Source of the DNA: Halichondria panicea
Lineage: Eukaryota > Porifera > Demospongiae > Suberitida > Halichondriidae
Assembly: GCF_963675165.1 (NCBI RefSeq)
Contig: NC_087385.1
Coordinates: forward strand, 5,132,412 to 5,196,411
Direction: 5' to 3'
DNA: 64,000 nucleotides
Positions 1 through 64,000 of this stretch are shown piece after piece. The translations under genes and the position numbers were made by a program. Each line of letters opens with the position of its first letter. The first letter of the stretch is position 1. The notes under the pieces were generated by a model, which saw only the letters and a list, made by a program, of their open reading frames with translations, searched no databases and had not been told where the DNA came from.

Positions 1-841
1 ATGGGTGTGATGCGAGACTATAGTCGATTCAGTAGAAGGAACATTGGTATTGCCTGCCAAAACCCATCCAAGTTTCGTTTGGAATGCTACGGGAGATCCT
101 GGGGGGCCACACCGCCGGCCATCGAGCAACACGGCAACAAAGACTTCTACTCCAAGGAGACTCTGCCAGGGGATGCAAAATCAGGATCAGCTAAGGGACC
201 CAGCTGAGATCAAACGAGACGGGTGATAGAGGTAGATCACACGTTACTATCGGAGACACTATAGCAACCACATCAATGCTCTCTCCTGGGGGGCTTGTAG
301 TGATTGATACTGAAACTTGCGACTGACTGAAGGGGTGACGTTGTGGTGATGCCAGTAACTCCAGAAATGTGTGGTAAGTTCAAGCTCTTGCCAATCGTTC
401 AGTGACAAACGATGCAGACGAGGCACTATCGAGGAGAGCTCGAGCAGTGATAACAGACCCCTCTGGGGACTTCACCTTGACGTAGCATGTCAGGCGTTTG
501 CTCGAATCTTCATAACAGTATTAGATGAGACATTAAGGGAATCCGAAGGAGAATCAGTTTTCTCCACATGAAGTAAGGTGTGATGAGGTTTCTGGTAAAC
601 GGTGGCATTTGTGTAACGATTTGCACAAAGTGTCCTGATCGCATACAATTTAACAATTTGACTTCAAAATTACTCTTTTCTCATCGTGGGGTCATGGACT
701 TGAACTTGTTGCAAAGATACAAGGGGTGCTTCTCTTTGCAAACTACACAGTCGTTGTTGAGACTTGCATAGTGCGAGGCAACGTGCCTTGGAGGTTTAGC
801 GTATTTCCTGGTATATGGCCCACTCCTAGGAGTTTTCTTCT

Positions 842-1987
842 TCACGAGGTCGAGGAGCTCTCTGACGCTTGTGCACGTAGATTGATAAACGCCAACAAGT
901 CTTTGTACGGTGGTACATCAGTGGATTCTTGACTATGACGCTGCCATTCAAACATGGTTAGTTTTAGCTCAATCATAGAAGTGATAAATGCTGGGTCAGG
1001 CTCATGTCCAAGTGCCTTTAGTGCTCTCAAGTGTTGCTGAGCAGTGAAGTTCATGGAGTCGACAAAGCTCTTTCCCATTGCCATCCTTGAGTGAGGGGAT
1101 CACCACAATGTTTCGTAGGTCTAGGTCTATCGTACCTGTCTTTTAGACAAGCGATTGCTTCCTCGTATTGTTCTCCAGATCTACTGAGTCCTTTAATCGA
1201 AGCTTTCGCATTTCCATTCTCAAATATGCAAGCTTCTCGGCTGTAGCTAAGTCAAAACGGGAATGGATGGAGATATCAAACTGTTCCCAAAATGTTGTCC
1301 AATTGAGAATACTACCATCAAACATGGGGATTTCTAACGTTGGTAGTTTCACCGGTTTTAAAGTATCTATAAGTGGTGGAGGTGGAGCTGATCTGAGCAG
1401 CTTCCGAACCTGTAGAGAGAGGGTGAAGTGTCCTCCTTTTAACATGTCCAATATGCTTATGCTATCAAACTCTCCATGGTCTGCTGACATATACTCCTGA
1501 TGAACGTCAGACAATTCTTTCTTCAAGTCCTGTAAGTGTTCTTGGTGTTGTTGAAGTAGACACGTGTTGTCTCCAGTATCAAGTGAGGAGAGATTCTCTG
1601 AAACAATAGCAAATGCTCGCTCTAGGTATTTTAGACGCTTGAAGGTCACGTTTGCTACTTTGTCAACTGCTGGGGGTCGCCTGGCAGCAAGCTCTTCCAT
1701 TCTAGCAGTTATCTGAGCAACATCATCGTCAAAATCGTCCAATTTTGATTGCTGATTAGCCAGTTCTTCTTCATCTTTATCATCAATAAAGTCGATTACA
1801 GCGAAGTGGTGCACTTTAAACTCTTCATATCAGTTTTAAGCTTTGCAATAAGTCGTTGTGCATGGCTAATAGTAGCAGACAAATCAGGGGCATCTCGCAA
1901 TCGTGTATTGATTCGGGTGATGGAGGCTCGAGTTGTGCCTCGCTTCTTCTTATGTGAGGAGAATGCACGTCGATCAGCCTCAGACAT
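842..1987 (-). pseudogene. BEL/Pao gag polyprotein, frameshifted
   Basis: Starts at MSEADRRAFSSHKKK (ATG at 1985-1987), runs to about 1800, then continues in another frame (HHFAVIDFIDDKDEEELANQ...) to 1143 and in further frames to 842. The middle carries the gag core LPTLEIPMFDGSILNWTTFW followed by IHSRFDLATAEKLAYLR, the classic 'peptide before pol' signature of BEL/Pao (DUF1759). The last piece has QQHLRALKALGHEPD and a MIELKL/FEWQRH stretch, also of this domain. At least two frameshifts separate the three open pieces, near 1800 and near 1090-1170. Downstream, in yet another frame, cysteine knuckles (CVVCKEKHPLYLCNKF, then CMRSGHF) are recognisable but contain stops. The protein would have been the structural gag of the element; it is not translatable as it stands. 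Confidence 0.85.
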
Positions 1988-2126
1988 GCGATTATGACAA
2001 CGAAATTGGTTGAGTAGCGTAGAATCGCACGACTCAATTTCGAAGAGTTGAATTGTACGTGCGATTACGAATAAACGATTTATACTGATCAGTAACGTTG
2101 AGTAGAATTGCACGAATAATTCAGAC

Positions 2127-2285
2127 AGAGATCCAGGATGAGTAAGATGAGTTTCCAGGATGAGTAAATGATCGACGTACGTATGAGAGAGATCCAGGAT
2201 GAGTAAACGAGTTTTTACAAACGAGAGAATCCGGGTTGAGTAAACGAGTTTTCACAAACGAGAGAATCCGGGTTGAGTACTGAGT
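2127..2285. repeat. short tandem repeats in retrotransposon leader
   Basis: Irregular repeats built on the phrases 'gatccaggatgagtaa' and 'acgagagaatccgggttgag' occur about six times between the LTR and gag of the BEL/Pao element. No coding sense is visible. Confidence 0.7.
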
Positions 2286-2407
2286 TTGCACGTGCGATCA
2301 AGTGAACACGTGGTCAACAAGCCAACAGTCCACGTTTCTAAATAGAGAGCAGGCCAAGCTCCAGTGAGACTGATTTCGACGACAACGATCTGGTTCGAAG
2401 GACCAAA

Positions 2408-2495
2408 TGTTAGTAGGTTCTACTCTCTTGTATTAGTAAGGCTAGATAGTTAGTTTCACACTTTGTAACAACTCATCATGATATTCACTTCAACA
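2408..2495 (-). repeat. putative BEL/Pao 5' LTR (about 88 bp)
   Basis: On the minus strand the segment begins TGTTGAAGTG and ends ACTAACA, that is, 5'-TGTT...AACA-3', and is followed directly by the primer-binding-site-like TTTGGTCCTTCGAACC. An 88-bp LTR is short for BEL/Pao, so the outer border may be wrong or the LTR may be truncated by the MITE that begins nine bases further out. The partner LTR lies outside the window. Confidence 0.5.
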
Positions 2496-2503
2496 CATTT
2501 TAT

Positions 2504-3248
2504 CATAGATTGAAAAGGAAGGGGATTGGAAACGACCAGGCCTCCCTGTGTAAATGGTTGAAACACTTCGCGTTATGATTTCGCGCTCGCGATTATTTTA
2601 CCGTACTCTGGTTGTATTTCTACTGTTTCTAGCTCTCCTAGCTATCCACTAGCGATCACTCAGAGGCTGGGAGGTTACTCTAGAGAAGTAAGTTTACACC
2701 AGCTCTAAATTGTCTAAGTCCGCTGTCTTTACTCTGTTTTTGAGTATAGCTTGAATTACTCCATGTCAACTTTTCTCTTTCCCTGCTGCGAAGCCTAAAC
2801 AGCAAAAGACATTGCTTGACTTGGTTATTATGTATCTAAGTGCTATATAGAATGGTTTCATGCCATGGATAAGCTTTACTGTTCATAAACGTTTGCAGTA
2901 TAGTCCTTCAAACTGCTTTAGTATACTTTTAGACACACCACGGGCCTTGACCTCTCACAACTTCATAGTAAGGGCTATTCCTTCTTTTATAGCATTTATT
3001 TGTTTAGTGATAGTGGTTGCGTTGCTTAGTCGACCTTTTAGAGCTATATTCTCTTTACTTTTTAGAATATTCAACATTAAAAGTGATCAATTTCACCATT
3101 TCTATGTACAGCATATTGTATGGCAGCCAAGACAGGTAATGAGCATGCTGACTATAAAATAATCCCTTTGTAGTTTTAGCCACGCCCTATAACACGGAGT
3201 GTTTCACGCAAAATTTTCGTTTCCAATCCCCTTCCTTTTCAATCTATG
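2504..3248. mobile_element. MITE family A, copy 1 (745 bp, 7-bp TSD)
   Basis: Non-autonomous DNA element. It starts CATAGATTGAAAAGGAAGG and ends with the inverse; the ends match over about 30 bp (through GGGGATTGGAAACG). It is flanked by a perfect 7-bp duplication ATTTTAT (2497-2503 and 3249-3255). A second copy at 10407-11152 is nearly identical along its length and has its own 7-bp duplication, so both are recent insertions. No transposase is encoded. The right end supplies the stop codon of the neighbouring TRAF-like gene. Confidence 0.9.
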
Positions 3249-4327
3249 ATTTTATCAATTGCAATTCTAATGATATGAAAACATAAAATTGTAATACTGA
3301 GAATACTGACAAGTGAAATAACGATCAGTACCATATAGAAGTTCCAACACTTCTTTTGTATCATTTCTTTGGTTTTCATCTCACATTTATGATCTTGAAG
3401 TTCCTGCTGCAAAACTTTAAACTCCTTTTCGAATTTTAGTTGCCGTTGTTCGAACTCCTTTGTAACATCTTTATGCTTCTTTTCGACTGTTTGTACCAAT
3501 ATTTCTTGGGTTTTCATCTCTTGCTGTAGAAGTTTAAACTCCTGTTCGAATTTTAGTTGCCATTCTTTGAACTCCTTTATAACATCTTCATGCTTCTTTT
3601 CGATTGTTTGTACCAATACCAATATTTCTTGGATTTTCATGTCATCTTGCTGCTGAGTAGCAGCCTCACAAACAATGCAACTTAACTCACACAGGACTTT
3701 TTCCTTACTACACTTGTGTTCAATGGTGTCACCTAGACACCCATGGGAATGGTCCTGGCAATCAGTCAAATGCTGAAAAGCCCCACAAAACGTCATTCTG
3801 TAGTTTAGGCACTGGTTGTCTCGATTCGGGCACTCATTGGTGCAGTGTGTTTTCAGATTGCGTTTCTGAACTTTCTGCCCGCAGTCATTGGGGCAGTCCT
3901 TATCAACATAGTCACAATTGTGGTCATCGAGGTCTTTAAGTTGGCCAGTCCATTTGCATCCTTGAACTTTCTTATGGCAGCGTATTAAATCTGTAAACAT
4001 ACACTTGAACATGTTCGACGTGGAGTAGCTGCTATGTGGAGTATCATCTTCTTCCAGATGTCGCTTCGAGCAGTACACATTTAGCGCTAAAATCTTGGCT
4101 TGAAGTGTTGTATTTTGCTCTAAACATGGTTGGTCATTTGTGCAGCTAGGACAAACCTTTGTCTCTTGAATGATAGTTTCAATGCACTCTTTGCAGAATG
4201 TTGTTGTTCTGCAGCAAGTTGTAATATTAGCTTCTCTGGCTACATGTTTGCACTTATTGCAAAGGTATTCGTCTTGAATCGAAGAAATGAATTCACACTC
4301 ATAGCCTGCTTGTTTAGAGGTAGCCAT
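3239..4327 (-). CDS. TRAF-like RING/zinc-finger protein with C-terminal membrane segment (copy 1)
   Basis: Intronless, 362 codons from the MATSKQ start, which is also the start of the other family members (an in-frame ATG lies 36 codons upstream). N-terminal C3HC4-like RING at residues ~18-62 (CNKC...CC...FCKEC...CPSC; the spacing around CCRTTTFC is one residue longer than in the sisters), then TRAF-type zinc fingers at ~110-230 (CKWTGQL, CPNDCGQKVQ). A coiled coil follows, made of two copies of a ~40-residue unit (MKIQEILVLVQTIEKKHEDV / MKTQEILVQTVEKKHKDV). Instead of the MATH domain seen in copies 2 and 4, it ends with a ~22-residue hydrophobic span (FYMVLIVISLVSILSITIL). RING-TRAF proteins are E3 ligases or adaptors in TNF/TLR signalling; here membrane anchoring is inferred. 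The last codons and stop lie in MITE copy 1 and its target duplication, with the BEL LTR just beyond, so the 3' end is probably truncated. Confidence 0.75.
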   Translation of the reverse strand: MATSKQAGYECEFISSIQDEYLCNKCKHVAREANITTCCRTTTFCKECIETIIQETKVCPSCTNDQPCLEQNTTLQAKILALNVYCSKRHLEEDDTPHSSYSTSNMFKCMFTDLIRCHKKVQGCKWTGQLKDLDDHNCDYVDKDCPNDCGQKVQKRNLKTHCTNECPNRDNQCLNYRMTFCGAFQHLTDCQDHSHGCLGDTIEHKCSKEKVLCELSCIVCEAATQQQDDMKIQEILVLVQTIEKKHEDVIKEFKEWQLKFEQEFKLLQQEMKTQEILVQTVEKKHKDVTKEFEQRQLKFEKEFKVLQQELQDHKCEMKTKEMIQKKCWNFYMVLIVISLVSILSITILCFHIIRIAIDKIID

Positions 4328-4435
4328 AATTGTTGTATTTGTGAAGTGTCCCTCATTTGAGTTTATATTGGTAATCACACGCACGTAAAGGTTGCACTTG
4401 CAATTAGTGGTCAAATTTCCTGGATACTTGACCAC

Positions 4436-4562
4436 ATGTTATCAATCCCATGAATCATAGGTACACTCCCTCTCCTCGTGGTTATAATGCAACACCTTAT
4501 TACAGCACTGTAGCATGTGTGTTGTGTTATTGCATTTGCTCTTACTTCACCCCCCCCCCCCC
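4436..4562. promoter_or_regulatory. shared 5' block of the TRAF-like genes, with poly-C tract
   Basis: This block ('accacatgtt atcaatcccatgaatcatagg ... ccctctcctcgtggttataatgcaa ... gttattgcatttgctct', then a run of about 13 C at 4549-4562) recurs upstream of TRAF-like copy 2 (14108-14240, no long C-run) and copy 4 (27738-27880, C-run again). Its position just 5' of three long family members makes it a promoter candidate and shows they were copied as a unit. No TATA box was singled out. Confidence 0.5.
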
Positions 4563-4570
4563 TCCCCACA

Positions 4571-4615
4571 CTCGGGACACTGTTATTCATCGAGCAAGAC
4601 GCTGTCAGGTGAGCG
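4571..4615 (+). pseudogene. spectrin-repeat exon end, relic
   Basis: The stretch 'cactgttattcatcgagcaagacgctgtcag' followed by gtgagcgg matches the 3' end and splice donor of the spectrin-like exon at 28230-28370 (DTVIHQARRCQ). Only this exon tail is left here, in opposite orientation to the TRAF-like gene. Confidence 0.6.
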
Positions 4616-4739
4616 GTGCATGGGGGTGTTGCTATCCATTGTGTTGTTTGGCCTGTAAGCAAATTATATTGACTGGGAGCTGAAGCTATGCGTTTTGGTT
4701 ACACTTCCATGACTTTGTGGTCATAAGATATTTATTGGG

Positions 4740-5010
4740 TGATTCCTAGCCCCTTTGATGTATGATCATTGTGCTCCCCCTCAACCTTACTTACATGTAA
4801 CTTGTATCTCCCTTTGATACATGATCATTGTGCTCCCCCTCAACCACAGCTCTGCTTTTATTTCTATCTCAGCATGACAGGTGCACTGTCCTCATTCCAA
4901 GGGTCAACTCAAGTGTCCCCCTACTCACAACTGACGATTGTGGGCAGACCACCACTTCATGTAACCCTAGTCAGCTGGTTGTTGCTGCATGGTTGTGGTG
5001 CTGATATAAC
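4740..5010. repeat. dispersed repeat B, copy 1
   Basis: Segment with 'tgatgcatgatcattgtgctccccctcaaccacagct', 'cagcatgacaggtgcactg', 'cattccaagggtcaac', 'tgtccccctactc' and 'gttgctgcatggttgtggtgctgatata'. Related copies lie at 14865-15035, 16824-16975, 17140-17400, 28546-28842 (as an inverted pair) and 29085-29310. It follows the spectrin fragment in several TRAF units. The Mutator-like element has jumped into its right end. Confidence 0.7.
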
Positions 5011-6957
5011 GGTGTGTGCACACGAGATCAATTTTCACGAGATCAACTCCCACAAGATCAATTCTTACCAGATCAACTTTGCATGAGGTCAACTCTCAGT
5101 AGATCAACTCTCATAGAATCAACTTTTCATATGATCAACTTCATGGGATCAACTCGATTACAATTTGAATTTAATAAAAAGTGAAATTAGAATTACAAAA
5201 GTAAACAAAAAAAAAAGAGTCCAGTAAGATGCTTGATGGCTGATAAATATGCATTAAGAGTCATGCCTCCTGTGTTAAATCGGTCAAACAGTGTCTGCAT
5301 GAATCCTCTTTTCCTTCTCTTTCATTCGGCGTCTCTGTGGCCGAGCAGTAGCTCCAGACATGTAGCTCTGAATCTTTGCTTTGGTCACTGCCTCCTCTCT
5401 CTGCATGTGTTCAATCCATTTGAAGATGTTTGGGTGAGGGTTGCCTATAACTTTTTTCATTCTAGAATGCCATCCCTCAACATGGTTGTTGGTTCTAGGC
5501 TGATGTTGATTGAAGTAGTTCCAGTGAATTGGTGGAAAGTTTCCATTGATCCAGGTGGTAGTGAAATAATCCACTAGCTCGTCAACTCTTGGGATGTTCG
5601 GAGCATCCTGTTGGATGGAAAGCCAGGCTGTTCTAACAAAATAATGTCAGTGGACAAAATGCCACAGATGCCATCAATTGTACGAATTCCTTCAACTCCC
5701 CATTGGGGCGACGGTATTCTGTGGCTATAGCCCCAGGGCTTGAACCTGTATAGAGCATAGAAAATAGAGTTAGAATAGAGTTATTATTGCTATATAAGAT
5801 ATACCTTTCTCCAAATCGCTTGCATGAAGTGATAATAACAGCCACGATGATATGAGTTCGGAAAGCTCATTGTAGAAGCCTGAACCATGGCCAGCTCAAA
5901 ATCACTCACATCAAAACTGATACCGGGAACTTTAACTAGAGCAGCATCTTTGAGTAGCATGAACACTCTGTTATATGTCTGTCTCTGTTTGTTAGGCAAA
6001 AGGCAATATACCATTGGAAATGTATGGCCATAGAGCAGAATATGGATTGTAAACACCTGCAGAAAAGAGATTAATGAAAATATTCATGTACATAATTATG
6101 TACCTGGTAGAACAGTGAAGGGCATGTTGAGAATGTGCCATCAATGTAAAAGGCCTCTGCATCAGACAGGAGTCTGAGGTTTTCTTCAGTGGCAAAGATC
6201 ATGATCTTGTCATCGTCAACCAGGAGGAAGTCTTCCCCACTTCGAGTGTTTGAGAATCTGGTAGAGAGGCTGACATCTCTTCTGAGGGTCGGAAGGATGG
6301 GAGTGTCTTCGTGTCTAGCTCGGTACAGAGAGGACCTGATAGACTCAAGGCTAGGCAGTTGTGCCAGCACATCAGCAGATCTTGGCTAATTACGTCCAGT
6401 TGATCATCGTAGATCACATTTATGGAGGTACTTTCATCTCTGGCCCTCTTCCTCATTCCCGCAATGGCAACTTGAGTGGTGATCTCAGCTGGATTGGGTG
6501 GGTGATCATGTTCATTCCTTACAACCACACTCAAACCCTCTGAAGTGGCTCTTGCTGGGCAACCAGCCTTGTGGTTTTTGCACCTCCAGAATTGAAAATC
6601 GGTTCCATCTCTTATTTTTGTATAAATATACCCCCCTCCTCGGTTTGTCTTGACGAGTTGAGCCATCATGTTGCAAATGAGTGCATGCTAGTTCTAGTGA
6701 CCCTTTTATCAAAACCTGTCAACCTGTGGCACAAAATATTTAGCACATGTACTATAGTAATTAGCTATAAAAGAAAGGTCAACAACACCTATAAAAATAA
6801 TAAAAATAGTTAATTTCTGGATTTTAAAATTGGAGCTGATCTCAGTTGATTTCAGGAGTTGAGTTGACTCTATGAAAAGTTGATCTACTGAGAGTTGACC
6901 TCATGCAAAGTTGATCTGGTAAGAATTGATCTCGTGAAAGTTGATCTCGTGTGAGGC
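5011..6957 (-). mobile_element. Mutator-like (MULE) DNA transposon with iterated terminal repeats
   Basis: About 1.95 kb. Ends are inverted repeats of ~130 bp (5025-5160 and 6830-6950), each made of 8-10 degenerate copies of a 13-16-bp unit with core GATCAACT (ACACGAGATCAA, TTCACGAGATCAACT, CTACCAGATCAACT-like, and so on). An 8-bp direct repeat GATATAAC flanks it (5003-5010, 6958-6965); MULEs make 8-11-bp duplications. The empty site is visible in the related repeat at ~29300 (gtgctgatataa). Inside is one decayed transposase on the minus strand. Confidence 0.8.
5284..6669 (-). pseudogene. MULE transposase with FLYWCH zinc finger, broken
   Basis: N-terminal FLYWCH-like finger (FQFWRCKNHKAGCPA ... 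EHDHPP) at 6430-6669, then the MULE catalytic domain: first Asp in EAFYIDGTFSTCP, second in SFDVSDFELAM, the C-H pair in RGCYYHFMQAIWRK, and the downstream Glu context in TNNHVEGWHSRMKK. Likely introns lie at about 6059-6104 and 5747-5806 (GT...AG junctions that rejoin the family order). Between the C-H motif and the Glu motif, and between the FLYWCH part and the catalytic part, the frame is shifted, so the enzyme is probably dead. It would cut and paste the element by its terminal repeats. Confidence 0.8.
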
Positions 6958-6965
6958 GATATAAC

Positions 6966-7430
6966 TAGTGTTCAAGCGCTAATGCCTCTCGCCATGTTTT
7001 TGCTTTCGCTCAAAAGTATTAGAGTGTTGTATTAGTTTCTATAATGATTTTATATTAAAGTTAGCTTATCTATATAAAGTCACTGAGAAGAAAATACTTA
7101 TTTACATGCATCTATTGATTGGCTTACCAGGAAGAAGAAAACAGATCTGTAGTTCAGTGTATATAATATCTAGACCTGTGTACATGCATATTGTTATCTT
7201 TATTATATTGTTATATGGTAGTGTTTTGTGGCTTACCAGGCCCTCAAGACAAAGATGATTCTGCCAGGAGGATCTGGATCTTGGATATTATTTTCTAACA
7301 CGTGGGGAATTAGTGCGCATGCGCATTACATCCACAGGAATAATTAAAGGGTGTGTCCAAAGAGATCAATTTCACAAATGGCTACTGTACTACTAGCTAG
7401 CTGTTTTAAAAATGTTAACACTTTGTTGAA
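6966..7430. other. no recognisable feature
   Basis: AT-rich sequence between the MULE and the LINE. I see no exon, RNA gene or element end beyond a palindromic 'gcgcatgcgc' at 7316-7325. Confidence 0.5.
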
Positions 7431-7431
7431 T

Positions 7432-9958
7432 AATTCAATATGATTCAATTCAATTCAATATGATTTTTCAGCATTATATGCCGATGGCAAGCCTGTAGAG
7501 ACAGGTTACCATAATTAGCTATACTAACACATAATTCTAATACATAGTTATAGTTTAAACTGGGCACTTGTTGCAGGGACATTTGAAGTGAAACGAGCAG
7601 GGGTTATCAGAGTCAAAATTTAGCCGAAATTGCAGCCACAGGAATTCCTTGATTTGTTTCTTGATAGCTTTGCTTGAGAGTGAAGTATCTATCAAAGGTA
7701 GGCCATTCCAAAGTCTAGGCAGACGATTGTAGTAAAAGTGCCGGAGTAAGTTTGTGCGGCAGTAGTTATGTTTTAGAGATAAACTGTCTGACGACCTGGT
7801 AGTCCCCGTAACAACTGTAGCATTCTTGGATATATTGAATCTGCTTGAAGGATTTTTGTATGAGTTTACGAAAAACATAACATCCGCCAGCTCAAGGTGG
7901 TACATAAGTGGGAGTTAGGTACACAAGTCTTTCCTTATAAGTCATAGGAGATGTGGTTTGGGGAAGGATAAACTTTGTGGCTCTCCTTTGTATTTTTTCT
8001 AATGACAATATGTCTTTCAGCAGCATTGGTCGCCAGAGTTGAGATCCATAAGATAGCTGAGATCTCACTAAGAAAAGGTAGAGTTGTTTCTTAGTGTCGC
8101 TGGAGTTGGTAGAAGAAAAAGTTCTTTTCAGAAGGCCTAACATCTTGTAGGCTTTAGCTGATATGGAGTTGTAGTGGGCCTCCCATTTCAGATCAGATTG
8201 CACCAACAGTCCAAGATCTTTGTTTATCAGAGAGTACTTTATGCATGATCCAGCCAGTGTGTAAGTGGAAGGTTGAGCAGGTTGTCTAGAGGAGCAGAAG
8301 TTCATTTGTATACTTTTGGATTCGTTAAAATAGAGCGACCACCTGTTACTCCAAGTAAGTATTTTGTCGATATCCCACTGTAACTTATTGACATCCTCCC
8401 CGCAGTAGATAACTCTCGAACATTTCGTGTCGTCAGCAAATAGGTGCACCTTAGAGAACTCTACACAGTCTGGCAAGTCATTAATAAAAACCAGAAATAA
8501 CAGGGGGCCAAGAATGCTCCCCTGGGGCACTCCAGAAGTAACAGACACAATTGAGGAATGGTTCCCATTTACTGTAACCATTTGTTTTCTGTTGGAAAGG
8601 TATTCCCGGATCCATTTCCAAGCGTTCCCATCCACACCTAGAGATTTCAGCTTTGCTAATAAACCATTGTGGGAAACTTTGTCAAAGGCTTTTTTGAAAT
8701 CCAAGTATATAGCATCAACCTGGGCCTTAGAGTCTAGGGCAGTGGTAACCTCATGTATGAAACACAGCAGTTGTTGAACAGATGAGTGATTTCTGAGGAA
8801 GCCAAACTGAAGGTTGGAGATTTTGCAGCAAAGATAGTTATAGAGTTTGTCGTACACTAACTTTTCCAACACTTTCGATACGGAACTCAGTAGGGAGATG
8901 GGTCTATAATTCGAGACTGAGCATTTATCCCCCGTTTTATATATCGGTACAATGCAGTGAAGTTTCCACTCAGAGGGGATTGAACAGGTATGTAAGGAGA
9001 TGCAGAAGATATGGTGAAGGACCTTGTACAGGCCTTGACAGCAGTTTTTAAGTATTTTAGGCCCAATTGAGTCCAAGCCGGAAGCTTTGTCCGGGTTGAG
9101 GTTGCACAGTGCTGTGAGTACCTCTTGTTCTGTAACTTGGATATCATTGAATAGGTTAGCACAAGGCGAGCTTGAAAGAAGCTGGGAGGCATTACTCTCC
9201 TTTTCTGATGTAGTGTAAACCGATTTGAAGAATTGGTTGAAGAGAGATGCCTTGTCCAGATCGGAGGAAGCCAATTGTGATTCAAGGTGCATTGTCTCGG
9301 GTAGGTTGCCACGTTTTAATAGGTTATTTATGTACTTGTAGATTTTGCTACTATTAGAGTAAGCAAATTCCTCCACCAAGGATGCCTCGTAATTTATTTT
9401 TGATGTAGACATCAGTTGGTGTAGATAGTTCTCTTCTCTTACTAGACGGTTGACATTGGCAGTAGTGGGATGGATTTTTGCATTTTTCCTAAAGTGGCGG
9501 GTGCGATTTAATTGATGTCTTACTCCTGAGTTGAACCACTTAGGAGAGTTTTTTCTTGGCTTGAGCATGACTTTGGGAGCAAACTGTGATATGGCATCGT
9601 GGAGGATGAACCTCAAGTGATTCCATGCTACTTCAACATCGTAGGTGTATAGACAAACTGAAAAATCATAGTTAAAAATGTAGTCTGCTAGATCCGTATA
9701 GTTCAACTTTGAGAAGTCTGTGACCAAGTGGGGTTCATGTATTAGTGTGTTTGGCCTGTGGGAAGTCATGAATGAGAAAGATACTATCAAGTGATCTGAC
9801 TTTAGTAACCTATTATCATCCACTTGCAGGTTTACTATCTCATCCGGAGAGTTGGTTAGTACTAGATCCAGACAGTTTCCTTTACAATGGGTAGGCACAG
9901 TGACCAGTTGGGAGAAGGTACTTTCGAACACAAAATCACAGAACAAGTTCAACATGAA
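7432..9958 (-). mobile_element. non-LTR retrotransposon (LINE 1 of window), 5'-truncated
   Basis: Minus-strand LINE. It begins abruptly at about 9958 inside the endonuclease domain and ends at its 3' side with iterated TTGAA/ATTCAATATG-like short repeats (7432-7470), as in CR1/L2/Rex-type elements that end in microsatellites and not in poly-A. It carries the RT open frame 7892-9955 and, in a shifted frame, the C-terminus 7555-7905. 5' truncation is the usual outcome of incomplete target-primed reverse transcription. Confidence 0.85.
7555..9955 (-). pseudogene. LINE ORF2: endonuclease C-terminus + reverse transcriptase
   Basis: First ~70 residues are the end of an APE-type endonuclease (LDLVLTNSPDEI, then SDHLIVSFSF). 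The RT follows: LNPDKASGLDSIGPKILKN, IPIYK-type VPIYKTGD, NYRPISLLSSVSKVLEK, FGFLRNHSS, AIYLDFKKAFDKVSH, TSGVPQGSILGPLLFLVFIN, and the catalytic VHLFADDTK. 687 codons are open, then a 1-base shift near 7900 moves the frame to MYHLELADVMFFVNSYKN ... LPRLWNGLPL, the usual C-terminal 'RLWNxLP' region. With the 5' end missing it cannot be autonomous. The shift is best read as a single-base deletion. Confidence 0.85.
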
Positions 9959-10124
9959 TAATTATTATTCATGCCAAACTTAGCTTTTAACTGTATAAAA
10001 GCAAACCGGAACTAACTGAGAACATAGGGCTGCTTACAGGCCGTGCTCAATCTGCTTACAGCCCGTTTCACGGCTGATTACATGCTGAAATCTACAGGCT
10101 GCTAAACAGTATCTAACCAAACAG

Positions 10125-10230
10125 TAGCCTCGATCCCAGGCCGAGTTTTCGCTTTCATAACGATTAGGCGAACAACTAGTTGTTCGCCTAACCGTTATAA
10201 AAGCGAAAACTCGGCCTGGAATCGAGGCTA
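10125..10230. mobile_element. fold-back MITE (TA-flanked palindrome)
   Basis: Near-perfect palindrome with its centre at 10177/10178 (ACTAGT) and 52-base arms with about three mismatches. Ends are TA-GCCTCGAT ... ATCGAGGC-TA, so it fits a TA target duplication as in Tc1/mariner-type elements. There is no spacer, so RNA or single-stranded DNA from it would fold into one long hairpin. Confidence 0.75.
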
Positions 10231-10239
10231 ACGTCAAAC

Positions 10240-10400
10240 AGCTGAATACACACCACGTGGATTTTTATACCTGTAACGGGCCCGTAACAGGCATGAAACG
10301 GCCCGTGGATTTTTGGCTGTGTACCTGTGACAAACAGACAAACAAACAAACCAACAAACCAACAGACTACTATACCCGTGGCCGCCCACGCGCGCCTCGG
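10240..10400. repeat. GC palindromes and CAAA-type simple repeat
   Basis: Contains 'cctgtaacgggcccgtaacagg' as a short palindrome, a second 'acggcccgtggattttt' that mirrors 'ccacgtggattttta', and a 'acaaacaaacaaaccaacaaacc' simple repeat. The phrase 'gactactat(a/c)cc' after an AC-rich repeat recurs at about 47840, which suggests a dispersed repeat. No gene seen. Confidence 0.5.
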
Positions 10401-10406
10401 GTAATC

Positions 10407-11152
10407 CATAGATTGAAAAGGAAGGGGATTGGAAACGACCAGGCCTCCCTGTGTAAATGGTTGAAACACTCCGCGTTATGATTTCGCGCTCGCGATTATT
10501 TTTGTTTTGACCGTACTCTGGTTGTATTTCAACTGTTTCTAGCTCTCCTATCCACTAGCAATCACTCAGAGGCTGGGAGGTTACTCTAGAGAAGTAAGTT
10601 TACACCACTGACAGGCTCTAACTTATCTAAGTCCGCTGTGTTTTTAGTTTTTATTGAATTACTCCATGTCAACTTTTCTCTTTCCCTGCTGCGAAGCCTA
10701 AACAGCAAAAGACATTGCTTGACTTGGTTATTATGTATCTAAGTGCTATATAGAATGGTTTCATGCCATGGATAAGCTTTACTGTTCATAAACGTTTGCA
10801 GTATAGTCCTTCAAACTGCTTTAGTATACTTTTAGATACACCACGGGCCTTGACCTCTCACGACTTCATAGTAAGGGCTATTCCTTCTTTTATAGCATTT
10901 ATTTGTTTAGTGATAGTGGTTGCGTTGCTTAGTCGACCTTTTAGAGCTATATTCTCTTTACTTTTTAGAATATTCAACATTAAAAGTGATCAATTTCACC
11001 ATTTCTATGTACAGCACATTGTATGGCAGCCAAGACAGGTAATGAGCATGCTGACTATAAAATAATCCCTTTGTAGTTTTAGCCACGCTCTATAACGCAG
11101 AGTGTTTCACGCAAAAATGTTCGTTTCCAATCCCCTTCCTTTTCAATCTATG
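10407..11152. mobile_element. MITE family A, copy 2 (746 bp, 7-bp TSD)
   Basis: Same orientation and almost same sequence as copy 1, with a perfect 7-bp duplication GGTAATC (10400-10406, 11153-11159) and the same CATAGATTG...CAATCTATG ends. A ~16-base indel near 10500 and a few substitutions separate the two. Confidence 0.9.
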
Positions 11153-11208
11153 GGTAATCACCCTGTAAATCAGTACTCCGAGCTTTATCGTGTCTGTATA
11201 ATTATATT

Positions 11209-12286
11209 CATAGATAGATAGATAGATAGATAGATAGTTCATTTGAATAGGAATCCTGCATCCACCATAATGGTAGGTTTTCATGCAGGTCCTAGCTATA
11301 TAAAAAAAAACTGTGTTTCTATGATGTTTGTAGAGTTTACAGAGAGGTTTTGAACGACTTGGTGGTGGGGCATAATTTTGAAGTTAGCGGGAGACGGTTG
11401 TAGTGCAGAGCACCTGAGTATTCAAAACTCCTTCTGCACGGATGTGATTGCATGGACCACTGGACCAAGTCCACCGGATTTTGGCTGGCCTAGGTGGATG
11501 TTTCCTGATCCACGGGTCCCACTGCATGTACAGTGATGAATTGAGCTTGAACTTGTTCGTCAGGTAGGGAGGGGCAAGGTTCAGCAGACATTTGTGCACT
11601 TGGGTGAGCATGAACCTTTGACGCCTTTCGTGGAGGGTGGTCCAGCCAAGTTGGTCCTTGAGGGGTGAGCTGCTGGTGCGTGGAGGTTTACCCAATATCA
11701 CGCGCATTCCATAGTTCTGTATATGTTCAATTTTCATGCTGATGGTAGAGTTGCATGAATGCCATACCACTGAGCAATAGTCTATAGGTGGGGGCGAACA
11801 AGGCTATTGAATAGTAGCTTGCGGGTGTTGCATGGTAGGAAGGAGCTAGAGCGTTTAACTGTGGAGAGTGCTGCCAATGATTTACGACGTACTTAATTGC
11901 TCCATGTGGGCTTTCCAGTCTAGGTCTTTATCAATTGTCACTCCAAGGTACTTGACTGAGTCCGTTTGGGGGACATCTTTACCATCAAGTGAGACATTTA
12001 TCGATCTTCTTTTGTTTTTCTGGATAGTGTCATCATTATTTTGAGTTTTTTTGCAATGTTCATACTTAGGCCATTAGCTTTAATCCATCTGGCAGTTGAT
12101 TCGAGATCTTTGTTGAGCGCTTCTTGAGCAGTTCCTGGGGCACTGTCCGAGTGGTAAAGTGTGGTATCATCAGCGTAAAGATTAATTGAGCTTTTGTCGA
12201 TAGCATTAGGCATGTCATTGACGTAGATTAAGAATAGTAGTGGTCCTCGGATCGAACCTTGGGGGACCCCTCTGGTGCATTGCTGA
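11209..12286 (-). mobile_element. non-LTR retrotransposon fragment (LINE 2 of window)
   Basis: Minus strand, 5'-truncated inside RT. Open pieces: 11998-12286 with RGVPQGSIRGPLLFLIYVND and catalytic INLYADDTTLY; and 11384-11770 with IEHIQNYGMRVILGKPPRTS and a WTTLHERRQRFML stretch (RT C-terminal region). The two are in different frames, so the reading frame is broken between 11770 and 11998. The 3' end carries a (CTAT)n microsatellite tail (11209-11237 as TAGA on the plus strand), a normal tail for CR1/L2-like elements. It sits just 3' of TRAF-like copy 2. Its sequence differs clearly from LINE 1. Confidence 0.8.
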
Positions 12287-12420
12287 CATGTACATGTATA
12301 ATTATGTATAGTCAATACAGTACACTGTTGTCATCATGTAATGTTCAATGTCAGTGTTGTGTAAACTGTAGAATGATATCGAATAAAATCAATGCTCACA
12401 AAATGTCTACTGTACAAGAG

Positions 12421-14022
12421 TTAGGGCTCGTATCTTTTTCGCCATGATGTGATTTCTTGTTTTACTACTCTGAACTTGAGACAGTCATCTTTCAAGTACT
12501 GTGTTTGTCTATCTGGATTCCATTCCAAATCAGCTAGAGAGATAAATTTGATATCTGGCATGACACGTTCTGGAAACCCATACTCTTTCACTGCTCTCAT
12601 GAAATCAGATGATTCATATGTCATCACCCTAGTAATGTGATCTTGGTCCCTATGCTGATTCAGTAGCTCTATGGTGATTTTTAGGCTGGAGGGATGGTCG
12701 GTCTGGTCTTTGTGGTCTAGGGGTCTCTTTGAATATGCAGGAAGAGATATCTTGAGGGACAGATGAGAGCCAGTTCCTCCCTCTGTTCCATTCGGATATA
12801 GCGTCAGGGAATAAACGTACCCCCCAGAGTGTACTTTCAAAAGTGGACTACTCATGTTTTCTCTCTTATACTTTTGATAGTCTGTAAACACGATTTCGTA
12901 TGGTGGAGCACCAACTTCCAACCTTAAACTGTTGATGTCTGACCGGTGTTCTGTTCCTAAGGTTTTCTTGTTCTCTGCAATTGCTGTCTGCAGCTGTTTA
13001 ATCTGTTCGTCTTTGGCTCCGAGACTGCTTTCAAGTTTTTGGTGCTGCATATCTGTCTCTTCATTTGTTTTCCTTTGAAATTCATCCCAAGAAACTTGCA
13101 TATCTTTGAGCTCTTTTACAACAACTTCGTGCTTCTTTTCGTACTGATCTCGAAACTTCTGTTCAAATATTTGTTGCTGCTTTTGGAGCTCCTGCTTGTT
13201 AGCTTGCTGCAGCTCTTGCTGAGTAGCTAGTATAGTAGCTATCAAGGCTAGGTGTTTCTGTGTGTTTTGTTCAATGTGCTCCTTTTGCTTGTCTCGTATA
13301 AACTCAGCCTCACAACCAGCATATCTAAACTCACACTGCACTTTTTGCTGACTACATATCTTATTGTGGTCTTCAAGATAATCTCGTTTGAAGATGGCTC
13401 CACAGCCGTTTAAACACTTATGGAAATGGTGATGGCAAACTTTCAAATGCTGAGAAGCTTCACAAAAGGTCGTTCTGGAGTAGCATTTTGGACACGTGTA
13501 GTCTCTATTTGGGCACTCTTTTGCTAGGTGTGTGCCCACATTGCATTTTTGTACTTTCTGCTCGCAGCTTTTGGGGCAGTCCACATCGACATAGACACAA
13601 TCCCCAGTAGTGAGGTCTAAGTGAGCACCGAGGTGTTGAAGTTGTCCAGTCCATTTGCAGCCTTGAACTTTCTTATGGCAGTGTTTTAAAGCTGGAAACA
13701 TACACTGAAACATGTTCCACGTGCACCCGCTATGTGGAGTATCATCTTCTTCTTTCAGCTGTTCCTTTGAGCAGCGAACTTCTTGCGCCAAAATCTTAGC
13801 TTGATATTTTCTATGAGGCTTTGAACTTAGACTGTCGTTTTTGCAGCTGGGACAACCCTTTTTCTCTTGAATGATAGTTTCGATACACTCTTTGCAGAAT
13901 GTTTCTCCGCAGCAAGTCGCAGTATTAGCCTCTCTGGCTACATGTTTGCACTGCTTGCAAACGTATTTGTTTTTAATTGAATAAACGAATTCGTACTCAT
14001 AGCCTAGCTTAGAGGTAGCCAT
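12421..14022 (-). CDS. TRAF-like protein: RING + TRAF zinc fingers + coiled coil + MATH-like domain (copy 2)
   Basis: Intronless, 533 codons from MATSKLGYEYEF (a second ATG 13 codons upstream is less likely, since MATSK is the start kept in the family). RING at ~25-62 (CKQCKHVAREA, CCGETFCKECIE, CPSC); TRAF-type zinc fingers at ~105-250 (CKWTGQLQHLGAHLD, CPKSCEQKVQ, CPNRDYTCPKC, CLNGCGAIFKRDYLEDH); coiled coil ~255-370; C-terminal MATH/TRAF-C-like part ~375-530 (PPYEIVF, YSLTLYPNGTEGG, LKISL, NQHRDQDHITRVM, FISLADLE, YLKDDCLKFRV). This is the full TRAF order, close in layout to TRAF2-6. Expected to trimerise through the coil and MATH parts and to act as a ubiquitin ligase or adaptor. It is the most complete family member here and the reference for judging the others. 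Confidence 0.85.
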   Translation of the reverse strand: MATSKLGYEYEFVYSIKNKYVCKQCKHVAREANTATCCGETFCKECIETIIQEKKGCPSCKNDSLSSKPHRKYQAKILAQEVRCSKEQLKEEDDTPHSGCTWNMFQCMFPALKHCHKKVQGCKWTGQLQHLGAHLDLTTGDCVYVDVDCPKSCEQKVQKCNVGTHLAKECPNRDYTCPKCYSRTTFCEASQHLKVCHHHFHKCLNGCGAIFKRDYLEDHNKICSQQKVQCEFRYAGCEAEFIRDKQKEHIEQNTQKHLALIATILATQQELQQANKQELQKQQQIFEQKFRDQYEKKHEVVVKELKDMQVSWDEFQRKTNEETDMQHQKLESSLGAKDEQIKQLQTAIAENKKTLGTEHRSDINSLRLEVGAPPYEIVFTDYQKYKRENMSSPLLKVHSGGYVYSLTLYPNGTEGGTGSHLSLKISLPAYSKRPLDHKDQTDHPSSLKITIELLNQHRDQDHITRVMTYESSDFMRAVKEYGFPERVMPDIKFISLADLEWNPDRQTQYLKDDCLKFRVVKQEITSWRKRYEP

Positions 14023-14107
14023 TCTTGTGAACTGTTCCTCGAGTTTAAATTTGGCAATCACATATACGTACGTATAAGGTTACACTTGCAATTAGTGGTT
14101 AGACTTC

Positions 14108-14240
14108 CAGAATTCTTGACCACATGTTGTTAATATGAATCATAGCTAGGTACACCCCCTCCCCTTGTGGTTATTGCAACACTGTAGCATGGTTATTGCA
14201 TTTGCATGTATGTTATTGCATTTGCTCTCACCACCCTCCC
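14108..14240. promoter_or_regulatory. shared 5' block upstream of TRAF-like copy 2
   Basis: Homologous to 4436-4562 and 27738-27880: 'gaccacatgttgttaatatgaatcatagctaggtacac', then 'cccttgtggttattgcaacactgtagca' and repeated 'gttattgcatttg'. Candidate promoter by position. Confidence 0.45.
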
Positions 14241-14270
14241 CAATGTAAACACACGTCAATCCAGTTCAAC

Positions 14271-14743
14271 AAGCAGCTGGCTGGTCTCCAAACCCTCACA
14301 GCTGCCCGCTGCTCTAATCCATCAAGTTCATCAGTACCTGTAGGACATGGAGGAGATGCTGTCCTGGCTCGCTGATAAAAAGGGTGTAGCCTCCTCCGAT
14401 GACTATGGCAAGGACTATGAACACCTTTTGGTAAGCTACGTACTTGCCTTTAACATTATTAGCACTAAAACTGGCCCCTCCTCCGACATGTATACTGTAC
14501 ATGTGATATCCTAATCATTGAGAGATCGATTCGTAATTTATTACATGTAATACATATCAACATTTTGAAAAATGTTATCACATTCCACCAACTCTATTCA
14601 GGTTCTGCAGAAGAAGTTTGAGGACTTTCAGCATGAGATCAGTGTGAGCACAGAGCAATATACTCTGCTGTCAACACACTGGTCAGAAAGCTAGGGGCGG
14701 AGGGACACTCGGACACTGTTATTCATCAAGCAAGACGCTGTCA
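14271..14743 (+). pseudogene. two spectrin-repeat exons, broken (TRAF unit 2)
   Basis: Exon remnants 14271-14430 and 14605-14743 with a GT...AG intron between. They read AGLQTLTAAR, then in a shifted frame HQYL-stop-DMEEMLSWLADKKGV and DDYGKDYEHLL; the second reads VLQKKFEDFQHEIS and LRAEGHSDTVIHQARRCQ-like. Tryptophan-containing 'ML.SWL' and 'DY..D.E' are spectrin-repeat hallmarks. A TAG replaces the glutamine present in the copy at 27.9 kb and the frame is shifted, so this is a pseudogene. Confidence 0.7.
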
Positions 14744-14864
14744 GGTGAGCGGTGCATGGGGCTGTTGCTATCATTGTTGTTTGGCCTTGATGACATAAGT
14801 TTAACTGGAGCTGAAGCCGTTTTGGGTTACACTTCCTTAACTTTGTGGTATAAGATATTGATTG

Positions 14865-15035
14865 GGTGATTCCATGCCTCTTTGATGCATGATCATTGTG
14901 CTCCCCCTCAACCACAGCTATGCTTTCATCTCTAGCTTGTATCTCAGCATGACTGGTGCACCGTGTGCCACTTGCAGCTTCTTTCCTCATTCCAAGGGTC
15001 AACCCAAGTGTCCCCCTACTCCAAACTTAGTCTCA
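14865..15035. repeat. dispersed repeat B, copy 2
   Basis: 'gcatgatcattgtgctccccctcaaccacagc' to 'ccaagtgtccccctactccaaacttagtctcatgaatta', matching the copies listed at 4740-5010 and 28546-28880. Confidence 0.7.
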
Positions 15036-15039
15036 TGAA

Positions 15040-15830
15040 TTAGCCGCACCTCTCAGAGAGGAAAGTCGAGCACGCACAATGGAATGTATTATGTCACTTT
15101 ACAAACTACATAAAATGTGATTATTTACCTCATCCGCTATCTCTGCTTAGCCACATCACTGCTTGCTGCTCAACCGCATGTAAAGTTTCGTTATTTGTTG
15201 CCTCCTATTTAAGTCACCTGAGCAATCTCATTGGTCACGTTGGAATTCCATTGTGGCCCATGAGTTCACATAAAGAGTGCTCAGACGGTTTCTCAGGTTG
15301 CTTGCTGGCAACCTCCGGATATAATAGTGTGTGTATGAGCAATAAATGTCTGCTCTCCATTCATGATACGATATTGTTTATCAGTATTATAACACTGCAA
15401 TTGCGAACTGGGAGTTTTCGCATAGGTTGAGACATGAAAGAGTGAGCATGCACATGAATTCACAATTGTTAAAAAAACAATAAGGCTTGCACAGTACGTG
15501 TCATTCGCAAATGATCCCTGAAAGAACAACTCGAATGAAAGCACCGCGGGTGCTGATGCCTCGCACCAAATTAACATGAAGCTACAATTAAATATGTCAT
15601 TGGTGCAAAAATTGAGAAATGATCTAACTACGCATTCAAAACCGGCATTAATCACTTTACGCAGGTTGTGTTTGAGTACAAGGGGTCGTTGATACAAGGT
15701 TTTACTATCAAGTAAATGGTTGATATGTACTTCATATAGGACTCACGAATATCAGCACTCAGTACATTTGTATTCGGGCTCTAAATCCTAATCACTTATC
15801 ACACTCCTCAAAGTTCTAGAAAAATGTTTG
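15040..15830. other. unassigned, contains an element end shared with 17910-17960
   Basis: No gene recognised. 'gagcaataaatgtctgctct' at ~15337 recurs at ~29315. The stretch at 15540-15590 (gaaagcaccgcgggtgctgatgcctcgcacc) is the inverse counterpart of the end at 17905-17945, so a fragment of that element lies here. Confidence 0.5.
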
Positions 15831-15833
15831 CAC

Positions 15834-16835
15834 TCAGCGCCATTCTATTTCTTGGTGAACTATTCTCAGCTTAAGACAGTCCTTTTTTAGGTAACGTGTT
15901 TGTTTGTCAGCATTCCATTCCAAATTAGTGAGAGAAAGTGTATACTGTGCTTTAGCATCACTGCTGTTAAAATACTTATGTAGTGCTGTGTGGTTTGAGC
16001 ATTTGAGCACTTTTGTGATGTGATCTTGGTCTCTATGCTGATTTAGTATCTCTACGATGATCGTTAGGGTAACGAAATTTTGAGGGTGGTGGATACTGCT
16101 CTTGTCAAGTTCTACCTTAATTCCGATTCCTTTGTTGTGTTCTTTTTGATCTAGCTTAACAAAGTAATATGTATCTTGATGTAAATTTAACCTTGGGCTT
16201 TTGATAAATTTCTCGTTTTGAAAGTGAAGGGTGATTTTATATGGGGGCACACCAACTTCCAAACGTAGATTGTTGACGTATAATGCATGCACTTCCTCTT
16301 GTTGTTGAAGCTTCTCTTCAAGTTTGTGGTCGAATTCTTGTTGCAACTCTTTAATCCTCTTCTCATATATTTTCTGCTGCTCTTGAAGCTTTCTATTTGG
16401 GCACTCTTTGGCAAGGTGTGTGTCCACATTGCGTTTCTGAAGTTTCTGCTCGCAGCCTTTGGGGCAGTCCACGTCGACATAAACACAATCCCCAGTAGTT
16501 AGGTCTAAGTGAGCATCGAGGTGTTGAAGTTGTCCAGTCCATTCACAACCGTGCTTTGTTTCACTGTGAGATTTCATACCTGGAAACACACATTGATAAA
16601 TCTTCCATGTGAGTTGGTTGTAACCAGACTCAGGTTCTTCATCAATTGGGTGACCCTTCGAACAACAAACTCTTAGAGCGAGGATATCAGCTTGGAATTT
16701 CCTATGAGGCACTGAACTAGAGGCAGTATCTTGGCAGTTGGGGCAAGGCTTTTCCTCTTGGATAATAGATTCGATACATTCTTTGCACCAAGTCTTTCCA
16801 CAGCAAGTCGTAGTGTTGGCTTCCCCCTCAACCAC
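15834..16835 (-). pseudogene. TRAF-like, 5'-truncated chimera (copy 3)
   Basis: 333 codons are open. The RING has lost its first zinc-ligand pair: the reading frame starts at MVEGEANTTTCCGKTWCKEC, where sisters have CKQCKHVAREAN before the CC. The replaced sequence upstream (from ~16824) is dispersed repeat B in antisense, which by chance supplies the ATG. One zinc-finger block remains (CEWTGQLQHLDAHLD, CPKGCEQKLQKRN), but the second finger block is missing; a short coil (KLQEQQKIYEKRIKELQQEF) leads directly to a MATH-like part (PPYKITLHF ... NQHRDQDHITKVL ... SLTNLEWN ... YLKKDCLKLRIV). Could still be expressed as a truncated adaptor, but loss of half the RING and of the shared promoter favours a pseudogene. 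Confidence 0.65.
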
Positions 16836-16975
16836 AGCTTTCCTTGTTCTAGCTCAGATCTCAGCATGACAGGTACACTGTGTGCCACTTGCAGCTTCTT
16901 TCCTCATTCCAAGGGTAAACCCCAAGTGTCCCCCTACTCACATAACTGGGCAGACCACTTCATGTATCTATAATT
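16824..16975. repeat. dispersed repeat B, copy 3 (fused to TRAF copy 3)
   Basis: 'ccccctcaaccacagctttccttgttctagctcagatctcagcatgacagg...' joins directly to the RING-coding sequence of TRAF-like copy 3 after 'gttggctt'. The junction is sharp. Confidence 0.75.
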
Positions 16976-17139
16976 ATACCCTTATATATATAGTCAGGTT
17001 GCTGCTGCGACTCAACCTGGTGCTGATGCATGTGCAACTAGTGGTGTGTGCATGAATCAATTATATATAGTCAGTATAATTATGACTCAGTATTATATAA
17101 TGTTTCCTCTCTATTTCAGGTGTTTGATTAATATGACAG

Positions 17140-17400
17140 GATATTGACTGGGTGATTCATAGCACCTTTGATGAATTTTGTTCCCCCCTCAACCACAGCT
17201 TTCCTGATTTTAGATGACAAGTGCAATGAAGAAGCTGCAAGTGCACTGTGTACACTTGCAGCTTCTTTCTTCATTCCAAAGGTCAGCCCAAGTGCCCCCC
17301 TACCCACAACTGATGGTTGTGGGCAGATGGAGAACCCATAATGTGACCCTATACCCTTAGTCATGTTGCTGCTGGCAACGCAACCCTGGTGATATAACAT
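17140..17400. repeat. dispersed repeat B, copy 4
   Basis: 'gatattgactgggtgattcatagcacctttgatga' ... 'cccccctcaaccacagctttcc' ... 'cccaagtgcccccctacccacaactgatggttgtgggcag' ... 'ggtgatataac'. Internally it has a duplicated 'gaagctgcaagtgca'/'tgcacttgcagcttc'-like short inverted pair. Confidence 0.65.
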
Positions 17401-17430
17401 GCATGAATCAAATTAATGTACTACATAATT

Positions 17431-17920
17431 ATGCCTCGGTGCGCATGCGCAAGCGAGGTATACGGTAGTGTGTGTCTGTGTCTGTGTTTGTAGACTGCTA
17501 TACAGCTGCTCAAGGATCAATGAAGTGCAAGTAAGAGTTTGTATAGGCTTCTAGTCGTGTTTTCTTGGATTTTAATTCGTGGATTTGCAAAATAATGCTT
17601 CGTTCTCAGGTTATGCCTAGTTTTGCTATTGCAGCCTTTTCAGAAGAGCACGTAGCCAAATTGTTTACCGAGTGTTGCTACTCTACTTAGTAGTTAGCTC
17701 TGCACTAGAACGCTAGCTATTGGTAGCTGCATGAGAAGAGAGCTGCCATTAATTTTAGACTTTAACTTTGGCATCGATTGTTTTACAACAATCATGTTCG
17801 ATCATTACCCACTCTTTGAGTTTTGCAAATTAATTAATGAAAAAATGTTCATCATGTGTATAAAAAATTTAGCTATTAGTAGCTTTATGTTATGTAGCTT
17901 TGGCATCTCCACCGAGGCAT
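17431..17920. mobile_element. short TIR element (ATGCCTCGGTG ends)
   Basis: Left end ATGCCTCGGTG (17431-17441), right end CACCGAGGCAT (17910-17920), about 490 bp. Just inside the left end is the palindrome-like 'tgcgcatgcgcaagcgaggtata'. Related end sequence is present inverted at 15540-15590. I believe this kind of repeat is common in Amphimedon, but that is memory and not a search result. Confidence 0.5.
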
Positions 17921-17994
17921 CAACACCTGCGGTGTTTTCATTTGTACAGCACTTTGGTCGTGATATGTAAAACCGCTGAGGGTTTAGCAGTTTA

Positions 17995-19027
17995 GCGCTC
18001 TAATTTAGGTAATGTGTTTGTTTGTCTCAGCATTCCACCAAATCAGTGAGAGAAAATTTATGTTGACTTTTAGCAGCACTACCGTTACAAAACTTATAGT
18101 ATAGTAGTGCTGTGTGATTTGAATTGTGATGTGATCTTGGTCTTTATGCTGATTTAGTAACTCTATAGTGATGATCACTAGGGTAACGAAACTTTGAGAG
18201 TGGTGGATACTTTAGTTTTCTTGTGTCAAATTCTACCTCAATTCCACATTCAACCTTGGGCTTTTAATTGATGGATTGCTCGTTATAAAACTGCATGAAG
18301 AGAGTGATGGGCATACCAATTTCCAAATGGCATAATTTTATATGATGCATGAACTTCTTGTTGTTGTTGAAGGTTCTCTTCAAATGCTTGTTGCTTTTTT
18401 TGTTTGTGGTCAAATTCTTATCCTCTTCTCACATATTTTCTGCTGCTCTTGAAGCTTTCTATTTGGGCACTCTTTGGCAAGGTGTGCATGTGTCCACATT
18501 ATTTCTGCTCGCAGCCTTTGGGACAGTCTAGTTGGGTGGAGTCCAACCAACTCCGCCCAACTAGGGACAGTCCACATCGACTTAGATACAATCCCTATGC
18601 AGAAGTGAGGTCTAAGTGAGCATGAGGTGTTTAAGTTTTCCAATCCATTCACAACCGTACTTTGTTTCACTGTGAGATTTTCATATCTGGAAACACTAAA
18701 TCTTCCGTGTGAATTGGTAGTAACCAGACTCAACTAGGTTCTTCATCAATTGGGTGACCCTTCGAACAACGAACTCAAATTAAAGCGGCTTGGAATTTCC
18801 TATGCGGTACTAAACTAGGGGCAGTATCTTGGCACCTGAGGCAATTGCAAGGCTTTTCCTCTTGGATAACAGATTCAATACATTCTTTACATCAAGTCTT
18901 TCCACAGCAAGTTGTAGTGCTGGCTTCCTAGCTACATATTTGCACAGCTTACAGAAGAACTCTTTTGTACTATAAATCTACACTCGTAGTCGATCGGCTT
19001 GTTGTTTGGGTGGCTACAGGTAGCCAT
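17995..19027 (-). pseudogene. TRAF-like pseudogene (copy 4 of array, strongly decayed)
   Basis: Collinear with TRAF-like copy 3 along ~1 kb on the minus strand: LTYLxxC/NAETNTLPK-like end near 18010, 'aacaccttgatcacatc' region at ~18130, ECPNRKLQEQQKICEKRI at 18420-18475, a CEQK-type zinc finger at 18500-18540, then RING remnants up to the initiating 'ggctacaggtagccat' at 19010-19027. Many indels break every frame; open pieces are under 110 codons. It still has the N-terminal RING half that copy 3 lost (18930-19027). Confidence 0.75.
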
Positions 19028-19187
19028 CTTAGTTGTGATTGTGATTGTAGTCACATGCATTGCATGACTGGGGGCTTTCAGCCCTCACATGCTTGTAGTC
19101 TATTAGTACTATTTTGTGGTCTACTATTACCTTCATTGTGGATGGCCGGGTGATTAAAATGAATGCTCTATGACTATTCATAACATA

Positions 19188-19334
19188 CAGGGTTTTGCAG
19201 AATCTTTGCAACATCGACAGAAAGCGTTGAGGGTTGAGCGTTCCTTATATGGAAGATCAGTGGTGCAAAACGTTCCATATAAGGAATGCTCAACTATCAA
19301 CGCTTTTAATTTGCAAAGATTCTGCAAAACCCTG
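19188..19334. mobile_element. fold-back MITE with TA flanks
   Basis: 147 bp. Ends CAGGGTTTTGCAGAATCTTT / inverse, arms of about 65 bp around a short centre at ~19260, bordered by TA on both sides (19186-19187, 19335-19336). Inner arm: GTTCCATATAAGGAA and its inverse. Confidence 0.75.
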
Positions 19335-19359
19335 TACCATGCATGTGCCATGTATTTAA

Positions 19360-21297
19360 AGGGAAGGTACCATGAAAAAATAAAGTATTATTTTTTGCCT
19401 TAAAATGTTCTTTGTGAGATATAAAATAACCTTGATGCAAAAAATTTTTTTTTAAAATTAAAGTTTCTGAGGAACAGGATTGTTAAGAAAGGCTTAAAAT
19501 TTTACTTCCTGTTGAGGTCAAATGTGGGCGCGGTCAAACGTGACGTCAGAGTAGATACTAGTAAACATTGAATTGATGCATACTGGTGGCTGCATGAGTC
19601 TGACTGACAGACACATGTGATTTTAGCTATGATTTTCAAGCCAGTTGAGTTTTTCCTACTCCTTCTCATCTGTTGAGCATGAAAAAAGCTGCAGTGAAGA
19701 TAAAACAAGCGCTGTGGAGCCATTCTGTATGAGCGAGAAAGCCTTCCCATGCTAGTTCGAGTGGTGATGATGATGGTGACAATGAAGGCAGGATAGGAAA
19801 TGTTAATTGACTAATTAGTATATAGACTAGGTCTATATGTATAAGTATACAGTCATGCAATTGAGTGTGTCAGGTGTGAATGCATGCGGTAGTACGTTGT
19901 GTAGAAATGTATTATACCAATAGAGAATCAGTGTGATGGATTTGATCCTTGATATGTGGGTGCTACAGATGGCGTACACTGCCCACAAACACAGATATGG
20001 TGAGGCAGATGAGAATGAAGTATACACCAGTAAGTTTATCAGTGTGAAAGGTATAACTTTCTTAACTAGTCGGTTGTGCTGGGGCTGGCTTGGAAGACAT
20101 ATAATTATACGAGTTGTTCTACCAAGCTGTGCATGCAGTATAGCTGCGATTCGTAACAAATTTCCTTCTTCTTCACATGCAGGATTATTGACTCAACCTG
20201 TATTACGTGTATTACTCTTGAGACAATTTAAAAGTTATGTTTTTGTCAATGTCGCGACAAACGTTTAGGAGAAGAAGATGCTGGGCTCAAAATTAGGTTG
20301 TATGGGATTTGACAACAGGGGGAGAGTCACCATGCATGAGTCCAAGCACTTCACACTAAATATCGATATCCTTGGTAGTTATAATTTATAATTTAGATGG
20401 GGTTTGAGTTACTATCGGTAATCTTTACATTATTAACACGTCAAGTTTTGGTTTCACTTGTCTTTGCATGACAATGAGACCCTTGCTGAAGTTGTTTCCA
20501 ACATGAAAATAGGAAGAGAGGTACTGCATGCATATGTAGTCTGATCAGGAGTCTCAGTTGCATGCCGGGTCTACATGCAGGAGTCACGGTATAGAGAGGT
20601 TGTCTCTTGTAAAGCATCAAGTATCAACTGCAGCGAGGTATTATAATTATACATGATTGAACAAAAACAGAAGCTATTAACCTGTCTCCGTTCTCGCTTT
20701 TCCGTATACAGCGGCCGACCGGGCACTTCTCTATAGGGCTATCTCTCCATTCCATGACTCTGATCTCAGGGCCTCTCTTTTTACAGGACGATATGGCAGT
20801 TTATTTCTGAATAACTGCCTTATAGAAAACAGTTAGAATGGCTCCAGACCTCAGATCTCAGTTTCTTCCTCTTTTGGATCCCAAACTGAGCAGCAAGGGA
20901 GGTCATATCTGTGAGTTTTCACTGTACACAAAAACAGGATTCTGTTGCTTTTCAGTGAGCTCTGGTACATAGGACTTGTTTTTCCCACTCATATTTCAAC
21001 TGAGAGAACTGTATGACTGCTAGATGTAAAGGAGCAACCAGCTGCAACACACTCAACACACACAGAATACATTTTACATGCAGCACAAATGCCTACTCTG
21101 ACGTCCGTTTGACCGCGCCCACATTTGACCACAACAGGAAGCAAAATTTTAAGCCAGAAATTGTGTTTCTACAGTCCTGTTTCTCTGAAAAGTTAATTTT
21201 CAGAAAAATATTTTTTTGTCTCAGGGCTATTTTATACCCCACAAAGAACATTTTAAGGCAAAAAAATAAAACTTTATTTTTTCATGGTACCTTCCCT
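19360..21297. mobile_element. TTAA-flanked DNA transposon with ~200-bp TIRs (Kolobok-like), non-autonomous
   Basis: 1,938 bp between TTAA duplications (19356-19359, 21298-21301). Ends are AGGGAAGGTACCATG and its inverse; the inverted similarity runs about 200 bp inward (to 'gtgggcgcggtcaaacgtgacgtc' at ~19545 and its mirror at ~21100), with many substitutions. TTAA plus an AGGG end fits Kolobok better than piggyBac, which starts CCY. The 1.5-kb inside has a decayed stretch at 19680-19790 (MKKAAVKIKQALWSHS, then ARKPSHASSSGDDDGDN) that may be a transposase relic; otherwise only short frames are seen. Confidence 0.7.
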
Positions 21298-21442
21298 TTA
21301 ACTGACAGGTGAGGTACTTTGATAAGATATTTCCTTGACATTTAATCTCATGTCGATAAATCAATATAATAGTTATTCTATGCGTTGTGTAAACTGCATG
21401 TGAATGGAATCAATTTTGCAAAATGTATATGCTCCATAGGAC

Positions 21443-21706
21443 TCAAATCAAGTTTTTCGCAGTAATTTCTTGTTTTACTCTGAACGTGAGACGATTATTT
21501 TTCAAGTACTGCGTTAGTTTGCATTCTAAATCAGCCAGAGAGATAACTCTAGTATCATGTTTCGCAAAATAGGATAATTCATATGTCATCACTCGAGTAA
21601 TGTGGTCTTGGTCTCTGTGCTGGTTCACTAGCTCTATGGTGATTGTTAGGCTGGAGGGACGGTGGTCTTTGTGCTCTAGGGGTATCACTAAAGGGAACTC
21701 TATACC
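21443..21706 (-). pseudogene. TRAF-like MATH-domain fragment
   Basis: C-terminal ~85 codons of a TRAF-like gene: SSLTITIELVNQHRDQDHI, then VISLADLE and QYLKNNRLTFRVKQEI, close to copy 2. Upstream of 'LVIPLEHKDHR' the sequence changes abruptly to a spectrin fragment in the opposite orientation (21707-21815), so the gene is cut there. Confidence 0.75.
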
Positions 21707-21815
21707 CAGGAATTGGGGCGGAGTATTGCAGCCGTACAAGTGCTAGCCTACAACCAACAGAAATACGAGACCTTCGAACGAGAGATTGCTGCCATTGAAA
21801 ACAATGTGTGTGTGG
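21707..21815 (+). pseudogene. spectrin-repeat fragment fused to TRAF fragment
   Basis: 'tgggg(c)ggagtattgcagccgtacaagtgcta' and NQQKYETFEREIAAIENNV-type coding, near-identical to 29505-29600. The break joins two pieces that lie ~2 kb apart in the 26-30 kb unit. Confidence 0.65.
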
Positions 21816-21917
21816 TTACGTAACCATCTAATTAGTATAAAATAATGCTTGAGACATAAACTGCTGACATAGCAAATCATCTATCAAGCGCACATTATTA
21901 CGCTGTATACATACTTG

Positions 21918-22443
21918 TTGCCCAGTGAGTGGGCAGATCAAAGCAATCCAGTGCTCAGTATATGGCATGTTGCATCACTGCCATGGCTACCATATATTGC
22001 ACTGCATTATGGCATAATGCACTGGATTATATGCACTTGCACTGTGTGTAAATGCAGTAGATTTCTTTAAGAGATGTCCATTTGGGACTTATGCCCCACC
22101 ATTTGGGACTTATGCCCCACCATCCCACCGAATACTCAGTTGGTCCCTTTTATAGACTACTAACTTTACAACTACTAGTGGGAAGAAAACCTAAAAAATT
22201 TACTATGGAATTCAGCAAAACTAATGAATACACTAAATTCCTTCAAAACACTGTCTTTTATTACGATTTATATGACCAGTCAGACGAGTTTAACGTCATT
22301 GGGCAACAAGTTAGTTATTGCAGACGCCCTCGTGCAACATGCCATATATTGCACTGGATGACATAATGCCCTCGGGGCCTGCAGCCCTCGGGCATTATAT
22401 TGCTCCAGTGCAATATATGGCATGTTGCACTCTGGCTGGGCAA
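21918..22443. mobile_element. MITE family C (TTGCCCAG...CTGGGCAA), copy 1
   Basis: Begins TTGCCCAGTGAGTGGGCAG and ends GGCTGGGCAA. Shared with 25617-26005 over 'atcaaagcaatccagtgctcagtatatggcatg', 'tttattacga(t/c)ttatatgacca' and 'gggcaacaagttagttatt'. This copy carries an extra fold-back at 22332-22430 (GTGCAACATGCCATATATTG and its inverse around a gggcctgcagccc-like centre). Confidence 0.65.
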
Positions 22444-22522
22444 TAACTAATACTATTATATGATATAATAATTACAATTACAATACGTGTACAATGCACT
22501 TTGATATGCATTGTACATGTAG

Positions 22523-22637
22523 CTACACAGTCAGTGTTTGTTTTGTGAGGGACGATCTCGAGTACCAGAGAGGATAGTTAGTGAAGAACAGGATGACCAG
22601 TCGCACTCGAGTGATCACCGAGTAACCGGGACCATAT
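22523..22637 (-). pseudogene. duplicated last exon of ankyrin-DHHC gene A
   Basis: 115 bases matching exon 17 of gene A (29935-30049): acceptor CTACAG, YGPGYSVITRVRLVILFFTN, stop. The similarity extends to about 22980 and matches 29935-30350. It has no upstream exons next to it, so it is a stranded copy. Confidence 0.8.
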
Positions 22638-22987
22638 CTGTAGAGGGTGTGTGTGTGTGTGTGGTTAGAATTTGAGACGAAGTGCACGTAACCTTAACCA
22701 TAGATATAAGAGGGAAGGAGATTAGAAACGGAGTACGTGCGTGCGCACAATCACTTCTGTGTAATGACAAAAGTTGATCCGTGTTTCGCCTCCAGACACC
22801 CCGCCAACCCAGCAGGAAATAATAATAATTATTATCATTCACAGCTCCCCACTGGGATTCTTAGTCCTGTGCTGAGCATCCACGCCTACTGTGCATCATA
22901 TAGAAGCGTTGTGTATGTCACCAGGAGCTTGGAAGCTCTCAAATTAAGGCAGTTTTTTGGGTTATTACTTTGTGTAAATGTCACGAA

Positions 22988-24860
<1,873 letters not shown>

Positions 24861-25057
24861 AGTAAGTGCATTCAACTTTCCATACCCAATCACACGTACT
24901 GGTACTCAATTTACCCATGTAATAATTATAATGTGTTTTGACTTCGTAGAAATTAAAGCATTGGTGACTTTCTCCACTGTACCTGTGATATCCTAAGCTT
25001 ATATAGAGTTTGATCATGATTTATTGTAGACACAAAGGCGGTACTGTCCTGGCTCGC

Positions 25058-25425
25058 CATGTTTTCTGCTGCTCTTCTATTTGGGCATGCACTCCTTGGT
25101 AAAGTGTGTGTCCGTCCACATTGCGTTTGGGTTTCTAAACTTTCTGCTCACAACCTTTGGGGCAGTTCATCGACGTAGACACAATCTCCATGCAGTATAA
25201 TTATAGTGAGGTATAAATGAGCATTGAGGTGTTGGGCTTGGAATTGCCTATGTAAGGCACTGAACTTGGGGTAGTATCTTGACAGCTGGGGGGGCAAGGC
25301 TTTTTCTCAAGATTCAATACATCTTTGCTATGCACTAAGTCTTTCCACAGCAAGTCGTAGTGTTGGTTTCCCTAGCTACATATTTGCACCGCTTATACAG
25401 AATTTGTTTGGAAATTGATCTATTA
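25058..25425 (-). pseudogene. TRAF-like fragment (RING half and first zinc finger), decayed
   Basis: Minus-strand remnants in family order: 'ggtttccctagctacatatttgcacc' (RING CKQCKHVAR region) at ~25365, 'gcaagtcgtagtg' (TTCC), 'cagctgggggggcaaggc' (CPNC), then 'aacctttggggcagttcatcgacgtagacacaat' (CVYVDVDCPKGC) near 25155. Closest to copies 3 and 4 of the array. Too broken to code. Confidence 0.7.
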
Positions 25426-25616
25426 TATTAGTTGTGCTTTAGTCCCATGCATAAGCGGGGGGCTTTCAGCCCTTCTCATGTATGTCTCTGTCTATAGTAC
25501 TATTAATTTTGTTGTCTATAGCTATAACATGATATTTTCATTGTATAGACTGGAGAGTATACTTTTCTACTTCCATTCTATGGCTATTTATATCATGAAT
25601 ATCTTGTTGCCCAGTG

Positions 25617-26005
25617 AGTGGGCAGATCAAAGCAATCCAGTGCTCAGTATATGGCATGATGCATCACTACCATAGCAACCATATATTGTACTCGGATTAT
25701 ATGTACTTGCATTGTGTGTAAATGCAGTGTATATCTGGACTCATGCGTCACCATCCCACCCAATAACTCATTTGGTCCCTTTTATAGGCTACTACTTTTA
25801 GCACTAAGAAAACCTAAAAATTTACTCTGGAATACAGCAAAACTAATGAATACACTAAATTCCTTTAAAACACATGTCTTTTATTACGACTTATATGACC
25901 AATCAGACGAGTTGAACGTCATTGGGCAACAAGTTAGTTATTACAGGCGCCCTCGTGCAACATGCCATATATTGCACTGGAACACATAATGCCCTGGCTG
26001 GGCAA
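25617..26005. mobile_element. MITE family C, copy 2
   Basis: TTGCCCAGTGAGTGGGCAG start and GGCTGGGCAATAAC end, about 390 bp; lacks the fold-back of copy 1. Followed by 'taatacataccatg', which also occurs in the small insertion at 23096-23129. Confidence 0.65.
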
Positions 26006-26209
26006 TAACTAATACATACCATGTGCAAGACTGTACATAACTGATATCTGGATTTCCACATTGTGAATTGGTAGTTGACCTTTCCTTGACAAGCAACATG
26101 TCTAACTGCTGTCATGTATCGTACACTGTTGTCATAATGTGTAAACTATATAAAATTATACAAAATGTGTATAATTTTGCTCTACATTTGTACATGCAAG
26201 AGTTAGGAC

Positions 26210-27646
26210 TCAGATCTTTTTCGCCATGATGCATGTCATTTTTGCTTTTTCTACTCTGAACTTGAGACAGTCATCTTTCAAGTACCGAGTTCGTTTGTTT
26301 TCATTCAATTCCAAATCAGCTAGGGGGATAAATTTGATATCTGGCATGTCATATTCCAACCCAGACTCTTTCGCTGATCCGAATGACATAACCCTTCTAA
26401 AGTGGTTTAGATCTACCGGGTCGTGCTGGTTCAGTAGCTGTATGGTGATTTTTAGGCTGGTGAGCTGGACTTCACAGTCTGGGGATAGAGATACCTTTAG
26501 GGACAGATGAGAGTCAGTTCCTTCCTCTGTTCCATTTGGATATAGCGTCAAGTGATACCGAACACACTTTTTAAGAGGATGGTCTACATGTACTTCCAAA
26601 TATGGACTCAGGATGCTCTTCTTTTCATTCTTGTGCTTTTGATAATTGCAAAATACAATTTCGGATGGTGTTGCACCATACCTTGATTGGTCAGTGTTGT
26701 GCGACTGATGTTCTGTTTCTAAAATTGCTGGCTGCAGTTCAGTCTGTTGATCTTTGTCTCCGTGACCGGTCTTGGGCGGCATGTCTGTCTCTTCATTCTG
26801 AGGCTTTTGAATTTCTTCGTTACTATCCACTGACTCTAATTCATCAGAAAGATTTTCGTGCAAAGACAGCTTGTCATCATCTGACCCGTATCTGGAGAAT
26901 TCGAACGAAGACACATTGCTAATGTCATCACCATCATCTGACAAAGTGTTTGCATATCTTGTGCATATTATTCCTTCGCTAGGGCAGTCCACATCTTTGT
27001 CTCCGTGACCGGTCTTGGGCGGCATGTCTGTCTCTTCATTCTGAGGCTTTTGAATTTCTTCGTTACTATCCACTGACTCTGATTCATCAGAAACGTTTTC
27101 GTGCGAAGACAGATTGTCATTATCTGCTGCATATTTTGTTTTCTGGCATTCTTTGGCGCAATGTGTTTCCACATTGCGTTTCTGAACTTTCTTCCCGCAA
27201 CCTTTAGGGCAGTCCACATTGACATAGGCACAATTTCCCGTAGTGTGGTCATCGAGGTCTTTAAGTTCGCCAGTCCATTCGCAGCCTTGAACTTTCTTAT
27301 AGCAGCGTGGAAACATACACTTAAACATGATCGACATGTACTCACATGAGTAGCTGCTATGTTGAGTATCATCTAGATGTCCCTTTGAGCAGCAAACTTT
27401 TAGCGCCAAAATATCGGCTTGATAATCTTTTTGAGGTTCTGAACCTGGAATTTTTTGGTTGCAGCTGGGACAAACCTCTTTCTCTCGAATGATAGTTTCA
27501 ATGCACTCTTTGCAGAATGTTTTTTTGCAGCATTTTGAAGTGTTAGCCTCTCTGGCTAAATGTTTACACTGCTTGCAAAAGTATTCTTTGTTAATTAAAG
27601 AAATGATTTTGCACTCATAGCCAACTGCTTGTTTAGAGGTAGCCAT
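26210..27646 (-). CDS. TRAF-like RING protein with acidic repeats replacing fingers and coil (copy 4)
   Basis: Intronless, 478 codons from MATSKQAVGYECK. RING at ~24-60 (CKQCKHLAREA, CCKKTFCKECIE, CPSC); first TRAF zinc-finger block ~100-165 (CEWTGELKDLDDH, CPKGCGKKVQKRN). The second finger block and coiled coil of copy 2 are replaced by a low-complexity acidic segment that contains a tandem duplication: ESVDSNEEIQKPQNEETD followed by MPPKTGHGDKD occurs twice (coding ~26753-26880 and ~26990-27120, DNA nearly identical). A MATH-like domain closes the protein (YHLTLYPNGTEEG, LKVSLS, LKITIQLLNQH, FIPLADLELN, YLKDDCLKFRV). Without the coil, trimerisation may differ. Shares the 5' block with copies 1 and 2. 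Confidence 0.8.
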   Translation of the reverse strand: MATSKQAVGYECKIISLINKEYFCKQCKHLAREANTSKCCKKTFCKECIETIIREKEVCPSCNQKIPGSEPQKDYQADILALKVCCSKGHLDDTQHSSYSCEYMSIMFKCMFPRCYKKVQGCEWTGELKDLDDHTTGNCAYVNVDCPKGCGKKVQKRNVETHCAKECQKTKYAADNDNLSSHENVSDESESVDSNEEIQKPQNEETDMPPKTGHGDKDVDCPSEGIICTRYANTLSDDGDDISNVSSFEFSRYGSDDDKLSLHENLSDELESVDSNEEIQKPQNEETDMPPKTGHGDKDQQTELQPAILETEHQSHNTDQSRYGATPSEIVFCNYQKHKNEKKSILSPYLEVHVDHPLKKCVRYHLTLYPNGTEEGTDSHLSLKVSLSPDCEVQLTSLKITIQLLNQHDPVDLNHFRRVMSFGSAKESGLEYDMPDIKFIPLADLELNENKRTRYLKDDCLKFRVEKAKMTCIMAKKI

Positions 27647-27737
27647 AATTGTTGTATTTGTGAAGTGTCCCTCGAGTTTATATTGATAATCACACGCACG
27701 TATAAGGTTACACTTGCAATTAGTGGTCAACCTTCCA

Positions 27738-27880
27738 GGATACTTGACTACATGTTATCAATCCCATGAATCATAGGTACACTCCCTCTCCTCGTGGTTA
27801 TAATGCAACACCTTATTGCAACACTGTAGCATTTGTGTTGTGTTATTGCATTTGCTCTTACTTCACCCCCCCCCCCCCAT
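27738..27880. promoter_or_regulatory. shared 5' block upstream of TRAF-like copy 4, with poly-C tract
   Basis: Almost identical to 4436-4562, including 'atcaatcccatgaatcataggtacac' and a run of about 13 C near 27866-27878. Candidate promoter by position. Confidence 0.5.
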
Positions 27881-27889
27881 ATAAGCACA

Positions 27890-28370
27890 CGCAGGCCCAG
27901 CAGCTGGCTGGTCTCCAAACCCTCACAGCTGCCCGCCACTTTAAATTGTATGAATCCATCAAGCTTCACCAGTACCTGCAGGACGTGGAGGATATGCTGT
28001 CCTGGCTCACTGATAAAGAGGGTGTGGCCTCCTCTAATGACTACAGCATGGACTACGAACACCTATGGTAAGCTACGTACTTGCCTTTAACATTATTAGC
28101 ACTAAAACTGGGCCCCTCCTCCGACATGTATACTGTACACATGTACATGTCATATCCTAATCGTTGAGAGATCGATTTACATGTAATACATATGAAAAAT
28201 GTTACCACATTCCACCAACTCTATTCAGGTTCTGCAGAAGAAGTTTGAGGACTTTCAGCATGAGATCAGTGCGAGCAAAGAGCGCTACTCTGCTGTCAAC
28301 ACACTGGCCAGGAAGCTAGGGGCGGAGGGACACTCGGACACTGTTATTCATCAAGCAAGACGCTGTCAGG
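27890..28370 (+). pseudogene. two spectrin-repeat exons, still open (TRAF unit 4)
   Basis: Exon 27890-28067 reads QQLAGLQTLTAARHFKLYES, then HQYLQDVEDMLSWLTDKEGV and DYSMDYEHL, ending at a GTAAGC donor. Exon 28230-28370 reads VLQKKFEDFQHEISASKERY, then VNTLARKLGAEGHSD and VIHQARRCQ, ending at a GTCAGC/GTGAGC-type donor. Together they make one full triple-helical spectrin repeat of the spectrin/dystrophin type. There is no start and no further intact exon in frame, so I read it as a captured gene piece and not a working gene. It lies divergent to TRAF-like copy 4. Confidence 0.65.
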
Positions 28371-28545
28371 TCAGCGGTGCATGGGGCTGTTGCTATCTTT
28401 GTTATTTGGCCTTGATGACATAAGTTTAACTGGAGCTGGAGCCGTTTTGGGTTACACCAAGAAGCTAGTGGCAGAGGGTCGGACACTCGGACACTGCTCT
28501 CCCTGTCTCCCTGTCTCCCTACAGCGATTTTGGACACCGTTGCAG

Positions 28546-28842
28546 TTGACCTTTGGAATGAGGAAAGAAGCTGCAAGTGGCACACAGTGCACCTGTCATA
28601 CTCAGATCTGAGCTAGAACAAGGAAAGCTGTGTGTGGTTGAGGGGGGAGCACACTGATAGTGATCATGCATCAAAGGGAATCACCCACCCAATGTTATAC
28701 CACAAAGTCAAGGAAATGTAACCCAAAACGCACAGCTTCGGCTCCAGTCACCACACACAGCTTTCCTTGTTCTAGCTCAGATCTGAGTATGACAGGTGCA
28801 CTGTGTGCCACTTGCAGCTTCTTTCCTCATTTCAAGGGTCAA
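28546..28842. repeat. inverted pair of dispersed repeat B (fold-back)
   Basis: Left arm 'ttgacctttggaatgaggaaagaagctgcaagtgg...aacaaggaaagctgtgtgtgg' is mirrored by 'cacacacagctttccttgttctagctcagat...ctttcctcatttcaagggtcaa'. Arms of about 95-100 bp with few mismatches, loop of about 110 bp. Confidence 0.8.
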
Positions 28843-28917
28843 CCCAGGTGTCCCCCTACTCCAAACTTAGTCTCATGAATTAGCTGCACCTCTCAGGAAA
28901 GTCGAGTACGCACAATG

Positions 28918-28962
28918 GAACTTGGACACTGTTATTCATCAAGCAAGACGCTGTCAGGTGAG
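28918..28962 (+). pseudogene. spectrin exon tail, relic
   Basis: 'acttggacactgttattcatcaagcaagacgctgtcag' + gtgagcgg, the same exon tail as at 4571 and 28340. Confidence 0.65.
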
Positions 28963-29084
28963 CGGTACATGGGGCTGTTGGTATCCATTGTGTTGTTTTG
29001 CCTGTAAGCAAATTAATGTATTGACTGGGAGCTGAAGCTATATGCGTTTTGGTTGCACTTCCTTGACTTTGTGGTATAAGATAT

Positions 29085-29310
29085 TGATTGGGTGATTCCT
29101 AGCCCCTTTGATGCATGATCACTGTGCTCCCCCCTCAACCACAGCTCTGCTTTCATCTCTAGCTTGTATCTCAGCATGACAGGTGCACTGTCCTCATTCC
29201 AAAGGTCAACTCAAGTGTCCCCCTACTCACAACTGACGATTGTGGGCAGACCACTTCATGTAACCCTAGTCAGGTTGTTGCTGCATGGTTGTGGTGGTGC
29301 TGATATAAAT
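29085..29310. repeat. dispersed repeat B, copy 5
   Basis: Same order of phrases as at 4740-5010, here without a MULE insertion: it shows the empty site 'ggtgctgatataaatt' at ~29300. Confidence 0.7.
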
Positions 29311-29368
29311 TAAGTATGAGCAATAAATGTCTGCTCTTTCATTGTTCATCACCAATATGACATACACT

Positions 29369-29855
29369 GCTCTGCAGGGCTGGCCTGCTCCAGGACCTTA
29401 TTCAGGCTCGCAACAAGAACCTAGCAGCTGCTCACGAGATACGTACACAAGTGCTAAAGAGGTCAAAGGTCGTGTCATCACTGAAGAGAACTATATACCC
29501 AGGAATTGGGGCAGAGTATTGCAGCCGTACAAGTGCTACCCTACAGCAAAAAAAATACGAGACCTTCAAACGAGAGATTGCTGTCATTGAAAACAATGTG
29601 TGTGTGGTTACGTACGTAACCATCTAATTAACATAAACCACTGACACAGCAAATCATCTATCAAGCGCACGTACATTATTACATTGTGTACATACATAAA
29701 CAAAAACTCCCCCTCTCCTACACACCTCAGGTGCGAGAGTTAAGCACTGCGCCTGGCAACGGATGCAGCTGTCATCACTAACAGCATGGAGGGGGTTCAG
29801 AGTGCATGGAACTCCCTACAGACAACCGATTAAAGAAGCAGCCATTAATTAGATT
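29369..29855 (+). pseudogene. spectrin-repeat exons, broken
   Basis: First piece 29369-29600 is open and reads AGLLQDLIQARNKNLAAAHE, then LQQKKYETFKREIAVIENNV, with an acceptor CTGCAG before it. A second piece after 'cacctcag' at 29730 reads VRELSTA, then in a +1 frame LATDAAVITNSMEGVQSAWN. The frame break makes it a pseudogene. 'LLQDLIQARNKNLAAAHEI' is the typical start of a spectrin repeat. Confidence 0.65.
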
Positions 29856-29934
29856 GCAATTATGTCAAACAATCAGCGTTAGTATAATTAATCTTGAATC
29901 GACCAAAGCAAAAAAATGAGGAAGCTACTGTCAG

Positions 29935-32900
29935 CTACACAGTCAGTGTTTGTTTTGTGAGGGACGATCTCGAGTACCAGAGAGGATAGTTAGTGAAGAA
30001 CAGGATGACCAGTCGCACTCGAGTGATCACCGAGTAACCGGGACCATATCTGTAGAGGGTGTGTGTGTGTGGTTAGAATTTGTGGTTAGAATTTGAGATG
30101 AAGTGCACGTAACCATACATATATAGATATAAGAGGGAAGGGGATTGGAAACAAAGCACGCGCACAATCACTTCTGCCAAAAGTTGATCTGTATTTCGCA
30201 GCAGGAAATATTATTATTATCATTCACAGCTCCCCACTGGGATTCTTAGTCCTGTGCTGAGTATCCACGCCTACTGTGCATCATATACATGTAGAAGCGT
30301 TGTGTATGTCACCAGGAGCTTGGAAGCTTTCAAATTAAGGCAGTTTTTTGAGTGTTGTATTATCGTTTCAGCTCTATCTAGTGGCTTTTTGTACCTTCTA
30401 CAAGGAGAGGCTGTGACTACAGTACAAAATATTAGTGATTCCCTCTTTCTTATAGCTAGGCATTGTATGTAAGTAAAATCAAAGCCACTTGCATGGCTTT
30501 AGGTTGGTAATTCAGTAATATTTATTTTTGTCTTAAGCTGGTTTTGAAATGCAGACTCTTTGTGTACCCACTTAGAAAGTTATATCAGTGATTGAATGTA
30601 GGTAAATGTCTCTTTGTATTCATTGATAGTTTATTTATTGTTCGAGTTTATACAGGTGAAAAGAATGAAAAACTAAGATTGTTGAATTAGCTGGGGCTAA
30701 TAAAAGCCGCTCTTGAACAATGGCCTCTCTCAAATTGTAGCTTCCTCTGCCAGCAAAAAGTAGCCGCAGCCTCTGATCAAGTATATACGGTATACACTAT
30801 TCCCATTTCACTATTTCACTATTATTATTATGTGTGTTAATAGCACACATAGCTTCAGATACCAAGAGTACAATGTTAGTTAAAATGACCATTAGACAGA
30901 AACAGCTAGCTATATAACTTCAGGGTAAAATAACAGTACGCATAGTATGCATGCATGACTGAATGCACACAAACCTTTTCTTCCTGTAAGCTCCTCCACG
31001 ACCTTCCGAGTCAAAGTACGTGGTCTCTAAACGGGATATTTGAAGAAGCTGCTGCCCTGTGTTCTGACAAAACACACAAAGTAATCGACTGACAGCTAAA
31101 TGGTTGACCAATGAACAGGCAACCTGTAATGGTACACAGAGCACAAAACTTACCATGGCAGCGAAAACCATAGCAACACAGTTACACAATGCCAGCATCA
31201 TGACAGCTGTTTGGTCAGTGAAACCAACCTGAGTAAGAGTGTATGTAAGTGAGGTGGTAGGTACATATATAAGCATCAGAAAGACAAGAATACGTACATG
31301 TAGGGTACTAAGACTTTAGACTATGCTAAACACTTACCGACAGCATTCCCCAAAAGCTGTCATCTCCACCAACTTTCCCCATCACTAGTGTGCGTGTGTG
31401 TGTGTGTGGAGGGGGGGAAGGAATTCCAGTTTAGACTACAATCAAATCAAGATAGCTAGCTAGCGACAGTACTGTAAGAGGTAATTATGCTCTAGCTAGT
31501 GTACCTAAAACACAAATATATATACAGTCTATGGTAGTAGGTAACTCACTGGAGAGTGAGTGATAGATGAACAAGAAGCTGTCCAGTACGAGGCACATCA
31601 TGAACACTACAAAGTAGCGATGACTGTTGTACCCAACACAGCGAGTCAGCCACATGCAATGGTGGTCAAACCCTCTGCAGCAGCTATCACACAGCTTGCA
31701 GTGTTTGGTGAACTCTGAGATCACTATCTGTAGTGTGTGTGTGTGTGTGTGTGCGTGGTCTCTACAGTTGCCTTTTGGACTCATTGCCTCACTCTACTGA
31801 CATCGCCACCTAGTTTGATATTTGCTGGAACTTGCTAGGGCAACAAACTACAATGACTTTTGTGTATGTACATGTGTGTGATATACAGTGGAACATCTGC
31901 AGAGGAAAAAGGATAATACCCTCAAAAAGCCACGCACGCACACACACACACACTCACTTCACACTTGGCACAGAACACTTGACTACTATCACTGTCCTTC
32001 AGATGAGTGATTCCCTCTAGGTCACTGTTGGCTTGTCTGGCCACGTCCACAATAGACTGTAAAGTGTCACAAGTCAATCATAACCTGTTGCAAAGTTGCA
32101 CATGCAGAGCTAGTTGTGCTAGAGCAACTTTTTTCAACCTAGCTACATGTACCTTGTAAATGCCAGTTGAATTTAACAAATAACCTCACCAATGGTCTCC
32201 CATCTTTTCCAAGCTTTCCAACTGTATCAATCCCTGGATCAGACCACCTCAGTTTGCTGTTAGTGTGTGCGTGTAGGGTGCATGGTAGTAAGGGTATATA
32301 CAGATCTCATACACAGTACTGGGCACTCTCACAAAGCTAGCAGCAAAGAATGGTTGCTGTGTATCGACTCACAAATAGAGCAGCTGAGCAGTTATTGAGC
32401 TGGCTGTCAATATGATGAACGATAGGGCATAATCAGGCCACAACAGTGGGAGGAGTCAAGGAAACTATCAGGAACAATCTGTATCACTGGCACAAACTTA
32501 GAATAAGTAAGTAATTGACAGCACGTCTCTGGTGAAATGGGAACGTTATACTAGTAGCTCAGGGCAATACATACTTATATATAATGAGTCGCAAGTCGCA
32601 ATAGAAAATACGGTTTGAGGATATCAAAGAAGATTCTGAGCAAGTAGAGTAGACAAGTGAGTGCAACCCCCACCACGAGTGCCCCCAGTAGGAGTGGGTT
32701 GGGCCAGCCGACAGGATGGGGGATCCGATGCAGGGTGAGGGGGAGGAAGAAGCCAAGGACAGCGATTGTCAGTGCCACAACAAGCCCCACTGGCTGGTGG
32801 ATGTGGGTAAAGGCCACCAGTGCCAGAAGCAATGTTACTCCTGTACGTATGTGTGCAGGTGTGTAGTGCGTGTGGGTACAATTAATAGTGTGAGCATGTT

Positions 32901-34723
32901 AGTGAACTAGGCTGTTGATGGAACTACTAATGAATGGGTATGTGTGTGTTGTGTTTACAACTCACCTCCTAGCAGTGAGAAGAGGACCCACCATACCCAT
33001 GGAACCAACCTCATGTAGTCAGGTGAGTTAGACCACTTCTCCAGCCTCTTGGCAAGCAGCCTGTGACTGAATTGAGAGAGAGAGACCATCAAGCCAATGA
33101 GAACTAAATTGTACACATAATATGTGGATGAAGTGAGTGTTATGCAGGACTTAGGTAAACCAAGCTAGGCCACTTAAATACATACAAACTGTAAGCACAT
33201 TATGCAGGAACTAGAGTACTGTCAACCCAGAGCACAAGCATCAACCTACTCCTCTTGCTGTCCCCTCTTAGCTATGTCCAGTGGAGTGAGCCCATTCTTC
33301 TCCCTCTGTTTGAGAGGGTCTCTCTTCCTACCCAGTGTCTTGCTGAGCAGGATCCAGCACATCTCACTATGCGTGTGTGTGGTGGGACAGGTTTATTCTG
33401 TAGCCTGAAGAGGTATTGACATTCACAAAAACTACAGACCCCTTCCCATCAAATAATGGACATTTCCTCTTAAAGTGGCTATGCTGGTGCATCTTTGTGT
33501 TCCCGGCCAACATTATATTTCGTCCCTCAACTATTAAAATAGCTGGAGATGTGGTACCGCCATGCACTCACACACTTCCGTGCTTTGCTGCATAGTGTAC
33601 AGCTGTGAGTCCATCCTTATTCGAAGCACGCAAGTCACATCTCTAAAATCAAAATGAGAATTAAACACTGTGACATGAACACAGGCTGGAAAAAGTCACA
33701 TTGTACATTGTACCTTGTGTCTTATGAGGTAGCCCACTGCTTCAAGTTTATGATTCGAAGCTGCCAAGTGCAGGGGTGTGTTACCTCTGTGTATGTGGTG
33801 GGGGGTAGTAGTGTGTGAGGGTGTGTGAGAGGTGACTCACTGATTATCAGTAGCCCTGAAGTTTAGACCTCCTCTCTCAGACAAGTAATGGAGGATGTGA
33901 CTGTAAAAGGAGATCAACCAACCTCTCAACCAACACCACACACACACTGACAACACAACACACTAGAGCAGTGACTCACACAGCTCCTGCCTTTGCAGCG
34001 TAGTGCAGTGCTGACTGGCCATGGCTGTCCACTAAACTCAGGTCAGCCCCACACTCACACAGTCTGTGCACCACGTACAGGTTACCAGTCTAAACCAGAC
34101 AACAACAACAAAATTAGTTTTGAAAAAACTCCACATGTAAGGAATGAGTAAGGGACTTACATAATCACCCTAAGGTACCATAGCAACTTCTATTTCAGCA
34201 GGCTCACCTCAGAAGCGAGCATGAGTGGAGTCTCCCCTCTCGCTGCTCTGGTGTCTACTATTGCTCCGTGATGGACCAGCATGTTGATCAGAGGCATGCT
34301 GCAGCGCTTGGTAGCACAGTGCAGGGGGGTGTAGCCAAACTGGGGCTCTACAGACTCTGTGTGTACGAAAGTAAGTACAGACCAAGTGGTGACTATATTA
34401 CGTGCACGAGAAGAACTCTAAAAAATGAATCTCTAGATAAGTTAGCTATGGACTTCATGGACGTCAAGCAGCTCTCTCACGTGGAACAAAAGGGTAAAAG
34501 CTTGCTTGATTTTGATTTTCAGTATGAATAGAACTCACATACCCAGACAGAGTGGGTGTGCGGTCACCACAGCTTCCACCTCATCCACAGTCAGGTTGGG
34601 ATTGTAGATGGCCGCATGGACAGTAGGGAGGGTGTCCAGAGTGGGCGTGGCCTCCCAATCCTCGGACACTTCTTCAGCAGGATACAAGTCCACCCTCTCG
34701 TACGCCTCTTCATCAGAACTCAT
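29935..34723 (-). CDS. ankyrin-repeat DHHC palmitoyltransferase, gene A (ZDHHC17/13-like)
   Basis: 17 exons; model 34543-34723, 34208-34356, 33980-34089, 33841-33900, 33714-33786, 33572-33642, 33250-33366, 32966-33066, 32625-32840, 32373-32445, 32190-32256, 31958-32056, 31550-31727, 31338-31384, 31154-31228, 30975-31063, 29935-30049; sums to 606 codons, in frame throughout. S-acyltransferase that transfers palmitate to cysteines of client proteins, expected in Golgi/endosomal membranes. Six ankyrin-type repeats (GYTPLHCATKRC, GQSALHYAAKAG, GNTPLHLAASNH, GLTAVHYAAKHG, NGLTPLDIAKRG), four membrane spans, then the cysteine-rich domain FCAKCE...KHCKLCDSCCRGFDHHCMW and two more spans. The usual Pro after DHHC is Met. 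Intron 9 (32446-32624) is AT-AC. Start at MSSDEEAYER; an upstream in-frame ATG at 34753 is possible. Human ZDHHC17 is about 630 residues. Confidence 0.9.
32446..32624 (-). other. AT-AC (U12-type) intron in gene A
   Basis: Intron begins ATATCCTCAAACC and ends TTTCCTTGACTCCTCCCAC on the minus strand. ATATCCT is the U12 AT-AC donor, TTCCTTGAC the U12 branch-site consensus, about 11 bases before the terminal AC. Removing exactly this piece joins RIFF to LWPDYALSF in frame and avoids a TGA directly upstream of the exon. Confidence 0.8.
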
Positions 34724-35065
34724 TATCCAAACCTCTTGTTGATCTACATGCATGTGCAGTATACAGACTTAATTTGATCACTCTAACACATGCTACAGCT
34801 CACAATCAAGATCAGCAGCATAGCATAGATAGACGTAGACAGGATCTAGGAGTACGTGCAGGTTCGCCTCTTCTTCTGGGAAATTAATTGGTGGGAGGGA
34901 GGTGGATTTGCATGATATGGTAATGGTCGTCAAAATAATAGGCGTGGTCCCCTTGGCCCGAGCCCTAGAGCTAGAGACTAGAGAGATCTTAGCTCTTTAA
35001 CTGCCTAGCTCCAGAGCAGAACCTCCTCTGCTGGCCAGCTGCTCTAGCTCTATAAAAAAATCGAA
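34724..35065. promoter_or_regulatory. bidirectional promoter between ankyrin-DHHC genes A and B
   Basis: About 340 bases separate the two divergent start codons. A 'ctctataaaaaaa' A/T-rich box lies 10-20 bases before the gene B ATG. 'agctctag'-type repeats (agagctagagactagagagatcttagctc) form short mirror/inverted phrases in 34965-35055. No other motif is claimed. Confidence 0.5.
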
Positions 35066-38000
35066 ATGTGCTCTCATGGTGAAGAAATGAAGGACGACAG
35101 TGGGATTGGGAAGGCTCCTCCCACTCTTGAGAGCACTCTTCCCTCATCCCCCCTCACCCTCCCTGACATCCATGCGGCCATCTACAATCCCAACCTGACT
35201 GTGGATGAGGTGGAAGTTATGGTGACGGCACACCCACTCTGTCTGGGTATGCGTGAGCTGTACGATCTCTGATTTTTTGTTCTTTATTCATTCGAAAAAC
35301 TCCACAAGATATAGTATAGTATAGTAGTAGTAGATATTCAGCATCTCCAATAAATATTTATAAGTTAACCCAAATACATAATAATTTAAGCATACTAGAA
35401 CAGTAACAGGGATTGGAAACAAAATTTTTGAGTGAAATACTCCGCGTTTATATAGAGTGTGGCTAAAACTTGACTGCCCTACGATGTGCTGTACGTCGAA
35501 ATAGTGACATTGATCACTGTTCAATGTTGATTATGCTAAAAAGCAAAGAGAACCTAGCTCTACATGGTCGACTAAGCCACTCAGCCACTATCACCAAGCA
35601 AATAAATGCTGTACAAGAAGGAATAGCCCTTTAATAATATGAAGTCGTAGGAAGTCAAGGCCCGTGATGTGTCTAAAGCAGTTTGAAGGATTATACTGCA
35701 AACGATTATGAGAATAGTACAGCTTATCCATAGTATGAAACCACGTAACAATCATAACGCTAAGTGTTTCAACCGTTCACACAGGAAGACATAATCGTTT
35801 CCAATCCCCTTCCTTCTCTATCTTATGAATTAAGTAAGGAAGCACTTCCTTAACATACTTACACATGCAGAGTCTGTGGAGCCCCGGTTTGGCTACACCC
35901 CCCTGCACTGTGCTGCCAAGCGCTGCAGCATGCCTCTGATCAACATGCTGGTCCATCACGGAGCAATAGTAGACACCAGGGCAGCGAGAGGAGAAACTTC
36001 ACTCATGGTCGCTTCTGAGGTGAGCAGGACACCTGGTCCTCTGCAGTAAGAGCTTTGGACTATAATCACTAGGTTTATGGGTGCCTAGGTTCCTAAGTTG
36101 AGTATTTTCAGTTTAGTTTACCAGATACCGAGTACTAGTACAAGAAGAGGGCTTGTTCACTGCTAAATCACCTACAGTGCATGTAATTTTCATAATGTAT
36201 TCACCACTCAATTATCACCCCCCTCCTCCACACACACAGTCTGGTAGCCTTTATGTGGTGCACACGCTGTGTGAGTGTGGGGCTGACTCGAGTCTAGTGG
36301 ACAGTCATGGCCAGTCAGCACTGCACTACGCTGCAAAGGCAGGAGCTGTGTGAGTCACTGCTCTAGTGTGTTGTGTTGTCAGTGTGTGTGTATGGTGTTG
36401 GTTGATCTCCTTCTACAGTCACATCCTCCATTACTTGTCTGAGAGAGGAGGTCTGAACTTCAGGGCTACTGATAATCAGTGAGTCACCTATCACACACCC
36501 TCACACACTACTACCCCCTCCCCCCCACACACACAGAGGTAACACACCCCTGCACTTGGCAGCCTGGCACCTCAAACTGGAAACCATTGAATACCTTATG
36601 AGACACGAGGCAAGTAAAAAATAATACGTACAGAGTCGGATAACTGAGTGTCCTGTTACAAAGTATGTACATAGTCATGTGATGTATTCTTGACTTATTC
36701 ACTATCCAGAGATGTGAGGTAGCAGCCACAAACCAGGACGGGCTTACAGCTCTGCATTATGCAACCAAGCATGGGAGCATGTGAGTCAATTATTACACCA
36801 GTCTCGTGGTAGCTAACCTATCATTATTGTTTGCATATTCCATCGGGTGATTGTACACTAGTACACTAAACCAAACCCATATTCCCGGTTTTACCTTCGT
36901 ATATTATATACACACACATTAGTGAAATGTGCTGGATTCTGCTCAACCAAGAACAGAACATAGTGACAAAGCTTCTCCATCAGAGGGAGAAGAATGGCCT
37001 CTCCCCGCTGGATATAGCCAGGAAAGGACACAAACAAAAGTAGGTTGTGCACTATATGTAAACTGTGTACACAGTACACTAGTCACTATTGACTGTTTTC
37101 TTCAATGCAGACACAATCTGCTCTCTAAGAAGCTGGACCAGTGGTCAGACTCACCTGGCTACATGAGGTTGTATCCATGGGGGTGGTGGGTCTTCTTCTC
37201 GCTGCTGGGAGGTGAGTCGTTAACACAACTCATACAAAACAGTAGTTGCTTATTATAACCTATTATACCTACCACCATCAATTGTGTAGCCGTCGGTGCT
37301 TTCTTTATCAACAGTACAGTTAGTACAATGTATTACACCACACACACTCAGGATTGACGATGACCCTAGCCTTGCTAGCCATCACTCAACTCTTCCAGCC
37401 AGTGGGTTTCGTGCTGTCGCTAGTGATACTACTCCTGGGCTTCTTCCTCCCTCTCTCTATGCACCGGATCCCCCACCCTGCTGGCTGGCCCAACCCACAA
37501 ATGGTGGGTGCTCTCCTCGCTGGAGTCACCCTCACAACCTTTAACTACTTTAAGAGAGTCTTTCATGATATCCTTATTCACTGTTAGTACTTCCGCTCTG
37601 TCATGCTCTGTTAGTAGCAGAAGATTAAATATACAGTACCAAATGTTCTGCATTTCAGAGGGTCCACTGTAGTAACTTTAATTAGCAGTTTTTCTATCGA
37701 AGTACATGTTTTCTTGACTCCTCTCACTGGTGTGGCCGGACTATTACCTGTCGTTCATCATCATGGCAATCATTGGATTCACAGCTCTTGTGATCTACTT
37801 GTAAGTCTTTTTGTCAATGATGATCAAACCCTTGCTAAATGACCTCACACGTACACACATACAGCAAACTGAGGAGATCTGATCCAGGTTTTGATAAAAT
37901 CGGGAAATTAAGCAGTGATGGAAAGCCATTTGTAAGTGTCGATCAATATTATTGCATTATGTACAAGCAATATGCAACCATGTATAGATGTAGAGAAATA

Positions 38001-39242
38001 ATCTGCAAACAGAAGTTCACATGCTTTCATTCACACGTACGTACACGTATAGTCCCTTCGCAGGATTTTAATTGATATGTGTTTGTCATGTGACTATACA
38101 GACGATCGTGGACGTTGCTAGACAAGCCGAGACCAGTCCTCACGGGTTCGCCTACATGGAGGGTAAAGACCTGAGTGGGGACACTCTTCTATTCTGTACC
38201 AAGTGTGAGGTGAGTGGGTGTAGTACACAGCTAGTACTCTTTGACACTCTGGTTCCTCTAGCAGCACAAGTGCACACCTGCATTATAATTATCTGTAGAG
38301 GTTGTTCTGTATTGGGGCAGTCCTTTGTCGGAGGTGACACTGTATTTGTGTTACAGATAGTGATCCCGGAGTACACCAAGCACTGCAAGCTGTGCCAGGG
38401 TTGCTGTCGAGGGTTTGACCACCATTGCACCTGGCTATCCTCCTGCATAGGATACAAGAATCATCGCTTGTTTATCATCTTTGTGTTTAGTCTCATGATT
38501 GATAACTTCCTGTACGTCTACCACGCTTTCACCAGTAAGTTACTGTTGTCTCTTATTGTGTACTTGCTGACTTGCTGACTCACATGCAATTCTATGGTAT
38601 TATAATATCAATTGCCTAATACGTCATAATGTACTCACACGCACACATTCACAGTGATGTTGAGATTAGGAGGTGACAATGGATTCTGGGGAGTGTTGTC
38701 AGTAAGTGCATTCAACTCTCCATACCCAATCACACGTACTGGTACTCAATTTACCCATGTAATAATTATAATGTGTTTTGATTTTTGATGTACGTATACT
38801 ATTAAGTTATGAACACGGCCGATTGTTATCTCTGTCCGTCCAGGTGAGTTTCAATGATGAGTCAGCTGCCATGCTGCTCCTACTATGCAACCTGTTGACT
38901 GGTCTCTATGCTGCCGCGGTGAGTCGAGTGATTGATATCGTTCTCCTCTTACCTTGACACCATTCTTTCTGTCTCTAGAACCTCTGGGAACAGATCATGC
39001 ACATATCACGTAGAGAGACTGGCTACTTCGACTCTAATGGAAAAGTACCATACAAGAAGAAACGGTATGCTCCTTTTATAATTATAGTTGTTGACTAACC
39101 TCTCTCTACGCATACACACACCCTCTACAGATATGGTCCCGGTTACTCGGTGATCACTCGAGTGCGACTGGTCATTCTGTTTTTCACCGACTATCCTAAC
39201 TGGTCCAGATCGTCCTCAAAAAAACTAACACTAACTGTCTAG
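35066..39242 (+). CDS. ankyrin-repeat DHHC palmitoyltransferase, gene B (ZDHHC17/13-like)
   Basis: 17 exons: 35066-35246, 35871-36019, 36240-36349, 36419-36478, 36537-36609, 36710-36780, 36923-37039, 37111-37211, 37352-37567, 37728-37800, 37865-37931, 38102-38209, 38357-38534, 38655-38701, 38844-38918, 38979-39064, 39131-39242; 607 codons. Fourteen exons have exactly the same length as in gene A, including exons 1-11; only 12, 16 and 17 differ, which supports both models. Ankyrin repeats (GYTPLHCAAKRC, GQSALHYAAKAG, GNTPLHLAAWHL, GLTALHYATKHG, NGLSPLDIARKG), spans WWVFFSLLGG and LALLAITQLFQPVGFVLSLV, then FCTKCE...KHCKLCQGCCRGFDHHCTW. The Pro after DHHC is Thr. Intron 5 uses a GC donor (GAG|GCAAGT), intron 9 is AT-AC, intron 1 holds a MITE. 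Divergent to A, so an inverted duplication; protein divergence is well beyond allelic. Confidence 0.9.
35405..35826 (-). mobile_element. MITE family A, copy 3, decayed, inverted
   Basis: Within intron 1 of gene B. The right end has 'aatcgtttccaatccccttccttctctat' and the left end 'agggattggaaacaaaattt'; the inside reads antisense to the part of copies 1/2 around 'gatcaatttcaccatttctatgtacagca' and 'cgtggttt..agcttatcc'. About 420 bp, so internally deleted. The left terminal CATAGATTG is missing. Confidence 0.75.
37568..37727 (+). other. AT-AC (U12-type) intron in gene B
   Basis: Begins ATATCCTTAT, branch region TTTTCTTGACTCC, ends CTCTCAC. Joining exon 9 to exon 10 gives RVFHVVWPDYYLSFII in frame. 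The exon lengths on both sides (216 and 73) equal those of gene A. Confidence 0.8.
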
Positions 39243-39440
39243 CTTACAAAAACCATAATTATTAACTGTCTAGACAGCTTACAAATTATTTCCATTTTAT
39301 ATACATAATAATACCAGCTTTTAACGACATTTATACAAGTCATGTAAACGTATACATTGTATTTTGCAGACAGATATTTTCACATAATATGGTACAATAA
39401 TTATGCAAAAATAATGATAAATTTATGTTCTATATAATAC
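39243..39440. terminator. 3' intergenic gap between convergent genes
   Basis: Only 198 bases lie between the stop codons of gene B (+) and the WDR43-like gene (-). AT-rich; the region must hold both polyadenylation signals. 'aataataatacc' and 'ttaataaactcc' (reverse: none clear) are the nearest matches; I cannot fix the sites. Confidence 0.4.
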
Positions 39441-42400
39441 CTATCTAATAAACTCCATGCTAGCTGAATGCTCAGTTTCCATAGCAACAGAGCTGTGATC
39501 TGATTGGATGGCTTCTTCGGACAAGCTGCTCTCACTGCCACTGCTCGCGCTCCAGTCGTCATCCTGCATAATCACCATAAATTATACTGTAGACGGTGCG
39601 CGCATGTTCAACTTACTGAAGATTCTGTGTCGTGTTGATGAGCTGCTGGTCCAACTGAGTTTTCTGAGAAATAAAATACAAAATACTTACAACACGTGTA
39701 TTGCAGTCAATCCTGAAGAAGGCTAACTGCTATGTACGTAAAGGTTTGGATCCAGGTCCCAAATGAACAGTGCGTAGTCAAGTATAAACAACCACTCAAC
39801 AAAGGCCACCTTTAGATAAAAGCCAAAAATTTGTTACCCAAGATTTCAAAGTCAACTATTTAGATAGTGTTACTTAACTCACCTCCTACAGTAACAGTGA
39901 CAAGGGGAGTGGTCAACTGGGCGTGGTCTTGCTCAGAGTTGTCAACAGCAGCAGCCTGGGTGAGCATGAGGTCCAGCTTCCCTTGGATGCGAGAAAGACG
40001 ACTAAAAGTTCCAACTCGAGCATCTAGTAGTTGATAGAGACCACTCAGTGAATCAACTAAGTGTGGGACCTGTGAGGATGCATGTGGGGATTGTGATGAG
40101 GTGTGTGTGGGTGGAGCTCACAGTCATGAGGTAGGCAGTGTGAGTGGTAAGGATGGTTCGTATCCACAGACTCAGCTCCAGGCCACGCCCAGGCTGAAGC
40201 TGGAGCATCTCAATCAGCTGTGTAGAGCGAGTGTGGTGTGTGGATCTACAGTGAATCAATGGCTAAGAGAATTGGAATGCAAATAAGTACAGTTACTAAA
40301 ATAAAGAGTTGGCAGTTTCGACACAAATGCTAGCGCAGTACATGTATATGTGTACACAAATGCAACTGCTCTGGACGGTATCATGTACTGTACATGTAAA
40401 GTTCCACAACATGCTATTTCCAATGTATGGTACAATTGTGCCGCGACTAGAATAAAAGGCTCGCTACTGTATTCTGAACCACCTTTCTAAGGAATGGCAG
40501 TACAACAGTGACTGGTAGTCTTCGTATGGTTGCCCTGATAATCTTCTCCTTGTGCACTCGTAGCACCTCCTCCAATAACTTTCCATCACCACTAGCAACT
40601 GCCTGTGTCAACAGCTGAGTCAGTGATTCTGATGTGGGGAGGCTAGATGATTTCTGCAACGAGTTAAAAGTAGGGCTGAATCCTTGAAAAGCCAGCCTGC
40701 ATTTCTGTATACACAATAAAATGCATAAAATTACATCTTGCCTGTTTTGAAACTGGTTCAAGCCGATCGCTGAGTGGAATACTATCTTCAATCGGATTGG
40801 TGGATTTTTTAGCATGTGTAGTTTTTACGGTCATATTTTCTGGTCCTAGTATAGTGACTGTGCTGTCTGTGACCTTTGACCTCTTTGTGGACTGCTGACC
40901 CAACAATAACCCACTAGATGAACCTTCTCGTATCAAACACACACTGCGTTCTGATTGGTCAAAATCCTGTCAAATGTAAGCAGACACTAAGCCCATGAAA
41001 AACGATTTTTTGCAACTCACCAATGTCTCAAAATGGGGGCGGATGTGTGAGGTGTGTGCCAGTGTGAGGGTAGTGGAGAGGTGGGTGGTAAGGACAGGGA
41101 GGGGAGTGGGGGTAGATTCCTGTAACATGTACATAACATGGCTGAATAATCAATCACACAGAAAAAATGTCTTACTTTTGTAGCTTCTGTAACAAACTGT
41201 ACTGATGAAAATGCCGTGACTGCTTCTGTAGTCTGATCTGTCAGTGATAATTTAAACAAGTGACACGTTCCCTCAACAGATACAGCGGCTACTTCCACAG
41301 TCTGGAGGAAACAAAAATGAAAGAAAGACAACAGTTAGGGGCAATAACCAACATCATCTGATTTGCTGACTCGTAGATCACATGACTTGATCTCCTCATC
41401 ACATGATATTGTACCCACTGCTTTACGAGACTTCGTTGAGAATCTCCTGCAGAAAAAATACCTGATCACTATGCACAGTCTATGAAAGCTCACTCAATAT
41501 ATGTACTGTAGAAATACAAGTAGAGAGCTCACTCTATAACATGCTTCAACTCACCAAAGGTTGACGTTCCTGTCATTGATAGCAGCCGACATAAAGGTGT
41601 CCTCACCAGCAAACTTTAGCCAGGATATGTCAGTGCTGTGCCCAGTGAATTTCTGCAGAGAGAGGAGACAGATAATCATATATAGTAAAATGCACTGGTC
41701 TCAGGTGGGAGCAGAGAGACATGTATAATCACTAAAAATCATATGGGCATGACATCTGAGGGTACAGCACTGCATAATTATGCAGCCTAGGGAACAGATT
41801 ATGTGGTTTGGAATGTATTGTCCTACCTGCAGCATGGTGTAGTCCGAGAGGTTCCACATCTTAATACTGCGACCAGCACTGAGGATAATCTCATCATTAC
41901 TATGGCAACAAACAAAAGTTACAGCATGACGATCTGCCTTCCATTTATGTTGAGCAGTACCCTCAACCAAGTCCCACTCAATCACATGACTGTCATGTGA
42001 CCCAGAGTAGAGCACTTTCTTTCCCCAACTCACGCCGGTTACAATATCACCATGGGAACTCTATAAAATCAATACAATGACATTAACAAATTTTCCAAAT
42101 TACTGTACTAACCAAAGTGACTTCTTTCTCTCCTTTAGTTACATTCCATATAACGATGTCCTTGCCAACAGCAACGGCCAAGAGGGATTGACTAGGAGTG
42201 GAGCTCTTTCTCTTTCGTTTCTGCATGCATGGATGAAGGAGACAGCACATGCACAGTCATGTCAGTCACAGACCAAAATGCATCTTCAATGTTTCGGTTT
42301 AACTAACTAAAATACACATCACATTTACAGAAACTACTCAACACACATACTAACCTCACTACATACATTTATATTTATAATGCTGCACACACACACACGT

Positions 42401-42595
42401 ACACACTCGACTCACCTCCTTCACTGGTCTAGACCAACCCAATGCCCGTATCTCACTGCCCACAGAGGACGGATTGAAGCGTTGCTTCAAATTTCCTGAA
42501 GTGCTATCCCAAATCTTCACCTCTCCATCCAGTCCAGCAATTGCTAGAGACTCTCCATCGCTAGAGAAGGAACACACTTCAGAAATATCGGCCAT
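39441..42595 (-). CDS. wdr43: WDR43/UTP5-like WD40 protein of the small-subunit processome
   Basis: 13 exons: 42416-42595, 42113-42220, 41827-42060, 41555-41652, 41353-41446, 41176-41301, 41021-41119, 40742-40966, 40468-40653, 40122-40217, 39883-40069, 39617-39663, 39441-39563; 600 codons. N-terminal WD40 propeller: ESLAIAGLDGEVKIWDSTSG, LLAVAVGKDIVIWN, VLYSGSHDSHVIEWDLVEG, IILSAGRSIKMWNLSDY followed by FTGHSTDISWLKF. Basic KRKRKSS stretch between blades, as in UTP5. C-terminal Utp12 domain (LPVTVVLPFLRKVV, GLELSLWIRTILTTHTAYLM, LSGLYQLLDARVGTFSRLS), then an acidic/serine tail. UTP5 belongs to the t-UTP group that links rDNA transcription with early 18S processing in the nucleolus. Intron 8 seems to use a GC donor (CAG|GCAAGA), because the GT alternative gives a stop. 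Start could be an ATG at 42667 instead. Confidence 0.85.
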
Positions 42596-42667
42596 TGCTG
42601 ACCACGTGGTGGAGGTAACAAAGAACAAATTGTAGAAGGTCAACACACTTGAAATTGAGGGCAACAT

Positions 42668-42869
42668 AATTATGAGAAACCGCTTTACTCCGCGGCCAGT
42701 TTTCGAAATGTAGGGAGCAGCCCCACCCCTCTTTTTCTATATAAACACAGATTTTTCTTCATCAGGTGGCTAAGACCATGATAGAGTAGTCTCACTACTC
42801 TATCTATGCTAAGACCAAGCATTCAGAATTACGGTGACTGATATGTAAAAGTTCACAATAATTATTGAT
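42668..42869. other. short intergenic gap, no feature seen
   Basis: 202 bases between the WDR43-like start region and the sulfotransferase stop, both on the minus strand. A small inverted pair 'tgataga gtagtctcactactctatc' at ~42778-42805 could form a hairpin; function unknown. Confidence 0.4.
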
Positions 42870-44358
42870 CTACCAGCTAAAGCTATGGTCTTGCAAGAGC
42901 TCAGCAAGTTGTTGGTTATGTGGTTGAAAAAACTTGTTTATAAACGTAAATTTCTCATTATGTATGTCGATAGCTTGGTGCTGTATTCCATGAATGTGTT
43001 CGTGAAGAATATCATTCAGTTGATCCTTGTTTTGCTCAGGTACCCCCAGAAATGACCAAACCCTCTCCAGAACTTTGAGTGGATCATGTGCCATATCATC
43101 AGTCCATAGAAACAGAAACTGTTCTCTTGGAATGACTTGTAACCATTTCCGAATGTGTACATGGTATAGACTGATACCCAAGCGAACTCTCCCACACTTA
43201 TCTTGCAGGACACCATGGTAACCATTAAGTACATGATGGGTGCATTTGGGTAGATTGTCTCTCAATAAGCACTTCTGAAACTCTATGATTTCCAATCGAG
43301 CACTTTCTAGAAAAACTTCCGTAGCGTTGGTTAGGTTTGCTGAGGGGATTGTCTTGTTTTTATGCTCTTCACACAGGTACATCATATCTGAGAACAGTCT
43401 CTTCACAGGGTGTCTCATGAGGACAATGTACTTTGCCTCAGGCACTACACTGGATACGAGGTGAGGTAATGCGCATAGATTGCGTATAGTTCTGCTGTCC
43501 CATACTGTAGATTGGCTTCCGTCTATTAGTAAAGTGTCTGGGTGTTTCAGCAAATATTGTGAGCCTCCAAGATAGTGTAGAAGATATTGAACAACTGATA
43601 GAATGTTGTAGGGAAATTTCTTCTTGAATTTTGTCTTTGTCCACCAATGAGGCTCTTTGATGTACCCTCCTTGCAGGTGTGGATGTTTGAGCAGCATTGT
43701 GTAGAGCTGGGTGCTTCCACTGCGTGGGAATCCAATAAAGTACACACTAGGCATGCAAACGAGTGTATTCTTGGTGGGTTGGAAGAGAGAGTTTGTTATA
43801 AGTGACACAACTAACGGATCGCTGATGTTTGCCTTGTAGAGGAGCCTTGCTGTGCTCAAGCTCAAATTACTGCTCATATTCCAACATGGGTTTCTAAACT
43901 GAGGAAGGAAATTGTCTGGCGTTGGTATGATGGTGTGGAGGGTACTGTAAAGTGTTCTCAGAGCTGACGATGAAGTACCATTCTGTCCATGGATAACACA
44001 CTCTTCAGAGTCAATAACACTGAGCTGGAGCTTGTCAGACTGATGTAGACCCAATCCTGAATAATAGTAAAATAGTTTAGTTGCTTTATGTAAAATGGTT
44101 TACATGAGTCAGTCATTCATGCAAGTAGCTATAAATTAATATAAGGTATATGTACCCACCATTTCTCTGCTGTAATGTATTAATCCGAGAGCTGGACACC
44201 TGTTGCCAGGTCAGAGAGTGATCACACAGATGCCAGATAGTCAGGACAGTATTGCATAGTAGAGAGAGAAGGAACAGTAGAAGAACCTTGGTAGATCTAC
44301 CCATTCTCCTCTGCATTCTGACAGCTATTAAAGTTTTAACTCCTATCCACCAGGCCAT
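42870..44358 (-). CDS. Golgi carbohydrate sulfotransferase (CHST15-like family)
   Basis: Two exons, 44160-44358 and 42870-44056, 461 codons. Type II membrane protein: short basic N-terminus (RMQRRMGRSTK), one span at ~24-45 (VLLLFLLSLLCNTVLTIWHL), lumenal stem with N-glycosylation sites, catalytic domain. The 5'-phosphosulfate loop of PAPS sulfotransferases is SVYFIGFPRSGSTQLYTML; the 3'-phosphate loop is IVLMRHPVKRLFSDMMY (Arg, Ser-containing). Further on, FLFLWTDDMAHDPLKVL and VWSFLGVP are typical C-terminal sulfotransferase phrases. It would transfer sulfate from PAPS to a sugar of glycosaminoglycan or glycoprotein. The general layout is most like CHST15/GalNAc4S-6ST relatives of marine invertebrates; acceptor sugar not predictable. 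Confidence 0.8.
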
Positions 44359-44585
44359 GCATGTAGAGAGCTAGAGTACTTTGTAGCTGTACATACACTT
44401 TAGCATACTTTTTCACCAGTGGTTACCAAGGAATGTGTTAAGAAATCTTACAATACTTTACATGTATAAATTAATACAGACAGGGAGCCATACAAAACAG
44501 AGGATGAGATCAAAGCTAAAAGATGTTCAGTAAATTTAATGTCTATTTGTTTCCACTGATGGCTTGGAACAAAATGGCTGACATC
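44359..44585. other. intergenic gap between DOCK stop and sulfotransferase start
   Basis: 227 bases, both genes on the minus strand. It must hold the DOCK polyadenylation site and the sulfotransferase promoter. I see no distinctive motif. Confidence 0.4.
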
Positions 44586-46332
44586 CTATGAGGGTCCACT
44601 TGGGAGGCGGTTCTCTGCCTGGTCTTGGGGAATGTATCGGAATGGATGGGAGAAGTGGGCCGAGACTGCATATGTGTATATATGTGTGTGAGGGCAGGTA
44701 ATCAACATTGTATGTGTGAGTTGGCTAGGTGTGTGCATGTGAGAGAGGCTGTCAATACATGTACGTGTGTGGGTGTGTGTTTATTGTTTATTACACATAA
44801 TTATTGTGTTGTGAATTAAACCCACCGATGGAGTGGTCAGGAAATAAGAGAGGGACTGCTCCATTTGTGAGAACTTGCTGCGTAGCTCTTCTTGGTAAAG
44901 CAGTTGGTCAGTGGAGATAAGTCTGCCATTTAACTCTAGAGCCTCCTGACACACACACATGAAGTCTCTGCAAGACCCAAGTTATTGGTCTCAACATAAC
45001 AATTATAATTCAATCAACACTTTTCACTTTTAACGATTAAGCGAAAGATTGCAGGTGAGGTTTAAAAGGTATTTATGACTGAGGAGTAGTGAGAATCCAC
45101 TGTACACACCGATCAGAAGAACAATGTCATGCACACACACACACACCTGTAAGCGTCCTTGAGCCTCTCTACGTGATCATCTGGCAGAGTCGAGATGAGA
45201 GGCTCCCTAAGGAACAGAGCATACTCCTGTACGCCTTGGTTCACCTGTGCACTGATGCTACCTCCCAACAACAGCTGGAGTCTTTTGAGGTCGGGAGGGT
45301 CCATCCTCACCACAGCGTTCATGTCGATATTCTTCTTTTCCATGGCTTCAATGGCCACCTGTAAGGGGGTCAACTCCATCATCTCCTGGTCAACCACTGG
45401 TATACGCTTCTTAATGTACGGGAACCAGTGGCTTGCTGCAAGGGCGAGAGAATACATTGTACGTCAAACCAGCGACTTAGTTCTGCTTACCCTTTCTCCC
45501 CACACACCCTCACATCTATTCACACACACACACGTAACTCACTGGTGAGAATGGTTTTCCTCATGCACTGTTTAGTGACATCTCCCCTTGATTTCCCGTC
45601 TTTGGTGAATGGAGTTTCAAACACGAATCGGCTGATATTGTTAGCCATCTCAAACTTTGTCTTCCTTTTCTCAAGATCCTCTGGAGTGAAGTATGGTTCC
45701 ACATGAGTGATCTGTATGTAAGCGTGCTCAGGGTCAAGGTCCGACACGTTCACCTGAAGGGGGAGGGGGTATGTGAACTATTCATACAATACTTAATCAG
45801 AAGTTTTTCATCCCAATTTTTATTCAGCCTACCCTGGAGTTATCAAGTGTGGTACCATATTCAGAGCTTTACTGGAATCACAATAACTCACCTTTGTGGA
45901 CTCTTGAATGATGTGCACTATCTCAGACATTCCAAATTTCCTCGAGTACAGTTTCTGCAGTCGCAGTGTGATCTCCCCAAGAGTGGTCACTTTAGGCTCC
46001 TTGTAGATGTACTCAATCTGGTTGTCATCACCAAATGGCTGAGGGTAAAGATCCATAAAAGACTATAGCTTCACTACATCATTACTACATTATACCTTTC
46101 CGTAGAATCCTATTCTGAAATAGGTGCCCAGGTATCGTCTGCCAGTGCCCATTATGTCCACCACTTTCTTGAAGGCACTGTGCAGCTTGCCATACATCTC
46201 CATCATGTTCTTGAAGTCCCTGTTCTTGTCGTAGAACGGCTGCAACAATTTGACCACGTCAGCCATAAGTTCGTAGCGCTCCGCTTGCTCCAGGTAGTTT
46301 ACACTGCTCTCAAGCAATGAAACAAGGTTACG

Positions 46333-46366
<34 letters not shown>

Positions 46367-48826
46367 ACGAGGATGTCAAATAAACATGCGGAGGGATAGC
46401 AAAGAGAACAGGGTATACTGGATATCACTGTGGAAGCAATGACAAAGCAGATGTGTGTGTGTAAGTGTACGGGGGTGTGGAGTAGTCATTACGTACACAC
46501 CCACTAGACACACTCACCTCAGTGTACGTCTGCTCATCGAGCGTCTCCTGGTCCTCCTTGATGTTGCTCTCGTCTCGTCCAACGTTGTGGGAAATCCGCT
46601 CAAACGCATTACACCCCTCACGGTATTTGCCTGGAAGTGAAAAATGATTGAACACACGACTAGAAAGAGCTCACAAACACAACAAACACAAATTATGGCT
46701 GTTCAAAGATATTAAACTGAAGGTATTTGAGGACCATACACTTCAAACTACATAGGTACATGTAAGGGGCTATATACGCACCCTTCATTTTGAGGTATTC
46801 GGCCACCATGCCTGCAATGTGTATGCAGCACTGAGCAGCCTCCGAGTAGTTCCCGTACTTGAGGTGCAGGGCGGCTATACTGTCCAACCATGTCTGTCTC
46901 AGCTCGGGGGAGTCACGATAGGAGAGTGCCAGACTGTAGTGAAGGTCCACTAGCTTCTCAGGATCGTTCTGATGGATCTGTGAGGTGAAAAATGGTAAAA
47001 ACAGCTAGTAGACACACGGTGGACTATCTAGTCTAAAGTGTATAATTATAGCCTCAAATTAGATTCTGCACACCCTGTACATAACGTACAACTCATGTAC
47101 AATCTGACCTTCATCTGAGCTGTTGAGCTGAGAACTGTCTTCATTCTCTTCATAAGGTCACTTACTTCATTGGGGAACAGGGTGCCCTGTATGGGACAGC
47201 AATGAAATCATCTACAATACAATTGCTGAATCTTGGTAGTCTAGGAGGAAACTGTTAGGGTGGTGTATACCATTACTGACTAACTGAGTAGCTAATTCAA
47301 CTAGAGCACTTAAGTGCAAACCCTCGGCTGGTGTTATGATTATAAAGAAACTAGAAGAGTGATATAATGCAGTGCATGTAGTGATGTATGACTGAACTGT
47401 CTAGCACAGCAACTCAGGAGCGATAAAACTAAACCAGACTGGTAACATTTGAGAACAGAGTTTTAGTGGTATATATGCATTGTGGACTTATGCACTGTGG
47501 CCTAGGATCACAGCAAGAAGTCTGGAGTCAGTATACGGCTCCTGGATCCAGAGTAGGATCCCAGGAGTCAGCTTTCTATTGTAGTGACCCGTTTCCATTG
47601 TTCCTGGTACGGGATCACTTCAGCTGTAAGTACTAGGTTACCTCGAATAAAGACCGCGTGTAGTTAGCTAGCTGCCAATGTGCAAGTTCAAGCTTCTTAG
47701 CTTTTGCTTGCTTTTATACGACAACGAAGCTTTAACATTGAAATCTGCCACTTTTAAAACTAATAACTTGTTGTGTGGCGGTTATCCAGTGCTATGGCAT
47801 CTAGGTGAGTAGACTCACATATTACAGACAAACAAACCAACGGACTACTATCCACTGGCCACGGCACGGCCTTGGGTAACAACTTGAATAATTGACTGTG
47901 CATTGCAACCGCTATCTATAAACTTCAGAGAAGATTTTAACTGGACCTGGGTCCTCCATCCTGAAGTACTGACATTAAACTATTGTAAGGGTTTGTGTGG
48001 ACGAGTAAATTCAGAAACCACAAATTCAAAGTTTCTCGCTCGAAGAGCTAGTAATTATGGCAATGGCTGACCTGAACTTTCCGGTCCTGTGAGACGTGCT
48101 GAGCAATGGAAGTGAGGGACTTCCTCAAGTTAACATCACTCTGACCCAGCATGGTGGAGACCAGTCGAGACACGGCAATGGTGGACTGAAGGTTGGTCCT
48201 AATAAAACTCCTCTCCTTAAAGTAGCGGAAGTTGCATCTCATGAGCAGGTAGAAGAGCACTGTGGCCTCTGTACGGGTGGAGGGTAGCCGGGAGTTGCAG
48301 CACTGTAGGACCTGTGCATGGGAGATGACAAGATACATTGTATGCAACTACAACTACACAAAAATGTTTCCCTAACTACAGTGTATATACTGTACATACA
48401 GTACAATCGTGTCTAGTAACTAGCGCATGCTACTTAGCAGATAAAGAACATTACCTCAAAACAGAGTACTCCACAGTAGTCAGCACTGCCCTTAAACAGA
48501 GTCTCACTAAACTGTAGACATAGAAATAGCAATTGTAAAGAGCATGCGAAGTGTTCAATGGCTGACCTTGTGTATAAAGGATCTGAGAGATGCAAATACG
48601 TGTTTCTGGAGAGTGAGAGACTGGTTCACTTGCAAGAAGAGTACCATCAGAGAGAAGTACTGCAGTGGGGGCAATGGATCAGTGTAGTCTACAAACATGT
48701 TGAAGTATGGTTATAAACACACGAGGGTTCTATAGCTAATTTGTCTACTACCATCACTCTGACTCACCTTTGCCATGAGAATGTTGTCTCCCTCTTCTCT
48801 GGACAGCTCATGCTGTGTGTGTGCGC

Positions 48827-48861
<35 letters not shown>

Positions 48862-51800
48862 CGTGTGTGTGTGCGTGATAGGTAACATTACTTGGTAAAG
48901 ACATCTGTACAGTTAAGTTGCATACCGAAAATGCCAACACAAGGCACAAAGGTCAGTTGACTACCCACCTTAAAGAGTGCGGCAAAGTTCTCAAGCTGTG
49001 TGAGGACAATTAGTCCAACCTCATTTGCCAAAGCACCTTCCACCTTCATCACTGCCTCTATCTCGGCACTGGTGCTCGGAGACAGGGAGAGGGGCGTGGA
49101 CACAGGGAGCAGTGATGGCCCCAGGCTGCCAACGCCTGCAAGGGTGGGTGGGTGTGTAGTCGTATGAACTATATATAACATTAAATTGGCCACATCACAA
49201 GATCACAATGCCCACTTCCAGCTACAACTAAAGGCTATTATTGGAGTGCCAATACTAAGGTATCTAAGGCCTTGATCCAAAGAGAGTAGGGGGGCAACTT
49301 AGATATCAGTGAGCATATTATTAAACACCCAACCTTTTAGGGGGGGTCTGGGGGCATGTACCCTTAGGAAATTTGTTCTGATAACGTACATGTACCTGAT
49401 GCATTCTCAGGTGCTATGCCTTTATTATGTTGAAAAACTGACAAATTGTACTGTGAAATTAACGTTTTCCAGGGGGGGGGGCTTTAGCCAGCAAACTACA
49501 CCTTAAATGAAGCCCTGACTATAATTGTCAGTGTACCTGATAAGTGGCTGACCCTAGAGGAGCCGGCCTTAGAGAGCTGGAGGGACCCGACAGGGGAGGA
49601 GATGGAGACAGCGCTGTGAGTCTTCTTCCCTGCCTTGCCACTGGGGGCTGGGGCCAGGATGACATTCTGTTGTGTTGCCTGGGATAACTCAGCCTCTCTT
49701 GTCAATTGGTGGTTGCTGTGTGAGGGAGTGGGTAAGTTCATTTTCCTATTGTTACAATGCTACATGTATGTATATACTTACACTCTGATAGCAATGGAGC
49801 GTTTTCCAGAGTATCTGAAGGTGTAGAGACAGGATCTACAGTGGTTCAAGAGAACATTAACACACAGCAGGCTGAGTCAAGAATCCAGGACTCACTCTAG
49901 CATGTCAAAGAAGTCCAATAGAGCGGTGAACTGAGAAGGAAGGTTGTCCATGTCCATACCACACCAGTTTGTCACCAGGGTGTCCTTCCACCAGTTAAGC
50001 AAAATGGCTGTGCATGGGACAAGCAACAGTCATCAATGATCAAGAAAAATGGACAAGAGGCAACAGTCAATAAACTCAGCAACAACGGCACCGACTATTA
50101 TTGAACTGCTCACATTTGTCGATGTTCTTGAGAACAAAGAGAATTGAAATGAGGAGGTCTCTAGTTTCATCTACGGTGAGTTTATCCAGGTCCATGATTG
50201 TCTGGTTGAGGGTCGGTGTGAAGAGATGAGTGAGCTCCAAACTGCCAGACAATTCTAGGGAAAACTCATCGCTTTCATTGAGATGGAAGCTGTGTGTGTG
50301 CGTGAGTGTGGGTGTGTGTGAGTGAGTGTGGGGTGGGTGAGTGTGTGGGTGTGGAGGGGTGGGCACTTCTCCTCCCTTCCCCTAAATGAAGCCCTGACAA
50401 GCATTTCAAAGGGCTACAACGCATATGTGATGCAATTTGAGAAAACAGACCACTTGGCTTGGTCTAAAAAAGTTGAGATCTCTATGCATACTGATAGAGC
50501 AGAGAAATGCCTACACAATGCTGTGCTTAGTCTGTACATACCTCATTCTATGACTAAGTTATAATCGTTTGAAGTTGGTTGCTATGAAATTGCATTATTG
50601 AAAAAACGCCATTCAAAGATGCCCTACTCATTAGTAAGCCTATGTTTTACGTTTTTTGACGAAGCACTGAGGTGAAAATAATTGGATTTAGAGCACCAGA
50701 CTTCACATAGAGATAGTAGAAAGGCTATAGATACTTGTAAGCTTATAAAACTAAATTCATCACTTTGCACTAAAGGTCACAAATTTGCCTCTAGCTCAAA
50801 TTGAAAATCTAAGCCAAGTGGTCTGTTTTCTCAGATTGCATCACATATTTGAAAAAGCGTAATCAAGTTATGAACACTGCACTCAAAGTTAGTCATCAAA
50901 ACAGGGCCATTTTCGGAAAAATCATCAATGCTGGTAATAGCCGGTTTTTCTTAGAGAATCATTACATTGTAGATAGGCAGGCCTTCTCTCAGATAAATTC
51001 CCAGGGGAGGGAGGGCGAAAAAGTGTACCTTTGAGAATAGGGTGGGAATGAAAGTGTTCTAGAAGGGGCGAAATTGAACCTTCTAAATGAAGCCCTGAGA
51101 GTGCAAGTTGTTCTAGAGGTTATTGGTTGTACAAGTAGAGCTAGCTGATAAATGAGTGACTGGTTTACATGAGAATGGAATACAGTGGTTTGCTTAACAG
51201 TTGTCCAGAATAGCTATAACCCCCTCCTAGGAACTAGTATATAGCATAAAAGCTGACAACCTGCTTGTGGTTTTGCTATAATGTCCTTGCCCTGGAGAAC
51301 AACTGTTATGCAAACCACAGTCACCTCTAAATGTGGGTTTTGATTATATCATGCTATGCCTCACCTTTGCTGTCCAGTTGCCCTTGAAACAGACCCACCC
51401 TTGCTCCCACCCTTGCTCCTATCCAGGCTCATGGTATCCTTTGCACTGAGATCTCTGTCAGGAGTCGCCTTCAAGGCTGCACGTGACAGATAGGTAAACA
51501 GTGAATTGTGCAAATGGTCCTAAAGGCATTTGCTGATAACATAACAATGAATATCATTATTTAATCACAATTCTAAACTGTACTGATAGCATTCGTACTT
51601 CCAGTGGCAGAAGAGGGTGTGGGGTCAGAGGTCTTGGAGAGGGGGGTGGGCGTCTGGTCATAGAATGCCATGGAGGCTGCATTGAGCATGGGGCTGACGT
51701 AGCAGGGAGACCCAGTGTCCAGTCTTGCCACATGACTCATGACCAATGGGATAAGAGGAAAGTAGAGGCTAGCAATCCGAGCCTTCTGTCCCTGTACAAA

Positions 51801-54800
51801 GTAGAGCAGTATAGTAAATACTACATATAAATAAATATAAAGCAAGCTAATCAGACACAGGTGGTGTGTGGAAGAGTATTGGCTTACTGGGTCCGTGTAT
51901 CGTGGGTCACAGTCGTGCTTTGCCAGGAGGTTTCTAAGGATCTTGAAGGAGTTTCTCCGCACCGGACCTGCCTCGTATTGTAGTGAAGACTCCACCTGAG
52001 AGGTATCATGTGACTATCACATGACGTAAGGGAAGGATGTCTCACCTCTCTTAGTAGAATTCCTACCAGGAAATGTTTTCTACAGAAATCGTCAGTGAGG
52101 GAATATTCCACACCATCAACTGGGGGAGGGTTTAGCATGACGCTACTGTACAGTGCGTGGACCAATAGACTTACTGCTCTTAGGAAAGGGCAGGTTGAGG
52201 GGTACATAGTGTTCGTGATCACACACAATTTGTATGAACTCAAGCTTTAATCTGGACAGGTGCTGTGGAGGAAGTCAAGGCAGCAGTACTAAAGAGTGAG
52301 CACACACTTTGAGAGACTCACTATGTTCTCTTTGACACTGAAGGCTTCTAGGTAGCGAGCCACTATCTTGAATACCACACCACGATCCATGAAGCTGAAC
52401 GAATACTGCAGGAAGGGAGAGGCATGTACACTCAACACAGAATGTCTATAGAAAGCATTTGTAGCAGCTGCACGGCTTGTATATGGGGGAAGGGGAGAGG
52501 AGAATAGTGCATTAATTGCCTTGTAAAACATTAATGGTACAGACCCCTCAATTGATACTAGCAAGAAATTTGTGGGCTTATATATCAACTATAAGTGGGT
52601 GTTGAGTCTGTAACTACCCCCTCACCTTGACGAACTCTGCAATGCTCCTGTTTGCCCTCTGCACAAACTTCTCTGTGTGTCTCTCTCTGATGTGTGTTAA
52701 GATGGTGGTCACAAGGCTCTGAAGGTTCCAGCCAAAGTCCTCTGGGTAGCGAGTCTTGCGGGATGCCTGCATGTGATGGTGCCAGATCATATGACTGTCA
52801 TGTGACCACAGTGGAGCTTACATTGATCTTTAAAGTGATCTCAAGGTACTGGGCCATGCTTTTCAACATCACCTCCAGGAAGAACCAGATGTGCTATATC
52901 AGCAAACAAACAAAACAGATGAATATGGGAATAACAGTTAATGGAGTGATTCTGTAGGATGGGCACACTCACCTCTAGGACTGCCGATATTTGTACTGGG
53001 TCTGGCTGTCTGATGTACTGTACTAGGAGGCGTGCTAACTCATCATGAACTGCCTTCTTACGAGAGCTGTCCACCTCAGTCACAAACATAAACTGGAGAG
53101 AGAGAGAAGAGGGGAGGGGGGGAGATAAACACCCACATACTAAGATTAAACAAAGATACCTCTATGTAGGATCTTAGTATCTCTTTGCCTTCAGCCTCCA
53201 CCACCTTGTGGACCAGTGAGATAAGGAGTCTGCACAATATAGAATAGCAGTGTTCAATAAACCAACACTATATGCTGCATACATACCTTAGCACGTCTGG
53301 CTTGATTTTCTCCACATCCTTGGAGGAATGAGAGAGGAGCTTCAACAACTGAGTGAGAATGGGAGGCAGGAACTGGATCGTGGAAGACAGTGACAGCTCT
53401 CCCAGCACCTGTGAGGATGTGTGAGGGTGTGTGAGCCGAGGGTGTGGGGTGTGGAGGGGGTGGTCACCTTGACACCAGCAAGAAGCTCGGCCATAGAGGG
53501 GGATTGAACCTTCTTGCTGTACAGGTTCTGGCATTGCATAAAAAACTGATGCAGTTCGGGTTCCTGCAGGAGGAGAGCACTCTTGATACTATGCAATACT
53601 AAAACTACCACCACGATAGCATGCTATTAGGACACTAGGATCACCTGTGTGTAAATAGTGGAATCCACGTTGAGGTTAAGCTTGAACAGAGGTTTGTTAC
53701 TATCCACCCATTTTACATCGGGAATTGTTGCCTGTATGTGGGGAAGGAGGTTTAGCGTAAATGGGATAAAATAAAGCAAACTCACTTCTGCCCTGCCGTT
53801 GACTGGAGAGTTATTAGGAGCAGCACTGAGATAGCCTAGAGGCAGGTTAACAGCTACTGGCAGCCCTTGGTCTCCACTCAGGATCCTGCACATGACATAC
53901 AATGTATAAAACTTGACAGTGTCTATAAATGCACAGCTATGCGTATACAACTCACCTTCCACCACGAGAGACCAGTGGTAACCAAGCGTATCCAACTGCA
54001 AACAAACAGATGAAGCTAAACAGTACAGCATTGTTGGACCACACCCCTCACCAGGAGTCTCCACTGGGGGCAGTTTAGTGGAGGCCTTGGATGCTTTGGC
54101 CGACTTCTGCACGTCACAGCTGACGTGGTAGAACGTGAAGAGGAGATGGTGAGATCGCTTCAGATTCAACGGGAGACGAATTTTGACCTGTAACGAGATG
54201 AACACACATCAATATATGAAAACCTTCGTGTAGAGGGAGTTAGCACACTGTACTTACTGTACAAACTTACCTCATCATAGAAGGTCGGTATGGTGCAGTG
54301 GTGTGTAACAGCGGTACAAGTGTGATCTGTGAGAACAGCACCGGAGCTCTTGCTGTATATAACCTACAGGTATGGAACACGGAAACAGCGGGTGAATATG
54401 AGCACTCATTGGTCAGAAGGGAACTCACAGGGAGTGCCTGAGAGTCCTTGTCGTCTCCATCTTTGAACTGTATACAGCAGGCTATGTTACGAGCCTGTAA
54501 GGGGACAAATTGCATTTATGTTTGAAAAGTTTAAGCTCCAACTAGCAGGGGGCTATCTTCTGCACACAAGCAGACTAATTGAGTGTGTGTACTCTAACCT
54601 TTGCAAATGCCTTCTGTGAGTCGTACTTGAGGAAAATGGGGTAGACAAAGAGGTGATGTTTGAAGGAGAGGGCAGGCTGGTAGTGGGAGTGAGGGTGGTA
54701 CTGTTCCAGAGGGGGGAATTCTTGCACCTCCAGTGCAGGGGGCCCATTAATTGGGGATGTCAACTCTGACCGTGGCTTGAGGGGAACGAGGGAGGGGTCC

Positions 54801-57800
54801 AGTGTGCCTGTAGCGATGTGGCGGTGTGTGGAGTGTGTGTGGAGTGTGTAGACTCACACTTAGGAAGGTCTCCAGTTAGTGGGACCACCTCTATCTCTAG
54901 TTCTCCGGGTATCACTGGCAACTTGTGCTTGTGTATACTGAATAGAAGAATGTGGTGACTGATAAATATGTCGTCATGTGACTCACCTCCGATAGTCAAA
55001 GAGGGTTTTAAGTATCTCCTCGTCTGTTAGTTTCTCTCTGTCTTGTCGGTAGAACGGTGAGAACTCAGCTGTTGTGTCCAGCTCCTCATTCGAGTCAAAC
55101 AAAGGTCTGGCAACAAACCGACAATATTAAATTAGTTGTGTAGTCTATAATGAACTGTCTCACCTGACAGCCCACGCAAAGGGCATTCTGTACTGACCCA
55201 ATCGAGCATACACAGACGGCATCTGCTGTGCCAATTTCTGAGTGACCTGTGAGTACAAGTACAACACATCAAAGGAAAACAAAGTGGTACCATTAAATAG
55301 CTAGGCTATACATATGTACAAGCTGTGGTTATCCAGAATAGCAATAGGCAGTGTTGTCTGACCTTAGCGCTGTCACTCTTGATGTAAGGATCAGCCGCGT
55401 CACTGATACCTCCCTGTAACACCTTCTCCAGTCTGGCCACCAGGAATACGTTGCAGTGAGGGAACGTCACTGAGAACACCCCCTGCACACAACCACACCC
55501 CTTGTTGGTCTAGTATATACTATATTCTTGTACCATACAATTAGTAACTACTAAAAACCTGACTGTATCGTTCACCACTAATTTTTGTGATTCTCACCAC
55601 TAAAGCTCTGGTGGCCTTCTCACTGAGTGGGTGGGGTCCACTGTCTGTGAGTCCACTGGGGGGAGGGACCATCTGACGTAGAAACGGAGAGTTGAGGTCG
55701 ACGTGGAAATCCTCTGAGATCTTCACCATTTTGTTGGCATCAAATAGGGCCAGCTTCAGAAAGAAAGGCTCAATCTATGGCAACAAAGAGACACAACTTC
55801 AATGAGCATGTTAGTATTTGTATTGTAAAAACATCACATATGAATGAATGAAGGAATTGCATTTTAGTTACAATAACTACCATCTTGATCCACGTGTATA
55901 GATGACAGCTCATACTACACTCACATGACTGGGTGAACCATTTCTCTCAGTGGTGAGGCTTAGTTTGAGCTGGTGGCATTTGACCAAGAACCTTGTCCCG
56001 AATCTCTCTACAGGAATAGGAACACTCTTCTTCTCTTCACAGTCTCCAGATGGTTTCTGTAAGGAAAGTGGAATGTAGAAAAAATGTAATTTTTGCAGTT
56101 TACATAGCTTAACAGTCAGTTTATACTAACTAAAGTACTTGCACGGACAAGCATACCATAAGCTCTGGGTAAACGTGAAAGAGTGGGTGCGAGTCCTTCT
56201 GTCTGTTGTGTGCATTCTTAGGATCAGTACCACTCGTGTTCTGCAGACCAACACCATAATTATACGTACATGTACAACACACACACCAGCTCACCTCCAA
56301 AAGATCAGATGAAATATCAATTTTTTTTGGATCTTTCATAGTCTCTTTAGCATAGAAGGAGCTGATGTCAGCTGACACCTGGTCAACAGCCTCCCCTCCC
56401 TGACTGATGGCAATGACCTTGTTCAGAGTTTCCACCCACTCATCTAACTCCGTCTCACTGTCAGCTGCCAAGGGGTAGAACACTTTGTCATCCATTGTCA
56501 CCAGCTCAAACCCCAGTGCCTTGTAACGAGAGTTCTGGGGGAACAAACAAACGCGTGCATGCGTTTTATAGTGTATAACAGCTAACATGACCTCATTAGC
56601 TTTGCTATTATTCACTCCACAGCATAAAAAGTAAAAAAAAAAAACACCACATACCTTTTTGGCTTGTGTGCACGTTTCCAGGAGAATCTTCCCTTTGATA
56701 TGGGTGCTCTTTTCATCTTTGTATATCGTGAGGGTGTAGCCACTATCAGCACCAAGAGTGTCAGAATCCCTGCGACCTCCACTGATAACAAACCAACGCT
56801 TTCTATAGGTCTGCAAATACAAGAGGATGTTTTAACACTTAGCACAAAAACCTGATCAGTACAAAATCATACAGAAGTCCTCGATAGTATAGTGGTAAGT
56901 ATCTCCGCCTGTCACGCGGAAGACCCGGGTTCGATTCCCGGTCGGGGAGCTTTTTTTATCTTATCAAATCCAAACTACAATTTTTTTTTGTTTTATAATC
57001 TGTACATGTACCTTCATAGAAACTGAAATGCCTCCATCTTGAGGGAATGGGCCTTTGTACAGGTATCCTTTGAGTTTGAGTGAAGCACCATCAATGTAGT
57101 CAGCCTAAGTATTCATACAGAGAGTGTTTAGGTAATCAATTCAACCTAATTGAACATGATGACCTAAATAGTCGTCCAATTACTGTAATAAAACAACTAA
57201 CATCAACCGCACCCAGTACTACTTACAGAAAGTGAAGCAAGCCTTTCCTCCTCAGCCAGGTCCAGTTCAAAGGTCTCCTTGCTCAGAGTATCTCGATACT
57301 CGTGGCTGTGAGGTAGAACAGAACAACAGTTGCAGCTTGCAGCCTTATCTATACCTCATGCAACCTATCTACACCAACTCAATCATTAGCATATCCACCT
57401 AATGCTGAATGATTCCCATGAGATAGTTAGGATCAAGGCTATACAGTGACAAACCCACCTGTACTAGAATTGAGCTTTACCTGAGCAGCTTGTCACAGCT
57501 TGAAGAAAAGTTGGCATAGTTGTAGGTGACCTTGTTCCAATTGGATGTGAAAAATCGCAGACACTGGAGGAGGAAATAAAAATGCAAATATGTTAGCAAC
57601 ATGTTATATACACCCCACCCCCTTTAAAGACGTTTGGTATGTTGTGTGTCCTGCCACACAAGTACATTGATCATAATAACAAACTTTCACTTTCACTAAA
57701 AACCAGTACACATTGACAATGATTAGTTTATGATACACTATAGATAAGTACTATGTGGTTTGGGAGAGGAGATTAACTACACAAAACAATGTATACAACG

Positions 57801-58624
57801 TGACATACCTCATGAGTAAAGAGGTTGGTAGCATCTTGGTAGGCCTCAGAGCTGACTGGAGGTGTCTCAGTTCTCAGTCTCAATTCTTCCTCACTTGTCT
57901 GCAATGTTGACACACATAATCACTGAGCTACTGTACACGACGAGTAGCACACTACCAATCACACACCACCCCAAATACACAGGCCAACAATACCATACCA
58001 TCCATACTAGCTCACAACAGAGTCACATATTAAGTTATGCAATAACAACATACAAGCTTACTGTGATGTCCTGTTGCGGGAATAGCAGTAGGTTGAGGTA
58101 TTGCTCCTTCTCCAAGTCTTTGCGTCGTGAGTTCAGCTCTCCCTCGTAGTCAAGAGGGTCCACCACATTCAGCTTTGGCCGAGACTAGAGGGGCCAGGAG
58201 GAAGTGATGACATGGAGTACTCTTAGTTTCCCTTATTTATTATCAGACAGTATGCACACGTTTTGAATGGATGCCAACAACAACTTGTGACTTTATTGGC
58301 TACATGTACAGGAGCTCCCATGGTAACTTTAGCTACTCTTCATTCATGTGTGGGCAGAGCTGCTCATATTATGGTCATAGCTAGCTGCAATATTTAACAA
58401 TGGAGCTTGCTCTACACCCTCAGCATTATGATGTAATTAAATGGGGCCACAAAAATTAATGCCTTCTGTTAAGACCTGCATACAGTAGCTAGCTAGCTTA
58501 GCATCTTTAATACCTGTGCAGATACTGCCCTGAGGGAGGCTGTTGCTGTCTGTCGCATTTGTAGAGCACTCTCCTGCCGCAAGTTCTTGGCAAAAGATCT
58601 CTGATGTGATCCGCTCTCTGCCAT
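44586..58624 (-). CDS. DOCK9/10/11-type (zizimin) guanine-nucleotide exchange factor
   Basis: About 52 exons, ~2,140 codons, start [15 protein letters not shown] (58622-58624), stop 44586-44588 after NRLPSGPS. Exchange factor that loads Rac/Cdc42-family GTPases. Order: conserved N-terminal block (PLDYEGEL...LLLFPQQD, 58.1 kb); PH domain ([33 protein letters not shown]; 56.4-57.1 kb) that marks the zizimin group; C2-like DHR1 ([54 protein letters not shown]; 53.7-54.8 kb); armadillo-like middle ([30 protein letters not shown]); DHR2 ([118 protein letters not shown]; 44.8-47 kb). Exon sums are off by one or two bases, so a few borders are wrong. Human relatives are ~2,050-2,190 residues. Confidence 0.9.
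49300..49520. repeat. intronic repeat D, partial copy
   Basis: In a DOCK intron. Ends in 'ttaaatgaagccctgac' with G-runs ('ttttagggggggtctggggg', 'ccagggggggggcttta'). The terminal phrase also bounds the larger repeat at 50381-51100. Confidence 0.5.
50381..51100. mobile_element. intronic repeat D with internal fold-back
   Basis: In a DOCK intron. Flanked by 'ctaaatgaagccctga' on both sides (50382-50397 and ~51084-51099). Internally, 'tatgtgatgcaatttgagaaa' + 'acagaccacttggctt' (50424-50462) is mirrored at ~50812-50852. About 720 bp, non-coding. Could be a MITE, or a short LTR-like or satellite-derived unit; class not decided. Confidence 0.55.
56878..56949 (+). tRNA. tRNA-Asp (anticodon GTC)
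   Basis: 72 bases with full cloverleaf: acceptor TCCTCGA / TCGGGGA (one T-G pair), D-arm with AGTATAGTGGTAAGTAT (A box), anticodon arm CCGCCTGTCACGCGG with anticodon GTC, T-arm CCCGGGTTCGATTCCCGG (B box), discriminator G. It lacks CCA, as expected for eukaryotes, and is followed by a T-run (ctttttttatc) that acts as Pol III terminator. No intron. It lies antisense in the DOCK intron between the exons at 56655-56810 and 57012-57104. Confidence 0.97.
56950..56957 (+). terminator. Pol III terminator of tRNA-Asp
   Basis: Run of seven T (56951-56957) directly after the tRNA 3' end. A longer T-run follows at ~56982. Confidence 0.85.
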
Positions 58625-58866
58625 TGAGACCACTCACTCTACAATATGTACATCCAGTCAAAGCGGAAGAATTGTGTATGGCGTTACTTTTTGAGCAACT
58701 GTATCGCTAAATATTAAATTGATAGAGACACCACGCCCATCCACATAAGCTATCAATGACTAAATCACTCACGTGTAGTGAGCACATGGATACATTAGTC
58801 AAGTCAGACCATTAGGCTTGATAGCTTACTTTACAGATGCACAGGTTCCCTGCAGTGAAGGAAACA
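58625..58866. promoter_or_regulatory. divergent promoter region, DOCK (-) / TPR gene D (+)
   Basis: About 240 bases between the two start codons; short enough for a shared bidirectional promoter. No clear TATA; 'ctaaatattaaattgata' at ~58707 is the most A/T-rich stretch. Confidence 0.4.
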
Positions 58867-61800
58867 ATGGTGGATCGTGCAGGAGGCCAAGCAGGGAGCT
58901 CTACTGACGCTATTTTGGTGAAGATGCAGCACACCACATACATGAATAACATTGAAACGTGTTTGGTGCCCCTCCTCCCTCAAGAAATCAAAGTAAGCTG
59001 CTTTTGTATTACACAAACATGCATATACTTATGTGATCTGCACCTTGCATTTATATCTGCAGAGGATTATCCAAGGCAGAAACTCGTGCATCGTTGCTAA
59101 ACTCCGACAGTATTTCCTGCTCCACACCGAACGTATTACCCTCTCTCATCCTGGCGATCGAATTTGCTCGAATCTAATGGATATCAACAAATACCTTCAG
59201 TGTCATGCACTGTACACGAGCAGGGCGAAAGGCAAGGCACCCGATACTTCTGTGGTATACTATTTATTCCATGCTGAAGTACCTCAGATTCTGCTGGAAA
59301 TGCTCCACCAAGCTTGTTACGATTCTGACTACTTTCAAGAGCCCAAATCTTACTGTATACCGTACCTGGCTATTGAGATGCTTACTTGCTTTATACATCC
59401 CAGTTCTGCCACTTTTCTCTTCCTACCCAACAAACTCTTTGTTGACTCATCTTCACGTTTGGAATCTCTCGCTGACATTGTTTGTGGAAGAGCTCTGAAC
59501 TGGTTTATTCGTTTTTCTGCTTCTCATTTTTTTGGATCTGCATCTTTCACCCCAGAAGGCAAACATTGGCTATTCACTCATCTCGACACCTACAAAGAGC
59601 TGTGTTCCAACATGGCCAAGTGTGGCCCCTTCATTAAAGCACAAATCAAGCATGGAGATGTCTACTCAAACGATAAAGCCATAGTCACTCAATTGAAAAT
59701 GTTCTGTGAAGATGGTACGCCCAGGTACTCTGCTCGAATATTCGCTCATCTCGTTATAGGACAGTGCATCTACACCTTTGTCAACGTTCTCCAGTACAGC
59801 CACTCCGATTATGCCAAGTTTTACAAGGTATCTAACACCGTAAGATCGGCTAACGTATTGGGAAACTTCCATGTGGTAATCAAGCAAGTCATGAGTTGGA
59901 CTGACCCCACACATTACCTCCTGCCCTATCTGAACGGTGTCAGCCTCTGTCTGGAAATGGAGGGAGGATTTGAAGAGCTGCTTATCAACGACCTCAAAGA
60001 TTGCCTCGAAAAGGACATCTCTGTTGGCATTCAGAGCCTGAACTATTGGACCCACGAGCGAAAGAAGAGAACGTTTCCATGTCGCCTTGCATGGTTCTTG
60101 GTGCATGCATTTTGTTTGGATAACAAGCTAGGCTCAGGCTGGTGTATTCACATCATCTGCTGGTACCTGGAGAGAGCTGTAGATGAGGTGGCCTTCAAGC
60201 TGATCGAGTGCTGTGGGGCGGAGTTGATGGACTTGGCTCACCTGGTGGATTGGGACTACCCCACTCAAACAAAGGTGCAGAGGGTGATCCTGGAGGCTCT
60301 ACTGAGGTATGGAGGGATCAGTCATCAGGACATCCTCGGAGACATCCACGATGGTAACTATGGATGTGCGTGCATGTAATATAATGGTGAATTGACCACA
60401 TACATGTAACTCATCAGGGTAGAGTTTTGGCATCTGTCGTTATTTTTAATTTAAAGTACCACTCTTAGCGCTTACAGGGAATGATCGAAGTATGAAGATT
60501 GGAGTAACTGTTCACTTAATCACTTAGTACCATTACGCAGTTATGACCATATATTGGGTTAAGAATGCGAGGTTAATCGATTGCGAATGACACTGTACAA
60601 ACCTCCTGATTGTGTTTCTAACTATTGTCATTTGCATGAAAAGCACGGGAAATTGCAGCATACCCACTCTTTGTGTTTCTTTTGATTGCAAAAATTCGCA
60701 ATTTGCAATCGAAACCAGATATAATACAGTATTCAATGCTGTATTGCTATTTTTATTGTGTGCTATAGATACCCTGAAAGACCTGTCTGAGTTAAAGGAC
60801 TACTGTATAGAGGCTGCAGTGTTCTCCAAGAAGGCTATGTGTGAAGACAAGATGAGTATCGTCGTCAAGCAAAAAAGAGTTGGGTAAGTTGCTATAGCAG
60901 AACTTAATATGGTGACCCTCGCTAGCAAACACGTGATTTCTGCAGAGATTCTGACAAGCTTAAGGAGGAGGGGAACGTTCACTTCAAGTCTGCTCGCTAC
61001 ACGGAGGCCATTTTGAGCTACACAGAGGCCATTGCTGTCTGTCCCCTCTCGGCTAGAACCAAGCAGGCTATCTACTACAGGTATGTGCGTATCATTCATT
61101 AGGGACATGTGTATGTCGGTTGGTATCTTTGAATACCCATAAGTTGATATTTGTTCATCCATTCTCAATAAAGCCGACAGTGATGTCTTTCAAATGATGT
61201 GTATTTAAAAAGCTAGTTTCGGTAAAAAGACATACATGTAGATAGAGGAAAATTGTCCTATATATCGTATGCTGTGCACATGCCAAACACTATACATTTA
61301 GCACCCCCTCACATGTACCCTCCCCTCCATAGTAACCGTGCCGAGTGCTACCTGCAAGCATCTGAGTACAGGAAAGCCATCCGTGACTGCAACAGGTCAC
61401 TGTGTCTGGATATGTCATTACAGATGAAAGTTCAGCGGAGGAGGGCAAGAGCATATCAGAAACTAGATCTGGACTATGCAGCATGGCTGGACATGAAGTG
61501 AGTGGAATTCAGTCTGTTGGGGCGTATTGCTGTAGTGCTGTGCATGTATAAGTGGGTGTGTGTGAATGCCTTGTGCCCTAATCACATTCCTTTAATAATG
61601 GTTTTGCCCGCAATCACATGCCCATATCCCACATCTCCTCCCACACAGTTAGTATTATATCGTATGCTGTGCACATGCCAAACACAATACATTTAGCACC
61701 CCCTCACATGTACCCTCCCCTCTAGATGTATGCAAGAGGTGCTTAAGGTGAACAAGGAAGAAGCAGGCAAGGAGTTTGAAGAGGCATTTCTATTGCTGGA

Positions 61801-61888
61801 GAAGAAACTGAACATAATCAAAGTCGATATACAATTGGAACTGTTCAGAAACTTTTGGTTCACTTGGATGCTACCTGAACAATACTGA
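58867..61888 (+). CDS. unrecognised family: long helical N-domain + TPR repeats, gene D
   Basis: Six exons: 58867-58992, 59063-60353, 60769-60883, 60946-61080, 61333-61497, 61726-61888; phases agree and total 664 codons. Start MVDRAGGQAGSS (ATG at 58867); another in-frame ATG at 58837. Residues ~1-470 are helical-looking, rich in Leu/Cys/His, with no motif I know (QEIKRIIQGRNSC, YHLLPYLNG-like, VQRVILEALLRYGG). The C-terminal third has TPR motifs: LKEEGNVHFKSARYTEAILS, SNRAECYLQASEYRKAIRDC, RRARAYQKLDLDYAAWLDMK, of the type found in Hsp70/Hsp90 co-chaperones (STI1, UNC45, SGT), with N and K/R positions of a carboxylate clamp partly present (NVHF, NRAEC, RRRARAY). So a chaperone-binding adaptor is possible; that is inference. 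Its paralogue E lies convergent next door. Confidence 0.75.
60354..60768 (+). other. intron 2 of TPR gene D
   Basis: 415-base intron. Contains an imperfect A/T-rich mirror 'gattgcgaatgac' / 'ttgcaaaaattcgcaatttgcaatcg' near 60580-60710. No gene seen. Confidence 0.5.
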
Positions 61889-62012
61889 AGAACTCATGAA
61901 TATATTTGATATTTATTTTGTCGGAGCTTATTTAATTATTGCACAAAAATCAATGTGTATTGTAATTATATTATGATCACTTAATTAAACATTATTTTGT
62001 GTAATACAAAGT
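61889..62012. terminator. 3' gap between convergent TPR genes D and E
   Basis: 124 A/T-rich bases between the two stop codons. 'ttaattaaacattattttg' and 'cacaaaaatcaatg' occur; polyadenylation signals of both genes must be here or overlap the ends. Confidence 0.4.
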
Positions 62013-64000
62013 TCAGAGTACGTGATGGATGTGACGTCCCTCCTCGACTCCAAACAATGGCTGGCCCGTGTATGGTGGAATACTAGAGGCAGCTGTGTGT
62101 ACATTTACATTCAATCCATACTCCCTAGTCATGTGACCTCTGTACACAGTGAATCCCAGTTGCTGCTCGGCTATGTCGGGGAAGGTGTGCTCCAACAATC
62201 TCCGGTACTCACTCTTCAAGTCCTCCCATCTCTCAAGACCCAGGAGGGAGATAACAGACTTGTCATTGCGATGAGCAATTGTGCTGCAGTGTGTGTGTGT
62301 GACAAAGAGAGTTTCAGTTCCTGATGTAGCAATTCTCAGCATAATTAATTATTTGCCTACTCAAGTTAGGAGTCTAAAGGGAGCACTCACACATTAGTGG
62401 TTACCACTTACAAAAAGTCTAGAGCAGCAAGGTGTCTGGCACCAATCTGTGAGAGAGCCTGGGCTCTTCTCCAGCGAACCTTTAAGGTGTCGGGGTTCTG
62501 AGCGATGGCACGAGTGCAATCACTGACAGCACGACGAGGCTGGTTGGACTTTATGAAGCACTCTGCACGGTTGCTAGGGTGGAAACACATGACATTAGTA
62601 AAACACAGGTTACAGGCACATACGATGACAGCAAAAGCTAGCTGTGTAAGGTAAAGAGATCAATTAAACCATAGATTAAACTGTCCAACAATACATACAG
62701 CCACCGCCAAAGTTCCACTACTGACGGCATGCTGTGTTGAGTCAATGACCTCACCTGTAGTAGGTGACCCTCCTCTCCACACACGTGAGCGGGCAGATCT
62801 CCAGAGCTTTGGTGTAGCAGACAATGGCATCATGGAACATGTCTCTCTGGAAGAACTCATTGCCCTCAGTCTTAAACGAGTCGGCACATCTGAGAAAAAC
62901 ACAAAATGCTTATAATAATTGAGTGGGCACACATGTATTTTTTTAGGATTAGGAGGTTAGCATAACATAATGTTGCTGAAATGTTCATAAAGGGGAGTGG
63001 GAGAAGAATGTTAGACTCACCTGACCCGCCTCTGTTTCTCTGTCTTGGGCAACATTTCCTCTAGGAGGTACCTCTCACAAAACTCCTTAGCATCCTTGAT
63101 ACACTGAGGAACTGGGCCATCAAACTTGCATTCTACAGAAAAAGACAGTATACCTTCTTTAATCACTTGCTAAACAGATCAATACACACATTCACTCACC
63201 ACCAGCTGAAACTCTGGTCTTGTCCTGCGTATAGTATGAGAATCCACCCAGCTTCAGAAACACCTCCAATATGGCACTCTTTATGGGGGAAGGATGCTTA
63301 TCTAGCTGTACAATGTGGATGGAGTGGGCCAAGTCGTAGAGAAGGTCCCCGGCAAAGCGGATAATCTCCATGGCAATCTCGTCGCTCTGTCTCAGTAGAC
63401 TAATGACCCCCAGCGTGGCAAAGTTGGCTGCATTGTGATCGTCAAACCAGAGGGCGTGAGTGATGAGGAAAGCAATTACACTACGACTCTTGGCATATGA
63501 CTGGCGAGAAAAGAACGGTGGCTTATCCCTACGTGTGTACGGTAGTCGACGTAGCTGTTCGATTGCTAATTTTTGGCTCTTTGATTGAAATACCGACCAA
63601 CTCACAACTGACGTAAACTTTTCCGGAGACACGTACGGATTTTTGTCATAGTTGAGCAGTATGCCGCACATGATATCCCCGACATGATCGTGTAAACCCT
63701 CTTCTACGACAGCCAGAATGCTGGGCTCCACTTGCGACAATGTATTGCCCTCGGGGTAGGCTGCACATATGTTCACCATCAGCTGTAGGGCAAGATGGTG
63801 GGTCATTTGCGGCAACCGGGAGACGTCCGACGTGACTACACCCTCATCAGCGTTCACTTGATAGTGAGAATAAAGTGTTCTTTGGTACACGGATTGTAGA
63901 TCTTGGTGTTGACGAAATGTCGAGTATTGGTCAGTATAGGAGGTCCACAGATACTTGATAGCAGCTGCACACATAGTGGGGTGGTTGAGTAGCCAGTTCA
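62013..64000 (-). CDS. unrecognised family: helical N-domain + TPR repeats, gene E (5' partial)
   Basis: Paralogue of gene D. Exons seen: 63200-64000 (open to the window edge), 63021-63132, 62755-62889, 62412-62573, and a last exon ending at stop 62013-62015 (start near 62240-62300, acceptor not fixed). The long first part has FAGDLLYDLAHSIHIVQLDK and SAILEVFLKLGGFSYYTQD, aligned with gene D's AELMDLAHLVDWDY and ILEALLRYGGISHQD. TPR part: FKTEGNEFFQRDMFHDAIVC, SNRAECFIKSNQPRRAVSDC, RWRRAQALSQIGARHLAAL. The C-terminus (WEDLKSEYRRLLEHTFPDIA, YRGHMTREYGL) has no counterpart in gene D. Exon lengths around the TPR part (135 in both, 165 against 162) agree between D and E, so they arose by duplication. 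Translation may start at ATG 63974 or outside the window. Confidence 0.7.

Follow-up and report, generated by a model that had tools for sequence, protein, structure and literature searches.

zDHHC17 and zDHHC13 (HIP14 and HIP14L) each combine ankyrin repeats with a DHHC domain, and so do the products of the two genes that we describe here, which we assign to this kind by architecture alone. A literature search found no report of a minor intron in ZDHHC17. In the available text of PMC2831892, ZDHHC8 is described as having a U12-type GT-AG intron (intron 4 of 11) that is kept from human to fly, and the available text of PMC2952598 also names ZDHHC8 as a DHHC gene with a U12 intron; in these portions of the two papers, the DHHC gene that is named with a U12 intron is ZDHHC8, not ZDHHC17. 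As for sponges, neither "Porifera" nor "Amphimedon" is present in the available main text of PMC10639083, minor introns of sponges are not mentioned in the available text of PMC6259924, and a literature search for U6atac in Amphimedon found nothing. A U12-type 5' splice site is expected to lie close to ATATCCTTT in sequence.

The window is a stretch of 64,000 nucleotides from the sponge Halichondria panicea. The features at issue are as follows (the ninth intron of each gene is called intron 9).

34723-29935, minus strand: gene A, ankyrin-DHHC acyltransferase; 17 exons, 606 amino acids; hand-built model with no internal stops
32625..32840, minus strand: exon 9 of gene A, 216 nt
32446..32624, minus strand: intron 9 of gene A, AT-AC, predicted U12-type; 179 nt, phase 1; donor ATATCCTCA, branch TTCCTTGACTC, CAC end
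32373..32445, minus strand: exon 10 of gene A (the WPDY exon), 73 nt
35066-39242, plus strand: gene B, ankyrin-DHHC acyltransferase; 17 exons, 607 amino acids; hand-built model with no internal stops
37352..37567, plus strand: exon 9 of gene B, 216 nt
37568..37727, plus strand: intron 9 of gene B, AT-AC, predicted U12-type; 160 nt, phase 1; donor ATATCCTTA, branch TTTCTTGACTC, CAC end
37728..37800, plus strand: exon 10 of gene B (the WPDY exon), 73 nt
23800..23969, plus strand: intron 9 in the pseudogene copy C, 170 nt; end motifs as in A and B

A and B adjoin head to head. Both contain Pfam PF12796 (ankyrin) and PF01529 (DHHC) above the curated cut-offs, and their proteins share 399 of 593 aligned residues (67%). 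By the hand-built models, all 16 intron positions and phases are common to the two genes. The ends are GT-AG for 15 introns in A and for 14 introns in B, which also has one GC-AG intron; in both genes, intron 9 is AT-AC. (The GC-AG intron is intron 5 of B, which starts at 36610 with the donor GCAAGTAAA; its counterpart in A is GTACAATGT.) NCBIfam gave nine matches in the ankyrin range, every one of them far under its cut-off. Similarly, when we searched PDB with full-length B, the best 60 of 451 matches were all in the ankyrin range. The C-terminal part of B matched eight solved DHHC chains, seven of which align over the DHHC core only; ERF2 is the sole chain that aligns across the junction of exons 9 and 10, and it does so weakly.

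The likeness of A and B is uneven. Four-fold degenerate sites are identical at 57 of 105 positions in exons 5-16, at 45 of 49 in exons 2-4, and at 17 of 21 in exon 17. The two genes resemble each other much more closely in exons 2-4 and exon 17 than in exons 5-16, which suggests gene conversion for these parts (with introns 3 and 4). The segments that are more alike are 34202-34364 with 35863-36025, 33938-34091 with 36238-36391, and 33788-33922 with 36397-36531, and introns 3 and 4 share the high likeness of exons 2-4.

Elsewhere in the window, a long open frame at 7892-9955 (minus strand) resembles a retroelement reverse transcriptase, and an open frame at 12421-14061 (minus strand) resembles TRAF-like zinc fingers and has relatives nearby; both were named by eye. 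There is an inverted repeat at 28545-28638 and 28750-28843, with arms of 94 nt that are 98% complementary and 111 nt apart. Rfam found one tRNA at the gathering level in the window (56878-56949, plus strand).

A preliminary description, made from the sequence of the window, had placed an AT-AC intron of the U12 type at the same site in A, B, and C. The three intervals proved to be exact, with the ends as given there, and the exon lengths of 216 and 73 are correct in the gene models of A and B and likewise in C. The joined frames that it proposed, RIFF-VLWPDYALSF for A and RVFH-VVWPDYYLSF for B, belong to frames that stay open for 606 and 607 amino acids. The donors are ATATCCTC in A and C and ATATCCTT in B, the branch site reads TTCCTTGAC or TTTCTTGAC, and the 3' ends are TTCCTTGACTCCTCCCAC in A and TTTCTTGACTCCTCTCAC in B and C. 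In all three, the intron terminates in CAC, that is, in an AC preceded by a pyrimidine. This terminal AC had been described as lying about 11 bases after the branch; the CAC end is there, but the intron ends 10 nt after the branch-point A.

We compared intron 9 with the remaining 15 introns of each gene. Its donor matches RTATCCTTT at 7 of 9 positions in A and 8 of 9 in B, versus 2-6 of 9 for the other introns, and its branch motif matches the consensus (TTCCTTRAC, near the 3' end) at 11 of 11 positions in A and 10 of 11 in B. None of the other 15 introns in either gene combines, as intron 9 does, a donor of at least 7/9, a branch of at least 10/11, and an AC end. Intron 1 of B has a branch-like TTCCTTAAC, but its donor matches at 6/9 and it ends in AG.

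How often would such signals arise by chance? A strict pattern (a minor donor, T[TC]CTTRAC, and a terminal AC or AG, spanning at most 400 nt), which was composed after the sequence was seen, has three matches on the two strands of the window, and these are A, B, and C; in 100 dinucleotide shuffles, the mean was 0.56 and the maximum was 4. A looser pattern has five matches in the window, as compared to a shuffle mean of 7.58, which is no excess. Given this, the motif alone is weak, and the argument rests on its position. On both strands of the window, the donor ATATCCTY occurs six times and the 3' motif four times (A, B, and C included). From these counts, the chance that both would lie at a fixed exon boundary is about 7e-9, an estimate that keeps A, B, and C in the counts and uses a motif that was defined post hoc.

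The comparison of A and B shows which parts of the intron were retained. The first eight bases match at seven positions, and the last 18 bases match at 16. In the interiors, the best ungapped pair of 18-mers has 12 matches (14430 pairs compared), and the alignment of the interiors is no better than that of shuffled sequences (z = 0.2 and 0.6). Since the ends match and the interior is at the level of shuffles, the conserved parts of intron 9 are those that the minor spliceosome would read.

The third copy needs more caution. Segments of C are 90-99% identical to B, and those flanking intron 9 are 99% identical. Exons 8-14 alone are recognizable; exon 8 contains a stop and has lost one base, which shifts the frame, and exon 13 is truncated. 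Taken together, this makes C a broken copy that was duplicated from B recently. The preliminary description had counted the intron in three copies, and the same motifs are indeed found in all of them, but only two of these count as independent, because the near-identity of C to B rules C out as a third. The start of the intron in C (23800-23820, ATATCCTCATCCAGTAC) is nearer to that of A than the start in B is, so the start of intron 9 in B may have changed after B and C split. Intron 8 of C contains a CA repeat of about 200 nt (about 23366-23580), where B has few units. Also, a 139-nt segment with the terminal exon of A (29933-30071) occurs again at 22521-22659, 100% identical; this second copy lies upstream of C, on the strand opposite to C.

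We searched the genome (131 Mb in 39 contigs) for components of the minor spliceosome. The Rfam models identified U12 (108.1 bits), U6atac (102.6 bits), U11 (86.2 bits), and U4atac (59.6 bits), all above the gathering scores. There was one match per family, which is a lower bound: the best 39-48 of 4,225-10,807 first-look candidates were scored. The computed pairing of U4atac with U6atac is -30.2 kcal/mol. CCDC84, which we take to be CENATAC, was found in five stretches (best 47.9 bits versus a cut-off of 25.3), and PDCD7, presumably the U11/U12-59K protein, was barely above its cut-off (27.8 and 27.1 bits versus 27). The available text of PMC13049632 describes CENATAC as the centrosomal AT-AC splicing factor.

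We also looked for other minor introns in the genome. There was no excess over the reversed control for the first minor-intron pattern (20 rows versus 37), for a long TATCCT pattern (20 versus 63), or for an AT-AC pattern (34 versus 113), and a search that fixed just GTATC, TTCCTTRAC, and AG was hardly enriched (33 rows, with 30 unique donors, versus 29). With counts at or below the controls, or hardly above them, we rejected pattern abundance as proof of minor introns. The weight of the evidence lies in the make-up of the donors and in the joined translations. CT occupies +6 and +7 in 16 of the 30 unique GTATC donors; equal base use would predict about two. We joined the translations across candidate introns at 17 loci and chose 10 of the products for Pfam, with two hand-trimmed. 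Seven of the 10 matched a family at E of 0.1 or better, and three had no match. Five were above the curated cut-off, with the junction within the match: Sep15/SelM, cullin neddylation, choline transporter (27.1 bits versus a cut-off of 26.9), CPSF_A (DDB1-like, by eye), and ribosomal protein L4. The matches to a cullin N-terminus and to huntingtin were below the cut-off.

Two of these additional introns have support from solved structures. The gene for ribosomal protein L4 has a 75-nt intron of the U12-type GT-AG kind (L061, G000:C16:79628-79702), and the joined product aligns across its junction to solved L4 proteins. A second AT-AC intron, of 83 nt, lies in a kinesin-motor gene (L082, G000:C7:810884 onward), and the joined product aligns without gaps across the junction to two solved kinesin-like proteins. 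This intron was one of five rows with CT at +6 and +7 among the 34 AT-AC rows and was picked for a 3' end like that of A. (The gene resembles kinesin-like calmodulin-binding protein.) Because the kinesin AT-AC intron joins an aligned reading frame, the AT-AC subtype in this genome extends beyond the DHHC genes, although the pattern search gives no hint that it is common. Overall, we consider eight minor introns to be supported: those of A, B, kinesin, Sep15, cullin neddylation, the choline transporter, CPSF_A, and L4. The support is a protein match above the cut-off, solved relatives, or the models of A and B, and it was called by hand; loci without protein support were left out.

Intron 9 of both ankyrin-DHHC genes is almost certainly a U12-type (minor) AT-AC intron that would be removed by the minor spliceosome, because its end motifs are conserved in diverged paralogues, an AG-ending intron that would keep the next exon whole is excluded (as explained below), and the machinery (four snRNAs, CCDC84, and a weak PDCD7) is present along with other minor introns. 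On these grounds, the preliminary description's view that the minor spliceosome removes this segment is supported as an inference. In principle, the major spliceosome could remove the segment, either with the help of GT-AG sites or by treating it as an AT-AC intron of the U2 type: GT-AG or GC-AG ends are found on all of the other 15 introns in both genes, and the open stretch past exon 9 contains GT or GC sites (three in A, one in B, and five in C). But all three copies have a TGA within the branch motif, 10 nt ahead of exon 10 and in its frame, and no AG occurs between this TGA and the exon. An intron that ends in AG therefore cannot leave the WPDY exon both complete and in frame. Within exon 10, the earliest AG ends at nucleotide 42 of 73 in A and at nucleotide 57 of 73 in B, so its use would cost that much of the exon, and at places that do not correspond. 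Also, the conserved donor and branch of intron 9 fit the U12 consensus, and we consider removal by the major spliceosome to be very improbable. The preliminary description had stated that no GT-AG alternative gives the WPDY exon, and this holds for keeping that exon, although the retained segment does contain GT sites.

Two other explanations concern whether the intron is put to use. If A and B were both decaying copies, the motif might be inherited and unused. The nearby copy C is broken, and we found no further match to the DHHC part among the best 72 of 907 candidates in the genome, which is a weak point in favor of decay; however, the frames of A and B are complete over 17 exons, the proteins retain 67% identity, and the DHHC and ankyrin domains are above their cut-offs, so decay is scarcely credible. 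Alternatively, the intron might be retained deliberately, with a main product that stops after exon 9 and the DHHC enzyme made only under active minor splicing. If intron 9 is retained, an in-frame stop is reached at the 17th codon in A and the seventh codon in B, after 16 or six residues, and the length of the intron is not a multiple of three in A, B, or C. Moreover, the available text of PMC8199999 describes the retention of minor introns as a switch that is linked to the level of U6atac. Against this, the read-through tails (DILKPYFLLRLATHYI in A, DILIHC in B, and DILIQYFRSVMLC in C) diverge between A and B past DIL, so these two genes have no tail in common at the protein level (A and C share DIL..YF), and exons 10-17 are open in both A and B. 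Deliberate retention seems unlikely to us.

If intron 9 is removed by the minor spliceosome, as we expect, then U11 would pair with its donor and U12 with its branch motif (the computed U12-branch duplex is -11.7 kcal/mol for A and -10.9 kcal/mol for B). U4atac/U6atac would join next, the segment of 160-179 nt would be excised, and exon 9 would be joined in phase 1 to the 73-nt WPDY exon, which, from its hydrophobic residues, is probably part of a transmembrane segment. Because retention meets a stop and the DHHC domain is lost, the splicing of intron 9 would set whether the enzyme is made or, instead, an ankyrin-membrane protein that is cut short (or RNA that decays). The motifs, their conservation, the logic of the frames, and the presence of the machinery genes are directly shown by the sequence, whereas the splicing itself and any regulatory role of retention are inferred.

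The most interesting lead is outside of the window, in U6atac. The gene (G000:C17:3379775-3379902, minus strand; L010, 1501-1628) reads GTGTTGTATGAGCCGAGAGAAGGTTAGCA where the Rfam consensus reads GUGUUGUaUGAAAGGAGAGAAGGUUAGCA, so that it has GCC instead of AAG at positions 12-14. When we searched the genome with these positions open and three mismatches allowed, we found a single copy of U6atac, the one with GCC. A U6atac-like pattern had no matches in the genome contig and viral contig collections. The gene has a TATA element (TATAAATA) shortly upstream and a run of T at its end. By eye, its stem with U4atac is GATAAGG/CCTTATC, as compared to GACAAGG/CCTTGTC in the consensus, and because the stem keeps its pairing through these paired changes, the GCC-bearing gene looks functional.

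The AAG of canonical U6atac pairs with positions +6 to +8 of the donor. According to the available text of a review (PMC8199999), U6atac pairs with the 5' splice site and displaces U11. We computed duplexes of U6atac with the donors of intron 9. With the sponge's own U6atac, these were -4.1 kcal/mol for A, -4.3 for C, and -2.1 for B, in differing registers, versus -4.2 for A, -6.1 for C, and -5.4 for B with the Rfam consensus. Across the donors that we tried, the sponge's own U6atac gave -4.1 to -4.6 kcal/mol with CCTC, -2.0 to -2.1 with CCTT, and -1.9 with CCTA, again in differing registers.

The donors themselves also differ from expectation at +8. The minor donor consensus has T at this position, as quoted in the available text of PMC6259924; this quoted consensus is our reference. 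Intron 9 has C at +8 in A and C and T in B. Among the 16 GTATCCT donors, +8 is C in eight, A in five, and T in three, and among nine introns (A, B, kinesin, Sep15, two cullins of which one is below the cut-off, the choline transporter, CPSF_A, and L4), it is C in five, T in three, and A in one. The shift to C at +8 and the better pairing of CCTC with the sponge's own U6atac are suggestive, and the numbers are small. Donor recognition may have been rewired, with the AAG of U6atac changed to GCC, the U4atac/U6atac pairing, the U12-branch pairing, and U11 kept, and the donors shifted from T towards C at +8; we propose this tentatively and would put it at somewhat under an even chance. If it is true, then +6 and +7 of the donor would be held mainly by U11, and two roles that coincide elsewhere would have become separated in nature. 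Because this genome has the four minor snRNAs along with an altered U6atac contact, comparisons could test how U11 and U6atac divide their labor at the donor.

The pan-eukaryotic survey of Larue and Roy (PMC10639083) used the same four Rfam models, and, according to its available text, takes a genome to bear minor introns if no fewer than three of them are called, two or more minor snRNAs are present, and the fraction of corrected introns is low. Here, four snRNAs were found, along with eight supported introns that were called by hand, not by the survey's program. Intron 9 resembles the known U12-type AT-AC introns in its donor, its branch site, the short distance from branch to end, its AC end, and the minor snRNAs in the genome: it is a further case of this known kind and is ordinary for its type. 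It adds a well-supported AT-AC minor intron to a DHHC subfamily for which our literature search found no prior report of one. What differs from zDHHC17 and zDHHC13 is that a pair of intact genes and a broken copy lie next to one another at this locus. As in ZDHHC8, a minor intron lies within a DHHC gene, but ZDHHC8 belongs to another subfamily and its intron has GT-AG ends.
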